This document shows, piece after piece, positions 1-64,000 of a DNA stretch of 64,000 nucleotides. The notes below the pieces were generated by a model. That model made no database searches, was not told where the DNA came from, and was given only the letters and a program-made list of their open reading frames with translations. A program made the translations under genes and the position numbers. Source of the DNA: Mycolicibacterium mengxianglii (GTDB lineage: Bacteria; Actinomycetota; Actinomycetes; Mycobacteriales; Mycobacteriaceae); assembly GCF_015710575.1 (NCBI RefSeq), contig NZ_CP065373.1, forward strand, positions 5,580,001 through 5,644,000, in the 5' to 3' direction. Positions within the stretch are counted from its first letter, which is position 1. The number at the start of each line of letters is the position of its first letter.

Positions 1-374
1 TCACGACGATCGGAAACACCGAGTCCGACATGGACCGACTCGTCGCGGGCTTCGCCGAAGTCGCCGGGTACGCGGGCCGGCGTCCCGATGGTGCGCGCAG
101 CGACTTGATCACCGATCTGCTCGCCGTCCGGCCGCAAACCGTGCTCACACCGCGGGAGGCGTTCTTCGCCGCCGAGGTGTCGGTGCCACTGGCGCAGGCA
201 TCGGGACGGATTGCCGCTGAGGCGATCACGCCCTATCCCCCGGGCATCCCGTTGGTGATGCCCGGTGAGCGGCTCAGTGACGACGTGATCGGGCTGTTAG
301 GGGCCCTGCGTTCCGCCGGGAACCCCATCAGTTCCTCGGATCCGACGATGAACTTCGTCAAGGTGGTCAGCTGA
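1..374 (+). CDS. Orn/Lys/Arg-type decarboxylase, C-terminal end (partial)
   Basis: The reading frame is already open at the window edge (codons begin at base 3) and stops at 374, so only the last ~124 residues are present. The sequence TPREAFFAAEVSVPLAQASG followed by ITPYPPGIPLVMPGE is the hallmark of the C-terminal domain of PLP-dependent ornithine/lysine/arginine decarboxylases. The PLP-lysine domain lies outside the window, so the amino-acid substrate cannot be named. Family assignment is strong and substrate is unknown. Confidence 0.85.
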   Translation, partial: TTIGNTESDMDRLVAGFAEVAGYAGRRPDGARSDLITDLLAVRPQTVLTPREAFFAAEVSVPLAQASGRIAAEAITPYPPGIPLVMPGERLSDDVIGLLGALRSAGNPISSSDPTMNFVKVVS

Positions 375-536
375 GGACCGCGCGTCCGCCCTCGCGAGCC
401 ACCGGGTGATGCAGAACACGCCGGCGACCGGAATAGTCCACTGCTCGGACGGGTTTTCGAGCAGCGTGTCTTGTCCCGCTTTGCCGCGTCGCCGGCCGCA
501 GTGTCCAGGAACCGACGCCGAGATCGGTCACGGTTG

Positions 537-2519
537 ATGCGCCAGGGTCCGCTCGCGGGACGCTATCCCGCCGTGGCCGCGATGGTCACCCTCGCACTGA
601 TCCCCTATTTGGCCCTGTCGTCGGCGATCGACCCGCTGGTACCGATCATTTCCGAACAGTTGCACATGAGCGCGCAGGCGATGACGCTCACTTCGGGACT
701 GGGCAACGCCGCCTACGCCATCGGCACCGTGCTGGCCGTGCAGTTCGCCCAGCACCTGCCGCAACGGCGGATGCTGCTGCTCTACGCGGTACTGCTGGTG
801 GTGGGGTCCGTCGCGGCGGCTGCAGCGCCGAACGCCGCCTTCTTCATCGGCGGCCACATCGTTCAAGGGTTGTCGACCAGCATGTTGTTGATCGCCGCCG
901 CACCCCCGCTCACCATCGGATTTCCGCGCAGCAAGCTCCGCAACACGGCCGTCATCATGAACATGTGCGTGTTCGGGGCGGTCGCCCTGGGCCCGTTCGT
1001 CGGCGGCGTCCAAGCCGAAGCCAACGCATGGCGGCCGCTGTTCTGGATCGTCGCTGCAATCGCGCTGCTCGCACTGATATTGGCCGCACTGACATTCGAC
1101 GACGCACCCCCGGCTGACCTGGACGCGCCCCGCGACCTGCGGGCGATCGCCTTGGCCGCCGTCGGCTGTACGGCCGCGTTCGTCGGCGCGGCGCAGCTCA
1201 CCAGCCACGGGTTCTCCGACTTCGCCGTCACCGGCCCGATGTTCGGTGGCCTCATCCTGATCGTCGTCCTGATCGTCTACCAGTTCCGGGCCCGCCGACC
1301 GCTTCTCACGGTTCGCACGATGCTGACGAGCGCAATCCCGGTTGCCGGCGTCGGTGTCGCCCTGTTCGCAGCTGCGGCGTCGGTGGCGGCAACGGTGCTG
1401 ACGGCAGCGGTTTTCCTGGAGACGTACAGTCCCGCGCACGTCGGGCTGCTGTATCTACCCGAACTCGCCGGTGCGGTCGTCATGGCAGTGGTGTTCGGGA
1501 TCGTGATCTCCCGACGCGCGATGCACTATCTGCCGTTGGTCGGCATGGCGTTGTTGGCCGCCGGGATCGCGGTTTTCCGGTTCGCCCTTCCGGCGAACCA
1601 GCCTCTGGCGGTGCTCGGGTCGACGCTGACAGGCCTGGCCCTGGGCGCCACTGTCGCCCCCGCACTTTTTGTCGCCGGGTTCTCTCTGAAGTCCAACAGT
1701 CTCCAGCGCGTATTCGCGATCATCGAACTGCTGCGGGCTGTCGCAGCGTTCATGGTGGCTCCGATTTTCGTCTACTTCGCCACGCACGTCACCGGCGATC
1801 TGGTCGAAGGCACCGGAATCGCACTGTGGATCGGGTTCGGGTTGGCAATAGCGGGTGCCGTTTTCGGCGTCGCGGTATACGTGCTCAGCGGCGCCCGCCC
1901 ACAAGTGCCCGACCTCGACGAATTCCTCGACGGCGACTCACCTGCCTGGTATTCACCGCCGCTGCTGGCGCGCCTGCGGTCGGACCTCCCGTCATCGGTT
2001 GCCGTGGCCGAACACCCCACGCCCGCTGCCACTTCCGCTCCCCCACACCCGCCGTCCGTCGACCGCCCCGTGCTGTTCGCCTACGACGGGTCAGAGCTGG
2101 CAGCGCAGGCGATCACTCACGCCGCGGCCAGTCTTTCGCCGCGATCAGCTGTCGTCGTGTGCGTGTGGCAACCCGTGGACGTCGGCTTCACCCCGACGAA
2201 CGGCACCCACTTCGACGCGGACCGGGCCAGCGAGGTGCGCCGCGCCGCCGAGCAGACAGCCGCCCACGGTGCTGCGCTGGCGCGGGACGCGGGGTTCCAG
2301 TCCTGCAGCGTTGCCGTCGAGGCCACGCCCACGTGGAAAGGCATCGTCGCCGCCGCTGACGAGCACAACGCCAGCCTGATCGTGCTGGCACCGCACCGCC
2401 GGAGCGGACTACTCGGCCGGCTCGAGGGCAGCGTCGCGACCGCGGTGGCCACCCATACCGACGTTCCGGTGCTGCTGATTCCCCAGGCCGACGGCACGAT
2501 CGGTCCTCAGCAGCGGTGA
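537..2519 (+). CDS. MFS transporter fused to a C-terminal universal stress protein domain
   Basis: The first ~450 residues are a polytopic major-facilitator transporter with 12-14 hydrophobic segments. After a Pro/Ala-rich linker comes a UspA-like domain (VLFAYDGSELAAQAITHAA ... IVLAPHRRSGLLGRLEGS ... VPVLLIP) of ~140 residues, expected to face the cytosol and bind nucleotide. The frame can be extended to a TTG at 471, but neither start has a clear ribosome-binding site; ATG 537 is chosen because the upstream stretch is an Arg/Ser-rich tail unlike a transporter N-terminus. The substrate is not deducible; the closest families are drug-efflux or sugar-type MFS. The stop overlaps the convergent EthD gene by 13 bases. 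The Usp fusion suggests transport controlled by ATP or energy state (inference). Confidence 0.8.
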   Translation: MRQGPLAGRYPAVAAMVTLALIPYLALSSAIDPLVPIISEQLHMSAQAMTLTSGLGNAAYAIGTVLAVQFAQHLPQRRMLLLYAVLLVVGSVAAAAAPNAAFFIGGHIVQGLSTSMLLIAAAPPLTIGFPRSKLRNTAVIMNMCVFGAVALGPFVGGVQAEANAWRPLFWIVAAIALLALILAALTFDDAPPADLDAPRDLRAIALAAVGCTAAFVGAAQLTSHGFSDFAVTGPMFGGLILIVVLIVYQFRARRPLLTVRTMLTSAIPVAGVGVALFAAAASVAATVLTAAVFLETYSPAHVGLLYLPELAGAVVMAVVFGIVISRRAMHYLPLVGMALLAAGIAVFRFALPANQPLAVLGSTLTGLALGATVAPALFVAGFSLKSNSLQRVFAIIELLRAVAAFMVAPIFVYFATHVTGDLVEGTGIALWIGFGLAIAGAVFGVAVYVLSGARPQVPDLDEFLDGDSPAWYSPPLLARLRSDLPSSVAVAEHPTPAATSAPPHPPSVDRPVLFAYDGSELAAQAITHAAASLSPRSAVVVCVWQPVDVGFTPTNGTHFDADRASEVRRAAEQTAAHGAALARDAGFQSCSVAVEATPTWKGIVAAADEHNASLIVLAPHRRSGLLGRLEGSVATAVATHTDVPVLLIPQADGTIGPQQR

Positions 2520-2797
2520 CGGGTGGGCGGTGAGTCGGTGAAGTTGACGATGTCCGCCATCACGGCTTCGCTCTGCGGTGATCCGAGTGCTGCGTCCACG
2601 GCGGCGTCATCGTCGAATTCACACACTGCCAGCGCAATGGTGCCCTCGACCCGGCCTTCGGGAAAGAACGCCGTCGCGCTGCGCAAACCGTAAGGGCCCC
2701 AAGCGGTCATCACCAGCGGCAGGTGCGTGCCGGTGTAGTAATCGCGGTCAAACCGCGTCGCTGCATCACCGGCGTATGTCACGAACATGGTGGTCAT
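2507..2797 (-). CDS. EthD family protein
   Basis: A 96-residue single-domain protein of the EthD/dimeric alpha-beta barrel type. It starts [10 protein letters not shown], has the diagnostic DRDYYTGTHLPLVMTAWGPYGL segment (Asp-x-x-Tyr-Tyr-x-x-x-His-x-Pro-Leu) and ends in a short Cys-tailed peptide. EthD proteins are small ferredoxin-like-fold enzymes or accessory proteins, often next to oxidoreductases; no reaction can be assigned here. Its ATG overlaps the stop of the upstream alpha/beta-hydrolase by four bases (ATGA), so it is the last gene of a four-gene operon (XRE regulator, aldo/keto reductase, hydrolase, EthD). Confidence 0.85.
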   Translation of the reverse strand: MTTMFVTYAGDAATRFDRDYYTGTHLPLVMTAWGPYGLRSATAFFPEGRVEGTIALAVCEFDDDAAVDAALGSPQSEAVMADIVNFTDSPPTRHRC

Positions 2798-3606
2798 CGT
2801 CGTCCGTCCAAGGTGTCCAGGAACTCCAGTACAAGGCGCCGGAATGCGACGGGCTGATCGAGTGGGACCAGGTGCGCCGCACCAGGGACCACGATCAGTG
2901 GCACGGTGCCGAGCTCGCGCGCCAATGTCTGCCCACCGTCGAAGAAGTCCGGCATATCGAGGGCACCGACAGCGACGAGGGTAGGCACCTGCAGTGAGCG
3001 CAGTGCGCCCGGGCGCTGAAGTGGATCGACACCGGCGGTGGGATCCCCGTACCGTCTGCGGTGCTCCAAGTTGTTGCGCAGCATGCGGGCCACCGATGCT
3101 TTGGTGGCCTCAGGTGTGGCCGGCGCGGTCCACGCCGCCACCCCGGCACGCACCGCCTCGTCGATGTCTCCGCGGGCCAGCGCCGCCCGTTCCTCATCCC
3201 AGGCCGCCTGCAGCAGAGCCGACGGCGCCTGGTCGTGGGGACGGTAACCGAACGCGATCAACCCGGTAACGAGCTCCGGGTGAACGGCGGCCACTTGCAG
3301 TGCCACCAGTGCGCCCAGCGAATTTCCCACCAGCACACAGTGTCTGACGCCGAGGGCAGCGAGTGTCTCGTTGACGGCTGTCCATGGTTCGATGCTTCGG
3401 TCGGCCGCTTCACCATATCCGGGAAGATCCACCGCGATCGCCCGCACGCCGGCGGCGGCGAACTCCGGGAGGTGCGGACTCCACATCGAACGGTCGGTGG
3501 GCCGCGCGTGCAGCAGCACCACCGTGGGACCCGGCGCCGGACCGGTGTCGTCGGCAGGCAGAATCGCCGGAGATCCTCCTGCTTCACACCGCATTGGTGA
3601 GCTCAT
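2794..3606 (-). CDS. alpha/beta-fold hydrolase
   Basis: A ~270-residue alpha/beta hydrolase. An oxyanion-side VVLLHARP motif is followed by the nucleophile elbow [12 protein letters not shown] (Ser in G-N-S-L-G), an acidic residue in [13 protein letters not shown] and the C-terminal histidine in [13 protein letters not shown]. The frame is open far upstream, but the start is placed at ATG 3606 because GGGAGG lies six bases before it and the N-terminus then reads [11 protein letters not shown]. This start overlaps the end of the aldo/keto reductase by 23 bases, consistent with translational coupling. It resembles peroxidase/esterase-type hydrolases of the 3-oxoadipate enol-lactonase superfamily; the substrate is unknown. 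Confidence 0.85.
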
Positions 3607-4486
3607 CGAGGTCCTCCCGGGTGAGGTGTAGATCTGCGGCTGCGATGTTCTCTTCGAGGTGGCCGACCTTGGCGGTTCCCGGTATCGGGAGGACCGTCTC
3701 CGACTGGGCCAGCATCCAGGCCAATGACACCTGCGACGGGGATGCGTTGTGCACCGCCGCGATACGGTCGACCGGCCCGCCCGGGCGTGCGAGCGCACCG
3801 GCCGCCACCGGCGCCCACGGGATGAAGCCGATACCTTCCCGGTGGCAGTACTCGAGGACATCTGCCGACGAGCGATCGGTCAGGTTGTACCGGTTCTGCA
3901 CCGTGGTGACGTCGACGATCTGACGTGCCTGCTCGATCTGCGCGACGGATACCTGCGACAACCCGATGGCGACGATCTTCCCCTCGTCCTGGAGCTTCTT
4001 CAGCTCCCCCACTTGGTCTTCCAGCGGCACCGCAGGGTCGACCCGGTGCAGCTGAAACAGGTCGATGTGGTCCAGACCGAGACGCCGCAAGCTGAGCAAC
4101 GCCTGCTGCCGCAGGTACTCCGGTCTGCCGACGGGCGGCCAGGCTTTCGGCCCGAGGCGGACGACGCCACCGTCGGTGTCGATGACGTCAGGTCCGTTAC
4201 GGGTGAGACCGGCCTTGGTGGCGATCAGAACATGCTCGGGATACGGGTGCAGCGCGTCGTGGATGATCTCCTCACTGATGTGCGGGCCGTAGGAGTCGGC
4301 GGTGTCGATCAGCGCCACTCCGAGTTCCACAGCGCGGCGCACCACCCGCACACACTCGTCCCGGTCCTTCGGTGGCCCCCAGATGCCGCGCCCCGTCAAA
4401 CGCATCGCTCCGAAACCCAGGCGGGCCAAGGTCTTTCCGGCGATCTCGAAAGTACCGGCCCGATCGGCCAGCGACGTGGTTGTCAT
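3584..4486 (-). CDS. aldo/keto reductase
   Basis: A 300-residue NADPH-dependent aldo/keto reductase (AKR TIM barrel). Visible motifs are [17 protein letters not shown], the catalytic Asp and Tyr in [15 protein letters not shown], the Lys in LIATKAGL, the [12 protein letters not shown] signature, and the nucleotide-binding end [20 protein letters not shown] 4486 is preferred over the upstream in-frame GTG at 4504 because it gives an ATGA overlap with the stop of the XRE regulator, the pattern seen through this operon. A general carbonyl-reducing role is likely; the physiological substrate is unknown. Confidence 0.9.
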
Positions 4487-5382
4487 TCGAAGCCTGCGTT
4501 CCACGCGAGATCGCGTTGCGGCGATTGCGGGGGTTGTTGTTCCAGTCGCTGCTCGGCGAGTCGGCGCAGCAGGATCAGCCCGTCTGCACTGGGGCTACCG
4601 GATTCGGCACTGTAGACCGAAAGATGCTGCCCCGGTGCACTTTCGACTGCCATCGATTCGAAACTCAGTCGTAAGGATCCGACCTCGGGATGCCGGAATT
4701 CCTTGACCTCCCGGGTTCGCGGACGGACGTCATAGTGCATCCAGTGGGCGGTGAAGGCCTCGCTGCGCACCGTGAGTGCCCCGGTGATGCGCTCGATCCG
4801 CTCGTCTCCGGGAAATCGCGCTGCTGACGCCCGCAGATTCCCCACCGCGATACGCGCCACCTGTTCCCAGTCGGCGTAGAACTCGCGGGCGAAGGGGTCC
4901 AGGAAGATCATCCGAAGCAGGTTGTCGAACCGCTGGAATCCGGAGTACAACGCTTCTGCGATTGCGTTGGCTGCCAAGATGTCCTGAGCCCGACCGACGA
5001 CGAAGGCGGGAAGGTCGTGCAGGCTGTCCATCATCCGCAGCAGGTCGGCGGTGACCACGCCGTCCGGCGGGGCAGCTGTCTGCGGCGCACACCCACCCAG
5101 CCGGAACAGATGAGCTGCTGCGGGCTCATCCAGCCGCAGCACCCTGGCGATCGCCTGCAGCACCTGCGGGGACGGGAACCGTTCGCGGCCCTGCTCGATC
5201 CGCATGTAGTAGTCGGTGCTCACGCCGGCCAGCAGCGCAACCTCTTCGCGGCGCAGGCCTGGCACCCGGCGTGACAGGCCCGGTGGCAGGCCGATGTCCT
5301 TGGGCGTGACGGCGTCGCGGCGCGCCCGCAGATAGTTGCCCAGTTCGTTGTCCGCATTCACGGTTTTGACGGTAATCGTCAT
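4483..5382 (-). CDS. XRE-family regulator with MmyB-like ligand-binding domain
   Basis: The N-terminal ~70 residues are a Cro/C1-type helix-turn-helix ([41 protein letters not shown]). The remaining ~200 residues match the MmyB-like transcription-regulator ligand-binding domain common in actinobacteria ([16 protein letters not shown] ... [17 protein letters not shown] ... [27 protein letters not shown]). The frame opens at 5460 but ATG 5382 begins the conserved domain. It is divergent from the TetR gene and heads the AKR/hydrolase/EthD operon, so it most likely controls that operon, responding to an unknown lipophilic ligand. Confidence 0.88.
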
Positions 5383-5400
5383 TTCGGGCCATGGGGTGGG

Positions 5401-5420
5401 TGCACCGCACCCCCGGTGCA
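5401..5420. promoter_or_regulatory. inverted repeat in the XRE/TetR divergent region
   Basis: A perfect inverted repeat with 7-base arms (TGCACCG ... CGGTGCA) and a 6-base centre lies 19 bases upstream of the XRE start. It is the right size and place for an operator of one of the two divergent regulators. Which one binds is not shown by the sequence. Confidence 0.45.
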
Positions 5421-5433
5421 TCGGCGGTGATGG

Positions 5434-5450
5434 CATGGCATGCTGCCATG
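5434..5450. promoter_or_regulatory. 17-bp palindrome, candidate TetR operator
   Basis: CATGGCA-TGC-TGCCATG is a perfect palindrome with a 3-base centre, 25 bases upstream of the TetR start codon. Its length and symmetry fit TetR-family operators, which are commonly autoregulatory. Assignment to the neighbouring TetR protein is inference from position. Confidence 0.5.
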
Positions 5451-5475
5451 CGTAACACAACAGGGAGTCGTTTTT

Positions 5476-6099
5476 ATGGGTGAACCCACAGGGAAGGCAG
5501 CGCCGGGCACCGTCCGTCCGGGCGGCCGGACTTCCCGCGTCGGTATCGCGGTGCTCGAGGCCACGCTGCAGGTGCTGGCCGAACGCGGCTACACGGGCTT
5601 GACGGTGGAACGTGTCGCCGAGTGCTCAGGTGTCAACAAGTCGACGATCTACCGCCGCTGGCAGACCAAGGAGTCCCTGCTCGCTGCAGCGGTCGACAAC
5701 ATGGCCGACGAGCTGTTCCCGATTTCGAAGACCGGGGTCATCGACGAGGATCTGCGCTCGTTCGGCCGGTCACTGGTGGACGCGCTGACCAGTGAATCGC
5801 CGTCGGTGGCTGGAGTGATGCGTGCGTTGCTCTCCGACGCCGGTGGCGAACCACGGATCGCTGAGATCAAACGGGACTTCTTCGCCAAGCGGTACCGGGA
5901 GGCGGCGGCCATGGTCGACATCGCGATCGCCGACGGACATCTCCCGTCGGACACCGACGTTCGGAATCTGGTCGGCCTGGTGGCCGCACCGCTGTACTAC
6001 CGCAAGCTGGTGACCAGCGAGCCGCTGGACCACACCGTCGCCGACGCGGCGGTCGAGACGGCCTTGATCGCGCTGCAGGCCGGCGCCTGCCGCACGTAG
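5476..6099 (+). CDS. TetR/AcrR family transcriptional regulator
   Basis: A 207-residue TetR-type repressor. The N-terminal DNA-binding region contains VLEATLQVLAERGYTGLTVERVAE followed by the recognition helix GVNKSTIYRRWQTKESLL. The all-helical C-terminal domain carries the TetR_C pattern (DLRSFGRSLVDALTSES ... VAAPLYYRKLVT). ATG 5476 is chosen over the upstream frame start because AGGGAG sits about eight bases before it. It diverges from the XRE gene and runs towards a convergent amidohydrolase. The target is unknown; a palindrome just upstream suggests autoregulation. Confidence 0.9.
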   Translation: MGEPTGKAAPGTVRPGGRTSRVGIAVLEATLQVLAERGYTGLTVERVAECSGVNKSTIYRRWQTKESLLAAAVDNMADELFPISKTGVIDEDLRSFGRSLVDALTSESPSVAGVMRALLSDAGGEPRIAEIKRDFFAKRYREAAAMVDIAIADGHLPSDTDVRNLVGLVAAPLYYRKLVTSEPLDHTVADAAVETALIALQAGACRT

Positions 6100-6100
6100 G

Positions 6101-7045
6101 TCAGTGAGCCAGTCGAGGAAACAACACCTCGGCACTGCCGCGCTCGATGCCCTCGGCCTCACCATCAGAGAAGTGCTGGTAGTCGTCCAAGAACTCGTTG
6201 AAGTACGACCCGGCGCGCTCGTTCGCAAACGGCCAATCAGTGCCGTAGAGCACGTGTCCGGGTTCAGCGAAGGCCAACAACGCGGGCAACGCGCTGGGGC
6301 TCGCGGCCAGCGCGGTATCGAAGTAGAACCGTTTGAGGTCTGCGATGACGCTCTCGGCAGTTCGGTCGGGGTCGACGGCGGTGGCCGTCAGCGCTGCGAA
6401 GCGATAGGCCGCATACGGCAGGAATCCGCCGCCGTGCGACAGGATCACCTTCATCGCGGGGAATCGAGTCATCACGCCGTTGAGCGCCATATTCAACGCC
6501 GTCCGCGTGGTATCGAACACGTAGTCGGCCAGTGGCGCCGGCGTGCCCTCCAGAAGCGGCAACGGCGGCTGGGCGGGATGCACGAACACCACCGCGCCGC
6601 GCCTGTTCAACTCCTCCCACAGCGGTTCGAAATCCTGGTGGCCCAGGTACTTTCCGCCCACGTTCGACATCACGACCACCCCGTCGGCGTGCAGAACGTC
6701 GAATGAGTACTCGACCTCGGCCAGTGCGGCATCGACGTCCGGCAACGGCAGGCTCGCGAATGTGCCGAACCGCTGCGGATGGTCATTCTGCAAGGTCGCC
6801 CCGTATTCGTTGACCGCACGCGCCAGGCCAGGCCCGGTCCCGTCGTCGGCAAGGACCGTCCCTGGGGAGGTCACCGAGAGGATTCCCGTCGCAATGCCGT
6901 GGCGGTCCATCATCGCCATCGCCTCCTCGGCAGACCAGGCCGGGGTGACCCAGCCGCCAGAGCTCATACCGCGCTCGGCCAGGGCGGACCGCCAGATCGG
7001 CGGAACAACGTGCTGGTGGACATCGACGCGCCGCAATTGCGACAT
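6101..7045 (-). CDS. amidohydrolase-family (ACMSD-like) metal hydrolase/decarboxylase
   Basis: A 314-residue amidohydrolase_2 (TIM barrel) protein. The first metal ligands are in VDVHQHVVPP. The later ligands are in VVFVHPAQPP, the active-site HGGGFLPY segment (ILSHGGG), and the terminal Asp in HVLYGTDWPF. The family includes ACMSD, gamma-resorcylate and related decarboxylases and lactone hydrolases; the exact reaction is unknown. ATG 7045 has a perfect AGGAGG six bases upstream, which decides the start. It diverges from a MarR gene with a palindromic operator between the two, so it is most likely the MarR-controlled gene and may act on an aromatic or phenolic acid, the usual MarR ligands (inference). 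Confidence 0.85.
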   Translation of the reverse strand: MSQLRRVDVHQHVVPPIWRSALAERGMSSGGWVTPAWSAEEAMAMMDRHGIATGILSVTSPGTVLADDGTGPGLARAVNEYGATLQNDHPQRFGTFASLPLPDVDAALAEVEYSFDVLHADGVVVMSNVGGKYLGHQDFEPLWEELNRRGAVVFVHPAQPPLPLLEGTPAPLADYVFDTTRTALNMALNGVMTRFPAMKVILSHGGGFLPYAAYRFAALTATAVDPDRTAESVIADLKRFYFDTALAASPSALPALLAFAEPGHVLYGTDWPFANERAGSYFNEFLDDYQHFSDGEAEGIERGSAEVLFPRLAH

Positions 7046-7057
7046 GATTAGCCTCCT

Positions 7058-7079
7058 AGTTATTAGCTTGCTAACTAAC
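7058..7079. promoter_or_regulatory. MarR-type operator between amidohydrolase and marR
   Basis: An imperfect inverted repeat centred on TTAGC-TT-GCTAA, extended by AGTTA on one side and CTAAC on the other, lies in the 85-base divergent region directly upstream of the amidohydrolase ribosome-binding site. Its size (~20 bp) and A/T-rich symmetric arms are typical of MarR-family binding sites. Binding itself is inferred. Confidence 0.6.
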
Positions 7080-7130
7080 GGTAGGCTCGAGTCATGTATC
7101 GCGCAACACCTCGTAGATGCGGTGGCCCCC

Positions 7131-7577
7131 ATGAGTGACGACACCCAGCGGTGGAATGACGTAGCCGAGGTGGCCGCGGCAGCCGAGGCGCTCTACGCCG
7201 CGATGCGCCGGGTACGCACTATCCCCGGTGACTCCGACGAAACGCTGTCGGTGGCACAGATGGCGCTGATCGAGCCCCTGCTCGACGAGCAGGAGCTGCC
7301 GGTCGGGCAGTTGGCCATCCGCGCCGATGTCAGCGTGCCGACAGCCACCCGCATGCTCAAGAGCCTCGAAGCCCGCGGCCTGGTGCAGCGGCAACGCTCC
7401 CCCGACGACGACCGGATAGTGCTGATCCGGCTGTCTCAATCGGGGTCACGTGCGGCGACGCGCCGACGAGACATGCTCCGCCGGCGGCAGGCCGCGCGGC
7501 TCGCGCATCTGAGTCCGCGCGAGCGCGCCGACATGACGCGGCAATTGCGGAAGCTGACGCTGCTCATCACCGGCTGA
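7131..7577 (+). CDS. MarR-family transcriptional regulator
   Basis: A ~148-residue MarR-type winged-helix repressor. The helix-turn-helix is VGQLAIRADVSVPTATRMLKSLEARGLV, followed by the wing RQRSPDDDRIVLIRLSQSG, the family hallmark. The reading frame is open far upstream by chance; ATG 7131 begins the natural protein, with an in-frame GTG at 7122 as alternative. It is divergent from the amidohydrolase across a palindrome, consistent with autoregulation and control of that gene. Confidence 0.88.
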   Translation: MSDDTQRWNDVAEVAAAAEALYAAMRRVRTIPGDSDETLSVAQMALIEPLLDEQELPVGQLAIRADVSVPTATRMLKSLEARGLVQRQRSPDDDRIVLIRLSQSGSRAATRRRDMLRRRQAARLAHLSPRERADMTRQLRKLTLLITG

Positions 7578-7609
7578 TCGGGGCGTGAAAGAACCTGGCG
7601 CCGAATGGA

Positions 7610-8392
7610 TTACCGGCTCCGATAGCGGGTGGCGAGCTGCGGGCTCTGGCCCTCGAACGCCTTGAGGTCGGCGTCGAAAACCGCCTGCAGCAGGCTGTAA
7701 TCCTCAACACCGGGCGCACAGACCACCTCACCGAGTTCCAGACCCCGCACCGAGGCGGTCACCACGTCGTCGGCGCTCATGCGGGGCACCGCTGACAGGT
7801 CCATGCCCTGGACGGTGTGGAACTCGGTGGCCACGACTCCGGGGCAGAGCACCTGCACGCGTACGCCCGTGTCCTCAAGCTCAGCGCTCAGCGTCTGAGA
7901 CATCGCGACGGCGTGGGCCAAGGCTCCGGCATAAATAGCTCGCCGGGGCATCTGTGAGGCCGGTGCCGGTCCGGAGAACGCGATCATTCCGGCGACGTTG
8001 ATGATGGTTCCGTTGCCGCGCGACAGCATCCCCGGCACGGCGGCGTGGGTGAGCATGGTCGGCGCGGTGATCTTCACCTGGACGAGCTCGTGCGCCTGCT
8101 CAGCGGACAACTCGGCGATCGGCATGTAGTGCGCAATGCCGGCGTTGTTGACGAGCATCGACAACGGTTGCTCCGCGGACAGTTTCGCCACCGTGCCGAT
8201 ACCGTCGTCTGCAGAAAGATCGGCGGTGACGATGCGGACGTCCACCGTCGACGGCAGCGTCGCAGTCAGCTGTTCGAGTCGTTCGGTGCGCCGAGCGACG
8301 ACGATCAGGTCGTAACCGTCATCGGCCAGGCGGCGCGCGAATGCCTCACCGATTCCCGAGGAAGCACCCGTGACGAGTGCGAGTCCGGCCAT
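7610..8392 (-). CDS. SDR-fold protein with altered catalytic residues
   Basis: A 260-residue short-chain dehydrogenase/reductase fold. The cofactor motif is intact (VTGASSGIGEAF), as are VNNAG and the NADP-type Arg (VVARRTERL). However, the usual catalytic Ser (NVSS) reads NVAG, and the Tyr-x3-Lys motif reads Y-A-G-A-L, so the catalytic lysine is a leucine. Conventional dehydrogenase activity is therefore doubtful; it may bind nucleotide only or use another chemistry. ATG 8392 is preferred over ATG 8398 because AAGGGG is seven bases before it. It is downstream of the AraC gene in the same direction. Confidence 0.85.
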   Translation of the reverse strand: MAGLALVTGASSGIGEAFARRLADDGYDLIVVARRTERLEQLTATLPSTVDVRIVTADLSADDGIGTVAKLSAEQPLSMLVNNAGIAHYMPIAELSAEQAHELVQVKITAPTMLTHAAVPGMLSRGNGTIINVAGMIAFSGPAPASQMPRRAIYAGALAHAVAMSQTLSAELEDTGVRVQVLCPGVVATEFHTVQGMDLSAVPRMSADDVVTASVRGLELGEVVCAPGVEDYSLLQAVFDADLKAFEGQSPQLATRYRSR

Positions 8393-8496
8393 GTCCATAC
8401 CCCTTCGTGGATCCCGGCGAGCCGTGCTTGTAGGTGAAGCCGCCATCCTGGGCCGTCTCCGCAGGCTCAGGCAGTCGTCTGGTTGTCATAGGACTG

Positions 8497-9525
8497 TCAG
8501 GCCCAGGACTGGCCGGTTGCCTTTACCGCAGCACCGGAGCCCCCACGTCGCACGTTCTCCGGAGTCGTGCCGGTCCACACCCGGAATGCGCGGTAAAACG
8601 AGTTCGGCTCGCTGAAGCCCAGGAGGAACGCGATCTCGGGAACCGACAACGCGGTGTTCTCGAGGTAGTGCCGCGAGAGGTTTGTCCGCGTCTGGTCGAG
8701 GATCTGCTGGAAATTGGTGCCCTCGGCTTCGATTCGGCGTTGCAGCGTCCGCTTGCTCAACGCCAGCTTCTTGGCGATCAGGTCCATTGAGGCCTGGCCG
8801 CTGGGCAGCGCCTCCAGCAGCGCCGCCCGAATGCGCTCGGCGGTGGTCGAAGGTGTGTCGAGATCGCCCAGGCGGCGGCGCAGTTCGGGCTCGAACGCGC
8901 GCCACAGTGGCTCGTTCGAGGTGAGGAACGGTCGAGCCGCGTCAGCGGCCGAAAAGACCACCCGGTGCCGCGGGGCGCGATATACGTGGGCCCCGAGGAA
9001 CTCCTCGTACGGGGCCGGCGTGCCCGGCAGCACGGGGGTGGTGACCTCCGTCGGCTGCAATGCCTCGCGGGTGCCCATCCGGAGCAGCGTCACGCAGAAA
9101 AGCAGTTCCATCATCACCAGGGACGTGGGCGGCGACGGCGACGCCTCGGGCCAGGACAACTCCACCGTGACGGCGTGCTCCGTTTCGACGACGTCGAAGC
9201 GAAACGGCGCGACCAGTTTCTTGTACTGCGATATTCGCCGCGCCGCCACCACGAAGTTCGGGCTGCACAGCGCCGCGAACAACGGCGGGGAGAAGGACTC
9301 GGCACGGACCGCGCGACACAGCCGGACCGGAAACGCCGCATCCCCGGTCTCGGCTCCGATGGCGTTCCAAAGACGGTGATAGTCCTCGGGCGCAAGCCTC
9401 GCCGACGGCTGCTGGAACAGATCCTCCGGAAGCCCGGCGCGTCGCAGCACGTCGCTCGGCGCCACACCCAGATCCTTCAGCAGGGTGCGCCAGGTCGTGT
9501 CGAGCGCGTAGCCGTGCTTGTCCAT
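8497..9525 (-). CDS. AraC-family regulator with arabinose-binding-type N-terminal domain
   Basis: A ~342-residue regulator. The N-terminal ~220 residues resemble the Arabinose_bd domain of OruR/ArgR2-like AraC proteins (TLLKDLGVAPSDVLRRAGLPE ... YHRLWNAIGAETGD). The C-terminal 100 residues carry the double helix-turn-helix (MDLIAKKLALSKRTLQRRIE and SVPEIAFLLGFSEPNSFYRAF, then WTGTTPENVR). ATG 9525 fits the family N-terminus; an in-frame GTG at 9552 would overlap the upstream SDR stop. It lies between two SDR genes on the same strand and probably regulates them or neighbouring lipid/steroid-type metabolism (inference). Confidence 0.88.
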   Translation of the reverse strand: MDKHGYALDTTWRTLLKDLGVAPSDVLRRAGLPEDLFQQPSARLAPEDYHRLWNAIGAETGDAAFPVRLCRAVRAESFSPPLFAALCSPNFVVAARRISQYKKLVAPFRFDVVETEHAVTVELSWPEASPSPPTSLVMMELLFCVTLLRMGTREALQPTEVTTPVLPGTPAPYEEFLGAHVYRAPRHRVVFSAADAARPFLTSNEPLWRAFEPELRRRLGDLDTPSTTAERIRAALLEALPSGQASMDLIAKKLALSKRTLQRRIEAEGTNFQQILDQTRTNLSRHYLENTALSVPEIAFLLGFSEPNSFYRAFRVWTGTTPENVRRGGSGAAVKATGQSWA

Positions 9526-9548
9526 GATCGTGCTATCGCAACACAGGA

Positions 9549-10373
9549 TCACGCACCGAGCCCGAATTGCGCCCGGATACCGGCGAAAAAGGTGGCGTCG
9601 TCGCCCGCGCGTCGGGTCTCGAGTAGTCGCCCCGCGTCTGCGCCGGCGACGTAGCGCAAGGTGTCGGAGTCATCGGTGACTGCGTCATAGACGGCCCTCG
9701 CGATGACGTCGGGCTCCGAGCCTTCCTCTGCCATCGCCGGACCGAGCCCTGCCAGCACTGCGTCGACAACCGGTTGATATTCGGTCATCGTCGGGTCATT
9801 GCTGAAGTCGAAGGAGCGGCCGCCGAAATCGGTTCGGATGCCGCCCGGTTCGATGATCTTCACCCGCACTCCCAACGGTGCCAGTTCGAAGTGGAGTGCC
9901 TCTGATAGTCCTTCGACGGCGAACTTCGTACCGTGGTACAGCGTGCCGAGCGGAAACGTGATCCGTCCGCCCATCGACGACACGTTGACGACGGTGCCGC
10001 TGCGATGGGCGCGGAAGTGCGGCAGCAGTGCCTTCGTCGTCTCCAGCAACCCCAGGACGTTGACGTCGAACTGGCGGCGAATCTTGTCCATCGATGTCGC
10101 CTCGAGCGGGCCGTAGGCGCCGTAGCCGGCGTTGTTCATGAGCACGTCGATGTGGCCGAACCGCGCCAACCCCGCTTGGACGGCCGACTCGATGGATGCC
10201 GCGTCCTGGACGTCCAACCGGGTGACGAGCACGTCGTCGTAGCCGGTGAGCGCCGTCTCGTCATCAGGGGTCCGCATCGTCGCGATGACGTTCCAGCCCT
10301 TTTCGTGGAACAGCTGGGCGCTGGCTCGTCCGAGGCCGCTCGAGCTGCCAGTGATCAGAATGGTGCGTTTCAT
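9549..10373 (-). CDS. SDR-family oxidoreductase
   Basis: A 274-residue classical short-chain dehydrogenase/reductase with full catalytic residues: TGSSSGLGRASA (cofactor), MNNAGYGAYGP, Ser in NVSSMGGRITFP and the YHGTK active site. The C-terminal half (PGGIRTDFGGRSFDF) resembles the many SDRs annotated as putative NADP-dependent carbonyl reductases. ATG 10373 has GAAGGAG seven bases upstream. It is the first gene of an SDR-AraC-SDR string; the substrate is unknown. Confidence 0.9.
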   Translation of the reverse strand: MKRTILITGSSSGLGRASAQLFHEKGWNVIATMRTPDDETALTGYDDVLVTRLDVQDAASIESAVQAGLARFGHIDVLMNNAGYGAYGPLEATSMDKIRRQFDVNVLGLLETTKALLPHFRAHRSGTVVNVSSMGGRITFPLGTLYHGTKFAVEGLSEALHFELAPLGVRVKIIEPGGIRTDFGGRSFDFSNDPTMTEYQPVVDAVLAGLGPAMAEEGSEPDVIARAVYDAVTDDSDTLRYVAGADAGRLLETRRAGDDATFFAGIRAQFGLGA

Positions 10374-10495
10374 GGTGGTACTCCTTCCACCCACCACGTT
10401 ATGAATGATCGCCCGCGCAGTCAGTGGCCGATCGCGCCAAACTTCAATCCGATCGCGCCATGATCAGGTGTGCCCCCGCGACGGGGCGACTCACA

Positions 10496-11152
10496 TCAGC
10501 GTCTCTTGCGCCGCTGGAACTCCCAGGCCCGCTGGGCGGGCAACGACCAGCCGTAGCGAACAGATCCGATTCGTACCGTCGTGGTCACGGCGACACAGAT
10601 GGCAGCGCTGACAGCGACACTGGCACCGAGACCGGTCGCGATCGCCAAGGCGACAGTGCCGGCCGCAGCTGCGATCGCGTACAGAGAACCCACCCGCAGC
10701 ATCGCCACCGGTACGCCGAGGAGGACGTCGCGGATTGCCGAACCACCGACTGCCGCAGCACATCCGACAAATATCGCAGGCAGCATCGGAAGCCCCGCCA
10801 CAAGCGATTTCGTCATCCCGATGGCCGCGTACAGACCGATCGTCAGCGCATCCAGTAGAGCCCACACGAAGTCGAGTCGTGCGATCAGACGCTCGAGGGC
10901 CATCCCAGCGAGAGCGGCAGCCGCCGCGACGGGCAGATACCAGTTGTTGCTGAGCACTGCCGGCGGTACGTCGAGGAGCGTGTCGCGTAGAAAAGCTCCG
11001 CCCAGAGCCGTTGCGGTACCGACCAACCCGACACCGAGCAGGTCCAGGCGGTCGTTGTCGATTCGTGACGTGAAGATGGCGCCACCCACGGCGGCGATTG
11101 CCACCGCTGTCAAGTCTGTCCACAACGGGATGGTGAACTGGGTGACACTCAC
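10496..11152 (-). CDS. TRIC-type cation channel / UPF0126 family membrane protein
   Basis: A 218-residue protein with about seven transmembrane segments and two copies of the UPF0126/TRIC repeat. The repeat signatures are GTATALGGAFLRDTLLDVPP and CAAAVGGSAIRDVLLGVPVA, each the conserved G-G-x-x-R-D turn. Bacterial homologues (YadS/YicG) form trimeric cation channels or have been assigned glycine transport. The start is GTG 11152; the C-terminus is a basic tail. It stands alone between an SDR and the CoA-transferase operon; its physiological role is unknown. Confidence 0.88.
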   Translation of the reverse strand: MSVTQFTIPLWTDLTAVAIAAVGGAIFTSRIDNDRLDLLGVGLVGTATALGGAFLRDTLLDVPPAVLSNNWYLPVAAAAALAGMALERLIARLDFVWALLDALTIGLYAAIGMTKSLVAGLPMLPAIFVGCAAAVGGSAIRDVLLGVPVAMLRVGSLYAIAAAAGTVALAIATGLGASVAVSAAICVAVTTTVRIGSVRYGWSLPAQRAWEFQRRKRR

Positions 11153-11395
11153 TGCGGGCTACTCCATTTCTACGCCGGGGCGCCGCGCACGCGGTGCAGC
11201 GCCGACGCAGTTCAGAATGGCCCAGCCTGCCATTTTGAGCAAAAACCTCAAGCTTTTCGCCGGAGGGCAACGGGATTTCTGCGCCAGTACCGCTGGACCG
11301 CGCTGACGGGCGGGGCCTCGGATGCGGCGATCGTTCTGACGACTGAGCCGTAGACCCGACGCGGACCCCACTTGTGCGCGCCGTCACAGTCGGGT

Positions 11396-11408
11396 TAGTT
11401 TAATTAAA
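11396..11408 (+). promoter_or_regulatory. probable -10 box for a leaderless CoA-transferase operon
   Basis: TAGTTT (11396-11401) matches the mycobacterial -10 form TANNNT, and the ATG of the operon's first gene starts six bases after it. No Shine-Dalgarno sequence precedes the ATG, so transcription probably begins at the start codon itself. A perfect TTTAATTAAA palindrome (11399-11408) overlaps the same place and could be part of an operator. No clear -35 was seen. Confidence 0.45.
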
Positions 11409-12661
11409 TGTTTGATACAACCTCCGCGAGTGAGTCTGGGCCACTCCAGGGTGTGCGCGTGGTGGACGCCGCCACGATCTATGCCGGTCCTATGATCGCC
11501 ACCCTTCTGGGCGACTTCGGCGCCGACGTGATCAAGGTCGAGCACCCACGTGGCGACGGTCTGCGGCAGTGGGAGTGGCGCAAGGACGGCGAGTCGCTGT
11601 GGTGGGCAGTGGTCGGCAGGAACAAGCGCGACATCAGCCTGGCACTATCCGACCCCCGGGGCGCAGAGGTGATGCGCCGCCTCTTGACCGAGGCAGATGT
11701 GTTCATCGAGAACTTCCGGCCGGGCACCTTGGAGAAGTGGGGTCTGGATCCCAAGGACCTGCTCGCGGCAAACCCGCGCTTGGTTGTGGTGCGGGTCTCG
11801 GGGTTCGGGCAGACCGGTCCCTATAGTTCCCGCCCGGGTTTCGGCACCATCGCCGAGGCAATGTCGGGTTTCGCCGACACCAACGGTGCCGCCGACGGCC
11901 CACCGGTGCTTCCGCAATGGCCGCTGGCTGACGGGGTCACCTCGCTGGCGGGAGCGTTCGCCACGATGGTCGCCCTGCGCCATGCCGAAGCCACAGGTGA
12001 AGGCCAGGTCGTTGACCTCTCCATCTACGAGCCGTTGTTCTGGATTCTCGGAGCTCAGACGTCGGCTTACGACCAACTAGGCACACTGCCGATGCGTCAA
12101 GGCAGCCGAACAGGTTTCAACGTCCCCCGCGAGTGTTTCCAGACACGCGACGGGCGCTGGATCGCGTTGTCGGGTGCAACCACCTCAACCGCGCAGCGCA
12201 TCATGCGGGCGGTCGATCGGGCGGACCTGGCCGAGGCAGAATGGTTCACCGACATATCCGGCCGGATCGCGCACCGGGACGAAATCGACGAAGCGATCGC
12301 GAGCTGGGTCGGACAACGCGACAACGCCGACGTATTGGCGATGTTCGACGCGGTGGGCGCAACCGCCGGCCCCGTGTACAGCGCGGCCGATATCGCCGCC
12401 GACCCCCACTTCGCCGAGCGCGGCAGTGTCGTCACCGTCGAGCACCCCACTCTCGGGGAGCTGCGGATGCAGGGCTTGATCGCACAATTGTCGCGGACAC
12501 CCGGACGTATCCGTAGCCCCGGACCCGCGCTGGGCGAACACAACGACGACATCTTGCGTGACGAATTGGCTTACCCAGAAGGCGTTTTGGACGAATTGAC
12601 CGAGGCCGGCGTCATTGGCCCCACCCTCCAACCCATCCCTACACACCAAGGAAAATCATGA
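11408..12661 (+). CDS. CaiB/BaiF (class III) CoA-transferase
   Basis: A 417-residue family III CoA-transferase, which moves CoA between acyl groups in the cytosol. Visible signatures are GVRVVDAATIYAGPMIATLLGDFGADVIKVE, RNKRDISLALSDPRG, ENFRPGTLEKWGL, and the segment GEGQVVDLSIYEP, where the catalytic aspartate of the family lies. Length is normal. It is the first gene of an eight-gene run with four-base overlaps and probably activates the operon's carboxylate substrate as its CoA thioester, using succinyl-CoA or another donor (inference). The start appears leaderless. Confidence 0.9.
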   Translation: MFDTTSASESGPLQGVRVVDAATIYAGPMIATLLGDFGADVIKVEHPRGDGLRQWEWRKDGESLWWAVVGRNKRDISLALSDPRGAEVMRRLLTEADVFIENFRPGTLEKWGLDPKDLLAANPRLVVVRVSGFGQTGPYSSRPGFGTIAEAMSGFADTNGAADGPPVLPQWPLADGVTSLAGAFATMVALRHAEATGEGQVVDLSIYEPLFWILGAQTSAYDQLGTLPMRQGSRTGFNVPRECFQTRDGRWIALSGATTSTAQRIMRAVDRADLAEAEWFTDISGRIAHRDEIDEAIASWVGQRDNADVLAMFDAVGATAGPVYSAADIAADPHFAERGSVVTVEHPTLGELRMQGLIAQLSRTPGRIRSPGPALGEHNDDILRDELAYPEGVLDELTEAGVIGPTLQPIPTHQGKS

Positions 12662-14022
12662 CCCCCACCACGGCGACGACGGCGCCCAACGAGCGATTGG
12701 TCAGGCGCGTAGCGCTTGCCAGCGGCATCGGTTCGATGCTCGAGTTCTACGACTTCTATCTGTACGGGGCACTGTCGGCGACTATCTTTGGCACGCTGTT
12801 CTTCCACAGCGAAGACCCGGCCGTCGGCACCCTACTTGCGCTGGCGACCTTCGGTGTCGGGTTCGTGGCCCGACCGATCGGCGGCATCATCGCCGGGCAC
12901 TTCGGGGACAAGGTCGGACGCAAGAGCGTGCTGATCGCCACCCTCGCGCTGATGGGCATCTCGACCGTCGGCATCGGGCTGTTGCCGACCTACGAAACAA
13001 TCGGCACGGCCGCACCCATCCTGCTCGTCACGCTGCGCGTCCTGCAGGGGCTCGCGCACGGCGGCGAGTGGGGCGGCGCGTCGATCATGACCATCGAGCA
13101 TGCTCCGGAAGGCCGTCGCGGTTTTTATGGCGCCTGCCCGCAGATGGGTATCTACGCCGGGCTGGTGCTGGCCAGCCTGGTGCTGGGCGGATTCATGCTG
13201 CTCCCGGAGGATCAGTTCAACAGCTGGGGCTGGCGGATCCCGTTCATCCTGGGCGCGGTGCTGATGCTGGTCGGGCTCTGGCTGCGGCGGGCCATCACCG
13301 AGTCGCCTGAGTTCGCGGCCGCGGTGGCCGCCCGGGCGATCGAACCCGAGCAAGAAAAGAAGCGCATCCCACTGGTGGAAGCATTCCGCACCGGCGGGCG
13401 CGGCATCTTCGTCACCTTCGCCGCAAAAGCAGCGGAAACCTGCACCTTCTACCTGATCACCGTCTTCGCACTGACCTTGGCCAAAAGCGGAGCAGGGCAG
13501 TCGACTGCGCGTACCGGCATCCTGGTTGCGGCGGCTGTCGCCATCGTGACCATCGGGGTGTTCGGCGTCCTGGCCGACCGGATCGGCACGCGGAACGTGT
13601 ACATGGCCGGTGCCGGCTTCATGGTGCTGTTCGCGTTCCCGTTCTTCTGGCTCGCCGGCTCCAGCTCGCCATGGATGCTGTTGCTGGCGTTGATCATCGG
13701 TCTGGCCGTCGGTCACTCGCTCATGTACGCCGCCCAGGCCAGCTACTTCTCGGCTCTGTTCGACACCACCGTCCGGTTCACCGGTGCATCGCTGGGCTAT
13801 CAGCTCGGTGCCGCCATCGTCGGTGGCTTCACTCCACTGATTGCCGCGTCGCTGCTGCTCCGTAGCGATGGCGCGACGTGGCCGATTGCGCTCTACATCT
13901 CCGGCGTGTGCGTGCTCAGCCTGCTCGTCATGGCGATCTGGGGGAAAGTCCGCGCCAGTGAGCCGGTCGTCGTCCCCAACAGTCCAGCGGCCCCCAACAG
14001 TCCAGCGGAGGTGCAGAAATGA
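12658..14022 (+). CDS. MFS transporter, metabolite:H+ symporter (MHS) type
   Basis: A 454-residue 12-helix transporter of the MHS subfamily (shikimate/citrate/proline-betaine permease type). Diagnostic motifs are GSMLEFYDFYLYG, ATFGVGFVARPIGGIIAGHFGDKVGRK and RVLQGLAHGGEWGGA. The C-terminus holds an imperfect duplication (PNSPA-APNSPA). Overlaps of four bases with both neighbours place it in the operon; it is the likely importer of the carboxylate that the CoA-transferase activates. The specific substrate is not deducible. Confidence 0.9.
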   Translation: MTPTTATTAPNERLVRRVALASGIGSMLEFYDFYLYGALSATIFGTLFFHSEDPAVGTLLALATFGVGFVARPIGGIIAGHFGDKVGRKSVLIATLALMGISTVGIGLLPTYETIGTAAPILLVTLRVLQGLAHGGEWGGASIMTIEHAPEGRRGFYGACPQMGIYAGLVLASLVLGGFMLLPEDQFNSWGWRIPFILGAVLMLVGLWLRRAITESPEFAAAVAARAIEPEQEKKRIPLVEAFRTGGRGIFVTFAAKAAETCTFYLITVFALTLAKSGAGQSTARTGILVAAAVAIVTIGVFGVLADRIGTRNVYMAGAGFMVLFAFPFFWLAGSSSPWMLLLALIIGLAVGHSLMYAAQASYFSALFDTTVRFTGASLGYQLGAAIVGGFTPLIAASLLLRSDGATWPIALYISGVCVLSLLVMAIWGKVRASEPVVVPNSPAAPNSPAEVQK

Positions 14023-15148
14023 AAGCGACATCATTGCCCGAGTACACCCGGGCGGCCGTCGTCCGCGGATTCGGTGAACCGCTGAAGCTCGAGGAGGTGG
14101 CCGTCCCACAAACCGTGGAGGCGGGCGGACTGCTCGTGGAGATCGTGGCCTGCTCGCTCTGCGGGACCGACGTGCACTGCTGGGAGGGCACACTGGCCAT
14201 CCCGGTGGAGCTGCCGTTGATCCTCGGTCACGAGATGGTCGGTCGGATCATCGCGATCGGGGACGGCGCCGATGTCGACTCGGCCGGCCAGCCTCTGCAG
14301 ATCGGTGACCGCATCCTGTGGACGCACGCCGTCTGCGGACGCTGCGTCATGTGCGCCAGGAAGCGTCCGACGCTGTGCCGCAAAAAGATCCCGTACGGGC
14401 AAGCCACCATGGACCAGTGGCCCAACCTGCTCGGCGGGCTGGCCCAGCACTCCTACGTGCTGCCGGGGTCGGGCCGACTCCGGGTGCCCGACGGCGTTCC
14501 CGACGACCTCGCCAGCATGGCCAGTTGCGCATTGCGTTCGGTGGTCAACGCGGTCGAGCAAGCGGGCCGGGTGGGACCCGAACACACCGTCGTCGTTCAG
14601 GGGGCCGGGCCCCTCGGCATCCTCGCCACGGGATTGTTCGCCCAGGGGGGCGCCGGCCGGGTCATCACCGTGGGTGCCCCCGACGCACGCCTGGAGATCG
14701 CAACCGAATTCGGTGCTGACGAGGTGATATCCCTCGCCGCCCATCCAGATCCAAGCGATCGCCTCGCGATGATCAGGGACGCCACCGGCGGACTCGGCGC
14801 CGATCTGGTCGCCGAGTTCTCCGGCCATCCCGCCGCATTCGCCGAGGGCGTGGAGATGGCCGGGCCGGATGCGCGTTACCTGGTGGTCGGTCAACTCGGG
14901 CGGGCACCACCGCCGTCGCGCCGGGGACCATCACGAAAAAGAACCTCAACGTCATCGGGTCCTTCTCCGGTGACCTCTCGCACTACCGCACGGCCCTCAC
15001 CATCCTGGAACGCTACGCGGATCGGCTACCGTTCGACCGCCTGATCAGCGGCCGCTATCCGCTCGCCGATGTCGATTCGGTGATGAAACGGATGCAGAGC
15101 TTTCAGGAAATCAAACCCGTTCTACTGCCGCAGGAGGCCCAGTCATGA
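14019..15148 (+). pseudogene. zinc-dependent MDR alcohol dehydrogenase interrupted by a single-base deletion
   Basis: A medium-chain zinc alcohol dehydrogenase. Catalytic zinc ligands are in CSLCGTDVHCWEG and LGHEMVG, the structural zinc cysteines in CGRCVMCARKRPTLC, and the Rossmann motif in VVQGAGPLGILATG. After YLVVGQLG (near 14898) the frame turns into Arg/Ser/Pro nonsense ending at 15044. One missing base there restores AGTTAVAPGTITKKNLNVIG through to a TGA at 15146-15148, giving ~376 residues, the normal length. That restored stop overlaps the next gene's ATG by four bases, the operon's rule, so the downstream frame is clearly the native one. It is either a sequencing deletion in the GGG run or a recent mutation. 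Confidence 0.85.
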
Positions 15149-16680
15149 CCGCCACAACGAGCCGTCCTACCGACATCAGCGTGCTGGCGGAGCCCGCTGC
15201 CAGCTCGGACGTCGCCGACCTCTCCATCTTCGTCGCCGGATCGCCGACCGCCGCTGCCGACGGGGCGACCTTCGATTCCTACGAACCGCGCTCAGGGCGG
15301 GTGTGGGCGAAGCTGCCCCGATCAGGCGCCGAGGACGTCGACCGGGCCGTTCGGGCGGCGCGTGCTGCCTTCGAGGGGCCATGGGCCACGGTTTCGGCCG
15401 CCGACCGCGGCCGCTTCCTGATGAAGATCGCGGCAGTCGTGGACCGGCATCGCGACCAGCTCACCATCATCGAATCGCGCGACAACGGTAAGCCGGTACG
15501 CGAGGTCAGGGCCGAGATCGACGCGGTAGTACGCTATTTCGAGTACTTCGCCGGCGTGTGCCAGACCACCCTCGGCGAGACCCATCCGCAGGCGGCCAGC
15601 GCCTTCAGCTACACCCGCCGCGAGCCGGTCGGCGTCGTCGGCGCGATCGTGCCCTGGAACTCACCGCTGCTCATGCTGGCCTGGAAACTCTCCCCCGCGC
15701 TGGCGGGCGGCAACACCATCATCCTCAAACCGGCTGAGGAGACGTCTGTCTCAGCGGTGGTGTTCGCAGAGCTCATTGCCGAGGTGGGGCTGCCCGACGG
15801 CGTGTTCAACGTGGTCACTGGAGTCGGTGAGGAGGCCGGCGCCGCACTGGTCGCCCACCCGGATGTCGACAAGATCGCCTTCACCGGCTCGACCGAAGTG
15901 GGCAAGCAGATCGCCGCCACCGCGGCCAGCGACCTCAAGCTCGTCACCTTCGAGCTCGGCGGCAAGTCCCCCACCGTGATCTTCGCCGACGCCGACCTCG
16001 ACGCCGCGGTGCACCGCACGGCCTACGGCATCTTCTCCGCTGCCGGCCAGACATGTCAGGCGGCGTCGCGAATCTTCGTGCAGGACAGCATCCATGACGA
16101 ATTCCTGGATCGATTCGCGTCGTTGGCACGTCGCATCCGCGTCGGCGACCCCCTGTCCGAACGAACCCAGATGGGCGCCCAGATCTCCGCTCAGCACCGG
16201 GAGCGGATCGCCGGGTACGTTGCCAGCGGCACCCAAGAGGGCGCCCAACTGGTCTGCGGCGGAACCCGTCCCACCGAGCCGCTACTGGCGGACGGCTACT
16301 ACTACTCGCCGACGATCCTCGACGGCGTCAACCGCGATATGAAGATGATCCGCGAGGAGATCTTCGGACCGGTGACCGGAGTCATGACCTTCACCGACGA
16401 AGCCGACGCCGTCGCCAAGGCCAACGACACCGAGTACGGCCTGGCCGGATCGGTGTGGACGCGAGACGTGACCCGCGCCCACCGCGTCGCGGCCGGTATC
16501 GCGGCCGGCCTGATCTGGGTCAACACCACCCGCACGATCAACCACCTCGTTCCCTTCGGTGGGTACAAGCAGTCCGGATACGGACGCGAGGGCGGCCAGG
16601 CCGTGATGGAGCACTACACCCGGATCAAGTCCGTGTGGGTCGACCTGCAGGACGACCTGCCGAACTGGTACGCCGACTGA
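15145..16680 (+). CDS. aldehyde dehydrogenase
   Basis: A 511-residue NAD(P)-dependent aldehyde dehydrogenase of normal length. Motifs in order are VGAIVPWNSPLLMLAWK (cofactor), FTGSTEVGKQIA, the catalytic Glu in FELGGKSP, the catalytic Cys in AAGQTCQAASRIFVQ, and EEIFGPVTGVM. ATG 15145 has AGGAGG seven bases upstream and overlaps the ADH stop. With the preceding ADH it would convert a primary alcohol to a carboxylate, perhaps the step before CoA transfer (inference). The substrate is unknown. Confidence 0.93.
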   Translation: MTATTSRPTDISVLAEPAASSDVADLSIFVAGSPTAAADGATFDSYEPRSGRVWAKLPRSGAEDVDRAVRAARAAFEGPWATVSAADRGRFLMKIAAVVDRHRDQLTIIESRDNGKPVREVRAEIDAVVRYFEYFAGVCQTTLGETHPQAASAFSYTRREPVGVVGAIVPWNSPLLMLAWKLSPALAGGNTIILKPAEETSVSAVVFAELIAEVGLPDGVFNVVTGVGEEAGAALVAHPDVDKIAFTGSTEVGKQIAATAASDLKLVTFELGGKSPTVIFADADLDAAVHRTAYGIFSAAGQTCQAASRIFVQDSIHDEFLDRFASLARRIRVGDPLSERTQMGAQISAQHRERIAGYVASGTQEGAQLVCGGTRPTEPLLADGYYYSPTILDGVNRDMKMIREEIFGPVTGVMTFTDEADAVAKANDTEYGLAGSVWTRDVTRAHRVAAGIAAGLIWVNTTRTINHLVPFGGYKQSGYGREGGQAVMEHYTRIKSVWVDLQDDLPNWYAD

Positions 16681-17696
16681 TGGGCCAACCCACCGTCATC
16701 ATCTCGCCGGACAGCCTCAAGGGCTGCATGCCGGCAGCTGACGCGGCCGCGGCGATCGCCGCAGGTATCACCGCGACCCGCCCCGAGGTCGCCGTCAGGA
16801 CCGTGCCGCTGTCCGACGGCGGCGAGGGCCTGGTCGACGTGCTCCGACATCGGCTCGGCGGCGAACTGCGCTACGTCACCGTCGCCGACCCACTAGGGCG
16901 TCCGACCTCGGCGCACTACCTCGTCCTCCCGGACGGTCGCGCCGTCACCGAAAGTGCCCAGGCCATCGGGCTCACCTTGCTCACCGCCGAGGAACTGAAC
17001 CCGTTCGTGGCATCGAGCCGCGGCCTCGGCGAGCTGGTCGCACACATCGGCGCCGACCCCGATGTTCGGGAACTCGTCCTGGGCGTCGGTGGGGTGGCGA
17101 CCGTGGACGGCGGCGTGGGAATGCGCGACGTGCTGGCGGGGCTGCCCATCCCCGTTCGGGTCGCCTCCGACGTTCGCAATCCGCTACTCGGAGAACGCGG
17201 CGCCGCAGCGGTATTCGGCCCGCAGAAGGGTGCGTCCCCCACCGATGTGGTGGAGCTGGAGCGGCGGCTGGCCGGGCTCGGGCACCCGGTGGCGATCGCC
17301 GATCATCCCGGCGCCGGGGCAGCGGGTGGGATCGGCGCCATGCTGCTCGCGATGGGTGCCACCATCGAGTCCGGCATCGAACTCGTACTGTCGCTGACAG
17401 ATTGGCGGGAAGCCGCCGAATCGGCGAACCTGGCGGTCACCGGCGAGGGCACCGTGGATCTGTCCTCAACCGAGGGCAAGGTCGTCTCCGGTGTGATCGC
17501 CGCCGCCGGTTCCCGACTTCCGGTGGTGGTGTTCGGCGGACGCGTCCATCCCGACGGCGCCGCGGCGCTGCGTGGACTGGGGGCTGTCGACGTGCGACCC
17601 CTCAGCGGCAGCATCTCCGATGCCGCAACCGACCTGTACGCGTTGGGCGCTTACCTGGCGTCCCAATTGGATTCGTGGAATCGAGCATCCGTATGA
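16680..17696 (+). CDS. glxK: glycerate kinase
   Basis: A 338-residue glycerate kinase of the GlxK/GarK family, phosphorylating D-glycerate to a phosphoglycerate (2-phosphoglycerate in most members). Signatures are SPDSLKGCMPAADAAAAIAA, TVPLSDGGEGLVD, GVGGVATVDGGVGM and LAVTGEGTVDLSSTEGK. The ATG shares a base with the ALDH stop (TGATG), and its own stop overlaps the CitE-like gene. In this operon it probably salvages glycerate made by the downstream 2-hydroxyacid dehydrogenase from hydroxypyruvate, or from glyoxylate through tartronate semialdehyde made elsewhere (inference). Confidence 0.92.
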   Translation: MGQPTVIISPDSLKGCMPAADAAAAIAAGITATRPEVAVRTVPLSDGGEGLVDVLRHRLGGELRYVTVADPLGRPTSAHYLVLPDGRAVTESAQAIGLTLLTAEELNPFVASSRGLGELVAHIGADPDVRELVLGVGGVATVDGGVGMRDVLAGLPIPVRVASDVRNPLLGERGAAAVFGPQKGASPTDVVELERRLAGLGHPVAIADHPGAGAAGGIGAMLLAMGATIESGIELVLSLTDWREAAESANLAVTGEGTVDLSSTEGKVVSGVIAAAGSRLPVVVFGGRVHPDGAAALRGLGAVDVRPLSGSISDAATDLYALGAYLASQLDSWNRASV

Positions 17697-18574
17697 CCTC
17701 CGCACTACCCCTGCTCCGCACATTGTTGTTCGTGCCGGGCGATCGCCCCGACCGGATCGCGAAGGCAGTCGCCAGCGCGGCCGACGGTGTAGCCATCGAT
17801 CTGGAGGATGCGGTAGCGGTATCGCAGAAGGCCGCGGCCCGCGACGCTGTCGTCTCCGCATTGCCCACGCTGCCTGAGGGCGGCCCGGTGATCTGTGTGC
17901 GGATCAATGCGATGGACACCGGCTTCGCCGACGACGACGTGGCCGCTCTGGAACCGGCATTGCACCGCATCGATCTCGTCATCGTCCCGATGAGTGCCGA
18001 ACCCGACGGAATCCGTCGCGCAGCCGAGCTGCTGGCCCGGGCAGAACGGGCTGCCGGCGCCGATGTCGGACGGACCGGCATCATCCCTCTGATCGAAACG
18101 GCGGCAGGCATTTTCGACGCCCGTGCGATCGCTGCAGCCGATCCCAGGGTGCACACGCTGGCGTTCGGTCCCGCGGACCTGTCTCGCGAACTGGGTATCA
18201 GTCCCACCGCCGACGGGGACGAATTCCTGTTCGCACGGTCCCAACTGGTGCTCGCCGCGGCCGCGGCGCACTGTCGGCCGCCGGTGGACGGACCCCATCT
18301 CGACCTCAACGATGCCGACGGCCTTGTACGCTCGGCCCGCCGAGCCCGCCAAATCGGCTTCAGCGGCAAGCAGGTCATCCACCCGTCGCAGATTTCCGGC
18401 GTAGCCGGCGCCTTCGCGGCCACCCCGGCCGAAATCGACTGGGCACGTGCGGTAGACGTGGCTTTCACTGCGGCGGAAGCCGAGGGGGTCTCGTCGATCA
18501 GACTGGCCGACGGGACCTTCGTCGACTATCCCATTGCCCGACGGGCCAGGGCCATTCTGGCGGGCGTCCGATGA
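17693..18574 (+). CDS. HpcH/HpaI aldolase / CitE-like acyl-CoA lyase
   Basis: A 293-residue CitE-like TIM-barrel lyase. Motifs: RTLLFVPGDRPDRIAKA, AIDLEDAVAVSQKAAAR (Mg-binding Glu/Asp), VRINAMDTGFADDDV, IPLIETAAGIFDA and the C-terminal GFSGKQVIHPSQI. Relatives cleave malyl-CoA, citramalyl-CoA or similar 3-hydroxyacyl-CoA thioesters to acetyl- or propionyl-CoA plus an oxoacid such as glyoxylate or pyruvate. The frame is open further upstream, but ATG 17693 begins the conserved domain and overlaps the glycerate-kinase stop (ATGA). With a CoA-transferase in the operon, cleavage of a CoA-activated dicarboxylate is the simplest reading. Confidence 0.88.
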   Translation: MTSALPLLRTLLFVPGDRPDRIAKAVASAADGVAIDLEDAVAVSQKAAARDAVVSALPTLPEGGPVICVRINAMDTGFADDDVAALEPALHRIDLVIVPMSAEPDGIRRAAELLARAERAAGADVGRTGIIPLIETAAGIFDARAIAAADPRVHTLAFGPADLSRELGISPTADGDEFLFARSQLVLAAAAAHCRPPVDGPHLDLNDADGLVRSARRARQIGFSGKQVIHPSQISGVAGAFAATPAEIDWARAVDVAFTAAEAEGVSSIRLADGTFVDYPIARRARAILAGVR

Positions 18575-19524
18575 GGATTGTGGTCACCCGGGCGTTGCCG
18601 CCCGCCACGCTGGCGCCCCTGGCCGAGCTCGGCGAGCTGTGGGTGTCCCCGCATGATCGGCCACTCACCGCCGAGGAGCTGTGTGCTGCGGTCGCGGGTG
18701 CGGACGCGATCGTCACCATGCTCAACGACCGCATCGACGAATCGGTGCTGACCGCGGCCGGTAGCCAGCTACGCGTGGTCGCCAATACTGCCGTCGGCTA
18801 CGACAACCTCGACGTCCCCGCAATCGCCCGGCACGGCGCCGTCGCCACCAATACCCCTGGTGTGCTCGTCGACGCCACCGCCGATCTGACCATGGCGCTG
18901 TTGCTCGACGTCACACGCAGAGTGACCGAGGGCGACCGGTTGGTCCGCTCGGGCGAGGCCTGGTCCTGGGACATCGGCTTCATGCTGGGCGCCGGGCTGC
19001 AACAGAAGCAACTCGGGATCATCGGCATGGGTCACATCGGCCGGGCCGTGGCTCAGCGAGCAGCCGCGTTCGGCATGAGCATCGTCTACCACGCCCGCCG
19101 TGAACACGACGGCGACACGGGCCGCCGTGTCGCGCTCGACGAGTTGCTGGCCACGTCGGACGTCGTGTCTTTGCACTGCCCGTTGACCGCCGACACCCGC
19201 CACCTGATCGATGCATCTGCCCTGCGTCGCATGAAGGCCGGCTCGTATCTGGTCAACACCGCCCGCGGTCCCATAGTTGACGAGAATGCACTGGTCGAAG
19301 CGCTCGCCGGTGGTGTGATCGCCGGGGCGGCCCTGGACGTCTACGAATATGAACCCGACGTGCACCCGGGGCTGCGCACCCTTCCCAATGCCGTACTCGC
19401 ACCGCATCTGGGGTCGGCGACCGTCGAGACACGGACCCGGATGGCGGAGTTGGCGGTCGAGAATGTGGTTCAGACACTCACCGGCGGAGGACCGATCACC
19501 CCGATCGCGGTACCGTCACGTTGA
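18571..19524 (+). CDS. D-2-hydroxyacid dehydrogenase (glyoxylate/hydroxypyruvate reductase type)
   Basis: A 317-residue NAD(P)-dependent D-2-hydroxyacid dehydrogenase. The nucleotide fold is LGIIGMGHIGRAVAQRA. The catalytic triad is visible as Arg in VNTARGPIVDE, Glu in YEYEPDVHPGL and His in LAPHLGSAT. VANTAVGYDNLDVPAIARHGAVATNTPGVL is typical of the glyoxylate/hydroxypyruvate reductase branch. It overlaps the lyase gene by four bases and would reduce the oxoacid product of that lyase, linking to glycerate kinase. Confidence 0.9.
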   Translation: MRIVVTRALPPATLAPLAELGELWVSPHDRPLTAEELCAAVAGADAIVTMLNDRIDESVLTAAGSQLRVVANTAVGYDNLDVPAIARHGAVATNTPGVLVDATADLTMALLLDVTRRVTEGDRLVRSGEAWSWDIGFMLGAGLQQKQLGIIGMGHIGRAVAQRAAAFGMSIVYHARREHDGDTGRRVALDELLATSDVVSLHCPLTADTRHLIDASALRRMKAGSYLVNTARGPIVDENALVEALAGGVIAGAALDVYEYEPDVHPGLRTLPNAVLAPHLGSATVETRTRMAELAVENVVQTLTGGGPITPIAVPSR

Positions 19525-19553
19525 CATCAACGGTGCCAGGTCGAGAGGAAGCG

Positions 19554-20228
19554 ATGGCCACCCCACCCGAGCCCCTCCCGACGACCAAGGCGGAGGAGGC
19601 GTTTATCGCCATCCGCCGGTTGATCGAACGCGGTCAGCTGCCGGGCGGGGCCAAGTTGACACTGTCCAGCCTGTCCGACGAACTGCAGATGAGCCTGACC
19701 CCCATCCGCGAGGCGCTGCGCATGCTGCAGGCCAACGGGCTTGTCGAATACAAACGCCACCACGGTCACGTCGTGACGCGGTACTCGATTCAACGCGCTG
19801 AAGAGACCTACCTGCTTCGTCAGACCCTCGAGCCGCTGGCTACCAAGCTAGCGGCGGCGAACGCGACTGCGGCCGAGCTGCAGAGCATCCGCGAGCTCCA
19901 AGAGGAGTTCCGGCTGGTTGTCGACGGGGATCCACCACGTTTTGCCGACGTGGTCGACCTCAACGCCCGATGGCATCGCATGGTGTACACGTCGGCGCAC
20001 TCGACGCTGTTGGACGATTTCATCGAGCGGCTCTGGAATGGTGTGCCGTACCAAGCGATCTGGTTCGTTCAGCGTCGGCATCGTTCCGTCGCCGACCACG
20101 AAGCTGTCACCCTCGCACTCGAGGCGAGACAAGCCGCAACCGCCGAACAGGCGATGCTCGACCACATCGTACGAGGCCGTGCCGCCACGGTTGAACATCT
20201 TCACGCCATCGGATCCCCCGAGGCCTGA
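19554..20228 (+). CDS. GntR-family regulator, FCD type
   Basis: A ~224-residue GntR regulator. The winged helix is AFIAIRRLIERGQLPGGAKLTLSSLSDELQMSLTPIREALRMLQANGLV; the rest is a helical FCD ligand domain with the metal-type residues RWHRMVY and HIVRG. The open frame starts at a TTG at 19521 overlapping the dehydrogenase stop, but ATG 19554 with GAGAGGAA just upstream is a better start. It is the last gene of the CoA-transferase operon and most likely its local regulator, sensing an organic acid intermediate. Confidence 0.88.
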   Translation: MATPPEPLPTTKAEEAFIAIRRLIERGQLPGGAKLTLSSLSDELQMSLTPIREALRMLQANGLVEYKRHHGHVVTRYSIQRAEETYLLRQTLEPLATKLAAANATAAELQSIRELQEEFRLVVDGDPPRFADVVDLNARWHRMVYTSAHSTLLDDFIERLWNGVPYQAIWFVQRRHRSVADHEAVTLALEARQAATAEQAMLDHIVRGRAATVEHLHAIGSPEA

Positions 20229-20237
20229 GGGCGTCTG

Positions 20238-21653
20238 TCAGGAGGCGACGGGTTCGGCGGCGTGATCGGGCGAGGGCCCTACCCCCACACCGCGGACCCG
20301 GTTGATGATGAACACCACCGCTCCGATGGCCAGCCACACCACGCCGCCGATCTTGGCCAGCGCATCGGCGTTGAACAGCACGTAGGCGATGATCACGAAC
20401 CCCAGCGCGGGCACCACCAAGTGCAGCAGGTAATTCTTCGACTTCTTTCGGCCCAGGTAGTACCAGGCGACCGAGATGTGCAGCAGGCAGAAGGCGAACA
20501 GCGCGCCGAAGTTCACCAGCGACGAGATCAGCCCGATCTGACCGACGAAGAACAACACCAGCACGATGCTCAACGCGCTGACGACCAGGATCGCCGCGAT
20601 GGGCACCTGGCGGGCGCTGATCTTCGACAGGAAGTGCGGCAGATGGCGATCCCGGCTCATCGAGAACAGCAGCCGACTGGTTGCCGCCTGCGCCGCCATT
20701 GCATTGGCGATACCCACGGCCAGCACGTTGACGACGAAGAACGCGTTCATCCAGCCGGTCGACGACGCAGCCTGAACCAGGTTGAAGAACGCGTTGCCCA
20801 CCTCGTCGTCGCTGAACGATTCGCGGCCGCCTGCCAGCAGGCTGGCCAGCCAGGTCTGGGTGATGAACAGGAATGCGACGATGAACAGCGCCCCCACCAT
20901 CGCCTTACCGGCCGGGTTGCGCTCGCCGGTGGATTCCTCTGCCAGAGTGGAGATTCCGTCGAATCCCAGGAAGCTGAGCACCGCAATCGACAGCGCGGCC
21001 GCCAGCAACGGCGCACTGACTGTCTCGGGGTTCCAGATCGGCGAGGTGCCCCAGCCGACGTCGGGCAGGCTGCCGCCGCTGATCGCGCGCACCGCGATGA
21101 TCACGAAGACCACCACGAACACCAGTTCAATCGCCAGGAATACCCGATTGGCCCGCTTCAGCGAGTCCACGCCGAGCAGGTTGACGACGGTGTTGATGAG
21201 GACGAACACGATGGCCCACAGCCAACGGGGAGTGTCCGGGAACAACCCGATCATCGATTCGGCGGCGAACACATAGAGCAGCGTCGGCACCAGAAGATAG
21301 TCCAGCAGCATCGCCCAGCCGGCGAAAAACCCTGCGTAGGGGTGGATCCCGCGGCCCACGTAGGAGAACACCGACCCGGCCAGCGGGAACGACTTGGCCA
21401 TCTGTGCATAGGCGAGCGCGGTGAACACCATCGCCACCAGGCCGATGACGTACACCAACGGCACCATGCCTGCTGAGCTGTTGTAGACGGTTCCGAAGAT
21501 CGCCCACGGTGCGATGGGCACCATGAACACCAGCCCGTACACCAGCAGGTCCACAGTGCTGACCGATCGGTGCAGTTCCTGCTTGTAGCCGAAGGATTCG
21601 AGTGCGCGCTGGCTTTTCAGAGCGGAATCAGCGGCGGGATCGATGTCCGTCAT
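20238..21653 (-). CDS. APC-superfamily amino acid permease
   Basis: A 471-residue permease with 12 predicted helices. The N-terminus reads VSTVDLLVYGLVFMVPIAPW, with the APC motif LAYAQMAKSFPLAGSVFSYVGRGI and the conserved FLGFDGISTLAEESTGERNPAGKAM. It is typical of actinobacterial APC permeases for amino acids or amines; the substrate is unknown. ATG 21653 follows GAGGA by eight bases. It lies downstream of a prolyl-aminopeptidase-like hydrolase on the same strand, separated by 37 bases, so peptide or amino-acid-derivative use is a reasonable guess. Confidence 0.9.
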   Translation of the reverse strand: MTDIDPAADSALKSQRALESFGYKQELHRSVSTVDLLVYGLVFMVPIAPWAIFGTVYNSSAGMVPLVYVIGLVAMVFTALAYAQMAKSFPLAGSVFSYVGRGIHPYAGFFAGWAMLLDYLLVPTLLYVFAAESMIGLFPDTPRWLWAIVFVLINTVVNLLGVDSLKRANRVFLAIELVFVVVFVIIAVRAISGGSLPDVGWGTSPIWNPETVSAPLLAAALSIAVLSFLGFDGISTLAEESTGERNPAGKAMVGALFIVAFLFITQTWLASLLAGGRESFSDDEVGNAFFNLVQAASSTGWMNAFFVVNVLAVGIANAMAAQAATSRLLFSMSRDRHLPHFLSKISARQVPIAAILVVSALSIVLVLFFVGQIGLISSLVNFGALFAFCLLHISVAWYYLGRKKSKNYLLHLVVPALGFVIIAYVLFNADALAKIGGVVWLAIGAVVFIINRVRGVGVGPSPDHAAEPVAS

Positions 21654-21690
21654 GGGTGGTCCTCAGAGGTCAGTGTCAGTTTCGAGGGGG

Positions 21691-22605
21691 TCAGGACGTG
21701 GTGGCGGCCGGCTCATGCTCGGAGAGGAAAGTCGCTATGACAGCACGGAATTCCTCGGGCTTCTCGAGATGGGTGCAGTGGCTCGTGCCGGGGAAGACAT
21801 GGCTGCGAGCCCCTTCGATTCGTTCGACGTAGGGCGCCCAGCTGGCGGGCGTCGCCTCGTCGAATTCGCCGGCGACCACCAGCGTCGGTGCGGTGATGTC
21901 GGGCAATCGGTCGATGATGCTCCAGTTCCGCAGGGTGCCGATCACGTGGAATTCGTTGGGCCCGTTCATGGTGTGGTAGACCGTCGGCTCGGCCTCCATC
22001 TGGGCCACGGTGTCGATGAAGTCCTGCGGAGGCGGATCGACGCGGCAGACGTGTCGGCGGTAGAACTCGTCTACTGCTGCGAGATACTCGGGGTCGGTGA
22101 CGGTTCCGGCCGCCTCATGGCGCTCCAGAGCGTCCCGCGCCTCCGGGGGTAGTTGTGCCCGTAGCTCATTGGCACCGGCCACCCACAGTTCCATCGAGGC
22201 CGGCGAGTTACAGATGGCCAGCGACGCGAGCCCCGAGGGCTGCCGCACAGCGATCTCCGCGCCCAGCATGCCGCCCCAGGATTGCCCCAGGAGGTGGTAC
22301 GTGTCGATTCCCAGTGCACTGCGCACGTTGTGGAACTCGTCGACGAACAGCTGTGGCGTCCAGAACTCTGTCGGCGCGTCGGGCAGGTGCGTGCTGTTCC
22401 CACAGCCGATCTGGTCGTAATGGATGACCACACGTCCGGTCTCGTCGGCCAGCTCAGCGATGTTGGCGACGTAGTTATGGGCCATTCCGGGGCCGCCGTG
22501 CAGCACGAACAGCGGCAGAGCCGCGGGGGCGACGGTATCCGGGGTGGTGATCTGCACCCAGGTCTGGTACTCGCCGAAGGGCACCAGACGCGTTTCACGT
22601 GGCAT
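21691..22605 (-). CDS. proline iminopeptidase-family alpha/beta hydrolase
   Basis: A ~304-residue serine hydrolase of peptidase family S33. Motifs are FVLHGGPGMAHNYV (oxyanion), YDQIGCGNS, the nucleophile in LLGQSWGGMLGAE, Asp in VVAGEFDEATP and His in GTSHCTHLEKPEEF. The family releases N-terminal residues from small peptides or hydrolyses amino-acid amides. ATG 22605 (MPRETRLVPFG) matches the family N-terminus; an in-frame ATG at 22635 is an alternative, and neither has a good ribosome-binding site. It diverges from a GntR regulator that probably controls it together with the downstream APC permease. Confidence 0.85.
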   Translation of the reverse strand: MPRETRLVPFGEYQTWVQITTPDTVAPAALPLFVLHGGPGMAHNYVANIAELADETGRVVIHYDQIGCGNSTHLPDAPTEFWTPQLFVDEFHNVRSALGIDTYHLLGQSWGGMLGAEIAVRQPSGLASLAICNSPASMELWVAGANELRAQLPPEARDALERHEAAGTVTDPEYLAAVDEFYRRHVCRVDPPPQDFIDTVAQMEAEPTVYHTMNGPNEFHVIGTLRNWSIIDRLPDITAPTLVVAGEFDEATPASWAPYVERIEGARSHVFPGTSHCTHLEKPEEFRAVIATFLSEHEPAATTS

Positions 22606-22671
22606 CAGACCAGCATGGACACCAAAAGGTCTCATCGCAAGACCAATTGAGGCGATTTAAGGAGAATTAAC

Positions 22672-22791
22672 ATGGGCGGTGACGACGGAGGGAACCCGCC
22701 CCATGGCCCATACCGGTTTGCCGACCGGCATCGCTTCACCCGATGCGCAAGGACTGTTGCACCAGCAGTTGGACACGCCGTCCCGCGTTGA
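22672..22791 (+). CDS. possible 39-codon leader ORF overlapping gntR
   Basis: An ATG with a good GGAG site eight bases upstream opens a 39-codon frame (MGGDDGGNPPHGPYR...) that overlaps the start of the GntR gene in another frame. The same ribosome-binding site could instead serve the GntR GTG at 22679, though the spacing is long for that. The product resembles nothing known. It may be a leader ORF affecting GntR translation, or chance. Confidence 0.25.
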   Translation: MGGDDGGNPPHGPYRFADRHRFTRCARTVAPAVGHAVPR

Positions 22792-23491
22792 CGAAGTGAC
22801 CGACCGACTGGTCACCGCCATCGCGATCGGCGAGTACCTCCCGGGAGCTCGGTTGCCGGTCGAGCGGGACCTGGCGGCCTACCTCGGGGCCGGCCGGATG
22901 ACGGTCCGTGCAGCACTGGCCCGGCTGGTCGAGCGCGGGCTGCTGGAAACCCGGCGCGGCCGCGGCGGCGGGTCCTTCGTCCGCGACCAGTGGCCGGACT
23001 CTTCCACCGAGGCCGTCGGTCGCACGCTCACCCACCGGCTCGCCGAACTGCGCGACCGTTGCGATGCCGTCTGCCGACTGCAGGGCGCGGTGTGCCGGGC
23101 AGCCGCGGAATCACGGACCGACCAGGACATCGCGGTCTTGTGGGAGCGGTTCGAGGCCTATCGCTCGGCAGAGACCGGCCTGGCCGCACAACAGGCCGAC
23201 AGCGGATTACACGAGGCCATTTCCGCTGCCGCTCACAACGATGTCCTCGCTCAGTTGCTGCGCGACCTGAAAGCCACGGTCAGCATGGGTGCGCCTGCTC
23301 ACCTGTGGGGTGAACCGTCATCGATGCGCGCCATGGAAGTTCGAGCCTTGCACGAACACGAGAAGCTCGTGCGGGCCATCTCCGATGGCCGCGCCGATGA
23401 TGCCGACGCACTCGGCCGCCTTCACGGTGCCATCGATTTTCACCACATCACCACTGCGATGCGCCGCGCCGGTGTGCCTTCCGGCGACTGA
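22703..23491 (+). CDS. GntR-family regulator, FadR/FCD type
   Basis: A ~262-residue GntR regulator: winged helix RLVTAIAIGEYLPGARLPVERDLAAYLGAGRMTVRAALARLVERGLLETRRGRGGGSF, cut here only for description, followed by an FCD ligand domain rich in helices with AISAAAHNDVLAQLL and HEHEKLVRAISDGRADDADAL. ATG 22703 follows GGAGGG by ten bases; GTG 22679 is the alternative. It is divergent from the S33 hydrolase and probably regulates the hydrolase/APC pair, responding to a small acid or amino-acid derivative. Confidence 0.85.
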   Translation: MAHTGLPTGIASPDAQGLLHQQLDTPSRVDEVTDRLVTAIAIGEYLPGARLPVERDLAAYLGAGRMTVRAALARLVERGLLETRRGRGGGSFVRDQWPDSSTEAVGRTLTHRLAELRDRCDAVCRLQGAVCRAAAESRTDQDIAVLWERFEAYRSAETGLAAQQADSGLHEAISAAAHNDVLAQLLRDLKATVSMGAPAHLWGEPSSMRAMEVRALHEHEKLVRAISDGRADDADALGRLHGAIDFHHITTAMRRAGVPSGD

Positions 23492-23639
23492 CGGTGTCAC
23501 CGCAGTCAGGAGCCCTTGCCGGCATTGCGGCCGAACCATAGCCTTACCGTTACCTTATTTTGTCCTTAAGTTCCTTAGATTCTCCTGTACGGTGGGGTTC
23601 GCAGCCGGATGTTTCGGCCGTGACGAAAAGGAGCTCGAC

Positions 23640-24293
23640 ATGCGTACACCTGCACGGATCACCCTGGTAACCGGTGCGGAGAGCAGCCTCGGCGCCGAGG
23701 TCGCGCAGCAGCTCGCCTGCCCCGACACCCACGTCATCGTGAACTTCAGCAGAAACGCCTCCCGCGCGGAGAGCATTGCCGCGGCCATCCGCGACGCCGG
23801 CGGCCAGGCCTCCACGCTGGCGGCCGATATCGCCGATGACACCGCAACAGCGGCGATGATCGGGACCATCGCGGCGCGTTTCGGACGTCTGGACACCGTG
23901 ATTCTCAACCAATCGGGCGGGCCGGAACTCGGGTCCGACCTCGGCCATGGCATGCGACTCAACCACGGCGCTCAGCGGCGCCTGGCCCAGTTGGCGATGC
24001 CGCTGATGCCGGCCGGCGGGCGGATTGTCTTCGTCACCAGCCATCAGGCCCACTTCTTCCCCAACAAGGCCGTGCCGAAGGGTTACGCGGCAATCGCCGC
24101 AAGCCAGCGGGCAAGCGAAACCGCCTTGTACACAATGCGTTCGGAGTTCACCCGCGCCGGTATCCAGTTCACCGTGGTCTCCGGCAACATGGCCGACAGT
24201 GCGTTTGCCGCAGCGATCGCCAATTCGGCCACCACCCCGAGTCCCACCGGCATCGTCTACGTCGGCGGCGCCAACTACCTCATGACCGCCTGA
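23640..24293 (+). CDS. SDR-fold protein lacking the canonical catalytic lysine
   Basis: A 217-residue short-chain dehydrogenase fold. The nucleotide motif is VTGAESSLGAEVA; a Ser is retained in VFVTSHQAHFF. The expected Tyr-x3-Lys is Y-A-A-I-A, with no lysine nearby (the later position is Gln in ASQRASE). ATG 23640 follows AAGGAG by seven bases, which decides the start against a much longer open frame. About 60 bases upstream is an A/T-rich stretch (23550-23585) that probably holds the promoter. Function is uncertain; it may be a non-catalytic or unusual SDR. Confidence 0.8.
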   Translation: MRTPARITLVTGAESSLGAEVAQQLACPDTHVIVNFSRNASRAESIAAAIRDAGGQASTLAADIADDTATAAMIGTIAARFGRLDTVILNQSGGPELGSDLGHGMRLNHGAQRRLAQLAMPLMPAGGRIVFVTSHQAHFFPNKAVPKGYAAIAASQRASETALYTMRSEFTRAGIQFTVVSGNMADSAFAAAIANSATTPSPTGIVYVGGANYLMTA

Positions 24294-24312
24294 TCGAGGC
24301 CTGACACCTCGA

Positions 24313-26115
24313 TCAGAGCGCGATCCGTAGCGCAACAGCCGGACGCCCGCGTTGCGGCCGCACGATCGTCGCCGCCTCGAGCGGTTGAAAACCCGCGAGC
24401 AATTCGGACATTGGCGACGTACGTGACCCGATCACCACTGCCGATGCCTCCCCGTTGTCACCCGGTATGACGACGGTGCCCCCTGGATCGCCGTACACCC
24501 CCGCACAGTCGTCGCCCAGGCAACGGCCCGTAACCGGGTCGATATTGCCGTCGAACATGTCGTTGATCCAACCCGCCATCAGTCGCTGCACGGCAGCGGG
24601 ATTCTCGGGTTTCGGAATGCCGGCGACAAGATAAGCGCTGGCCTGGATCAGCGGATTGCCGCCGAGCATGCCGTCCATGTGCACTCCGCCGTTGATGACG
24701 ACGCCGTTGAACTTTCCCGGCCGCGCGGCGGAAAGGTCCTGATTCACCGCGCTGGTGGAGTTCAAGAAGTTCAGCGGCGCGCCGATCTCGTAGACGGGGA
24801 CGTAATCGCCGGCGGCGCCGTTGTTGCTCTCTTCGAGCTTCTTCAGGCGGTCCATGGCATTCGGCAGGATCGGCGAGAATGGCACGCCATCCAATAAGAC
24901 CACGCCGGCCAGATGATTTTCCGCCTCGGCGCCGTCGGCCCGGCGCGCCACCAGACCCTCGGCATAATGACCAGTAACCCCGGGAGCGAAACCGCCGCCC
25001 AGGGAATGCCCGATAAGCACGAATTCAGTGGGCACCGTGAGGCTTTGGCGACCGTCTTTGAGTGTGGCTGTCGTCAAGCTCGCGTTCAGCGCTTCGCGGT
25101 TCTCGTCGAGGAACAACTGGGCAACAGCTGCATGCATGTTGTCGCCGCCCAACCACAGACCACCCTCAGCGAAGGGATTCGAGGTCAGCGTCGTCGCGAC
25201 GACCACGCTGTTAGTCCGCTGGGCGAGATAGGCCGCCGTGTAGCTGTACATCGGACTGCTGGCGAGGATGCCGTGCTGCAGGTAGATCAGCCGCTCCGGC
25301 TGGCCCTCTGTGGGGAAGTACCAGTCGGCGGCCACTTCGTTACCGGGAGAGATGACCAATGTAGAGCTGCTGACATGTATCGAGTCGCGCAACTCCGGGG
25401 GCACGACGGGCGGGCCGTCAGCTGCTTGCACCAGGGCGCCGATGAAGTTGAATACCGCCGAACCGATGGCTCTCACCAGGGGCGGGTAGTCCGGCTGAAA
25501 TGGGCCGAGAACCTCATCCAGAATCGGAATCGAGTCGGCGGCCGGTGAGTTGTCAGGAGCAACGGGCAGAGCGCGCGGCGCCAACTTCACTGCGGCTGTC
25601 GGTTCCGCCTCCGCGTCGGCCGTTGGGGTGTCGTCGGTAGTCAAAGATGTTCGGCCCCGAGTGCTTTCGACTATCACAGCCGCCGAATCAGCGTTGGTGG
25701 TGTCACCCTCATCCGTGGTGTCGGCGTCATCCGTGGTGTCACCCTCATCTGTGGTGTCGGCGTCGACGTCGGGTTCCTCCGACTGCGGGTCGGCCTGCGA
25801 CGCCTTCTCGTCGACGCGCGCTGACTGACGATTCGAGGCGAACGCCCGCTTGGGGATTTTCTGGGGTTCTGTGTCGCGGGACGCCGCCTCATCGTCACTG
25901 CCGGATTCCGCGCCCCGATCTTGCTGGGGTGAGGCCGAACCGTCATCGTCGGCAGACGAGGAGTCATCGGCGGTAGACGCGGCGGATGTCCTCGAGACGC
26001 CGGGATCCGAACTTTCGTCAGCGACAGCTTGTGCCAACCCAGCACCGGCGAACAACGCCGCTGACACTCCCGCGGTCAGCACACCTGCCCCCAACCATCC
26101 CGCCGCCCGCGCCAT
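24313..26115 (-). CDS. secreted alpha/beta-hydrolase with acidic repeat region
   Basis: A 600-residue exported protein. Residues 1-~33 are a signal peptide (GAGVLTAGVSAALFAGAGLAQAVA). Residues ~35-175 are low-complexity, acidic and Ser/Thr/Asp-rich, with a 12-residue tandem repeat of the DTTDEG type. Residues ~190-600 hold an alpha/beta-hydrolase-like core with YLQHGILASSP and the nucleophile elbow LIGHSLGGGFAPG. Similar signal-plus-disordered-plus-hydrolase proteins are common in mycobacteria and rare elsewhere; the substrate is unknown, with a lipase or esterase role plausible. It is convergent with the SDR gene upstream in the window and appears monocistronic. Confidence 0.82.
   Translation of the reverse strand: MARAAGWLGAGVLTAGVSAALFAGAGLAQAVADESSDPGVSRTSAASTADDSSSADDDGSASPQQDRGAESGSDDEAASRDTEPQKIPKRAFASNRQSARVDEKASQADPQSEEPDVDADTTDEGDTTDDADTTDEGDTTNADSAAVIVESTRGRTSLTTDDTPTADAEAEPTAAVKLAPRALPVAPDNSPAADSIPILDEVLGPFQPDYPPLVRAIGSAVFNFIGALVQAADGPPVVPPELRDSIHVSSSTLVISPGNEVAADWYFPTEGQPERLIYLQHGILASSPMYSYTAAYLAQRTNSVVVATTLTSNPFAEGGLWLGGDNMHAAVAQLFLDENREALNASLTTATLKDGRQSLTVPTEFVLIGHSLGGGFAPGVTGHYAEGLVARRADGAEAENHLAGVVLLDGVPFSPILPNAMDRLKKLEESNNGAAGDYVPVYEIGAPLNFLNSTSAVNQDLSAARPGKFNGVVINGGVHMDGMLGGNPLIQASAYLVAGIPKPENPAAVQRLMAGWINDMFDGNIDPVTGRCLGDDCAGVYGDPGGTVVIPGDNGEASAVVIGSRTSPMSELLAGFQPLEAATIVRPQRGRPAVALRIAL
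25697..25768 (-). repeat. 36-bp tandem repeat, two copies, in the acidic linker
   Basis: Two adjacent 36-base units (25697-25732 and 25733-25768) differ at only a few positions and encode a 12-residue DTTDEGDTTDDA-type period on the minus strand. The repeat stays in frame, so copy-number change would alter linker length without breaking the protein. Confidence 0.75.
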
Positions 26116-26240
26116 GAGATCCCCTACCGCTTGTCGTCTTTGCGGTCGACGCTATCGCGCGAGATGGCACGGTCAGGTGGTTTTGCAGCTTCACGTGGTC
26201 GCGGATCTCAGATGGCGCGGTCAGCCATGGGGTGAGAGTG

Positions 26241-26531
26241 CTATGGCGTTTCGACGGGGACCTTGGTGATCTGGTGGGTCAACTGATCCGCATCGACAAG
26301 GTCGGCAATCCCCCATTGCGCGGCAATCTCCTGCACGCGCGCATCAGCACCGTCCTGTGAGGTGTGGACCGAGGTGTAACTGTCGCCTCCGTACTCCAGA
26401 AACACGACGTACACCGCGTCGGGGTCGGCCACTGCGGTGGCCAACTCGCGTTCCACGATTTCGCTGATCTGTGCGTCACCGACCTCATCGGGCACGCCAA
26501 GCTCGTCAGGTGGGTTAGTACCGACGTCCAT
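26241..26531 (-). CDS. small conserved-looking protein of unknown function
   Basis: A 96-residue acidic protein (MDVGTNPPDELGVPDEVGDAQ...). The middle segment VYVVFLEYGGDSYTSVHTSQDGADARVQEIAAQWG looks like a folded alpha/beta domain, and the end is LTHQITKVPVETP. The frame opens further upstream, but ATG 26531 follows AAGGGACAGG closely and begins the acidic protein. I do not recognise the family. It is separated from the secreted hydrolase gene downstream by ~125 bases and is probably monocistronic. Confidence 0.6.
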   Translation of the reverse strand: MDVGTNPPDELGVPDEVGDAQISEIVERELATAVADPDAVYVVFLEYGGDSYTSVHTSQDGADARVQEIAAQWGIADLVDADQLTHQITKVPVETP

Positions 26532-27069
26532 ACCTGTCCCTTTCGCAGAGCAACTCGGCCATGGACAACTACCCGTTGTCGGCAATCGGTAATCTGAGCG
26601 CCGAACCGCCCAGTGAAACCGCCACCCCGGCGCATCCACCTGCAGCACGCCGACACCGGATCACGCAGCGCCACAATGCCACCCGCCGGAACAGGTGCCT
26701 GGTCGGCGTGCGACACAGTGGGTTCTGCCGCCGGCGACGATGCGCACCGCGATGCCCGGCATCGACGTCATCTCTTACTCCTCCAGCGTGCGCAACCCGC
26801 GGTACGACGAAAAGCGCGGTGTCACAACACCTTGCGTCACTTTCACGACTCTGCCTGTGTGCACCTGCGGCGCCGGTGGCGACACAGCGGCTCGGCCAGG
26901 CCGGCAGTCAGCTGCCGTGGTGGCGAAGGTGGGCTGCAGGTCCGTCGGCGGGGCTGCCCGAAGCAGTTGTGAGATGCGCAGCGTATTGCGTACAACGGGG
27001 CACGATCGGCTGCAGGGGTACTGGCGTCGCTGTCGGGGCCAGCCGACGTCAAGCGACTAGGGTTTGGAT
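26532..27069. other. gene-poor stretch of about 540 bases
   Basis: Several overlapping open frames exist on the plus strand (for example 26561-27073 and 26695-27060), but their translations are Arg/Pro/Ser-rich or lack recognisable domains, and none has a convincing ribosome-binding site. No RNA gene, clear inverted repeat or terminator was seen. It may contain the promoters of the small acidic protein gene and of the MOSC gene, or remnants of a decayed gene. Confidence 0.5.
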
Positions 27070-27899
27070 ATGACCGCCGGAACTGCAGAGCAGCTGATGC
27101 GCGTGGGCAGACTGCACCGTTACCCCGTCAAGTCGATGCTCGGCGAGTCCGTCACCACACTCGACATCGGCTACGGCGGCGCCGACGGAGATCGGCAGCT
27201 GGCCCTGATCGACCAAGAGACCGGTCGGGTGGCGAGCGCGAAACAAGCGCGCCTGTGGCGTGATCTCCTGAAGTGCAGCGCCAGCCTGGTCGACGGCGGA
27301 CGGGTGCAGGTACGCCTGCCTGACGGAACCCACGTCGCCTCCGATCAGGACGGCTTCGACGAGGCGCTGTCCCGGCTGCTGTCGCGACCTGTCCGGCTGG
27401 CGGACCACCGCCCGAGGGCGCCAGTGTGGAACGCGCCGATCCCGAGCAGGTTCTCCAGCAAGGCCTCGACGCCGAGGTCGACGCGCCACTGCTCGAGTTG
27501 GCCGAGGGCTCGCCGGGCGACTCGTTCGTCGACCTCGCGCCCTTGCACGTGATCACCTCCGCGACGCTGGAACGTATCGGCACCGAGGAAGAGCGCTACC
27601 GACCCAACATCGTGATCGCCACGCCTCCCGGTTACCCCCCGTACGCCGAGAACGAGTGGACTCACCGCATCCTCACCATCGGCACCACGCAGCTCAGAGG
27701 AATGGGCCCTACGCCACGATGCGTGATACCCACCCTCGAGCAGGGCGACCTGGGTCGGGCCCCGCATGCCCTGCGCACTCCGACCGCCGAGAACCGCGTC
27801 GAATCCTTCGGCTTGGGACGGCTGCCGTGCGCCGGCGCGTACTTCGAAGTGGTCGCCGAGGGCACCATCTCAGTCGGAGACGAGATCTCCCTCGACTGA
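27070..27899 (+). pseudogene. MOSC-domain protein interrupted by a single-base deletion
   Basis: The first frame (from ATG 27070) encodes a MOSC N-terminal beta-barrel (VGRLHRYPVKSMLGESVTTLDI, GDRQLALIDQETGRVASAKQ). Near 27411-27414 it shifts into nonsense. Inserting one base in the CCC run links it to the second frame, which reads the MOSC domain proper (FVDLAPLHVITSATLERIG, YRPNIVIATPPGY, PTPRCVIPTLEQGDL, ending GTISVGDEISLD) to the stop at 27899. The joined protein is ~276 residues, normal for YcbX/MOSC proteins that bind molybdenum-cofactor-type sulfur carriers. It is either a sequencing error or a recent pseudogene. Confidence 0.82.
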
Positions 27900-27989
27900 G
27901 CAGGCGGCACAGCCCCTCCGCCGCTCACGCGCCATCATCGGGCGTCGGATTGGCGCTTGGTGTTTGGGGGCTCTAAGTTTCCTGACGTG

Positions 27990-28985
27990 ATGTCCTCAGC
28001 TGGTGGCACCGTCGCACGTTGGATCTCCCCCTTCCTGGCGGTCGCGGCCGTCGCCGGCATGGGTGGGTCCGCTGACCCCGTCCAGGTCGATCCCGCCCCG
28101 GCGATACGGCTGGTCTCCGAGGCCAACCCGCTGGTCGGAAGGCCTTTCTACGTCAATCCTGATTCGAAGGGGATGCGCGCTGCACAGGGCGATCCGAATC
28201 CCCTGTTGGCCGCCGTCGTCAACACGCCCACGGCGTACTGGATGGACCACCTGTCCACCCCGGCGGTGGACGCGAAGTACATCGCCACGGCACAGGCCGC
28301 CGGCACCATGCCGATCCTGGCTCTGTATGGCATCCCGAATCGCGACTGCGGCAGCTTCGCCGCGGGCGGGTTCGGATCGGCCGGCGCCTATCGAGGGTGG
28401 ATCGACGGCGTCGCCGCCGCCATCGGCACCGGACCGGCCGCGGTCATCCTCGAACCTGACGCGCTCGCGATGGCCGACTGCCTCTCCGGCGACCAGCGCC
28501 AGGAACGCTTCGACTTGATCCGCTACGCCGTCGACACGCTGACTCGCAACCCGGCCACGGCCGTGTACATCGACGGTGGGCACTCTCGTTGGGTGAGCGT
28601 CGAGGAAATGGCCGCGCGCCTCAATCAGGTCGGTGTGGACAAGGCCCGAGGGTTCAGCCTCAACACGGCGAACTTTTTCACCACCGAAGAAGAAATCGGC
28701 TACGGCGAAGCGATTTCCGGACTCACCAATGGCGCAAACTACGTGATCGACACCTCGCGCAACGGCGCAGGCCCAGTCGAGGGCGACCCGCTGTACTGGT
28801 GCAATCCCAGCGGACGAGCACTGGGCGTGCCACCCACCACCGCCACCGCGGGCCCACACGCCGACGCCTACCTCTGGGTCAAGCGCCCCGGTGAATCCGA
28901 CGGATCCTGTGGCCGCGGGGACCCCGGAGCGGGCCGATTCGTGAATCAATACGCCGTCGATCTGGCCCGCAACGCCGGCTGGTAG
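27990..28985 (+). CDS. glycoside hydrolase family 6 (cellulase) with signal peptide
   Basis: A ~331-residue secreted GH6 enzyme similar in organisation to mycobacterial CelA1. The signal peptide is WISPFLAVAAVAGMGG. The catalytic domain shows PFYVNPDSKGMRAAQ, ALYGIPNRDCGSFAAGGF, the proton-donor region VILEPDALAMADC, YIDGGHSRWVS, YVIDTSRNGAGP and the substrate-binding YLWVKRPGESDGSC. It should cleave beta-1,4-glucan (cellulose or cellulose-like polymer) outside the cell. ATG 27990 is chosen; a GTG three bases earlier is possible. No carbohydrate-binding module is fused. Confidence 0.93.
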   Translation: MSSAGGTVARWISPFLAVAAVAGMGGSADPVQVDPAPAIRLVSEANPLVGRPFYVNPDSKGMRAAQGDPNPLLAAVVNTPTAYWMDHLSTPAVDAKYIATAQAAGTMPILALYGIPNRDCGSFAAGGFGSAGAYRGWIDGVAAAIGTGPAAVILEPDALAMADCLSGDQRQERFDLIRYAVDTLTRNPATAVYIDGGHSRWVSVEEMAARLNQVGVDKARGFSLNTANFFTTEEEIGYGEAISGLTNGANYVIDTSRNGAGPVEGDPLYWCNPSGRALGVPPTTATAGPHADAYLWVKRPGESDGSCGRGDPGAGRFVNQYAVDLARNAGW

Positions 28986-29206
28986 GGACTGCCTGTCCGG
29001 TTGGGCGGCCCGGAGCTTGAAACGGCCTACCCTCGATAGTTCCCACTTCCTGGGTTGAGAACGCATTCCGGCGGTATCGTGGCCGTGTTCCCCTGCCCGC
29101 AATCGCTGACGAGTCGGGTGCACCAGTAGCTCGTGCGTGACGTGAGTTATTGCCCTTCAACACTATTCAGTCCCCCCGCCGCGGCCTGACCAGAAGGGAG
29201 CCGGCC

Positions 29207-29611
29207 ATGCCGGTCACCGACATCACTTTGCTGCGCGGCCGGACACCCGAACAGCTCACCGATATTGCCGATGCCGTGCAGGATGCGCTCGTGTCCGAGT
29301 TCGGCATTCCCGCCGAAGACCGGTTTCAGGTCATCCATCAGTGCGAGCGCCATGAGCTCATCTATGACCGCACCTTCATGGGCGGACCGAGAACCGACGG
29401 GTTCGTGATGATCCGGGTGGTCGTCGGCAAGGAGCGGCCGTTAGAGGCCAAGCGTGCGTTCTTCGCCACCGTCGTGAGCAATCTGGGAAAGCGCGCGGGC
29501 GTCGCCGCCGAAGATGTCTTCATCATGCTCGACTCGGTGAGCATCGACAACCTGTCCGCCGCCGGCGGCCGCCCGTTCGACCCACCGCACCTGCGTGAGC
29601 CCGGCCACTAG
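29207..29611 (+). CDS. tautomerase family protein
   Basis: A 134-residue protein of the 4-oxalocrotonate tautomerase superfamily (Tautomerase_2-like, double length). The mature N-terminus would be Pro (MPVTDITLLRGRTPEQL), the catalytic residue of the family. Further motifs are FGIPAEDRFQVIHQ, YDRTFMGGPRTDGFVMI and EDVFIMLDSVSIDNLS. AAGGGAG lies seven bases upstream of ATG 29207, deciding the start against a longer open frame. The substrate is unknown; such proteins tautomerise enol or oxo acids. Confidence 0.9.
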   Translation: MPVTDITLLRGRTPEQLTDIADAVQDALVSEFGIPAEDRFQVIHQCERHELIYDRTFMGGPRTDGFVMIRVVVGKERPLEAKRAFFATVVSNLGKRAGVAAEDVFIMLDSVSIDNLSAAGGRPFDPPHLREPGH

Positions 29612-29664
29612 CCACGTCACAATCAGAGCCCCACCGGTTCATCTTCGCCGGCGAGTGCGGCGTC

Positions 29665-29985
29665 TCAGTTCTGCGGCACCTCGATGTCGGAGAACAACAC
29701 GCGGACCCCACCCGTGGAGAGTTGCCCCATGGCCGTGAAGAACGCCTGCGCTTCCGGCGTGGCCACGGCCTCGCTGGCGGTCGCGTAGTCGGGGAAGTAC
29801 AGGTCGATCATGCGGTAGGCGGGAGTCGGACTGCCGTCTTCCTTGGGCCATACCTTCGAGGCTTCCATCCGAACATAGCCCGGAATGCGACGCGCGGCCT
29901 CCAATTGTTCTGTGACGTAAGAACTCTCGAATTCCTCTGGCGCTGTGGGGTTGTCATATATGACGGTGAGCTTCGTTTCCGACAT
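29665..29985 (-). CDS. EthD family protein
   Basis: A 106-residue single-domain EthD/dimeric alpha-beta-barrel protein (LTVIYDNPTAPEEFESSYVT, then IPGYVRMEASKVWPKEDGSP and FPDYATASEAVATPEAQAF). The ATG at 29985 follows AGAGG by seven bases. It converges with the tautomerase gene. No catalytic role can be given; it is more divergent than the EthD protein at 2507-2797. Confidence 0.82.
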   Translation of the reverse strand: MSETKLTVIYDNPTAPEEFESSYVTEQLEAARRIPGYVRMEASKVWPKEDGSPTPAYRMIDLYFPDYATASEAVATPEAQAFFTAMGQLSTGGVRVLFSDIEVPQN

Positions 29986-30204
29986 GAGTGTGCCTCTCTG
30001 TCAATTGGTCGTTCACTGTGCAGTGTGCAATGCGGTACGCGGTGGGTCAACCGGTGAGCCGCGGGTAGACCGACACCGCCCGTGACGACGCGGGGCGCTC
30101 TCGCAGGCCGAGTGGTTGCGCTCACCAACCAAACCTCATACGCCGCAACGTCGTAGCGTCACGACCCGCACCGGTGCCGGCCCGCACCCAGGAGGGACAC
30201 CGCC

Positions 30205-31869
30205 CTACAACTCTGTGACACGCCCGTTGTCGACCTGCCACCTACGGTCCAGCCGGACGTTCTGCAACATCCGGCGGTCGTGCGTCACCAACAACAACGC
30301 ACCGTCATAGGATTCGAGCGCCTCTTCCAGCTGCTCGATGGCGGCCAGGTCAAGATGGTTCGTCGGCTCATCGAGAACCAACACATTCGTGCCACGGGCC
30401 TGCAGCAAGGCAAGGCCGGCACGGGTCCGCTCACCGGGCGAGAGCTCGTCGACCACGCGTTCCACATGGTCGGCACCCAGCCCGAATTTCGCAAGAAGGG
30501 TCCGCACATCGGCGGTCGACCACGACGGTACCCACCCCTCGAACCGATCGACGAGGCGCTCCTGTCCGGTGAAATCAATACGCGCCTGGTCGATTTCGCC
30601 GATGGCGACGTTGGCACCCAAGCTCGCGCGACCCTCGTCGGGCTGCGTGCGGCCCAGGAGCAGCCGTAGCAGTGTCGACTTTCCCGCCCCGTTTGGGCCG
30701 ATGATGCCGATCCGCTCGCCGGCATCCACCTGGAGCGACACCGGTCCGAGAACGAACTCACCTTGTCGCACAACGGCATTGTCCAGTGTTGCCACCACCG
30801 AACTCGATCGTGGAGCGGATCCGATGGTGAATTCGAGGGTCCATTCTTTACGAGGTTCGACCACCTCCTCCAGGCGGGCGATTCGGCTCTCCATCTGACG
30901 CACCTTCTGCGCCTGCTTCTCACTTGACTCGCTGGCGGCGCGGCGACGGATCTTGTCGTTGTCGGGAGCCTTGCGCATGGCGTTGCGGACGCCCTGGCTC
31001 GACCATTCGCGTTGGGTGCGTGCGCGGGCCACGAGGTCGGCCTTCTTCTCGGCGAACTCGTCATACTCTTCGCGCCGGTGTCGGCGACCGACCTCCCGCT
31101 CTTCGAGGTAGCTTTCGTACCCGCCGCCGAAGACGGTGTTGGTGTTCTGTGCCAAATCCAGTTCGAGGACGCGGGTGACGGTGCGTGCCAGGAACTCTCG
31201 ATCATGGCTGACCAGCACCACACCGCCACGAAGATCGCCGACGAACTGCTCCAGCCGGGCGAGTCCGTCCAGGTCGAGATCGTTGGTCGGCTCATCGAGC
31301 AAGACGATGTCGAACCGCGACACGAGCAAAGCGGCCAATCCCACCCGCGCCGCCTGCCCGCCCGACAAGTCCGTCATCAGAGTCGATTCCGGTCGCACCG
31401 CGTCGGAGCCCAGACCCAGGTCGGCCAGGACCGCCGGCAACCGTTCGTCGAGGTCCGCCGCCCCGGTAGCGAGCCAGTGATCCAGCGCGGCGGAGTAGGC
31501 GTCGGCCGGATCCGTCTCCGACGGGCTCTGGGGCGGGTCTGCCAAGGCGGCAGCCGCCGCTTCCATGGCCCGCGTCGCTTCGGCGCAGCCCGAACGCCGC
31601 GCGATGTACTCGGTGACAGTTTCTCCGGGGACCCGTTCATGCTCCTGGGGCAGCCACCCGACGAACGCGTCAGCCGGAGCAAGGCTGACCGTACCCTCGA
31701 GTGGCTCGAGATCGCCCGCCAGAATTCGCAGCAGTGTGCTTTTGCCTGCGCCGTTAGCGCCGACGATACCGATCACATCACCCGGGGCGACGGTCACGTC
31801 GAGCCCTTCGAAGAGGGTGCGATGGGCGAACCCGCCGGCCACATTCTTCGCGACAAGCGTTGCGGTCAT
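30205..31869 (-). CDS. ABC-F family ATP-binding protein
   Basis: A ~554-residue protein with two ABC ATPase domains and no membrane segment. Domain 1 has Walker A GANGAGKST, LSGGQAARVGLA and LLDEPTNDLDLDG; domain 2 has GPNGAGKST, LSPGERTRAGLALLQ and VLDEPTNHLDL. Between them is the charged P-site-tRNA-interaction-type linker, rich in Arg and Lys (EEREVGRRHRREEYDEFAEKKADLV). ABC-F proteins act on the ribosome, in translation control or antibiotic protection. ATG 31869 starts the conserved domain. A resistance role is possible but not shown. Confidence 0.9.
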   Translation of the reverse strand: MTATLVAKNVAGGFAHRTLFEGLDVTVAPGDVIGIVGANGAGKSTLLRILAGDLEPLEGTVSLAPADAFVGWLPQEHERVPGETVTEYIARRSGCAEATRAMEAAAAALADPPQSPSETDPADAYSAALDHWLATGAADLDERLPAVLADLGLGSDAVRPESTLMTDLSGGQAARVGLAALLVSRFDIVLLDEPTNDLDLDGLARLEQFVGDLRGGVVLVSHDREFLARTVTRVLELDLAQNTNTVFGGGYESYLEEREVGRRHRREEYDEFAEKKADLVARARTQREWSSQGVRNAMRKAPDNDKIRRRAASESSEKQAQKVRQMESRIARLEEVVEPRKEWTLEFTIGSAPRSSSVVATLDNAVVRQGEFVLGPVSLQVDAGERIGIIGPNGAGKSTLLRLLLGRTQPDEGRASLGANVAIGEIDQARIDFTGQERLVDRFEGWVPSWSTADVRTLLAKFGLGADHVERVVDELSPGERTRAGLALLQARGTNVLVLDEPTNHLDLAAIEQLEEALESYDGALLLVTHDRRMLQNVRLDRRWQVDNGRVTEL

Positions 31870-31953
31870 CGTTCTATCGTTGCACCCCTGCGCCCCCGCT
31901 TTGCGCCGGGCGAGGGCCGGTCCATCCCCCCGGACGGCCGATCGTGGGCACAC

Positions 31954-32665
31954 TCATCCGGCGATGCTCCCGCCGCCATCAGCCCGAAGGACCTGGCCGG
32001 TGATGTAGCCGGCATCCTCGTCGATCAGGGCGACGATGGCGTGCGCGATCTCACGTGGTGTCCCGACGCGTCGCATCGGGAGGTTCTCCAGGAAACGGGC
32101 TTCGCGTTCCGAACCAGTCGGACTGCGCTCGCGGTACAACTCGGTTTCGGTGGGCCCCGGCGCCACGGCGTTGACCGTGATTCCCGTTGTCGCCAGGCTC
32201 GTTGGCCCAAATCCGGGTGCACGCCTCCAGCGCCGCCTTGGCCGCCGCGTAGGGCGTGCGTTCGGGGGTTCCGAGGGTGGTCAGGCTGGTGACGTTGACG
32301 ATGCGGCCCCAGCCCGCGGCCAGCATCCCCGGCAGTGCCGCCTGAACCACCTGAACGGCGACGCGCACGTTCACGTCGTAGGTGTCGAACAGGTGATCAA
32401 GATCGATCGATCCGATACGGCCGAAACGGACGAAGCCGACATTGTTGACCACCGCTTCGATCGGCCCCACCGCGAGGACCGCGTCCAGGACCTCGGCAGT
32501 GACGGCGCGGTCGGCGAGGTCAACCTCGTAGAACTCGCCTGGAAAGTCGTCCGGCCGGCTGCGTGCGAGGCCGACCGGGATATTGCCCGCAAGGGAGACT
32601 CGGTCGGCAACAGCGCGACCGATCCCCTCCGACGCGCCGGTGATGAGTATTCGTCGTGGTGACAT
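31954..32665 (-). pseudogene. SDR oxidoreductase interrupted by a single-base insertion
   Basis: The N-terminal frame (from ATG 32665) is a good SDR: ILITGASEGIGRAVADRV, VVNNVGFVRFG, IVNVTSLTTLG and the active site YAAAK. After TRIWANE it becomes nonsense. The other frame continues as LATTGITVNAVAPGPTETELYRERSP and ends DEDAGYITGQVLRADGGGSIAG at 31954, a perfect SDR C-terminus. Removing one base (the extra base near 32194-32200) joins them into 236 residues, normal for the family. It diverges from a LysR gene that is also frameshifted. Confidence 0.82.
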
Positions 32666-32777
32666 GGTGTCTCCTTTTGTCGACCGTCCTGGCGATCACC
32701 TCAACGTCGTGGCGGGACTATTTCGCATACCTGCGTCGATATAGGTGTATGTCGTCTACCGCATGCCCGGAGTACCG

Positions 32778-33649
32778 ATGCCGACGTTGTCGCAGCTGAA
32801 CTCGTTCCTGGCGGTGGTCGACGAGGGTGGTTTCACCGCCGCCAGTCTGCGGCTGGAGATGTCACAGCCTGCGGTCAGTCGCGCCGTTGCCACGTTGGAG
32901 AAAGAGTTGGGCGTTGCGTTGCTGATCCGCGGCCGTGGACGCCCGTCATTGACCGACGCCGGTACACGCGCGCTGGTGCACGCGCGCGAGGCGGTGCGGC
33001 AGCTGACCTTGCTGCAGACCGAGACCGCCATCGCTGGTGAGGTCGCCGGAACGTTGAGCCTGGCGAGCCTACCGAGCGTCACCGCAACCCTCATCGCACC
33101 GCAGCTGCGGAAATTCACCGCCCGCTATCCGGCGGTGACCGTTCGCTTGCTGGAAGGCAGCGAGCAGGAAGTGCGGGACTGGCTCGACCAGGGCGCCGCC
33201 GAGGCGGGGGTGGTCAGCCTCCCGGTCACGGGCCTCGACGCCGCGGTCCTCGGTGACCAGGACCTGGTTGCGGTGCTGCCCGCGGACCACCGGCTGGCCG
33301 GCTGGGATGAGGTCGACTACGCGAGTTGGCCAAGGAACCCTTCGTCCGCTCGACCGGTGGCTGCGCCGAGGTGTTCATGCCCGTTGCGCGTCGGGCCGGG
33401 GTCACCTTCGACGTGGCATTCGAGGCGCGCGGGATGTCCGCGGTACTCGAGATCGTCCGCGCCGGCCTCGGAGTGAGCATTCTGCCCGTCGCCGGGCTGC
33501 CCGAACTTCCCGAGGACATCGTGGTCCGTCCGTTGATCCCCAGGACCGTTCGCTCACTCGGCGTCGCGATCTCGGCCAGCGCGTCGACCCCGGCGCGAGC
33601 GTTCCTGGATCAGATCGCCTCCGCGAACGCTGAGTCCCATTATCGGTGA
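32778..33649 (+). pseudogene. LysR-family regulator interrupted by a single-base deletion
   Basis: The first frame (ATG 32778, preceded by CGGAG) encodes a LysR winged helix (LNSFLAVVDEGGFTAASLRLEMSQPAVSRAVATLEKELGV) and the first part of the effector domain. Near 33321-33327 it shifts. One inserted base links to the frame LAKEPFVRSTGGCAEVFMPVARRAGV and on to ILPVAGLPELPEDIVVRPL, ending at 33649, giving ~290 residues, normal for LysR. It is divergent from the frameshifted SDR, its probable target. Confidence 0.82.
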
Positions 33650-33753
33650 CACGAGACCGGCCCGACGGGCTCCTCGTCTGCTGGTGGGGTGACCGCGCGT
33701 TAGTGTCTTTTGTCGGCCTTAAAGAACAAGCCGGCAGAAAAGATGAGCAATTC

Positions 33754-34785
33754 ATGACCGCAGCAGCAGAAACGTCGGCACTCGAAGCACGGGTCGGCCA
33801 CTACTACCAGATGGACGGCACCTACCTGGTCGGCCGCGAGAAGGTGCGCGAGTACGCCCGCGCAGTGCAGGACTATCACCCCGCTCACTGGGATGTCGCC
33901 GCCGCCGCGGAGCTGGGCTATTCGGGCCTGGTGGCGCCGCTGACGTTCACGTCGGCGCCGGGCATGTCCTGCAATCGCCGCATGTTCGAATCGGTGGTCG
34001 TCGGTTACGACACCTACCTGCAGACCGAAGAGGTCTTCGAGCAACACCGCCCGATCGTCGCGGGCGACGAACTCCACGTCGACGTCGAGCTGACGTCGGT
34101 GCGCCGGATTGCCGGCAGAGACCTGATCACCGTGACCAACACCTTCACCGACACCGCCGGCGAGCGCGTGCACACCCTGCACACCACCGTCGTCGGGGTC
34201 ACTGCCGAGGATCTCGATCCGACGATCAAGACGGCCGTACAGAACGCGATGATGCACGACGTGGACTTCTCCGCGGTCAGTGAATCCGGCGATACGTATG
34301 AGAAGACGGTGCGCCCCGCGGGCGAGGTCCGATTCGCCGACGGAGGCACGACCCGCACGCCGGGGACGCCGTCCTTCGATGACGTGAAGGTCGGCGACGA
34401 GCTACCGGCGCACCACACTCGGCTGTCGCGTGGCGACCTCGTGAACTATGCCGGTGTCGCCGGCGACGCAAACCCGATCCACTGGGACGAAGACATCGCC
34501 AAGCTGGCCGGGCTGCCCGACGTGATCGCCCACGGCATGCTCACCATGGGCTTGGGTGCCGGATTCGTCTCCGCGTGGTCGGGCGACCCCGGGGCCGTCA
34601 CCCGCTACGCGGTGCGACTGTCGGCACCCGCGATCGTCTCGGCCAAGGAGGGCGCCGACATCGAATTCGGCGGCCGGATCAAGTCGCTGGACCCGGAGAC
34701 CCGCACCGGTGTCGTCGTGGTCTCGGCGAAGTCCGACGGCCGGAAGATCTTCGGTCTGGCGACGTTGAACGTCCGCTTCGGCTGA
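33754..34785 (+). CDS. fused HadA/HadB-type MaoC (double hot-dog) dehydratase
   Basis: A 343-residue protein with two hot-dog domains. The N-terminal half is of the FAS1-DH type (GREKVREYARAVQDYHPAHWDVAAAAELGYSGLVAPLTF). The C-terminal half carries the hydratase-2 motif (YAGVAGDANPIHWDEDIAKLAGLPDVIAHGMLTMG, with Asp and His at the active site). Such fusions match the mycobacterial (3R)-hydroxyacyl-ACP dehydratase HadA/HadB arrangement and Rv0216/Rv0241c-like proteins. It would dehydrate 3-hydroxyacyl thioesters. ATG 33754 starts the conserved protein; upstream sequence is in an unlikely frame. Confidence 0.88.
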   Translation: MTAAAETSALEARVGHYYQMDGTYLVGREKVREYARAVQDYHPAHWDVAAAAELGYSGLVAPLTFTSAPGMSCNRRMFESVVVGYDTYLQTEEVFEQHRPIVAGDELHVDVELTSVRRIAGRDLITVTNTFTDTAGERVHTLHTTVVGVTAEDLDPTIKTAVQNAMMHDVDFSAVSESGDTYEKTVRPAGEVRFADGGTTRTPGTPSFDDVKVGDELPAHHTRLSRGDLVNYAGVAGDANPIHWDEDIAKLAGLPDVIAHGMLTMGLGAGFVSAWSGDPGAVTRYAVRLSAPAIVSAKEGADIEFGGRIKSLDPETRTGVVVVSAKSDGRKIFGLATLNVRFG

Positions 34786-34801
34786 CCCTGCCGAACGACG
34801 T

Positions 34802-36364
34802 TCAGGCTTGCGGCGGCGGTGGGGGTGGCGGCGCGCCCGCCGGCGGCGGAATCTTGGGATAGCTGCGCCCGCCGGTCGGTACCGTCGCGGTGGCCCCACT
34901 ACCGGCGGCCACCGGGGCAGGGCGGCCCGGTGACGGGTCCCAGTCGGTGTCCACCAGACGCTTCTGCACGAGGATCGCCAGCCCGAGCAGTAGGACGCCG
35001 ATGAGCAGCATCGTCACCATGCCCCACACGGGACCGAGCTTGGCGGCGTTGCCCAAAAGGATTCCGTACCAACCGAAGTCGGCGTCACCAAAGGTGGTGT
35101 TCTCTTCGCCGAAAGACCCGAGCACCCGCACCAGCAATGCCGGCAGGAACGTGATCAACAGCCCGTTGACGAACCCACCGGCGACCGCGCCCCGTCTACC
35201 GCCGGTGGCATTTCCGTACACCCCCGCAGCGCCGCCGGTGAAGAAGTGCGGCACGAGGCCGGGGAGCACGAGCACCCAACCGAACGCCGGACCGAGCCAC
35301 ACCGACAGCGCTGCCAGACCCACCAGACCGGCGACGAAGCTCGAGATGAACCCGATGAGTACCGCGTTCTGCGCATAGGGGAACACGATCGGTGCGTCGA
35401 GGGCGGGCACCGCGCCCGGCACCACCCGCTCGGCGATTCCCTGGAATGCCGGTACCAGTTCACCCAGGATGGTGCGCACGCCGAACAGGATCACCGCAAC
35501 GGCCACACCGAAGCCGAGCCCCTGGGTGACACCCATCATCAAGAAGTTGCCGACATCCACGGCGGCACCGGCGCCGGTGTCGTCGGCGTATGCGGCGAAG
35601 GCGGTCTCCTGACCGGCTCTGGCCATATACAGCAGCGAGACGGCGAGATACATCAGCACCATCGACAAAGCGGTGGCGACCATCGAATCACGAAGGAAGC
35701 GCAGAGATTCGGGCAGTTTGAGATCTTCGGTGGACTGACTCTTCTTCCCGCCCACAAACCGGCCCGTGATGCCCGAAGCTATATAACCTATGGTGCCGAA
35801 GTGGCCGATGGCGATGCTGTCGTCACCGGTGATGCGCTTGGTCCAGGGTTGCGAGATCGCCGGTAGCGACACCATCACCACCCCGAGCAGGAAGCCTCCG
35901 AGAAGGATGACGGCCGCCGTCTCCAGCCCCGCGGTGGCCAGCACAATGGTCAACAGAGTCGCCATGAACAACGCATGGTGGCCGGTGAGGAACACGTAGT
36001 GCAGTGGCGTGAACCGGGCGAGCACCAGGCTCACGGCGAACCCCAGGATCATCAGCCAGGCCACCTGCGCCCCGTACTCGTCCTGCGCGATACCGACGAT
36101 GGCCTCGTTGGTCGGCACCACGCCCTGGGTGCCCGCGGCCCCCTGGATCATCACGCCCAGGGGTTCCAGTGAACTGACCACCAGTCCCGCTCCGGCGTTG
36201 ATCAACAGGAAACCCAGGGTGGCCTTGAGTGCGCCGCCGATCACCTGTCCTGAGGACCTGCGCAGTGCGATCAGGCCGACGGCGGTGATGATGCCGATCA
36301 GGAAGGCTGGGACCGCGAGAATCTCATTGACCAGGAACTCGGCGATACTGACCAGCCAGTTCAT
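34802..36364 (-). CDS. PTS EIIC, ascorbate (UlaA/SgaT) type
   Basis: A 520-residue polytopic membrane protein of the ascorbate-type PTS EIIC family: FLVNEILAVPAFLIGIITAVGLIALRR, NAGAGLVVSSLEPLGVMI, GHFGTIGYIASG and LPGLVPHFFTGGAAGVYGNATGG. The C-terminus is a Pro-rich tail (PPPAGAPPPPPPP). ATG 36364 follows AGGAG by six bases. It is transcribed behind the EIIA-EIIB gene. It should translocate and phosphorylate a sugar acid, perhaps ascorbate or a similar compound. No UlaG/D/E/F-type catabolic enzymes lie beside it. Confidence 0.92.
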   Translation of the reverse strand: MNWLVSIAEFLVNEILAVPAFLIGIITAVGLIALRRSSGQVIGGALKATLGFLLINAGAGLVVSSLEPLGVMIQGAAGTQGVVPTNEAIVGIAQDEYGAQVAWLMILGFAVSLVLARFTPLHYVFLTGHHALFMATLLTIVLATAGLETAAVILLGGFLLGVVMVSLPAISQPWTKRITGDDSIAIGHFGTIGYIASGITGRFVGGKKSQSTEDLKLPESLRFLRDSMVATALSMVLMYLAVSLLYMARAGQETAFAAYADDTGAGAAVDVGNFLMMGVTQGLGFGVAVAVILFGVRTILGELVPAFQGIAERVVPGAVPALDAPIVFPYAQNAVLIGFISSFVAGLVGLAALSVWLGPAFGWVLVLPGLVPHFFTGGAAGVYGNATGGRRGAVAGGFVNGLLITFLPALLVRVLGSFGEENTTFGDADFGWYGILLGNAAKLGPVWGMVTMLLIGVLLLGLAILVQKRLVDTDWDPSPGRPAPVAAGSGATATVPTGGRSYPKIPPPAGAPPPPPPPQA

Positions 36365-36372
36365 CGAATCTC

Positions 36373-37179
36373 CTAGACGTCGTATGAGTCGCGCAGTGCG
36401 CTGTCGACCTCGGCGGTGGAGGTGAAGTTGTCGATCACCTTGACCGGCACCCCGACATCACCAAGGGTCCGGGCGATCTCACCGGAGGTCAGGATCAGGT
36501 CGGCACTCTTGGCTTTGCCCTTCGCCGAGATGGTGTCGGTGGCCTCGACGTTGATGAATCTTTCCCAGCCCCAGGTTTGCAGTACCTGTTCGAGGGTGTT
36601 TTTCAGAAACAGGCTGGTACCCAGTCCGTTTCCGCACACCGTGAGGATGAGGTTGTTGGTGTTGGCGGTCGGCTGGGCGGCCGACGTTTGAGCGGCGGAT
36701 GTTTGGGAAGGCGATGTTTGGGAAGGGGACGTCTTGCCGCCGAGGACATCCAACACCTCGGCGGGGGTGGCTGCGTTGTCCAGCGCCGTGCGCCGGACCG
36801 GATCGCCGAGCACCTTGGCCAGTTGCGCCATCGCGGCCGTGTGCGCCCCGGCATCGGTTGCGGCCAGCGCCACCACCAGTGTCACCGGGTCATTTGTCTT
36901 GTGGCCGAACTCAACTGGATGAGCCAGGCGCACCCACGACATCCCGGTGCGGTGCACCGCCGCCGAGGACCGGGCGTGTGCGAATGCGAATCCGGGAGCT
37001 ACGACGATGTAGGGCCCGTTGGCCTCGACGTTCGCGATCATCGAGTCGGTGTAGGCGGTATCGGCGATGCCCGCCCGTTCCAGCAGTAGACCAGCGGCCT
37101 TGATCGCCGCCGGCCAGCTGTCAGCGGCCACGTCCAGGGCAATCCGTTCTTCGGATAGCAGATCGACCAACTCCCCCAT
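36373..37179 (-). CDS. PTS EIIA-EIIB fusion, ascorbate type
   Basis: A 268-residue cytosolic phosphotransfer protein. Residues 1-~150 are EIIA (phosphohistidine in APGFAFAHARSS). Residues ~150-170 are a linker of SPSQT and SAAQT repeats. Residues ~172-268 are EIIB (phosphocysteine in LTVCGNGLGTSLF). ATG 37179 follows AGGGTGGG. The EIIC gene follows 8 bases after the stop. Phosphate from HPr would pass His to Cys to the sugar on EIIC. The general PTS proteins are not in the window. Confidence 0.92.
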   Translation of the reverse strand: MGELVDLLSEERIALDVAADSWPAAIKAAGLLLERAGIADTAYTDSMIANVEANGPYIVVAPGFAFAHARSSAAVHRTGMSWVRLAHPVEFGHKTNDPVTLVVALAATDAGAHTAAMAQLAKVLGDPVRRTALDNAATPAEVLDVLGGKTSPSQTSPSQTSAAQTSAAQPTANTNNLILTVCGNGLGTSLFLKNTLEQVLQTWGWERFINVEATDTISAKGKAKSADLILTSGEIARTLGDVGVPVKVIDNFTSTAEVDSALRDSYDV

Positions 37180-37367
37180 GAACCCACCCTAGACCCGTAT
37201 CAGGGCGCGTGCCTCGAATTTTGATGACCGCCATTTCGGTGGCAATCAGGCACATTTCGCTCCCGGATTCGGCCCGGAGACATGCCGCACGGCGTCCGAA
37301 CGTAGCCAGGGCTGGCGCGACGAGTCTGCGACTGCAACAGTTTCGACATCGGGTGAGCGCAACCCGG

Positions 37368-37688
37368 TCAGAGGAACACGTCGAACAGGGCGTACGAAGC
37401 CAGACCGCTGATGATGCTGAGCGCAAGGCTGTTCCACTTGAAGGAGACCAGCAGCGCCACACCCGCCGCCAACGATGCGGGTGAGATGAGTCGAAGGTGC
37501 CCGTCGTCGAGGAACAACGACGGCGCCAGAAGAGCGGCGAATGCCGCCGCGGGCACCAGACCCAGCACCAACTCGACCCTCGGCGGAAGGTCCCTGGGCA
37601 TGAGCGGTACCACGATGAAGGCAGCGCGGAGCGCGAACCCGCCCACGGCGACCGCGGCGACGACCAGCCATATCGTGGCCTGACTCAC
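37368..37688 (-). CDS. azlD: AzlD-type branched-chain amino acid transport subunit
   Basis: A 106-residue protein with four hydrophobic segments, typical of AzlD: LRAAFIVVPLMPRDLPPRVELVLGLVPAAAFAALLAPSLF. It starts at GTG 37688, overlapping the AzlC stop by four bases (GTGA). AzlC and AzlD together export branched-chain amino acids or analogues. In this window the pair ends an operon that begins with an MHS transporter and a 3-hydroxybutyryl-CoA dehydrogenase. Confidence 0.88.
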   Translation of the reverse strand: MSQATIWLVVAAVAVGGFALRAAFIVVPLMPRDLPPRVELVLGLVPAAAFAALLAPSLFLDDGHLRLISPASLAAGVALLVSFKWNSLALSIISGLASYALFDVFL

Positions 37689-38344
37689 GGACTCGCCTCT
37701 TTACCCGCTTTACGCCACCCCAGGGCCACGCCACTCGCAAGACCCGCGGAAGTGCCGAGCATCATTCCCAAGTTCGCGGGAAACCCGGCACATGCCGTGG
37801 CCACCACGGCTGCGACAACCGCCGCGCATACTTTTGGTCGTTCTGTCAGCTGTGGTGCGAGCAGTGCGATGAACGAAACGGGGACCGCGAAGGCGATCAG
37901 TCCGCCCTTGGGCAGCGAACCGAGGAACGAGCCGATCAAGGAACAGATCTGCCATGTTGACCAAAAGGCCACGCAGGCACCGAAATAGAAGGCCAGGCGC
38001 TGACGATTCGGTGCTGTCGGCACTGTACGCGACAAGGTGAGTGCTACCGCATGGTCGACCAGTAGATAGGAACCCAGGACCCGCTGCCTCCAGCTGGCGC
38101 GAACGAACATCGGCGCCAGCGTTGCCGAGTAAATGATGAAACGCAGGTTGATGATGAGTGCTGTCGCGATGACGACCCCGGCCGCAGCGCCCTTCCCGAT
38201 CAGTTCCAACGCAGCGATCTGAGCGGCGCCGGCGAATGCGAACAGCGAGAACGCCGCCGTCTCGATCACGCTGAAACCGTTCTGCGTGCCGGCGAGTCCC
38301 GCGACGCATGCAAAGGGCGCTATGCCGATGAGTATCGGGAGCAT
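37685..38344 (-). CDS. azlC: AzlC-type branched-chain amino acid transport protein
   Basis: A ~219-residue membrane protein of the AzlC family (AFAGAAQIAALELIGKGA, INLRFIIYSATLAPMF, LVDHAVALTLSR). The only ATG before the first conserved segment is 38344; the frame is open back to the stop of the dehydrogenase gene, so a few more N-terminal residues with a non-ATG start cannot be excluded. It is coupled to azlD by overlap. Its co-location with an IlvC paralogue points to a branched-chain or 2-hydroxy-branched acid link. Confidence 0.85.
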   Translation of the reverse strand: MLPILIGIAPFACVAGLAGTQNGFSVIETAAFSLFAFAGAAQIAALELIGKGAAAGVVIATALIINLRFIIYSATLAPMFVRASWRQRVLGSYLLVDHAVALTLSRTVPTAPNRQRLAFYFGACVAFWSTWQICSLIGSFLGSLPKGGLIAFAVPVSFIALLAPQLTERPKVCAAVVAAVVATACAGFPANLGMMLGTSAGLASGVALGWRKAGKEASP

Positions 38345-38485
38345 GGCGATTGCCCCAGCCCCAATATCGTTCCGTGGCAGACCTTCTCGTGGTGGCGGTC
38401 CACTGCTTGAGCCTGTGATGTCGGCCTCCCGCGGGTTCAGATTGTTGGCGCTGCTCCCCAGCGCCGCGCCGGCCGCGTCTTCGGG

Positions 38486-39343
38486 TCAGGTGTAGGCAAA
38501 GAACCCACGACCACTCTTCCTGCCGAGCAGACCGGCCTCGACCATCCGTGCCAGCAGGGGCGGGCAAGCGTACTGGGGTTCTTTGAACTCGTCATAGAGC
38601 GAATCGGCGATCGCCCTCACTGTGTCGAGCCCGATCAGGTCGCTGAGTGCCAGTGGGCCCTGTGGATGTGCGCAGCCACGTACCAGGCCCTCGTCGATGT
38701 CCGCTGCGGTCGCCACCCCTGTCTCGACCATCCGGATCGCTGACAACAGGAACGGGATCAGGAGGGCGTTCACCACGAATCCGGCGCGGTCCTTGCAGTC
38801 GATTGCGTGCTTGCCCAACACTTCCTGAACGAAGGCGCGCGCCCGCTCGGTGGTTTGTTCAGCCGTCAGATAGCTGGGGACCAGCTCTACGAGCGACAAG
38901 ACGGGAACGGGGTTGAAGAAGTGGATGCCCATGACGTTCTCGGGGCGGTCGGTCACCACACCGAGCTTGATGATGGGGATGGACGAGGTATTGGACGCCA
39001 GGATCGCCTGTGGATCAGCCACAACCTTGTCCAGCTGCCGGAAGAGCCGGCTCTTGACGGCCTCGTCCTCCATGATGGCTTCGATCACCAGGGAACGGTC
39101 GCTGAGTGCCTCGACATCGTCGATGATCTGAATCCGGTCCAGGACCTCTGCCGCCGAGGTGATCTTGCCCCGGGACTCCGCCTTGGCCAACGACGACTCG
39201 AGCCTGCGCCGACCAGCTTCCGCGGCCTTCGTGTCGGTCTCGACCACGGTGACGAGTTGCCCTGCGCGAGCGCAGGTCTCGGCGATTCCAGCGCCCATCA
39301 GCCCGCATCCGACCACGCCGATCTTTTCAGTTGTACTGGTCAC
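38486..39343 (-). CDS. 3-hydroxybutyryl-CoA dehydrogenase
   Basis: A 285-residue (S)-3-hydroxyacyl-CoA dehydrogenase: VGCGLMGAGIAETCARAG (NAD site), VIEAIMEDEAVKSRLF, LASNTSSIPI, GIHFFNPVPVLSLVELV (catalytic His and Glu), and the C-terminal GLLGRKSGRGFFAY. It has the standard length of single-function HbdA/FadB2 proteins. It oxidises 3-hydroxybutyryl-CoA to acetoacetyl-CoA with NAD. It starts at GTG 39343, 53 bases behind the MHS transporter. A 3-hydroxybutyryl-CoA dehydrogenase is exactly the step needed after 2-hydroxyisobutyryl-CoA mutase. Confidence 0.93.
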   Translation of the reverse strand: MTSTTEKIGVVGCGLMGAGIAETCARAGQLVTVVETDTKAAEAGRRRLESSLAKAESRGKITSAAEVLDRIQIIDDVEALSDRSLVIEAIMEDEAVKSRLFRQLDKVVADPQAILASNTSSIPIIKLGVVTDRPENVMGIHFFNPVPVLSLVELVPSYLTAEQTTERARAFVQEVLGKHAIDCKDRAGFVVNALLIPFLLSAIRMVETGVATAADIDEGLVRGCAHPQGPLALSDLIGLDTVRAIADSLYDEFKEPQYACPPLLARMVEAGLLGRKSGRGFFAYT

Positions 39344-39395
39344 GCAATCATCGTCCTTCTGGGTCTGGTCATTACTTGAGCCCGCACCTCACGCC

Positions 39396-40793
39396 TTATC
39401 GGAGTTCGGACTTCGCGCGCGCCTCGTCGGGTGCGTGCTCGAGATCGTTGTTCTTCGTTTCCGGTAGCGCCAGCACGCAGGCCAGGCTGACCGCGGACAG
39501 TCCGGCGAGCAGTATGCCGACCCAGATGCTGGAGTGGTTCGCCACGATCTGGGCCGCCAGGATGGGCGGTACAGCGCCACCGATGATGCCGCCGAGGTTG
39601 TAGCTCAAACCCGCGCCCGTGTAGCGGAACTGGGAATGGAACATCTCCGGCAACAGTGCGCCGGCCGGCCCGTTGGCCACGCCGTACAGCGAAAGTGTCA
39701 CGGTCACCCCGATGAGGAAGGCGATCGGGGACCCCGTGTCCAAGAGGGGGAACAGCAGAAGCGACCAGATGAACGCGCCTATGTAGGCCGCCGCGATGAC
39801 CTTCTTTCGTCCCACCTTGTCCGAGATGATGGCGGCTGCGGCCGTGGCACATGCGAGCACGAGCGCGGCGATCATGCCGAAGCCCAGGATCATCGTCCGG
39901 CTGAATTCCAGCCTTCCGGTTCCGTAGCTGGTGAGGAATGTGCTGCCGATGTAGAACATGGCAAACAGCGCCGACATCGTCATACCTGCGAGCAGAATTT
40001 GCTTCCACTGCAGCCGGATCGCGTCGGCGAAAGGAAGTTTCACCGGGGCGGTCTCCTGGGCTTTGTTGAGGAGATGCGCCTTGAAGACCGGAGTTTCCTC
40101 GACGGTCAGCCGAATCCAGAGGCCGACGATGACGAGCAGGAGGGAGGCGATGAAGGGCAGCCGCCAGCCGAAATTGAGGAAGGTGTCACTGGTGGCACCG
40201 ACGGTCACCGAGGCCAGGAAGAACGTTCCGCTCGCGAGGAAGAACCCCAGCGGCGGGCCGATCTGCGGGTAGACGGCCATTCGGCCGCGTTGGCCCTTCG
40301 GCGCGTACTCGGCGGTCAGCAGGGTCGCTCCGGCCCATTCACCTCCCATGGCGAAGCCCTGCAGGAACCGCAGGAATACCAGGATGATCGGCGCTGCCAT
40401 GCCGATCCCGTTCCCGAAGAGGCCGAACGTGCCGGAGTCGTAGCCGGGCAGCAATCCGATGGTGACTGTCGCGAATCCCATGATGAGCAACGTCCACACC
40501 AGTGTCCGCTTACGCCCGATCTTGTCGCCGAAATGACCGAACAGGATCGAGCCGACAGGCCGAGCGAAGAAACCCACTCCGAACGTGGCGAATGAGGCGA
40601 TAGTGCCCACCGCCGGGCTGGCGCTGGGGAAGAAGAGGGCCGGAAAGACGAGAGCGGCGGCGGTGCCGTAGACGAAGAAGTCGTAGTACTCGATCGTCGT
40701 GCCGACGAGGCTAGCTGCACCGACTTTCCGAAGGCGGCGCCTCTCCGTAGAGCTTTCTTGGCCGGGGGTTAGAGCCGGACTTTCTGAATGCAT
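39396..40793 (-). CDS. MFS transporter, MHS type
   Basis: A ~465-residue MHS-subfamily proton symporter: LVGTTIEYYDFFVYGTAAALVFP, ATFGVGFFARPVGSILFGHFGDKIGRK, RFLQGFAMGGEWAGA. ATG 40793 has GGAG six bases upstream, better than the TTG at 40805. It is the first gene of the transporter-dehydrogenase-AzlCD operon, and two FadR-type palindromes lie 31-63 bases upstream. Uptake of a small hydroxy acid such as 2-hydroxyisobutyrate is a reasonable prediction from context. Confidence 0.9.
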   Translation of the reverse strand: MHSESPALTPGQESSTERRRLRKVGAASLVGTTIEYYDFFVYGTAAALVFPALFFPSASPAVGTIASFATFGVGFFARPVGSILFGHFGDKIGRKRTLVWTLLIMGFATVTIGLLPGYDSGTFGLFGNGIGMAAPIILVFLRFLQGFAMGGEWAGATLLTAEYAPKGQRGRMAVYPQIGPPLGFFLASGTFFLASVTVGATSDTFLNFGWRLPFIASLLLVIVGLWIRLTVEETPVFKAHLLNKAQETAPVKLPFADAIRLQWKQILLAGMTMSALFAMFYIGSTFLTSYGTGRLEFSRTMILGFGMIAALVLACATAAAAIISDKVGRKKVIAAAYIGAFIWSLLLFPLLDTGSPIAFLIGVTVTLSLYGVANGPAGALLPEMFHSQFRYTGAGLSYNLGGIIGGAVPPILAAQIVANHSSIWVGILLAGLSAVSLACVLALPETKNNDLEHAPDEARAKSELR

Positions 40794-40823
40794 GCTCGTC
40801 TCCAAGAGTTGGACGGATCTTAT

Positions 40824-40838
40824 TATGGTCCTACCATA
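40824..40838. promoter_or_regulatory. FadR/GntR-type operator upstream of the MHS transporter (site A1)
   Basis: TATGGT-CCT-ACCATA is a perfect 15-bp palindrome with the TGGT-N3-ACCA core of FadR-subfamily GntR operators. It sits 31 bases upstream of the transporter start. Two FadR-type regulators are encoded within 4 kb. Confidence 0.7.
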
Positions 40839-40840
40839 GG

Positions 40841-40856
40841 TGTGGTCCCCACCACA
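40841..40856. promoter_or_regulatory. second FadR/GntR-type palindrome (site A2)
   Basis: TGTGGT-CCCC-ACCACA is a perfect palindrome with a 4-base centre, two bases beyond site A1. Paired half-sites at this spacing suggest cooperative binding of two regulator dimers. Confidence 0.55.
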
Positions 40857-40895
40857 AGAGACTCCGCTCGGTTACCTCCGACACGCACCCTTTCC

Positions 40896-40925
40896 TTGAC
40901 GCGGCCGAGAACGTTCCAGTAAGGT
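40896..40925 (+). promoter_or_regulatory. promoter for the ilvC-like gene
   Basis: TTGACG (40896-40901) and TAAGGT (40920-40925) are separated by 18 bases, a good match to a housekeeping-type promoter. The predicted start of transcription falls in the adjoining TGGT-containing inverted repeat, which is well placed to block initiation. Confidence 0.55.
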
Positions 40926-40926
40926 C

Positions 40927-40943
40927 CGACCACATTATGGTCG
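40927..40943. promoter_or_regulatory. inverted repeat with ACCA/TGGT half-sites at the ilvC-like promoter (site B)
   Basis: CGACCA-CATTA-TGGTCG is a perfect inverted repeat that uses the same ACCA and TGGT half-sites as sites A, C, D and E, but in outward order. It overlaps the expected transcription start of the ilvC-like gene. It may belong to the same regulon; the different geometry makes this less sure. Confidence 0.45.
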
Positions 40944-40981
40944 TCTGACGAATGGACGTCCGAGATCAGTGGGGTGCGCTT

Positions 40982-42013
40982 GTGGCTGCCGAGATGTTCT
41001 ACGACGACGACGCCGAGCTGTCGCTGATCCAGCAGAAGCGGGTAGCGGTCATCGGTTATGGCAGCCAAGGGCATGCCCACGCACTGTCGCTACGGGACAG
41101 TGGTGTCGATGTACGGGTGGGTCTCCAGCCCGGTTCGAAGAGCCGCGAGAAGGCCGAGAATGAAGGTCTGCGCGTCGCCACCCCCGCCCAAGCCGCGGCA
41201 GAGGCTGACCTGATAGTCATCCTCGCCCCGGATCAACATCAGCGCACGCTCTACGCCGAGGAGATCGCCCCGGCGTTGTCTGCCGGAGACAGTCTGGTCT
41301 TCAGCCACGGCTTCAACATTCGATACGGGTACATCACGCCGCCGAGAGATGTCGATGTATTCATGGTTGCGCCCAAAGGCCCCGGCCACTTGGTGCGACG
41401 CGAGTTCGTCGATGGACGAGGCGTGCCGGTGCTTGTCGCCGTCGAGAAGGACTCCTCGGGAGGGGCCTGGCCCCTTGCGCTTTCGTACGCCAAGGCAATC
41501 GGCGGTCTCCGCGCCGGCGGTATCAAGACCACATTCGCCGAGGAGACCGAAACCGATCTGTTCGGGGAGCAGTCGGTGCTCTGCGGTGGTGCGTCCCAGT
41601 TGATCATGTATGGCTTCGAGACGTTGGTAGAGGCCGGGTACCAACCTGAAGTAGCGTATTTCGAGTGCTTACACGAGCTGAAACTGATCGTCGACCTCAT
41701 GTACGAGGGCGGTATCGCCAAACAGCGCTGGTCGTGTTCGGACACCGCCGAATTCGGTGATTACGTATCAGGCCCTCGGGTCATCACTCCCGACGTGAAG
41801 GAAAACATGAAGGCGGTGCTCGCAGACATCATCGACGGATCGTTCGCCAAGCGGTTCATCGATGATCAGGATGCCGACGCTGCGGAGTTCCGGGAGCTGC
41901 GCGAGAAGGGCGAGCAACACCCCATCGAGGCCACCGGCCGCGACCTCCGCCGGCTGATGGGCTGGATCCAGCAGCAGGACGTCGACTACCAGGGCAGTGC
42001 CGCACGTGTCTGA
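40982..42013 (+). CDS. ilvC: ketol-acid reductoisomerase paralogue
   Basis: A class I ketol-acid reductoisomerase of ~343 residues (from GTG 40982; ATG 40952 would add ten residues). Motifs are intact: [48 protein letters not shown], the Mg ligands in [15 protein letters not shown], and [19 protein letters not shown]. The segment that normally reads MRYSISDTAE reads [10 protein letters not shown], a pocket change. The normal enzyme isomerises and reduces acetolactate for valine synthesis. No other ilv gene is nearby; the gene is instead coupled (TGATG) to a duplicated small protein inside the mutase locus, so a specialised role is likely. Confidence 0.88.
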
Positions 42014-42510
42014 TGATGCCTGACAGTCGACGGACATTGGCTGAGCTGCCCCCCAAGAGTTCAGCGGTGGCCTGGAAGCTGGTCGTGGCTGTCGAAGGCC
42101 CCTGGGTCGGCGAGATCTACCGCACCCGGCCCGGCCGCGACCGCCACCAATTCACCAACATGGAAAGCTTCTGCGTTGCGCTGCTGTCGGTGACGGGATG
42201 GACCCTGGACGTATGCTCGCCGGCGGCAGCTGCCGGATCCGCTGCGACAGCGGGCGGCGATGACGGTGCCCGCGCGGGTAATCGCCGTCGGGCAAGTGAC
42301 ACCATCTCGGCGCGAGGAAAATTCATCGTTGCCGCCGATGAACCCTGGGGCGGCGAGATGTACCGGACACGTCCTGGTTTGGGCCGCTTTCATTTCACGA
42401 GTTTCGAACAGATGCTTCGCTCGGTAGTGGGAATCACCGGCTGGCCGCTCGAGAGCAGCGCCCGGCGCGAAGATGTAGCTCCCGGAGCGGGTTTCAGCCG
42501 GCCTGCCTGA
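42013..42510 (+). CDS. internally duplicated small protein of unknown function
   Basis: A 165-residue protein made of two ~45-residue repeats: WKLVVAVEGPWVGEIYRTRP...FTNMESFCVALLSVTGW (residues ~21-64) and KFIVAADEPWGGEMYRTRP...FTSFEQMLRSVVGITGW (residues ~103-146), joined by an Ala/Gly/Arg linker. The shared pattern is K-[FL]-V-A-x-E-P-W-x-G-E-[IM]-Y-R-T-R-P...F-T-x-x-E. I do not recognise the family. It overlaps the ilvC stop (TGATG) and converges with a GntR gene by 17 bases, so it is probably co-translated with the reductoisomerase and may serve it or sense its substrate. Confidence 0.75.
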   Translation: MMPDSRRTLAELPPKSSAVAWKLVVAVEGPWVGEIYRTRPGRDRHQFTNMESFCVALLSVTGWTLDVCSPAAAAGSAATAGGDDGARAGNRRRASDTISARGKFIVAADEPWGGEMYRTRPGLGRFHFTSFEQMLRSVVGITGWPLESSARREDVAPGAGFSRPA

Positions 42511-43243
42511 GCTGCTTTTTGGAGGCAACGGCTCGCCCACTGTCTGCCACGTGGATGGCCGCCAGCTCTGCCGCCCTGTCCACATTTCCCGCTGCAATAG
42601 CGTCGACGACGGCCGCGTATTCATCGACCGCTGCCCGCTTGTCAACAGGGTCTCCCGTGGCGTGTTCGTGAGCGCTGCGGAGTGCCGCCATGAGGACAGC
42701 CGCGAGTCCGTTGCCCGACGTCTGCGCAATCCGTTCATGAAAAGCGGTTTCCAGTTCCCGATACGCCTCGGGTCTGTGGTGCTCGCGCATCTCTGCGATC
42801 AGGCGGCGCAACTCCGAGATATCCTCAGCCGTAGCGCATTCCACCGCCCTCTGGGCTACCAGCTGCTCGATCAGTTGTCTGACGTCGACCAGATCGTCGT
42901 GCGTGAACGACGCCACTTGCATGTGGATGCGCAATACCATCGACATCCCCGCTACGCCGTCCTTGACGATCGTGGACCCGGAGGCAGGCCCGGAGCCCGC
43001 ACCGGCCTCGACGACCCCGATCGCCTCCAGGATTCGCAGCGCCTCCCGGACGGCACTGCGACTCACCCCGAGCGCTTCGGCGAATTGCCGCTCGGGGGGA
43101 AGCCGGTCACCGGCCTTGAGCGTCCCAGCCACGAGCCGGCCCTCGATCTGCGCCACGACCAACTCATGCGTACGCATACGCCGTAGCGGCTTCCACTGGG
43201 ACTTGTGCGGGTTTGACGTGCGCACTGGGTAGGCCTGCGCCAT
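42494..43243 (-). CDS. FadR-type GntR regulator (paralogue 1)
   Basis: A ~249-residue GntR regulator of the FadR/FCD subfamily. The winged helix is THELVVAQIEGRLVAGTLKAGDRLPPERQFAEALGVSRSAVREALRILEAIGVV (shown as family evidence in parts only), with the FCD domain carrying metal-type residues (AYRELETAFHERIAQTSGN ... AAIHVADSGRA). ATG 43243 has AGGAGG five bases upstream. It is closely similar to the neighbouring gene, from which it is separated by ~290 bases. Its likely operators are the TGGT-N3-ACCA palindromes in this block. Confidence 0.9.
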   Translation of the reverse strand: MAQAYPVRTSNPHKSQWKPLRRMRTHELVVAQIEGRLVAGTLKAGDRLPPERQFAEALGVSRSAVREALRILEAIGVVEAGAGSGPASGSTIVKDGVAGMSMVLRIHMQVASFTHDDLVDVRQLIEQLVAQRAVECATAEDISELRRLIAEMREHHRPEAYRELETAFHERIAQTSGNGLAAVLMAALRSAHEHATGDPVDKRAAVDEYAAVVDAIAAGNVDRAAELAAIHVADSGRAVASKKQLRQAG

Positions 43244-43535
43244 GAGGTCCTCCTGCAGGGATTTCAGCGTCCCCGATAACTGGATTCGGCTGCGGGCCCT
43301 CAGGTCTGACTTCACCGTAATGTCGAATTCGGTGTCACAGTAGCGCGACTGTGCTGGAATCTCACCAGCTTCATCGGGTCCGCGGCCCCCAGCTTAAAGC
43401 ATCAAACCCCATCCAGATACCGCGCTCTCTGGCGCAGGAACAGGGCGACGCGACGCTCACGCGCAGTCGGATTCGCACGTGCGGCAAGACAGCACGGCTC
43501 GAGGATCCTCAGCCCGCAAAAGAACGTAGGGTTTC

Positions 43536-44282
43536 TCAGCCGGCCCATTTCAAATCATTGAAGCCGACAGCCCGGTAGAAGCCCAGGATGTGGCTTTCGG
43601 TGAGTTCGGCGGCCTTGCTCTCCTCGCCTGCCGCGATCGCGTCGACGATGGCCTGATGTTCTTCGGTCAGGCTCTTCATCGTGGCGACAGGATCCTCGAG
43701 GCCGGAGAATGCGGTCACCATGGCCAGCCGCAACGCTTCGCGCAGCGCTGCCATCAGGACCGCTGCCAGCCCATTGCCGGACGCGCGCACGATCCGGACG
43801 TGAAACGCAGAGTCCAGATCGTTGTAGGTGGCCGTGGTGTGGACACCGCGCATGTCCTCAACCAGAGATCGAAGCTCGGCGATGTCGTCTTCGGTGGCGG
43901 TCGTGGCGGCTTTGCGTGCCGCCAATTTCTCGATGAGCAACCGAACTTCTACGAGGTCGTCCTGGGTGAACGATGCCAACTGCAGATGGATCCGCAGCAC
44001 CATCGCCATCCCCGCGATGCTGTCCTTGACGATCATCGACCCCGAGGTGGGGCCGGAGCCGGTGCCGGCCTCGACGACCCCGATCGCCTCGAGGATCCGT
44101 AAGGCCTCCCGGACCGCACCCCGACTGACCCCCAGCGCTTCGGCGAATTGCCGCTCAGGAGGAAGCCGGTCACCGGCCTTGAGTGTCCCGGAGATCAGCC
44201 GATTCTCGATCTCGGCCACCACCTGCTCATGCGTACGCATACGCGGCAACGGCTTCCAGTCGAACTGGCTTTCCTCGGACAC
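43536..44282 (-). CDS. FadR-type GntR regulator (paralogue 2)
   Basis: A ~248-residue FadR/FCD regulator almost identical in its DNA-binding half to paralogue 1 (shared RLPPERQFAEALGVSR and EALRILEAIGVVEAG segments), with FCD residues LDSAFHVRIVRASGN and ESHILGFYRA. GTG 44282 follows a GAGGTGG site; GTG 44333 is an upstream alternative. Two TGGT/ACCA palindromic half-site pairs lie 38-67 bases upstream, so autoregulation is likely. It sits directly downstream of the mutase large-subunit gene on the same strand. Confidence 0.88.
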   Translation of the reverse strand: MSEESQFDWKPLPRMRTHEQVVAEIENRLISGTLKAGDRLPPERQFAEALGVSRGAVREALRILEAIGVVEAGTGSGPTSGSMIVKDSIAGMAMVLRIHLQLASFTQDDLVEVRLLIEKLAARKAATTATEDDIAELRSLVEDMRGVHTTATYNDLDSAFHVRIVRASGNGLAAVLMAALREALRLAMVTAFSGLEDPVATMKSLTEEHQAIVDAIAAGEESKAAELTESHILGFYRAVGFNDLKWAG

Positions 44283-44319
44283 GTCGCCACCTCTTCTTCT
44301 CCGAGATCCTTGGGATCCG

Positions 44320-44349
44320 ATGGTACCGACCACTGCGTGGTTTGACCTG
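44320..44349. promoter_or_regulatory. tandem FadR-type operator half-sites upstream of GntR paralogue 2 (site C)
   Basis: Alternating half-sites read ATGGT-accg-ACCAC-tgc-GTGGT-ttg-ACCTG. The arrangement resembles sites A and E, where inward and outward pairs are also separated by three or four bases. It lies between the mutase large-subunit stop and the regulator start. Confidence 0.55.
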
Positions 44350-44375
44350 TCAGTGGCCGGTACCGTCCAGACCCG

Positions 44376-46103
44376 TCAGAACACCGGTGTCTCCTGATAG
44401 CTACCGAAGACTCCGCGCAGCGCACCGGTGATCTCACCCATGGACAGGTGCGCACGCACTGCCTCTATGGTCGCCGGCATGAGGTTGGCCTTCTCGTCGC
44501 GTGCCACCGCAAGGAGGTTGTCCAGCGCGGCCTGCGCGCGAACGGGATCGCGCTCCTCGCGCGTCTTCTTGAGTCGAGCGATCTGGCGGGCCTCGGACTC
44601 CGGATCCAGCTTGTGGATCTCGATCTTCTGATCTTCCCCGGAGTCGACGTACTTGTTGACGCCGATCACCGGACGGTCACCGCTGGCCTTGCGCTTTGCA
44701 TAGTCGTAGGCGCTGTCGGAGATCTCCTTCTGGAAGAAGCCTTGTTCGATGGCGGGAACGACGCCGCCCATGGCCTCGACCTTGTCCATGTACTCCTGGA
44801 TGCCCTTTTCGATCTCGTCGGTGAGGGCCTCCACGTAGTACGAGCCGCCGAGCGGGTCGATCACGTTGGGGACATTGGTCTCGTCGGCGATGATCTGCTG
44901 CGTACGCAGTGCCAACTTCATCGCCATCTCACTGGGAATCGTGTAGGCCTCGTCCAGACCGTTGGTGTGGATGGACTGCGCACCACCGAGTACGGCGGAC
45001 AGCGCCTGCAGCGCGGTTCGGACGATGTTCACCATCGGCTGGGGCTTGGTGAGCGTCGCCGCGGCGGTCTGAGCATGGAAGCGCAGCCGCATCGAATTCG
45101 CCTTCTTGGCCCCGAAATGCTCCTTCATCATCTTCGCGTAGTAGCGGCGAACGGCCCGGAACTTGGCGACCTCTTCGAAGAGGTCCGCCTGCGAGACGAA
45201 GAAGAACGACAGCCGCGAGGCGAAGGTATCGACGTCGTAACCGGCGGCAACGACATCCTCGACGTAAGCCTTGGTGATCGCCATCGTGAAAGCGACCTCC
45301 TGCAGTGCGTTACCGCCCGCTTCGCTGATGTGGTAGCCACTGATGTTCACCGGGTTGTAGCGGGCCATGTGCTCGGCGCCGTAGGCGATGCAGTCCCGGA
45401 CGATGCGCATACTGGGACGCACCGGGAAGACCCATTCCTTTTGCGCGACATACTCTTTGAGAATGTCGTTCTGGATGGTCCCGGACAGCTTGTTGAGGTC
45501 CATTCCGCGGTCTTCGGCGACGGCGACATACATCGCGAGCAGGATCCATGCCGACGGGTTGATGGTCATCGACACGGAGATGTTCTCCAGGTCGATGCCG
45601 TCGAACAAGGCCGCCATGTCGGGCAGGACGTCGATAGCCACCCCTTCACGACCGACCTCGCCGAGGCTCATCTCGTCATCGCTGTCGAGGCCCATGAGCG
45701 TGGGCATGTCGAAGTCGACCGACAGGCCGGTCTGGCCCTGGGCAATGAGGTACTGGAACCGCTTGTTGGTCTCTTCCGCCTGACCGAAACCGGCGATCTG
45801 CCGCATGGTCCACTTACGTCCGCGGTACATCGTCGGGTACGGACCACGGGTGTAGGGGAACTGCCCTGGGAGACCGATCTCGTCGTAGTTGTCGGGCAGA
45901 TCTTGCGGGCCATATACGCGTTTGACGGGCATTCCGGCCCCGGTCAGGTAGCTTTCCCTGGCCTCGGGTGCGCGGGCGATGAAATCGGCCAGCTCGTGGC
46001 CCTCCCACGACTCGAGTTCAGCCTGGGCGCGTTTGCGCAACGCGTCGGTGGCCAGGCGCAGTTCCTCCGGGGTCGACGTGGCATCTGTGTTCTGCGCGGT
46101 CAT
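44376..46103 (-). CDS. hcmA: 2-hydroxyisobutyryl-CoA mutase large subunit
   Basis: A 575-residue B12-dependent acyl-CoA mutase large subunit without the B12-binding domain, about the same size as HcmA. Substrate-site residues identify the subtype: RQIAGFG has Ile103 where methylmalonyl-CoA mutase has Tyr89; LSVDFDMP has Asp130, equivalent to HcmA Asp117; and VAQKEW has Gln221 where methylmalonyl-CoA mutase has Arg207. His258 in SGYH is conserved. These three residues are the HCM signature, distinct from isobutyryl-CoA mutase (Phe) and methylmalonyl-CoA mutase. Predicted reaction: 2-hydroxyisobutyryl-CoA to 3-hydroxybutyryl-CoA. ATG 46103 overlaps the MeaB-like gene (ATGA) and follows AGAGGAA. 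Confidence 0.9.
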   Translation of the reverse strand: MTAQNTDATSTPEELRLATDALRKRAQAELESWEGHELADFIARAPEARESYLTGAGMPVKRVYGPQDLPDNYDEIGLPGQFPYTRGPYPTMYRGRKWTMRQIAGFGQAEETNKRFQYLIAQGQTGLSVDFDMPTLMGLDSDDEMSLGEVGREGVAIDVLPDMAALFDGIDLENISVSMTINPSAWILLAMYVAVAEDRGMDLNKLSGTIQNDILKEYVAQKEWVFPVRPSMRIVRDCIAYGAEHMARYNPVNISGYHISEAGGNALQEVAFTMAITKAYVEDVVAAGYDVDTFASRLSFFFVSQADLFEEVAKFRAVRRYYAKMMKEHFGAKKANSMRLRFHAQTAAATLTKPQPMVNIVRTALQALSAVLGGAQSIHTNGLDEAYTIPSEMAMKLALRTQQIIADETNVPNVIDPLGGSYYVEALTDEIEKGIQEYMDKVEAMGGVVPAIEQGFFQKEISDSAYDYAKRKASGDRPVIGVNKYVDSGEDQKIEIHKLDPESEARQIARLKKTREERDPVRAQAALDNLLAVARDEKANLMPATIEAVRAHLSMGEITGALRGVFGSYQETPVF

Positions 46104-47089
46104 CGTGTTCCTCTTCCATTGATGTCGGTCGGGTCTACGGCCATGGCTGTCAACAGCCGGGCAGCTGCTTGGCGTGGTTCTTCCTCGCGGGCGATGAGTG
46201 CCTCGACGGCAGCATCGAAGGCCGGGGCGCCGGTTCGGAGCCGACCGGCCATGAGAGCTTCTGCCGCCCAACGGATCCGAGTCGCCGCGTTACGCCGTTC
46301 GATGTCCTTCAGGGCGCCGTGCTCCCCTATCCAGGTGCGGTGCTTGGCGGTTTCATCGAGCAGTTCCGCGACACCGTCGCCGGTAGCAGCCGTGACCTTC
46401 TGGATCGGCACGTCCCATTTGCTTGCCAGATTATGAGCAAGCCGAAGGGACTCGCGCAGTTGTTTGACGGTGAGATCGGCGCCCGGCCGGTCAGCCTTGT
46501 TGACGACGTGGATATCGGCGATCTCGATCAGCCCGGCCTTGATGGCCTGGATGTCGTCGCCGAGGCCGGGCACGCTGACCACCAGCACCGTGTGCGCGAC
46601 GCTGATCACGTCGACCTCCGCTTGGCCGACGCCGACAGTCTCGAGGATGACGACATCGAATCCCGCGGCATCGAGCAGGACGATCCCGTCGAGCACAGCG
46701 CGGGACAGGCCACCGGTGGCGCCCCGCGAGGCCATCGAACGGATGTAGACGTCCTTTTCGCCTGCCAGCTCGGTCATTCGGATGCGGTCACCAAGAATCG
46801 CACCCCCGGAGTAGGTACTGGAGGGATCGACCGCCAGGACCGCCACCCGCATGCCGCGCGTGAGGTACTCCTGTGCCATCCGCAGCACCAGGGTGCTCTT
46901 CCCGCTGCCTGCGGGACCGGTGATACCGACGACATGCGCGCGACCGCTGTCTTTCCAGATTTCCGCCAGCAGCTCCGTTGCCGCGTCCGACCGGCTCTCG
47001 ACAAGGGTGAGCCCCCTTGCCAGCGACACTTGCGACCCGGCGCGGATCCGGTCGGCCATCGCCGCGACGGAGGTGGTGGTGGTGCTCAT
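46100..47089 (-). CDS. meaH: MeaB/ArgK-type G-protein chaperone of the mutase
   Basis: A 329-residue GTPase of the MeaB/ArgK family: Walker A GITGPAGSGKST, the switch region VDPSSTYSGGAILGDRIRM, LETVGVGQAEVDV (G3), and VNKADRPGADLTV (G4). MeaB-type proteins load and protect adenosylcobalamin on mutases; the homologue in the characterised HCM loci is called MeaH. Overlaps of four bases on both sides bind it to the mutase operon. The DNA sequence does not distinguish between cofactor loading and reactivation. Confidence 0.9.
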   Translation of the reverse strand: MSTTTTSVAAMADRIRAGSQVSLARGLTLVESRSDAATELLAEIWKDSGRAHVVGITGPAGSGKSTLVLRMAQEYLTRGMRVAVLAVDPSSTYSGGAILGDRIRMTELAGEKDVYIRSMASRGATGGLSRAVLDGIVLLDAAGFDVVILETVGVGQAEVDVISVAHTVLVVSVPGLGDDIQAIKAGLIEIADIHVVNKADRPGADLTVKQLRESLRLAHNLASKWDVPIQKVTAATGDGVAELLDETAKHRTWIGEHGALKDIERRNAATRIRWAAEALMAGRLRTGAPAFDAAVEALIAREEEPRQAAARLLTAMAVDPTDINGRGTR

Positions 47090-48519
47090 GATGCTGTCCC
47101 GCGATCGAGGGAATCGAAGAGGTTGCGGTCGTCGATGACGCGGCGGGCCTTGAAGTCGGTGCGTTCGAAGGTGGCCGGCGCCACCGTCGTGACCTTGGCC
47201 CCCACACCGAGTACGTGCCGGAGGTCCTCGCCCACCCGCTTGATGAAAAGCTCTTCTGTCACAGTGGTTTTCGCCAAATCGAACTCGACCTGGACCAGCA
47301 GCTCATCCATCGCCGCCTCACGCGAGATGATGATGCGGTGTTCGCCGCCGTACCCTTCGGCGCTCATCACCACCTCATCGATGGCGTTCGGATGGACGTT
47401 TTCACCGCGAATCTGGAACATGTCATCGATCCGGCCGTAGATGCCCTTGGGCAGGAACGGGTACGTGCGCCCGCGGGATGCGTCGGGCGCTTCCCAACTC
47501 GTCAGATCGTTGGAGAGCAGGCGGATCATCGGCTGGGAGGTGCGCTCCAGCGTGGTGTAGACCGGTGTGCCTTCGCTACCGAACGGGACACGCTTCATCG
47601 TCGCCGGGTCGCACACTTCGGTGTAGACGAGGTCCTGCCACGCGAAGACGCCGGGTTCGTTCAAGCTGGCGCCCAGATGCATCCAGGGCGCCACCTCGCC
47701 CATGCTCCCGGAGTCATATACCTCGACGTCGAAGGCGTCGATGATGCGCTGGCGAATCGCCGGCACGCTGGCACCGGGTTCGCCCGAGAAGAACATCTTG
47801 CGTAGACCCAGGCCGCGGGGATCGATACCGTTCCCGGTTGCCACCTCCGCCAGGCGGAGTGCGTACGACGGAGTGCCGTAGAAGACCGTCGCCGACATCT
47901 GGCGCATCCACTGGAGCGTTCGCAGGCTCTGGCCTGAGAACCCGGCGCCGAACGGAAAGACCGCAGCGCCAAGACGTTCCGCGCCGCTGTAGGCGCCCCA
48001 GGAGCCCCAGTACTGCGTCAGTGGAGAACCGATCAGGACGACATCCTCTGGCCGGATGCCCATCCCCCACATCACCCGCGCGTGGGCATTGGCGACCGCC
48101 ACCCAGTCGTTCTGGCTGATGCCGAATGCGGTGGGACGGCCGGTGGTCCCGGAGGTGCCCTTGATGTGGGTGACCTCAACAGGGTCGATGCACAGATAGC
48201 TTCCGTAAGGCTCGTTTTCGGCCTGGTCGGTGCGCAGCTCCTCCTTCTTGATCACCGGTACCGTCTCGAAGATTTCGAGTGAGGTGATGTCCCCGGGTTC
48301 CAGACCAGCCTGCGACCACTTGTGCCGGTAGAACGGCGCGTGTTCCCACGCGTAGCTCATCAGTTGCTGAATGCGCTCCAAGATCTTCTCGTCGCGCTGT
48401 TCGGGATCCATCGTCTCCCGCACCGGAAACCAGTGCTCCTGGTCTGCCGGTGGCCGGTAGTCGGCGTCGTAGCGCGGTGGCCAGCTCCACGACTCCATTT
48501 CCGATTGCGTCGTGGACAT
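47086..48519 (-). CDS. hcl: PaaK-like acyl-CoA ligase, probably 2-hydroxyisobutyrate-CoA ligase
   Basis: A 477-residue AMP-forming ligase of the phenylacetate-CoA ligase type. The AMP motif is THIKGTSGTTGRPTAFG; other motifs are FFSGEPGASVPAIRQ, YDSGSMGEVAPWM, GRIDDMFQIRGENVHPNAIDEV, and the C-terminal TDFKARRVIDDR with the conserved lysine. In the known HCM loci a ligase of this type activates 2-hydroxyisobutyrate. Its position between the two mutase genes and the MeaB-like gene supports that role. The ATG shares a base with the small-subunit stop (TGATG). Confidence 0.85.
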   Translation of the reverse strand: MSTTQSEMESWSWPPRYDADYRPPADQEHWFPVRETMDPEQRDEKILERIQQLMSYAWEHAPFYRHKWSQAGLEPGDITSLEIFETVPVIKKEELRTDQAENEPYGSYLCIDPVEVTHIKGTSGTTGRPTAFGISQNDWVAVANAHARVMWGMGIRPEDVVLIGSPLTQYWGSWGAYSGAERLGAAVFPFGAGFSGQSLRTLQWMRQMSATVFYGTPSYALRLAEVATGNGIDPRGLGLRKMFFSGEPGASVPAIRQRIIDAFDVEVYDSGSMGEVAPWMHLGASLNEPGVFAWQDLVYTEVCDPATMKRVPFGSEGTPVYTTLERTSQPMIRLLSNDLTSWEAPDASRGRTYPFLPKGIYGRIDDMFQIRGENVHPNAIDEVVMSAEGYGGEHRIIISREAAMDELLVQVEFDLAKTTVTEELFIKRVGEDLRHVLGVGAKVTTVAPATFERTDFKARRVIDDRNLFDSLDRGTAS

Positions 48520-48941
48520 CAAGAGTTCGCTTCCACCGGAGCGGCCGCCTTGATGGTTTCCACGATCTTCTCCGGGGTGGTGTCCTGACCGAGAACCGCG
48601 GCGACACCCATCTTCTGCAGCTCGATCTCGTCCTCATCGGGCATCACGCCGCCGGCAACGATGCTGAAACGCGGCCGCTCGTCCATCGCACCGAGGATCT
48701 CGAAGATCTTGGTGAAGATCGGCATATGCGCACCCGAGAGCAGGCTGACGCCCAGCACGTCGACGTCTTCTTGTGTCGCAGCCTCGATGACCTGGGCCGG
48801 GCTGCGATGGAGGCCGGTGTAGATCACCTCCATACCGGCGTCTCGAAGGGTGCGGGCCACGACCTTTACTCCGCGGTCGTGTCCGTCGAGTCCGATCTTC
48901 GCGAGCATCACGCGGATGGGCAGCGCCGACGGTTCATTCAT
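48519..48941 (-). CDS. hcmB: 2-hydroxyisobutyryl-CoA mutase small (B12-binding) subunit
   Basis: A 140-residue cobalamin-binding subunit: KIGLDGHDRGVKVVA contains the D-x-H-x-x-G motif whose His21 replaces the dimethylbenzimidazole ligand, followed by GVSLLSGAHM and IVAGGVMPDEDEI. The length matches HcmB (about 136 residues). It is the first gene of the mutase operon. Start ATG 48941 is 31 bases downstream of the palindrome at 48972-48986, shared with the divergent hydrolase gene. Confidence 0.92.
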   Translation of the reverse strand: MNEPSALPIRVMLAKIGLDGHDRGVKVVARTLRDAGMEVIYTGLHRSPAQVIEAATQEDVDVLGVSLLSGAHMPIFTKIFEILGAMDERPRFSIVAGGVMPDEDEIELQKMGVAAVLGQDTTPEKIVETIKAAAPVEANS

Positions 48942-48971
48942 GGATTTGCCTATTCTGTGGGATGACCAAGC

Positions 48972-49015
48972 TGTGGTTCTACCATAGACGCGGTAACGTG
49001 ATGTGCGCAACAGCT
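48972..49015. promoter_or_regulatory. FadR-type operator/promoter region D (mutase operon and hydrolase)
   Basis: TGTGGT-TCT-ACCATA (48972-48986) is a 15-bp palindrome of the FadR type, with an extra ACCA at 48965-48968. On the plus strand TAACGT (48994-48999) is a likely -10 for the hydrolase gene. The 44 bases 48972-49015 match the 44 bases at 51390-51433 at 34 positions without gaps, so both promoters probably answer to the same regulator. Confidence 0.65.
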
Positions 49016-49074
49016 ATGACCAGAAGTCGCCCCCACCACGGGGCCCGGCAGTAGCGCGTATATGAAAGGGCGGC

Positions 49075-50124
49075 ATGACTCCGAACACCCCCCACCCCGC
49101 GTCAGCACCTTCGCTGAGCATCGAGGGCCGGCTGGCCACGCTGACCCTGCGTCGACCACGGGCGATCAATGCGATCGGGCCCGCCGACGTGGACATCCTC
49201 ACGGAATTGCTGGCTGCGGCCGTGGCCGAACCCGCAGTCGGCACGATCCTGGTGCGCGGCGAGGGTGACCGCGGCTTCTGCGCCGGCGGTGACATCAAGG
49301 AAGTCCGGGGCATGATCGTGGCCGACGACCTGGACCGGCTCGCCGCCTTCTGGTCCGTGGAATACCGGCTCGATCATCTGATCGCCACCTGCCCCAAAGA
49401 CATCGTGAGCGTCGCGCACGGCCTCACCCTCGGCGGAGGTATGGGCCTGGCCTCACATGCCTCTCACCGTGTGGTCACCGACTCGACGCGCCTCGGCATG
49501 CCCGAGGTTCTGATCGGATTGTCGCCCGATGCCGGTGGGCTCTGGCTGTTCTCGCACGCCCCGGGCAGCAGCGGTACCTTTGCCGCGCTCACGGCCGCCG
49601 AGCTCGACGCCGGGGATGCCCTCTACATGGGGCTGGCCGACCACTACGTTCCCGAGGCGAAGCTCGACGGGCTGATGGACCGACTGTTGACCATGCCGGC
49701 GTCCGCAGCGCTCGAGGAGTTCACGGGCAGCCCACCGTCCCGGGTTGCTGAACACCGGAGCATCATCGACAAGGTCTTCGGCGCACCATCGGTTGCCGAG
49801 ATCGTCGAGCTGGCCGCCGGCGCCGAGATCGACCTCCGGGCCGAGGTTCTCGCGGCCGCATCACCAACCGCACTGACCGTCACCCACGAGGCGCTACGCC
49901 GCGCTGCCGACATGGGTGATCTCGCCGAATGCCTCGAACAAGATCTCGTCGTCGGCCAGCACTGCGCGCGACATCCGGACCTCGAGGAGGGGATTCGCGC
50001 CCGGGTGGTCGACAAGGACCGTGCCCCACGCTGGCAGCCCCCGACATTGGCGGACGTTGCGGACGCCGATGTCGCGGCGTTCTTCCACCCGACCGGCACA
50101 CCGCTTCAGCTCACCGGTTGGTAG
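49075..50124 (+). CDS. 3-hydroxyisobutyryl-CoA hydrolase-like (crotonase superfamily)
   Basis: A 349-residue crotonase-fold protein with the length and C-terminal extension of 3-hydroxyisobutyryl-CoA hydrolases. Motifs are RGFCAGGDIKEV (oxyanion), LTLGGGMGLASHASHRV, the catalytic Glu and Asp in MPEVLIGLSPDAGG, and the HIBCH-type ending EGIRARVVDKDRAPRW. It would hydrolyse 3-hydroxyacyl-CoA such as 3-hydroxyisobutyryl-CoA, though the substrate is unproven. ATG 49075 follows AAAGGG. It is divergent from the mutase operon and shares its operator region. Confidence 0.85.
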   Translation: MTPNTPHPASAPSLSIEGRLATLTLRRPRAINAIGPADVDILTELLAAAVAEPAVGTILVRGEGDRGFCAGGDIKEVRGMIVADDLDRLAAFWSVEYRLDHLIATCPKDIVSVAHGLTLGGGMGLASHASHRVVTDSTRLGMPEVLIGLSPDAGGLWLFSHAPGSSGTFAALTAAELDAGDALYMGLADHYVPEAKLDGLMDRLLTMPASAALEEFTGSPPSRVAEHRSIIDKVFGAPSVAEIVELAAGAEIDLRAEVLAAASPTALTVTHEALRRAADMGDLAECLEQDLVVGQHCARHPDLEEGIRARVVDKDRAPRWQPPTLADVADADVAAFFHPTGTPLQLTGW

Positions 50125-50138
50125 CGGGTGGGCCGGCC

Positions 50139-51317
50139 TCAGCGTGCCGGAGAGGCGCCCGAATGCAACGGTGTTCTGGCTGCGGCACCGGTTCCACTGA
50201 GGGTCTCGAACGCTGCGACAGATCCGATGACGGTGATGGCCGGCGGTGCAATCCCGGATTCGATGACGGTCTGCGCGATGTCAACCAGCGTGGAACGCAC
50301 GATGCGCTGGTGCGGCATGGTGCCGTTTTCGATTGTCACAGCGACGGTTTCGGGCGCCAACCCGTGCCGCAGGAGCGCATCGGTGATGGCAGGAAGAGTG
50401 GTGACGGCCATCAGCAACACCAAGGTGGTGCCCGCATGCGCCAAGGCTTCGTAGTCAATGGTGGAGGCCGGATCATCCGGTGCCACGTGACCGGATATCA
50501 CCGTCACACCCTGGGTGAGACCGCGGTGCGTGATCGGAATGCCTGCGATGGCCGGAACAGCCAAGGCTGAAGAGACGCCGGGAATCACAGCGACATCGAC
50601 GCCCGCCTCCTGGCACGCCAACAGTTCCTCCCCACCGCGGCCGAACAGGAAACTGTCGCCACCTTTGAACCGGACGACGTTTTTCCCTTCGGCGGCGTGG
50701 TGGATGAGAATCCGGTTGATTTCGGATTGCGGTGTCGCTTTTCCGAACGGAATCTTGCCGACGTCGATGACCTCCACCCCCGCGTCGAGGTCGGCAAGCA
50801 CCGATACCGGCGCGAGCCGGTCCGTCACAACTACATCGGCAGCACGCAGCGCCTCCAAGCCGGCGACCGTCAGCATCCCGGGATCACCCGGGCCACCGCC
50901 AACCAGCGTCACCCGACCCGTTGTGGGCGCGGGGCGCTCGGAGGCCGGCTCTCTCAGGCACCAGATGCGCTGCTCCTCGCACAGAGCGGCGATGTCGTGA
51001 TCCGACTCCATCCGACCGGTCGCCGCGACCGCAAGCCAGGTGTCCTTCAGATCACTGCTGTCGAACTCGCGCCGGTGCCAGGTCAGTAACCCACGGGCGG
51101 CGAGATCCGCGATGGTCGCGCCGGCTTCACTGCTCACGACCGTCACGTCGGCGCCGGACTGGGTCAGGGCAGCCACATGGCGCAACGCGGGCCCGCCACC
51201 GCCGAACACCACCGCGGAACGTCCCACCATGTCCAGGGTCGGGCGGAAGCCGCTTTGCCTCTCAGGAGTCAGAGATCCGGCGGTACCGCTCACCGTGCCG
51301 CTCAATGCAGATTGCAT
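50139..51317 (-). CDS. cobA: fused precorrin-2 dehydrogenase-like / uroporphyrinogen-III C-methyltransferase (CobA/CysG type)
   Basis: A 392-residue protein. Residues ~30-140 are a Rossmann domain like the SirC/CysG N-terminus (AVVFGGGGPALRHVAALTQSGADVTVV), with the C-terminal CysG-B part reduced. Residues ~150-392 are a uroporphyrinogen-III methyltransferase (VTLVGGGPGDPGMLTVAGLEAL, VVRFKGGDSFLFGRGGEE, IPGVSSALAVPAIAGIPITHRGL). It supplies precorrin-2 for cobalamin and siroheme. ATG 51317 has GGAGG five bases upstream. It is divergent from cobG across operator E. The C-terminus is Ala/Pro-rich. Confidence 0.9.
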   Translation of the reverse strand: MQSALSGTVSGTAGSLTPERQSGFRPTLDMVGRSAVVFGGGGPALRHVAALTQSGADVTVVSSEAGATIADLAARGLLTWHRREFDSSDLKDTWLAVAATGRMESDHDIAALCEEQRIWCLREPASERPAPTTGRVTLVGGGPGDPGMLTVAGLEALRAADVVVTDRLAPVSVLADLDAGVEVIDVGKIPFGKATPQSEINRILIHHAAEGKNVVRFKGGDSFLFGRGGEELLACQEAGVDVAVIPGVSSALAVPAIAGIPITHRGLTQGVTVISGHVAPDDPASTIDYEALAHAGTTLVLLMAVTTLPAITDALLRHGLAPETVAVTIENGTMPHQRIVRSTLVDIAQTVIESGIAPPAITVIGSVAAFETLSGTGAAARTPLHSGASPAR

Positions 51318-51389
51318 GAAATCCTCCGTGGGCTGCCGATGCATCGGCCCCGTATGAACGTGGGGCTCGCGGTCACGGGTTGACCACAG

Positions 51390-51433
51390 CGTGGTTCTAC
51401 CATATGTACGCTAGGGTGATCTGCGCAACAACT
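51390..51433. promoter_or_regulatory. FadR-type operator/promoter region E (cobalamin genes)
   Basis: CGTGGT-TCT-ACCATA (51390-51404) has the TGGT-N3-ACCA core, preceded by an outward ACCAC half-site at 51383-51387. TAGGGT (51412-51417) is a likely plus-strand -10. The 44-base block is the near copy of region D. It lies between cobA (minus strand) and the small ORF/cobG (plus strand). Confidence 0.65.
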
Positions 51434-51447
51434 GCGGAAGGACGAGA

Positions 51448-51531
51448 ATGACCGAGGCCATGAAACCTCCCTCCCAGTCATGTGCATTTCAGCACGCAGA
51501 AGGTTGCGCGAACGTTGCGGACTCTGCGTAA
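51448..51531 (+). CDS. 27-residue ORF translationally coupled to cobG
   Basis: An ATG with a strong GGAAGGA site six bases upstream opens a 27-codon frame (MTEAMKPPSQSCAFQHAEGC...) whose TAA overlaps the cobG ATG (TAATG). cobG itself has no ribosome-binding site of its own, so ribosomes probably reach it by terminating on this ORF. Two cysteines and a histidine are present; the peptide is otherwise unlike any known family. It could be a leader peptide or a small functional protein. Confidence 0.5.
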   Translation: MTEAMKPPSQSCAFQHAEGCANVADSA

Positions 51532-52445
51532 TGGCGTTTGACCTCGACAAATCGCCGGCAGCGGGTCCGCGCACACGCGCGGATCTCTGCCCCGGCGTGC
51601 ATCGGCCGTGGCGCGCGGACGACGGGCTGCTCGTCCGCTTGCGCCTGGTCGGAGGGCGTCTGCCGGTCAGTGCGTTGCGCCGGCTGCTGGATGTCAGTGA
51701 GCGCTTCTCGGATGGCTGTATTCATCTGACCGCCCGAGCCAACTTGCAGGTCCGAGGCTTACCGGGGTCGGGTGCACAGTTGACGCCCGCAGCCTTGGCC
51801 GCCCTCGAGTCGACGGGGCTACTGCCATCGGAGACACACGAGTTGGTGCGCAACATCCTGGTTTCTCCCCAGACCGGATTCGCCGGCGGCCGGGCGGATA
51901 TGCATCCGGTCGCCCAGTGTCTCGACGCTGCGCTGTGCGCAGACAACCAGCTGGGACGGCTGCCCGGCCGCTTCTTGTTCACGCTCGACGACGGCCGCGG
52001 TGACCTGCTCGAGCGGCTTACCGGGGCTGGGCGGCGAGGCAGTGACCTGGGCCTGGTGGCGCTCAACAACCGCGAAGTCCAACTGCGTATCGGGGACCAC
52101 TGGGGCGAGGTCGTGCGCCTCGACGAGGCGGCATTGCACCTCGCCGGGCTCGCGACCGCATTCTTGAGTGCCCGTGGGTCCGGCGCCGAAGCGCCCTGGC
52201 ATCTTCGCGAGCTTCCCGAGCCATTGCGGACGCCGGCGGATCCCGACCCGCGACTGCCGTCTCCGACCCAGCCGCTCCCCTACGGCGCCGTTCCAGGCGG
52301 CACACACCTGCAGGTGCCCGACGGTGTGCTGACACCGGCCCAGGCCGGCCCGCTCCTGGAGCGCGTCACCGACCGTATCGCTGATGTCGTCGTGACCCCT
52401 TGGCACGGCATTTTCGTCCCACTAGCCGCAGAGGACTCTCAATGA
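51531..52445 (+). CDS. cobG: CobG-like precorrin-3B synthase lacking its C-terminal Fe-S region
   Basis: A 304-residue protein with the two nitrite/sulfite-reductase ferredoxin-like half domains of CobG (ADLCPGVHRPWRADDGLLVRLRLVGG, FSDGCIHLTARANLQVRGLPG, LPGRFLFTLDDGRGD, VVTPWHGIFVP). CobG proteins usually continue for 60 or more residues with a cysteine-rich C-x-G-x-P-x-C segment that holds the 4Fe-4S cluster and siroheme. Here the protein stops directly after VTPWHGIFVPLAAEDSQ, with a four-base overlap into cobH. The oxygen-dependent ring-contraction step may therefore be altered or supplied by another protein. Confidence 0.82.
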   Translation: MAFDLDKSPAAGPRTRADLCPGVHRPWRADDGLLVRLRLVGGRLPVSALRRLLDVSERFSDGCIHLTARANLQVRGLPGSGAQLTPAALAALESTGLLPSETHELVRNILVSPQTGFAGGRADMHPVAQCLDAALCADNQLGRLPGRFLFTLDDGRGDLLERLTGAGRRGSDLGLVALNNREVQLRIGDHWGEVVRLDEAALHLAGLATAFLSARGSGAEAPWHLRELPEPLRTPADPDPRLPSPTQPLPYGAVPGGTHLQVPDGVLTPAQAGPLLERVTDRIADVVVTPWHGIFVPLAAEDSQ

Positions 52446-53122
52446 CCAGCCCCTTGTCGGACCGGATCGCGCGGCCCGCCAGACACTACGACTACATCGA
52501 CGACGGGCCGGCGATCTACGTCGACTCCTTTGCGACCATCCGCCGGGAAGCCGATCTGTCGGCCGTCCCGCCCGAGGCCGAAAAGTTGGCCGTACGGATG
52601 ATTCACGGCACGGGCCAGCCGAAGTTGATCGAGGACTTGGTCATTCATCCAGATCTCGTGCGGGCCAGCCGAGCCGCGCTGCAGGCAGGTGCCCCCATTC
52701 TGTGCGACTCGCAGATGGTGGCCACCGGGGTCACTGCGAGTCGATTACCTGCCGGCAACGCCGTGCACTGCTTTCTCCACGACGACCGCGTCCCCGCGCT
52801 GGCCAAGTCCTGGAGCACGACGCGCACTGCCGCTGCCGTGTCGTTGTGGTTGCCGCTGATGGAAGGCGCCGTCGTCGCGATCGGCAACGCGCCGACGGCC
52901 CTGTTTCACCTGCTCGAGATGATTCTCGACGGCGCGCCGCGGCCCGCGGCGATTGTGGGGTGTCCGGTCGGGTTCATCGGGGCAGCCGAGTCCAAGGATG
53001 CCCTCATCGCCTTTTCCCACGACCACGGTATCGACATCCCCTATGTGACGATCCGCGGTCGACTCGGGGGTTCGGCCATGACGTCGTCGGCACTCAATGC
53101 ACTTGCCTCGGAGACAGAATGA
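52442..53122 (+). CDS. cobH: precorrin-8X methylmutase CobH
   Basis: A 226-residue CobH/CbiC. Visible are DGPAIYVDSFATIRREADL, the catalytic His in AVRMIHGTGQP, ILCDSQMVATGV, TRTAAAVSLWLPLMEGAVVAIGNAPTALFHLLEM and GCPVGFIGAAESKDAL. It moves the C11 methyl to C12, forming hydrogenobyrinate. The ATG overlaps the cobG stop (ATGA), and its own stop overlaps cobIJ. Confidence 0.95.
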   Translation: MTSPLSDRIARPARHYDYIDDGPAIYVDSFATIRREADLSAVPPEAEKLAVRMIHGTGQPKLIEDLVIHPDLVRASRAALQAGAPILCDSQMVATGVTASRLPAGNAVHCFLHDDRVPALAKSWSTTRTAAAVSLWLPLMEGAVVAIGNAPTALFHLLEMILDGAPRPAAIVGCPVGFIGAAESKDALIAFSHDHGIDIPYVTIRGRLGGSAMTSSALNALASETE

Positions 53123-54645
53123 CAACCGCTGCCAATGCCGGGCGGTTCTACGGCGTGGGTCTGGGACCCGGCGACCCAGAGCTGATCACGCTCAAGGCTG
53201 CCCGAGTCATCGCTGAGGCCGACGTCATCGCCTACCACGCCGGGGTCAACAAACAGTCCTACGCGCGCAGCATCGCGGCGGATCTCATTCGCGACGGTGT
53301 AATCGAAGAAGAACTGCGCTACCCCGTGACCACGGGGAGCACCGATCACCCCGGCGGATACGCCGGGGCGCTGGCCGACTTCTACGAAGATTCCGCCGCC
53401 CGGTTGGCCGTCCACCTCGCCGCCGGGCGCACCGTGGCGCTGCTGGCCGAAGGCGACCCGCTGTTCTATGGCTCGTACATGTACATGCACGACCGGCTGA
53501 GCGCCGACTACGTCACCGAGGTCATTCCCGGGCTGCCCGCGTTCGTCGCTGCGACCGCAGCCACCGCCTCCCCTCTGGTGCGGCAGACCGACGTCCTCAC
53601 CGTGCTGCCCGGGACCCTCCCGGAAGCCGAGCTCGCCCGCCGCCTGGCCGACACCGACGGTGCCATCATCATGAAGCTCGGTCGTACGTTCCCGACGGTG
53701 CGACGTGCCCTGGCTGCCGCAGGCCGGCTTGGGCACGCGTTCTACGTCGAGCGGGCCAGCCACCCGGAGCAACGGTGGATGCCGGTCGAAGAAGTCGACG
53801 AAACCTCTGTGCCGTACCTGTCCCTGATCGTCGTCAACGGCGACTCACTCAACGGGCAACGCTCCCGGATAGCCGGGGAAGTGGTCGCCCCGACCAGCAG
53901 GCCGGTGGCGCAGGCCGCCGAACTACTTGTCGTCGGCCTCGGCCCCGGGCCGCAGAACTGGCTCACCCCGGAAGCCACCGAGGCCCTGGCCGAGGTCGAT
54001 CACGTGGTCGGCTACGGCCCCTACGTCGCGCGGGTACCGCAACGTGAAGGACTTCAGCGCCACGCCTCCGGCAACACTGTTGAAGTCGACCGGGCCCGCT
54101 TCGCCCTCGATCTCGCGCTGCGAGGTGAGAAAGTGGCCGTGGTGTCCGGGGGCGACGCCGGTGTGTTCGGCATGGCCGCAGCGGTTTTCGAAGCTGCTGA
54201 GGATGAGCAGTTCGCCGGTGTACCGGTGCGGGTGCTGCCTGCCGTCTCCGCCGTCCAGGCCGTCGCGGCCCGCGCCGGGGCGCCGATCGGCGCCGACTTC
54301 GCGGTCGTGAGCCTTTCTGATCGGCTCAAACCGTGGACAACCATCGAGACCCGGTTGCGCGCGATCGCCGAGGCTGATCTGGTGCTCGCCATCTACAACC
54401 CGGCTTCCCGATCCCGCCCCGATCAGATTGCGGTCGCCCGAAAAGTGCTGCTGGAACATCGCCGCGCTGACACCGTCGTCGTCATCGGACGCGACGTGGG
54501 GCGGGCGGAGGAGTCGCTGACGGTGACCACGCTCGGCGATCTGGACACCGACTCCATCGACATGAAATGCCTTGTGCTGGTGGGGGCGTCCGCCACCCGC
54601 GTGACACCGTCCGGTCAGGTGTGGACACCGCGGTGGGTCCAATGA
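53119..54645 (+). CDS. cobIJ: bifunctional CobI-CobJ methyltransferase
   Basis: A 508-residue fusion of two S-adenosylmethionine methyltransferases. The N-terminal ~240 residues are CobI, precorrin-2 C20-methyltransferase (GVGLGPGDPELITLKAARV, LAEGDPLFYGSYMYMHDRL, VIPGLPAFVAATAATASPL). Residues ~265-508 are CobJ, precorrin-3B C17-methyltransferase (VVGLGPGPQNWLTPEA, VVSGGDAGVFGMAA, ASRSRPDQIAVARK). The same fusion is known from mycobacteria. ATG 53119 overlaps the cobH stop. Confidence 0.95.
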   Translation: MTTAANAGRFYGVGLGPGDPELITLKAARVIAEADVIAYHAGVNKQSYARSIAADLIRDGVIEEELRYPVTTGSTDHPGGYAGALADFYEDSAARLAVHLAAGRTVALLAEGDPLFYGSYMYMHDRLSADYVTEVIPGLPAFVAATAATASPLVRQTDVLTVLPGTLPEAELARRLADTDGAIIMKLGRTFPTVRRALAAAGRLGHAFYVERASHPEQRWMPVEEVDETSVPYLSLIVVNGDSLNGQRSRIAGEVVAPTSRPVAQAAELLVVGLGPGPQNWLTPEATEALAEVDHVVGYGPYVARVPQREGLQRHASGNTVEVDRARFALDLALRGEKVAVVSGGDAGVFGMAAAVFEAAEDEQFAGVPVRVLPAVSAVQAVAARAGAPIGADFAVVSLSDRLKPWTTIETRLRAIAEADLVLAIYNPASRSRPDQIAVARKVLLEHRRADTVVVIGRDVGRAEESLTVTTLGDLDTDSIDMKCLVLVGASATRVTPSGQVWTPRWVQ

Positions 54646-55433
54646 GCCAGCCTGGACACGCCGTGGAATTCGTCGGCGCCGGACCGGGTGCCGCGGAACT
54701 GCTCACCCTGCGCGCGGCGCGATTACTGGGCGAGGCCGACGTGGTGCTGTACCCAGGCACCTACCTCGATCCCGAATTTCTCGAGATGTGCTCTCCTGCA
54801 GCTGATGTCATCGACACTCAAGATCTCAATCTCGACATCATCGTGGCCCGCATCGTCGCGGCTCAGCAGGCCGGCATGCGGGTGGTGCGGCTGGTTTCCG
54901 GGGATCCCACGATCTACAGCGCAGTGTTCGAGCAGACCCGTCGGCTCGACGCCGCCGGCGTGCCCTGGTCGGTGACACCGGGTGTCCCGGCCTACGCGGC
55001 CGCCGCCGCGCGAATCGGCCATGAACTCACCGTGCCTCTGGTGGCCCAGTCAGTGGTCCTCACCCGGACGCAGCAGCGTTCAACCGTGATGCCGCAGTCG
55101 GAGTCGCTGGCTGCATTCGCGGCCACCCAGGCGACGCTGGTGCTGCATCTGGCCATCACTCGCACCCGCGAACTCATGGCCGAGCTCTCGCCGTCCTATG
55201 GACCGGACTGCCCCGTCGTTGTCGTGCACCGCGCCTCGCAGCCACAAGAACTCGTACTTCGTGGCACCGTCGCCGACATCGCCGACCAGGTTGAAGCCGC
55301 GGGCCTACGTCAGGCCGCGGTGATCCTCGTGGGCCGCGCACTGGCCGACCGTCCGGATCCGCAAGCCGGGGACAGTTACCTCTACGACCCCCAGCGGGAA
55401 CGTACCAACCAACGGCCGGGTGGCTTGCGGTGA
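54642..55433 (+). CDS. cobM: precorrin-4 C11-methyltransferase CobM
   Basis: A 263-residue SAM-dependent corrin methyltransferase: EFVGAGPGAAELLTLRAARLL, LVSGDPTIYSAVFEQ, VTPGVPAYAAAAARIGHELTVP and LTRTQQRSTVMPQSE are CobM/CbiF features. It methylates C11 of precorrin-4. ATG 54642 overlaps the cobIJ stop and its stop overlaps bluB (GTGA). Confidence 0.94.
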   Translation: MSQPGHAVEFVGAGPGAAELLTLRAARLLGEADVVLYPGTYLDPEFLEMCSPAADVIDTQDLNLDIIVARIVAAQQAGMRVVRLVSGDPTIYSAVFEQTRRLDAAGVPWSVTPGVPAYAAAAARIGHELTVPLVAQSVVLTRTQQRSTVMPQSESLAAFAATQATLVLHLAITRTRELMAELSPSYGPDCPVVVVHRASQPQELVLRGTVADIADQVEAAGLRQAAVILVGRALADRPDPQAGDSYLYDPQRERTNQRPGGLR

Positions 55434-56098
55434 GTGCTCCCGCATCAACCACCGCCGCCGAGAGCCTCTACGACCTGATCTACCGCCGTCGCGACACCCG
55501 CCGCGAATTCACCGGTGATCACGTCGCTGATGCGATCCTCGAACGCGTGCTGTCTGCCGCCCATGCGGCGCCGTCGGTCGGAATGTCGCAGCCATGGGAT
55601 TTCATCCTGGTGCGTAACCCGCAGACACTCATGGCATTCCGCGACCATGTGGCCTCGGAACGTGAGGTGTTTGCCTCCGCCCTTTCCGGGGAGCGGGCAG
55701 AGACGTTCGCGCGGATCAAGGTGGAGGGGATCTGCGAGTCCCGGCTCGGCGTCGTCGTCGGCTATGACCCCACCCGCGGTGGTGCGAATGTCCTTGGCCG
55801 CCATGCCATTGACGACGCCGGACTCTATTCGGTCGTCTGCGCGGTCCAGAACCTCTGGCTCGCCGCGACCGCGGAAGGGCTCGGCGTCGGTTGGGTGTCG
55901 TTCTATCGGGAGGAATTTCTGCGATCACTGGTGGGGATGCCCGAGCACGTACGCCCCGTCGCGTGGCTGTGTGTCGGCCATGTCGCCGGCCTTCCTGACA
56001 CACCAGATCTCGAGCACTACGGCTGGCGCCGGCGTTCCCCGTTGCACCGCGTGGTGCACGAGGAGCGCTACTGTCCGCAGGACTTCAGTCCCGAGTGA
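55430..56098 (+). CDS. bluB: 5,6-dimethylbenzimidazole synthase BluB
   Basis: A 222-residue flavin-dependent nitroreductase-fold enzyme that cleaves FMNH2 to form the lower ligand dimethylbenzimidazole. Characteristic motifs are YRRRDTRREF, SAAHAAPSVGMSQPWDFILV, RIKVEGICESRLGVVVGYDP, YSVVCAVQNLWLAATAEGLGVGWVSF and HVRPVAWLCVGHV. GTG 55430 overlaps the cobM stop. It converges with cobL by 14 bases. The presence of BluB means the cofactor is made with dimethylbenzimidazole under aerobic conditions. Confidence 0.95.
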   Translation: MSAPASTTAAESLYDLIYRRRDTRREFTGDHVADAILERVLSAAHAAPSVGMSQPWDFILVRNPQTLMAFRDHVASEREVFASALSGERAETFARIKVEGICESRLGVVVGYDPTRGGANVLGRHAIDDAGLYSVVCAVQNLWLAATAEGLGVGWVSFYREEFLRSLVGMPEHVRPVAWLCVGHVAGLPDTPDLEHYGWRRRSPLHRVVHEERYCPQDFSPE

Positions 56099-57308
56099 AT
56101 GCCCCCCGAGTGAATGCCCATTGCGTGACAGCACGACCCGGTGTCCAGCCGGTGAAGGACCCGACCGGGCCCGCGCGTTCGACGTGGATCCGGGTGAGCT
56201 CGCCGCCGTGCTCGCCGTAGGCACGGCCGAGGAGGGCCTCGGTTTCCACCGTCACCCCATGCACCACGAGCCTGCCGCCGGGCCCCAGTGCCTGCAGGCA
56301 TGCGTTCAGCACGCCGGGTCGAGTCGCACCGCCGCCGATGAAAATCGCTTCTGGCGCAGCCAATCCCGTCAACGCCTCTGGGGCGTGCCCGGTGACCACC
56401 TCCAGGGCGGGCACCCCGAGCGCGCGGGCGTTGCGGGCAATCCGGGCCGCCCGGGTCGGATCGGCTTCTACGGCCACCGTCCGGCATGTCGGGTGGGCGC
56501 GCATCCACTCGATGCCCACCGAACCGGCGCCTGCACCGACGTCCCACAGCAGCTGACCGGGTGCGGGCATCAGCCGGGACAGCGCCGACGCGCGCAGATC
56601 CCGCTTGGTGAGCTGCCCGTCATTGTCGAACACTTCGTCGGGAAGCCCCGACGCCCACGAGTTGTCCACGGGTCCGATCAACTCCAGTGCCACGATGTTC
56701 AGTCGCGGCGCGGGACCTGCGAATGTGGCCACCGTGGTGTCCACCCGTGTCTCGGAATCACTTCCGAGATCACCCAGCACCACCATTCGGCTCGATCCGT
56801 AACCCCGGCGTGCCAGCAGACCGGCCAGCTCATCGGGAGTTCGTTCGTCAGACGACAACACCAGGATGCGACGTCCCGGAGCCAGCTCACGCAGCACAGC
56901 ATGCACGTCGCGACCGACCACGCTGACGACGACAGTCGACTCAGCGGACCAGCCGAGCCGAGCGCGGGCCAAGGCGGGTGAGGACACATGAGGCACCACT
57001 GTGACCCGGTCTGCACCGAGCACGCCGATCAGCGTCGTCCCGATTCCACTGACCATCGGGTCACCGGAGGCAAGCGCGACGACACGTCTGCCGGCCAGAC
57101 CTTCCAATACCGCAGGCAGGGCACCTCGAAGCGGAGTCGGCCACGTCAGACGCCGCTGGCCGACCACATCGGGGAGCAACTGGAGCTGACGGGGCGCGCC
57201 GAGGACCACATCAGCTGCGGTGACCCGCGTCCGCGCAGCCTCGGAGAGTCCGGACCAACCGTCCGCCCCGATACCCATCACAGTGAGACGCACGTCAGGG
57301 ACAGGCAC
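56085..57308 (-). CDS. cobL: precorrin-6Y C5,15-methyltransferase (decarboxylating) CobL
   Basis: A 407-residue bifunctional enzyme. The N-terminal half is CbiE-like (LTVMGIGADGWSGLSEAARTRVTAADVVLGAPRQLQLL, VALASGDPMVSGIGTTL). The C-terminal half is CbiT-like, with a SAM site (LLWDVGAGAGSVGIEWMRAHP, AEAIFIGGGATRPGVLNACL cut short here: EAIFIGGGATRPGVLNACL). It methylates C5 and C15 and removes the C12 acetate carboxyl. The start is GTG 57308. It is on the opposite strand from the other cob genes, divergent from the riboswitch-controlled operon. The C-terminal FTRGAFTRD shows a 12-base tandem duplication. Confidence 0.93.
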   Translation of the reverse strand: MPVPDVRLTVMGIGADGWSGLSEAARTRVTAADVVLGAPRQLQLLPDVVGQRRLTWPTPLRGALPAVLEGLAGRRVVALASGDPMVSGIGTTLIGVLGADRVTVVPHVSSPALARARLGWSAESTVVVSVVGRDVHAVLRELAPGRRILVLSSDERTPDELAGLLARRGYGSSRMVVLGDLGSDSETRVDTTVATFAGPAPRLNIVALELIGPVDNSWASGLPDEVFDNDGQLTKRDLRASALSRLMPAPGQLLWDVGAGAGSVGIEWMRAHPTCRTVAVEADPTRAARIARNARALGVPALEVVTGHAPEALTGLAAPEAIFIGGGATRPGVLNACLQALGPGGRLVVHGVTVETEALLGRAYGEHGGELTRIHVERAGPVGSFTGWTPGRAVTQWAFTRGAFTRD

Positions 57309-57319
57309 GGCGGCGATGC

Positions 57320-57325
57320 TAGCGT
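57320..57325 (+). promoter_or_regulatory. -10 box of the riboswitch-controlled cobalamin operon
   Basis: TAGCGT matches TANNNT and sits a few bases before the predicted 5' end of the cobalamin riboswitch. No strong -35 was seen. The assignment depends on the riboswitch boundary. Confidence 0.4.
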
Positions 57326-57327
57326 GA

Positions 57328-57495
57328 CAGGTGCGAGGTGCCCCGCATGCCCCCGTGTCGGAAACGGCAAGGACGGCGTCCGGGGAGAATCTGGGAAGTC
57401 CGGTGAGAGTCCGGCACAGACCCGCTGCGGTGATCCGAGCCCGCCCTGCCGATCAGGGAGTGGGACTCGGGCAGTCCGAAGACCGGCCTCGCGGT
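57328..57495 (+). ncRNA. cobalamin riboswitch
   Basis: The conserved B12-box core is clear: GGGAAGTCCGGTGAGAGTCC followed by GGCACAGACCCGCTGCGGTGA (57393-57433). A later stem carries AGTCCGAAGACCGGCC (57473-57488). Order and spacing match the cobalamin riboswitch. It lies in the 224-base leader between cobL and the chelatase gene. Binding of adenosyl- or other cobalamin is expected to lower expression of the downstream chelatase-cobO-cobBT-cobD operon, probably by hiding the start region; no intrinsic terminator was seen. Confidence 0.9.
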
Positions 57496-57532
57496 TACCG
57501 ACACCGGTTCGCGATCATGAGCGGAGCCTCTC

Positions 57533-59563
57533 ATGCAGCAGCTTTACCCATTCACCGCCGTGCTCGGCGCTGATCCCGACGCGCCGTCGGGACTCGACGA
57601 CATGGCACTTGCCCTGTTGCTCTCGACGGTGTCACCCAGCATCGGTGGGGTTTTGGTGCGCGGCCAGAAAGGCACGGCCAAATCGACTTTGGTGCGTGCC
57701 CTCGTCGATGTGCTGCCACCCATCGACGTAGTGGTCGGCGACCGGTTCTCCTCCGATCCGACCGACCCGCATTCACTGTCCCCGGACGGGCCCTACGACG
57801 CCGACGCAGCCGTGCAGACCCGCCCGGTGCGGTTGGTCGAATTACCGGTGGGAGCGACCGAAGACCGGGTGGCCGGCTCCATCCACCTCGAACGGGCGCT
57901 CAGCGACGGCGCCGTCGACTTCGAGCCCGGTCTGCTGGCCAAGGCCCACCGCGGCATCCTCTACGTCGACGAAGTCAACCTCCTGCACGATCACCTCGTC
58001 GATCTGCTCCTGGACGCTGCGGCGATGGGTCGGCTCACCGTGGAGCGCGACGGCGTCTCGGTCACCCACGCCGCCAGGTTCGTGCTCGTGGGCACCATGA
58101 ATCCTGAAGAAGGCGAGCTTCGGCCGCAGCTGCTCGACCGTTTCGGCCTCACCGTCGAAGTCGCCGCCCCGCGAGAGCCCGCGCTGCGGGCCGAGGTCGT
58201 GCGTCGCCGACTCGCCTTCGACGCCGACTCCGAAGGTTTCCGGGAACGGTATGCCGACACCCAGCAGCGTCTCCGGGACCGAATCGAGTTGGCGCAAAAG
58301 CTTGTGGGGCAGGTACGGCTACACGACGAGATGCTGCTGAAGATCGCCGAAGTCTGCTCCGCCTTCGAAGTCGACGGGCTTCGAGCGGACATCGTGATGG
58401 CCCGGACCGCAGCCGCCCACGCCGCATGGCAGGGACGCGACGAGGTAACCAGCGACGACGTCCGCGTCGCCGCGAGACTCGCGCTTCCACATCGCCGCCG
58501 ACGTAACCCCTTTGACTCTCCCGGTCTGGACGAACAACAGCTCGACGACCTCTTACCGCCGGATGCTCCCGAACCCGAGGACGATCCCGACCCGGGACCC
58601 GATGGGCCGGGCAGCGGACAGAGCGAGGGCAGTGCGGACGACGCGCCGCTGGAGAAGGGTGCTCCCGACCAGCAGGACGGCGAACAAAAAACCGCACCGA
58701 AGAACACGGAACCTTCTCCCGGGCACGGCAATTCACCCCCGGTGAGCGCTGATGAGCCGTACCGGGCCCGGCTGTTCACCGTCGACGGAGTGGGCGAAGG
58801 TCAATCTGGGCGACGCAGCCGCGCCCGGACCACGACCGGACGTCGGGTCGGCGCCACCGATATGACCGCGGCCGGGACCGGCATCCATCTTTTGGAGACC
58901 GTCCGTGCCGCCGCCCCCCACCAGGCTGCCCGCGGCCGCACCGGGGGTCGGCTCCGACTACAGCCGGATGATCTGCGGCGGGCGGTGCGCGAAGGTCGCG
59001 AGGCCAACCTGGTGCTCTTCGTCGTCGACACGTCCGGTTCTATGGCCGCCCGGGAACGCATGCAGCAGGTCAAGACTGCCATCGTGTCGTTACTCCTCGA
59101 TGCGTACCGCAGACGGGACCGAGTGGGTGTGGTGACCTTCCGCGACAACGGCGCCGAGGTCGCACTACCCGCTACCGGTTCCGTCGACATCGCCGCGAGG
59201 CGCCTGGACGACCTTCCTGCGGGGGGCCGCACCCCGCTGGCCGAAGGCCTGCTCGAAGCTGCCGATATGGTGCGCCGGGAGCGGTTGCGTGATCCCAGTC
59301 GCCGGCCCCTGCTGGTCGTGATCACCGATGGTCGGGCGACCGCCGGCCCTGATGCGGTCGGCCGATCGCGACAGGCCGCTGCCTATCTCGCCGCCCAGAA
59401 CATCAGCTCAGTGGTGGTCGACTGCGAGAGCGGCCGAATGCGTTTGGGATTGGCCCGCACGCTGGCCGAACACCTGGGCGCTGAACACATCTGGCTGTCC
59501 GAGGTGCACGCGCAGGCACTGACCGACATCGTTCATGGCGCAACGCGAGAAGGAGCGGCCTGA
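57533..59563 (+). CDS. ChlI-ChlD-type magnesium/cobalt chelatase subunit
   Basis: A 676-residue fused chelatase subunit. Residues 1-~330 are an AAA+ domain (GVLVRGQKGTAKSTLVRAL Walker A, RGILYVDEVNLLHDHLV Walker B, LVGTMNPEEGELRPQLLDRFGL). Residues ~335-430 are an acidic Pro/Asp/Glu-rich linker. Residues ~490-676 are a von Willebrand A domain with the MIDAS motif VDTSGSMAARERM. It corresponds to Rv2850c-like proteins and would work with a CobN large subunit to insert cobalt; CobN is not in the window. ATG 57533 is preceded by GCGGAGCC. Confidence 0.9.
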   Translation: MQQLYPFTAVLGADPDAPSGLDDMALALLLSTVSPSIGGVLVRGQKGTAKSTLVRALVDVLPPIDVVVGDRFSSDPTDPHSLSPDGPYDADAAVQTRPVRLVELPVGATEDRVAGSIHLERALSDGAVDFEPGLLAKAHRGILYVDEVNLLHDHLVDLLLDAAAMGRLTVERDGVSVTHAARFVLVGTMNPEEGELRPQLLDRFGLTVEVAAPREPALRAEVVRRRLAFDADSEGFRERYADTQQRLRDRIELAQKLVGQVRLHDEMLLKIAEVCSAFEVDGLRADIVMARTAAAHAAWQGRDEVTSDDVRVAARLALPHRRRRNPFDSPGLDEQQLDDLLPPDAPEPEDDPDPGPDGPGSGQSEGSADDAPLEKGAPDQQDGEQKTAPKNTEPSPGHGNSPPVSADEPYRARLFTVDGVGEGQSGRRSRARTTTGRRVGATDMTAAGTGIHLLETVRAAAPHQAARGRTGGRLRLQPDDLRRAVREGREANLVLFVVDTSGSMAARERMQQVKTAIVSLLLDAYRRRDRVGVVTFRDNGAEVALPATGSVDIAARRLDDLPAGGRTPLAEGLLEAADMVRRERLRDPSRRPLLVVITDGRATAGPDAVGRSRQAAAYLAAQNISSVVVDCESGRMRLGLARTLAEHLGAEHIWLSEVHAQALTDIVHGATREGAA

Positions 59564-60177
59564 TGCCTCAGGGACAACCACTGACGGTCCCCGACGACAG
59601 CCTCACCACCCGCCAGCGCCGCAATCGGCCGCTGCTGATGGTGCACACCGGCGACGGCAAGGGTAAGTCCACTGCCGCCTTCGGCCTGGCGATCCGCGGG
59701 TGGAATCAAGGCTTCCGGGTCGGTGTCTTCCAGTTCGTCAAGTCGGCGAAGTGGCGCATCGGTGAGCAGACAGTGCTCGAGCGCCTCGGCGCCCTGCACG
59801 AGGAGACCGGTGAGGGCGGCCCTGTCGAATGGCACAAGATGGGCGCGGGTTGGTCCTGGACCCGCAAGCCGGGCACCGAGGACGACCACGCGACAGCTGC
59901 CGCCGAGGGCTGGGACGAGATCAAACGCCGGCTGGCCGAGGAAACGCACGATCTGTACGTGCTGGACGAATTCACCTACCCCATCAACTGGGGCTGGGTC
60001 GACATCGAGGACGTTGTGGAGACCCTTGCGAATCGGCAAGGGCGCCAACACGTTGTGATCACCGGCCGGCGCGCCGACCCGAGACTGATCGAAATCGCCG
60101 ACCTCGTCACCGAGATGGGCAAGGTCAAACATCCGATGGATGCGGGGCAGAAGGGACAGCGAGGTATCGAGTGGTGA
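59563..60177 (+). CDS. cobO: cob(I)yrinic acid a,c-diamide adenosyltransferase CobO
   Basis: A 204-residue ATP:corrinoid adenosyltransferase of the CobA/CobO/BtuR family: Walker-type MVHTGDGKGKSTAAFGLAIRG, FVKSAKWRIGEQ, WHKMGAGWSWTR, LYVLDEFTYPINWGWV and VITGRRADPRLIEIADLVTEM. It adenosylates the cobalt of the corrinoid. The ATG shares a base with the chelatase stop, and its stop overlaps the following GTG. Confidence 0.95.
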   Translation: MPQGQPLTVPDDSLTTRQRRNRPLLMVHTGDGKGKSTAAFGLAIRGWNQGFRVGVFQFVKSAKWRIGEQTVLERLGALHEETGEGGPVEWHKMGAGWSWTRKPGTEDDHATAAAEGWDEIKRRLAEETHDLYVLDEFTYPINWGWVDIEDVVETLANRQGRQHVVITGRRADPRLIEIADLVTEMGKVKHPMDAGQKGQRGIEW

Positions 60178-62702
60178 GCACCGTGGCCGCCACCACACTG
60201 CCGCGCCTCGTCATCGCTGCTCCGGCCTCCGGACACGGCAAGACCACAGTCGCCACCGGGCTGATGGCAGCGCTGGCTGCCCGCGGGTTGGCGGTCAGCG
60301 GCCACAAAGTCGGCCCCGACTACATCGACCCGGGCTATCACGCCATGGCCACGGGGAGGCCGGGCCGCAACCTCGACCCGTTCATGGTCGGAGAGCAGCG
60401 CATCGTTCCGCTGCTCCTGCACGGGGCCGCATCGGCGGACGTGGCGGTCATCGAAGGAGTCATGGGGCTGTTCGACGGACGGCTCGGAACCGCGGGCGAG
60501 TCTTCCACCGCGCACGTCGCAGGGCTGACCTCATCGCCGGTCATCCTCGTCGTCGACATCTCCCACGCCTCCCGCACGCACGCCGCGGTCGTCGCCGGGC
60601 TGGCACAGTTCGACCCGGCGGTGCGAATCGCCGGCGTCATTCTCAACAAGGCCCGCACTACGCGACACGCGGAGGAAGTCAGCCAAGCTCTGACGCAGAC
60701 CGGAATCCCGGTGCTCGGGGTGCTTCCTCGTGATGGCGGGGTCCAAACTCCTTCCCGCCATCTGGGTTTGGTGCCCGCCGCCGAACGGGCGGAGTCCGCC
60801 GCCACCGTGGCGCGACTGGCTGACGTGATCGACAAGCACATCGACCTGGATGCGGTTCTCGAAATAGCCCGCCAGGCACCCCCTCTCGCGGGGACGGCGT
60901 GGGACCCGGCAGCTGAGATCACAGCACGTGCGAACACCCGCCCCGTCGTGGCAGTGGCCGGTGGCCGGGCGTTCACCTTCCGGTACGCCGAGACCGACGA
61001 ACTTCTGCGCGCAGCCGGATGCGACGTTGTCGAGTTCGACCCGCTCACCGACCCGGCGTTACCGGCGGGCACCGCAGGCATCTACCTCGGTGGCGGATTT
61101 CCCGAGGTCCACGCTGCTGAGCTGGCGGGCAACGCCGCATTGATCAACGACCTCAAAACCGCGATCGAGGCGGGCGTCCCCACTGTCGCGGAATGTGCGG
61201 GTCTGGCCTACCTGTGCGACACCCTCGACGACGCCCCCGTGATCGGAGTCGTCAACGCCACCGCCGCCATGACGCCGCGGCTGACACTTGGCTACCGGAC
61301 TGCGACCTGCCCCACCGATTCCCTTCTCGGCAGAGCGGGTGAGCAGGTCACTGGGCACGAATTCCACCGGACCCGCGTCACCCCGCCCGCCGGTCCAGCA
61401 ACTCCGGGCGAAACCATCTCTGCCGCATGGGATCTGCCCGCGGCCGCCGATGGCTTCGCCGGCCCCACGCTGCACGCGTCTTACCTGCACATCCACTGGG
61501 CCGGGCATCCTCACCTCGCGCAACGCTTCGCCGACGCTGCGCACGAGCACGCCGCCGGTGACAACCGGTGGGTGGGCCCCAGCCGCCGTGAGTCGCCGAC
61601 GCGGGACGCCTCCGCCGCGCCCGAGCCGGGTCCAGAACAGCTCGACGTCGCTGCGTTTCGCGAACCGATACCGCCGCCCTCTCCGGAGTTCGCCGCCGCG
61701 GCCGCGACACGACTGGCCGGGCTGGCCACCCCGCCGGGAGCCCTCGGCCGGATGGGTGATGCCGGTGTCTGGCTTGCTGCCGCCCAGGGTGCGGTGCCTC
61801 CCCGGCAACTCGCCAATGTGCGTCTCACGATCTTCGCCGGGGACCATGGGGTCGCCGGCCACGGCGTCTCCGCTTTCCCGTCCGCGATCACCGCCGCCAC
61901 CGTCCGCGCTGCCCTCAACGGCCAGTTGGGCGTCAGTTCGCTTGCGGCTGCTCATGGGGTCGCCGTCCGCGTGCTGGACCTCGGGGTGGACGACGACTTC
62001 GGCGATCTGGCCCCTGACGTCCGGGCAACGCTGCAGGCGTACAAGATTCGGCGATCCAGCGGTGCCATCCATCTCGAGGACGCGCTGACCCAGCACGAGG
62101 TGCTCGCCGCTCTGTCCGCCGGCGCCGACGTCGCCATTCAGGAGATCAGGGCAGGTGGTCAGCTGTTGATCAGCGGCGATCTCGGCATCGGGAACACCAC
62201 CCCGGCCGCGGCGTTGGTGGCTGCCGGTCTCGGACTGCCCGCCGGTGAGGTCGTGGGCCGCGGCAGCGGCATCGACGACAAGGCGTTGCGGCACAAGACA
62301 ACCGTCATCGACACCGCACTGGCACGCGTCGGCGATCGCGCAACCGACCCCGTAGCGACACTGGCCGCGCTCGGCAGTGCCGATCTGGCCGCGTCGACAG
62401 GCTATCTGCTCACCGCTGCACGCCTCGGTGTCCCGGCGTTGCTCGACGGTCTGATGGCGGTCGCATGCGCCCTCACTGCCGATCGGATAGCGCCCGGAGC
62501 GGCAGCCTGGTTCATCGCCGGGCATCGCTCCACCGAGCCGGCGCAGAGCCTCGCCCTGGACAAGCTCGGCCTCGCCCCGATTCTGGACCTCGAAATGCGC
62601 CTCGGCGAAGGCTCCGGCGCGGTCGCCGCCGTGCCCCTCCTGCGCAGCGCTGCCGCCATGCTCATCAGCACGGCACTGCTCAGCGAGCTGATGCCCGAGT
62701 GA
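60174..62702 (+). CDS. fused cobyrinate a,c-diamide synthase (CobB) and DMB phosphoribosyltransferase (CobT)
   Basis: An 842-residue protein made of two normally separate enzymes. Residues 1-~450 are CobB/CbiA: P-loop IAAPASGHGKTTVATGLMAAL, GHKVGPDYIDPGYH, GVMGLFDGRLGTAGESSTAH, and a glutaminase domain with the nucleophile Cys in TVAECAGLAYLCD. Residues ~470-842 are CobT (PF02277 type): ALGRMGDAGVWLAAAQG, IFAGDHGVAGHGVSAFPS, LISGDLGIGNTTPAAALVA and the catalytic Glu in MRLGEGSGAVAAVPLL. The junction is Pro/Ala/Glu-rich. The GTG start overlaps cobO (GTGA). One polypeptide amidates the corrin and activates the lower ligand. Confidence 0.93.
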   Translation: MSTVAATTLPRLVIAAPASGHGKTTVATGLMAALAARGLAVSGHKVGPDYIDPGYHAMATGRPGRNLDPFMVGEQRIVPLLLHGAASADVAVIEGVMGLFDGRLGTAGESSTAHVAGLTSSPVILVVDISHASRTHAAVVAGLAQFDPAVRIAGVILNKARTTRHAEEVSQALTQTGIPVLGVLPRDGGVQTPSRHLGLVPAAERAESAATVARLADVIDKHIDLDAVLEIARQAPPLAGTAWDPAAEITARANTRPVVAVAGGRAFTFRYAETDELLRAAGCDVVEFDPLTDPALPAGTAGIYLGGGFPEVHAAELAGNAALINDLKTAIEAGVPTVAECAGLAYLCDTLDDAPVIGVVNATAAMTPRLTLGYRTATCPTDSLLGRAGEQVTGHEFHRTRVTPPAGPATPGETISAAWDLPAAADGFAGPTLHASYLHIHWAGHPHLAQRFADAAHEHAAGDNRWVGPSRRESPTRDASAAPEPGPEQLDVAAFREPIPPPSPEFAAAAATRLAGLATPPGALGRMGDAGVWLAAAQGAVPPRQLANVRLTIFAGDHGVAGHGVSAFPSAITAATVRAALNGQLGVSSLAAAHGVAVRVLDLGVDDDFGDLAPDVRATLQAYKIRRSSGAIHLEDALTQHEVLAALSAGADVAIQEIRAGGQLLISGDLGIGNTTPAAALVAAGLGLPAGEVVGRGSGIDDKALRHKTTVIDTALARVGDRATDPVATLAALGSADLAASTGYLLTAARLGVPALLDGLMAVACALTADRIAPGAAAWFIAGHRSTEPAQSLALDKLGLAPILDLEMRLGEGSGAVAAVPLLRSAAAMLISTALLSELMPE

Positions 62703-63749
62703 ATGGTCACGTTCCACGGTGACTCGCCTCGCAAACTCAGGCGGCCGGCGACGATGAATTCGATGCAGGCACGAGCGGTCGGGTTGCTTCTCGGCCACGC
62801 CGCAGACCAGGTGCTCGGCGACCCGCGTCGATTTCACCCGGTCGCCGGATTCGGCAGGGCGGCAACCTGGCTGGAGCAACGTACCTACGCAGACAGCCGA
62901 GCGCGCGGAACCGCATACGTGGTCGTTCTGCTCGGCGCAACCACCGCGATCGCCGCCACCGCGGAGCGGTGCGCCCGCCGGCCGGTGGCGCGCGCCCTGC
63001 TGACTGCCGTGGTGACCTGGGCTGTCCTGGGCGGCCGTTCTCTGGACCGTGAGGCCGAAGCCGTTCACGACCTCCTGCTCGCCGATGACCTGCCGGGAGC
63101 GCGGAGGCGACTTCGCCATCTGGTGGGCCGCGATACCGGCAGTCTGACGCCAGATCAGATCGCGCGCGCCGTCATAGAATCCGTCGCAGAGAACACCAGC
63201 GACGCGGTGGTGACCTCTTACTTCTGGGGAGCAGTGGCAGGTGTACCCGGATTGGTCGCCCACCGTGCGGCCAACACTCTCGACGCGATGGTCGGCCACC
63301 ACAACGCCCGTTATGAGAACTTCGGTTGGGCGGCAGCCCGTCTCGATGATGTATTGGGCTACCCCGGCGCCCGCCTCGCAGGTCTGCTGAGCGTGGTCCT
63401 GGGGCCGGATTCACCCGGCGCACTGGTTGCCTGGCGGCGTGATGCCCGTCGTCATCCCAGTCCCAACGCGGGGGTGATCGAGGCGAGTTTCGCCGGCGCA
63501 CTGGGTCTCACACTGGGCGGCACCAATACCTATTACGGTGACAGGCTCGAGCACCGGGCGCTGATGGGCCAGGGTCGTGTACCCGTACCTGACGACATAC
63601 CGCCGACTCGCCGGCTTGCCCGCCGGGTCGGCCTGGGGGCCGCACTCACTGCCGCCGCTGTCTCGCTCTTGCGGGGCTCTCCGGCCGTTACCCGGTCGAT
63701 CCTGCACTGTGCTCGTGCCGGATCTGCGGCAGCGGCCGACCGAACTTGA
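62703..63749 (+). CDS. cobD: adenosylcobinamide-phosphate synthase CobD/CbiB
   Basis: A membrane protein of up to 348 residues. Characteristic motifs are VGLLLGHAADQVLGDPRRFHPVAGFGR, VIESVAENTSDAVVTSYFWGAVAGVPGLVAHRAANTLDAMVGH, WAAARLDDVLGYPGARLAGLL and PSPNAGVIEASFAGALGLTLGG. It attaches aminopropanol (or its phosphate) to the corrin. ATG 62703 follows the previous stop directly; an in-frame ATG at 62754 fits the family N-terminus better and is a real alternative. The 3' end overlaps the convergent ATPase gene by 62 bases. Confidence 0.92.
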   Translation: MVTFHGDSPRKLRRPATMNSMQARAVGLLLGHAADQVLGDPRRFHPVAGFGRAATWLEQRTYADSRARGTAYVVVLLGATTAIAATAERCARRPVARALLTAVVTWAVLGGRSLDREAEAVHDLLLADDLPGARRRLRHLVGRDTGSLTPDQIARAVIESVAENTSDAVVTSYFWGAVAGVPGLVAHRAANTLDAMVGHHNARYENFGWAAARLDDVLGYPGARLAGLLSVVLGPDSPGALVAWRRDARRHPSPNAGVIEASFAGALGLTLGGTNTYYGDRLEHRALMGQGRVPVPDDIPPTRRLARRVGLGAALTAAAVSLLRGSPAVTRSILHCARAGSAAAADRT

Positions 63750-64000
63750 CGCACGGGCGGCCATCTTCGAGTTCCACGGTGGCTTCGACTTCGTACACCT
63801 CAGCGATGACCGCAGGGGTCAGCACCGCCGCGGGCGAACCCGCGCAGTGGACCCTGCCCCGGTGGAGAACGACGAGCTCCTGGCAGTACCTGGCCGCCAG
63901 GTTGAGGTCATGCAGCGCCATCACCGTGGTGGTATCGGTCGAAGCCACCAGTTCCAGCAGTTCGAGCTGGTGGCGGATGTCGAGGTGGTTGGTCGGTTCA
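63688..64000 (-). CDS. BtuD/FecE-type ABC transporter ATPase (partial)
   Basis: Only the C-terminal ~103 residues are present; the gene runs off the window. The remaining part starts in the D-loop (EPTNHLDIRHQLELLELV), passes the switch histidine in TVMALHDLNLAARYCQELV, and ends PVLTPAVIAEVYEVE-type C-terminal sequence (VLTPAVIAEVYEVEATVEL). This is the siderophore/cobalamin-type ATPase family. Corrinoid or cobalt-chelate uptake is likely from context; iron-siderophore uptake is the alternative. Confidence 0.85.
   Translation of the reverse strand, partial: EPTNHLDIRHQLELLELVASTDTTTVMALHDLNLAARYCQELVVLHRGRVHCAGSPAAVLTPAVIAEVYEVEATVELEDGRPCVKFGRPLPQIRHEHSAGSTG

What the first reader, a model, noticed from the sequence alone, without database searches (positions are those of the whole stretch)
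44376..48941. 2-hydroxyisobutyryl-CoA mutase operon with the full diagnostic residue set
Seen: a four-gene overlapping operon (B12 small subunit, PaaK-like ligase, MeaB-like GTPase, mutase large subunit). Large subunit carries Ile103, Asp130 and Gln221. Known: the characterised 2-hydroxyisobutyryl-CoA mutase has Ile90, Asp117 and Gln208 at these positions; methylmalonyl-CoA mutase has Tyr89 and Arg207 and isobutyryl-CoA mutase has Phe and Gln. The spacing (27 and 118 residues) matches exactly. Inference: this organism can rearrange 2-hydroxyisobutyryl-CoA (for example from tert-butanol/MTBE breakdown or cyanohydrin-derived acids) to 3-hydroxybutyryl-CoA. HCM loci in a Mycobacteriaceae-type genome next to B12 genes would be notable.
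Basis: partly seen in the sequence, partly recalled or inferred. Interest (0 to 1): 0.88.

Follow-up and report, generated by a model that had tools for sequence, protein, structure and literature searches.

The report
Mycobacterial 2-hydroxyisobutyrate catabolic gene cluster
This mycobacterial chromosome carries a near-complete vitamin B12-dependent gene set for eating 2-hydroxyisobutyrate, a breakdown product of isobutylene and petrol additives; it is a good new example of a system already known in other bacteria, including a close relative.

Summary
Four overlapping minus-strand genes (44376-48941) encode HcmB, a 2-HIBA-CoA ligase, a MeaB-type GTPase and HcmA with Ile103/Asp130/Gln221. Gene order equals that of Methylibium PM1 and Xanthobacter Py2. 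Nearby lie a 3-hydroxybutyryl-CoA dehydrogenase, an MHS-type transporter and many B12-synthesis genes. No close lyase relative was found. It is not new in kind: Mycolicibacterium ELW1 'ibc cluster 2' (AEM 2026) has the same gene kinds on a plasmid, induced on isobutylene. HcmA was found in 8 of 396 sampled genomes of the genus. A side lead is a second ilvC, shared with two other mycobacterial hcm clusters and distinct from housekeeping ilvC. Every enzyme activity is inferred, not shown.

The parts
44376..46103 (-). hcmA, 2-hydroxyisobutyryl-CoA mutase large subunit (575 aa; I103, D130, Q221)
46100..47089 (-). meaH, MeaB-type GTPase / mutase chaperone (329 aa)
   Evidence: TIGR00750 308.9 bits, cut-off 240.75
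47086..48519 (-). hcl, 2-hydroxyisobutyrate-CoA ligase, PaaK-like (477 aa)
   Evidence: best PDB match 6HDW 618.3 bits; next, phenylacetate-CoA ligases, 188 bits
48519..48941 (-). hcmB, B12-binding small subunit (140 aa; LDGHDRG stretch)
   Evidence: best PDB match 4R3U_C 159.6 bits
38486..39343 (-). 3-hydroxybutyryl-CoA dehydrogenase (3HCDH family), next step after the mutase
   Evidence: NF005875 454.5 bits, cut-off 319; PF02737 + PF00725
39396..40805 (-). MHS-type metabolite:H+ symporter, candidate 2-HIBA importer (start codon unsure)
   Evidence: TIGR00883 383.4 bits, below its cut-off of 443.45; relatives (73-80%) near hcm in L005, L006, L007
40952..42013 (+). second ilvC (ketol-acid reductoisomerase), paralog of the housekeeping copy at 3586.8 kb
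   Evidence: NF004017 540.5 bits; tree
42013..42510 (+). 165-aa ORF beside ilvC, two similar halves, no Pfam match at 1e-5; homologs beside ilvC in L006 and L007
42494..43315 (-). GntR-type regulator 1
   Evidence: subfamily matches below cut-offs
43536..44333 (-). GntR-type regulator 2, directly downstream of hcmA
   Evidence: subfamily matches below cut-offs; same place in L005-L008
49075..50124 (+). 3-hydroxyisobutyryl-CoA hydrolase-family protein, divergent from hcmB
   Evidence: NF004127 333.5 bits, cut-off 274
50139..51344 (-). cobA/cysG-type uroporphyrinogen-III methyltransferase
   Evidence: TIGR01469 265.8 bits, cut-off 185
51480..52445 (+). cobG-like (TIGR02435 111 bits, below its cut-off of 234.8)
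52400..53122 (+). cobH, precorrin-8X methylmutase
   Evidence: NF006136 312 bits, cut-off 276
53116..54645 (+). cobIJ; its CobJ domain is the only one over the family cut-off in the genome
54567..55433 (+). cobM-like (TIGR01465 256 bits, just under its cut-off of 259.65)
55430..56098 (+). bluB, lower-ligand (DMB) synthase
   Evidence: TIGR02476 216.6 bits, cut-off 150
56085..57308 (-). cobL (CbiE + CbiT domains)
   Evidence: TIGR02467 140 and TIGR02469 99.3 bits, both over cut-off
57533..59563 (+). ChlI/ChlD-like chelatase subunit (AAA + VWA)
59563..60177 (+). cobO, cob(I)yrinate adenosyltransferase (makes the adenosyl form that the mutase needs)
   Evidence: TIGR00708 236.9 bits, cut-off 167.75
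60171..62702 (+). CobB/CobQ + CobT-like fused protein
   Evidence: PF07685, PF01656, PF02277 (on the longer ORF 59829-62702; start)
62703..63749 (+). cobD/cbiB
   Evidence: PF03186 296.1 bits

Best explanation
This is a chromosomal 2-hydroxyisobutyrate (2-HIBA) catabolic cluster. The ligase Hcl makes 2-hydroxyisobutyryl-CoA. HcmA/HcmB, charged with adenosylcobalamin and guarded by the GTPase MeaH, moves the CoA-thioester carbon by a radical 1,2-shift to give 3-hydroxybutyryl-CoA, probably the (S)-isomer because Asp130 is kept. The 3HCDH-type dehydrogenase at 38486-39343 then gives acetoacetyl-CoA for thiolysis. The neighbouring cob genes supply the cofactor, and an mpdBC-like pair 28-32 kb away supplies 2-HIBA from 2-methylpropane-1,2-diol. 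Shown: sequences, gene order, family placement, co-location. Inferred: every activity, substrate and the stereochemistry.
For: Solved-structure matches: HcmA to 4R3U_A 798.7 bits, human MCM 440, fused ICM 265; HcmB to 4R3U_C 159.6; Hcl to 6HDW 618.3, phenylacetate-CoA ligase 188. Residues I/D/Q. Tree of 68 rows: window and 4R3U in one clade of 38 IDQ and 2 LDQ rows, 100/99; the 21 YAR rows outside. Same four-gene order on the PM1 and Py2 plasmids and in L005, L006, L007, L008, L010 and others. Dehydrogenase and B12 genes nearby. GMC dehydrogenase 89% and aldehyde dehydrogenase 84% identical to the pair inside the M. agri hcm cluster, at genome 5656.6-5660.5 kb on the same contig; 13 of the 120 listed homologs of the GMC protein carry the name 2-methyl-1,2-propanediol dehydrogenase from a source. 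Among 396 genomes of the genus 8 have HcmA and 5 a close (67% or more) MpdB; 3 have both, hypergeometric p = 5e-5, kinship ignored. Same gene kinds, induced on isobutylene, in Mycolicibacterium ELW1 (PMC13188929: passages, sections 6 and 8).
Against: No activity was measured. The loci behind the tree were found with peptide patterns that include DFDMPTLM and EYVAQKEW, so the D and Q columns are partly selected for. 5 of the 8 HcmA genomes lack a close MpdB and 2 of the 5 close-MpdB genomes lack HcmA; 8 of 13 source names seen are not proof, and most other named homologs of the GMC protein are only called GMC oxidoreductase or choline dehydrogenase-like. In 80 relative loci the dehydrogenase is near hcm in 3, cobA in 1, cobO in 1, and cobH, cobIJ and cobN in none over my thresholds (flanks up to 10 kb, often cut by contig ends), so the B12 neighbourhood is not a general feature. 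No first step to the diol was identified. No thiolase was among the 36 window ORFs scanned; ORFs left of 24.3 kb were not scanned.
Confidence: 0.92

Rival explanations
1. The mutase and ligase act mainly on a different branched acid (for example pivalate or another 2-hydroxy-2-methyl acid), with 2-HIBA a side substrate.
For: I recall that wild-type HCM has low activity on pivalyl- and isovaleryl-CoA. PMC7176365 (passage) says that other strains with the mutase-ligase cluster have not been associated with fuel oxygenates and suggests a natural source of 2-HIBA or a related acid.
Against: Asp130, whose counterpart I recall as binding the substrate hydroxyl, is kept; the ligase is far closer to the 2-HIBA-CoA ligase than to others of known structure; mpdBC-like genes on the same chromosome.
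Confidence: 0.06
2. It is a methylmalonyl-CoA or isobutyryl-CoA mutase misread as HCM.
For: Same Pfam family; the automatic model names say methylmalonyl-CoA mutase.
Against: Tree and residues. NF006944 (MCM) scores 581.9 against a cut-off of 876 and IcmF 329.5 against 1500, though those models also cover domains that here lie on other genes. The genome has its own MCM pair at 3053-3057 kb with a YAR large subunit.
Confidence: 0.01
3. 2-HIBA-CoA is mainly cleaved by a thiamine-dependent lyase to acetone and formyl-CoA, as in Actinomycetospora, and the mutase is minor.
For: Lyase route shown in an actinobacterium (PMC7176365, abstract and passages). A di-iron monooxygenase set beside a chaperonin gene is present. 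Lyase homologs lie near hcm in 6 of 80 relative loci, two of them mycobacterial (L006, L017).
Against: In this genome the PM1 lyase homolog finds 5 matches of 26-35% identity; the best by E-value (29%, 1.9e-48) lies 0.7 kb from the housekeeping ilvC, so is probably acetolactate synthase.
Confidence: 0.03

Closest known systems
ibc cluster 2 of Mycolicibacterium sp. ELW1 plasmid pELW1-1 (PMC13188929; passages, sections 6 and 8 read)
   Same: Ligase, two mutase subunits, auxiliary protein, 3-hydroxybutyryl-CoA dehydrogenase, FadR/GntR regulator, ilvC, MHS transporter and cobalamin genes together.
   Different: There on a 221-kb plasmid, without cobG, with cob paralogs on the chromosome, a thiolase, a thiamine-dependent lyase and mobile elements; here on a 5.96-Mb single contig with one CobJ over cut-off, a cobG-like gene in the cluster and no close lyase. 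The plasmid sequence was not held, so no sequence comparison was made.
hcm operon of Methylibium petroleiphilum PM1 (L115) / Aquincola HCM (4R3U)
   Same: hcmB-hcl-meaH-hcmA order; residues I/D/Q; GntR gene next to hcmB.
   Different: 64% HcmA identity; PM1 has a lyase homolog and a Rieske protein nearby and no ilvC or cob cluster beyond two adenosyltransferases in the 25.7 kb viewed.
Mycolicibacterium agri CCUG37673 cluster (L007)
   Same: hcm operon, GntR genes, MHS transporter, ilvC, and mpdBC-like pair plus GAF protein.
   Different: There mpdBC lies between the GntR genes and ilvC; here it lies 28-32 kb away beyond the cob genes.
lyase-HCL cluster of Actinomycetospora chiangmaiensis (PMC7176365; passages and section 5 read)
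   Same: Hcl and MpdB/MpdC-type enzymes.
   Different: Uses a thiamine-dependent lyase, no mutase.

Membership tests
2-hydroxyisobutyryl-CoA mutase (HcmAB) | HcmA with Ile90/Asp117/Gln208 equivalents | tested here: met
   I103, D130, Q221
2-hydroxyisobutyryl-CoA mutase (HcmAB) | Groups with the characterised HCM, outside MCM and ICM | tested here: met
   100/99. The ICM side rests on one long-branched FAQ row (L106), labelled by residues only, which falls next outside the HCM and VDQ rows; pivalyl-CoA mutase, IcmF and RcmA reference sequences were not in the tree
2-hydroxyisobutyryl-CoA mutase (HcmAB) | Separate B12-binding small subunit | tested here: met
   hcmB
2-hydroxyisobutyryl-CoA mutase (HcmAB) | Operon with Hcl and MeaH | tested here: met
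   gene order and overlaps; co-transcription itself not tested
2-hydroxyisobutyryl-CoA mutase (HcmAB) | Isomerises 2-hydroxyisobutyryl-CoA to (S)-3-hydroxybutyryl-CoA | not testable with these tools
   needs an enzyme assay
Methylmalonyl-CoA mutase | Tyr89 and Arg207 equivalents; place in the tree | tested here: not met
   I and Q instead; outside the YAR rows
Fused isobutyryl-CoA mutase (IcmF type) | B12 domain, GTPase and mutase domain in one chain | tested here: not met
   three separate genes; NF045497 329.5 against 1500
MpdBC diol-oxidation pair | Close to the proven MpdB/MpdC of M. austroafricanum IFP 2012 | tested here: inconclusive
   13 of 120 listed homologs bear that name and co-location; the IFP 2012 sequences themselves were not compared

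The most novel reading that the evidence does not exclude
The second ilvC in mycobacterial 2-HIBA clusters is a 2-HIBA-tolerant ketol-acid reductoisomerase. 2-HIBA resembles the 2-hydroxy-2-methyl acid part of acetolactate and could inhibit the housekeeping enzyme; the cluster copy would keep valine, leucine and isoleucine synthesis running while the acid is being eaten.
Probability: 0.15. Interest if true: 0.5.

Novelty: new member of a known kind. Interest (0 to 1): 0.36.

Why it matters
It shows that genes for the route from diol through 2-HIBA to 3-hydroxybutyryl-CoA, with B12 supply, can lie on a mycobacterial chromosome rather than on a catabolic plasmid, which helps to tell by genomics which mycobacteria would use the mutase route and which the lyase route in isobutylene, tert-butanol and fuel-ether breakdown. 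The cluster's own ilvC gives a simple testable question about product toxicity.

Tried and rejected
Rejected: MCM or ICM identity; a lyase route in this genome; a PM1-type Rieske oxygenase as the first step. Looked for and not found: the ELW1 plasmid record; a plasmid with this stretch (7 of 72,556 records matched a 12.1-kb query in near mode, none over 80% of it; own and near-identical records may be left out; in protein mode, 428 records have a mutase relative, 4 of them at 60-80% identity). A DNA comparison of 37-52 kb with 20 relatives (list cut by the tool) gave scattered short matches, mostly at ilvC, the dehydrogenase, the symporter and the mutase, and did not define island borders. G+C is slightly lower at 38-46 kb (0.62-0.64) than in most of the window (0.64-0.70), weak evidence for acquisition. 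Rows dropped: one search aligned 114 mutase rows; one YAR row was too short after trimming; the tree used 68 of 113 (30 non-IDQ and 38 of 83 IDQ; the 83 include the window and a longer reading of the same gene). The tool warned of long branches in that tree (four small-subunit rows, FAQ, human MCM). The VDQ rows (L006, L015) look like the distant Rcm type, but no Rcm reference was in the tree, so that label is a guess. A family-wide sample found HcmA only in this genome of 401, the genus sample in 8 of 396; both are drawn from larger groups, with an E limit of 1e-190 and at most three candidates scored in the genomes listed. Recalled, not from any call: the roles of Ile90 and Asp117 in the 2015 HCM structure paper (PMC4392272 and PMC3346121 are not held); (S)-specificity of the 3HCDH family; that the PM1 Rieske gene is the tert-butanol oxygenase.
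Full report
What is there. The four genes are present as described: hcmB 48941-48519, hcl 48519-47086, meaH 47089-46100, hcmA 46103-44376, all minus strand, overlapping by 1, 4 and 4 bases. HcmA has I, D and Q at 103, 130 and 221.

What it is. Against solved structures, HcmA matches the Aquincola 2-hydroxyisobutyryl-CoA mutase large subunit 4R3U_A at 798.7 bits, human MCM at 440 and fused ICM at 265. HcmB matches 4R3U_C best, Hcl matches the 2-HIBA-CoA ligase 6HDW at 618 bits against 188 for phenylacetate-CoA ligase, and MeaH passes the MeaB model TIGR00750. In a maximum-likelihood tree of 68 mutase rows the window lies in the clade that holds 4R3U (100/99), with the 21 YAR rows outside. In 114 aligned mutase rows the residue triplet was IDQ in 83, YAR in 22, VDQ in 2, LDQ in 2, FAQ in 1 and other in 4; the sampling leans toward D and Q because two of the six search peptides cover those columns. 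The genome has four family members: an MCM pair, a second YAR mutase at 1210 kb, and this one.

Surroundings. Downstream of hcmA are two GntR-type regulators, a divergent ilvC with a 165-aa ORF, an MHS-type symporter and a 3-hydroxybutyryl-CoA dehydrogenase. Upstream are a 3-hydroxyisobutyryl-CoA hydrolase-family gene and then cobA, a cobG-like gene, cobH, cobIJ, cobM-like, bluB, cobL, a chelatase subunit, cobO, cobB/Q-cobT and cobD. A CobN and another CobB/CobQ-type gene follow past the window. Only one CobJ match over the family cut-off exists in the genome; CobJ was the only B12 enzyme counted genome-wide. If the rest follow, the B12 genes beside hcm serve the whole cell (the MCM pair included), unlike in ELW1, where the plasmid genes have chromosomal paralogs. 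I did not identify cobK and did not check every B12 step. B12 genes beside hcm are unusual among relatives: of 80 loci, cobA in 1, cobO in 1, cobH, cobIJ and cobN in none (up to 10 kb each side, often less).

Source of substrate. A GMC dehydrogenase inside the hcm cluster of M. agri (L007) has an 89% identical counterpart in this genome at 5656.6-5658.3 kb, and the aldehyde dehydrogenase beside it an 84% identical one at 5659.0-5660.5 kb; the small ORF between them is kept (68%). The hcm operon is at 5624.4-5628.9 kb. Of 120 listed homologs of the GMC protein, 13 carry the name 2-methyl-1,2-propanediol dehydrogenase from a source; the others are nameless or called GMC oxidoreductase or choline dehydrogenase-like. 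HcmA was found in 8 of 396 genomes of the genus and close MpdB (67% or more) in 5, both in 3 (p = 5e-5, or 3e-4 with all 8 MpdB hits, kinship ignored); so 5 HcmA genomes have no close MpdB and 2 close-MpdB genomes have no HcmA. In ELW1 the corresponding enzymes are ibcH and ibcJ. No close relative of the PM1 Rieske protein and no close lyase was found. The one PF02332 monooxygenase set is closest by structure search to methane monooxygenase alpha chain (218 bits) and lies near a chaperonin gene, a layout reported for propane/phenol monooxygenases (PMC6849523, passages); that it is of that type is inference. How the diol or 2-HIBA arises is therefore open.

Relatives. Of 80 relative loci, hcmB, hcl and meaH homologs over my thresholds were found in 67, 65 and 64 (contig ends cut some); in the 32 loci with full flanks, in 31, 30 and 29. 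The 80 are the best of 331 confirmed. The closest HcmA is from Mycobacterium sp. AT1, an estuarine isoprene degrader (96%); the words mutase and hydroxyisobutyr do not occur in the main text of the AT1 paper.

The second ilvC. The window's IlvC groups with those of the M. agri and NAZ190054 hcm clusters (100/100) and apart from the housekeeping IlvC of this genome and seven relatives (98/95, 17 rows). It is 87% and 86% identical to the former, 62% to the genome's own other copy, and 71-76% to IlvC of five genomes of other families of the order; the join with those (90/93) is not strongly supported, so an origin outside the genus is only suggested. No ilvC was seen in the held flanks of L005, L008 or L017, also mycobacterial hcm loci; a distant one (54%) lies near hcm in a betaproteobacterial bin, L083. 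ELW1's cluster also has an ilvC, and a chromosomal keto acid reductoisomerase is among the genes up-regulated on isobutylene there. Protection of branched-chain amino-acid synthesis from 2-HIBA is my inference. A search for papers holding both 'ketol-acid reductoisomerase' and '2-hydroxyisobutyr' gave two: PMC13188929 and PMC9781318 (only its listing and abstract start seen).

Known or new. The mutase, its operon and, by induction and plasmid curing, its gene cluster's need in mycobacterial isobutylene catabolism are published (PMC7176365, abstract, passages and section 5; PMC13188929, passages and sections 6 and 8). In the held library 12 papers hold '2-hydroxyisobutyryl-CoA mutase' (listing); I looked into three of them. 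What this adds is a chromosomal version with its B12 genes, its rarity in the genus and the ilvC lead.

Noticed in passing
L006:3-7060 (Mycobacterium sp. NAZ190054): A lyase-like fragment (48% to the PM1 homolog), a second mutase large subunit with V-D-Q, an acyl-CoA ligase, an SDR and a second MeaB sit directly upstream of the hcm operon, and cobalt transporter genes (CbiQ, CbiO) lie downstream; possibly an Rcm-type pathway for the other stereoisomer in the same cluster.
   Followed up: partly
genome 1209931-1211466 (L003, L128): A third mutase type in this genome and four other mycobacteria: Y-A-R residues but its own clade between MCM and HCM/ICM, followed by a luciferase-like monooxygenase and a class III CoA-transferase; substrate unknown.
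   Followed up: partly
42013-42510: 165-aa ORF made of two similar halves (PWVGEIYRTRPG / PWGGEMYRTRPG), no Pfam match, with homologs (52% and 43%) beside ilvC in two other hcm clusters.
   Followed up: partly
34802-37179: Ascorbate-type PTS IIC and IIA-IIB genes, which I recall as uncommon in mycobacteria.
   Followed up: no
49075-50124: 3-hydroxyisobutyryl-CoA hydrolase-family gene divergent from hcmB; homologs lie near hcm in 8 of 80 relative loci, perhaps a CoA-releasing safety valve.
   Followed up: partly
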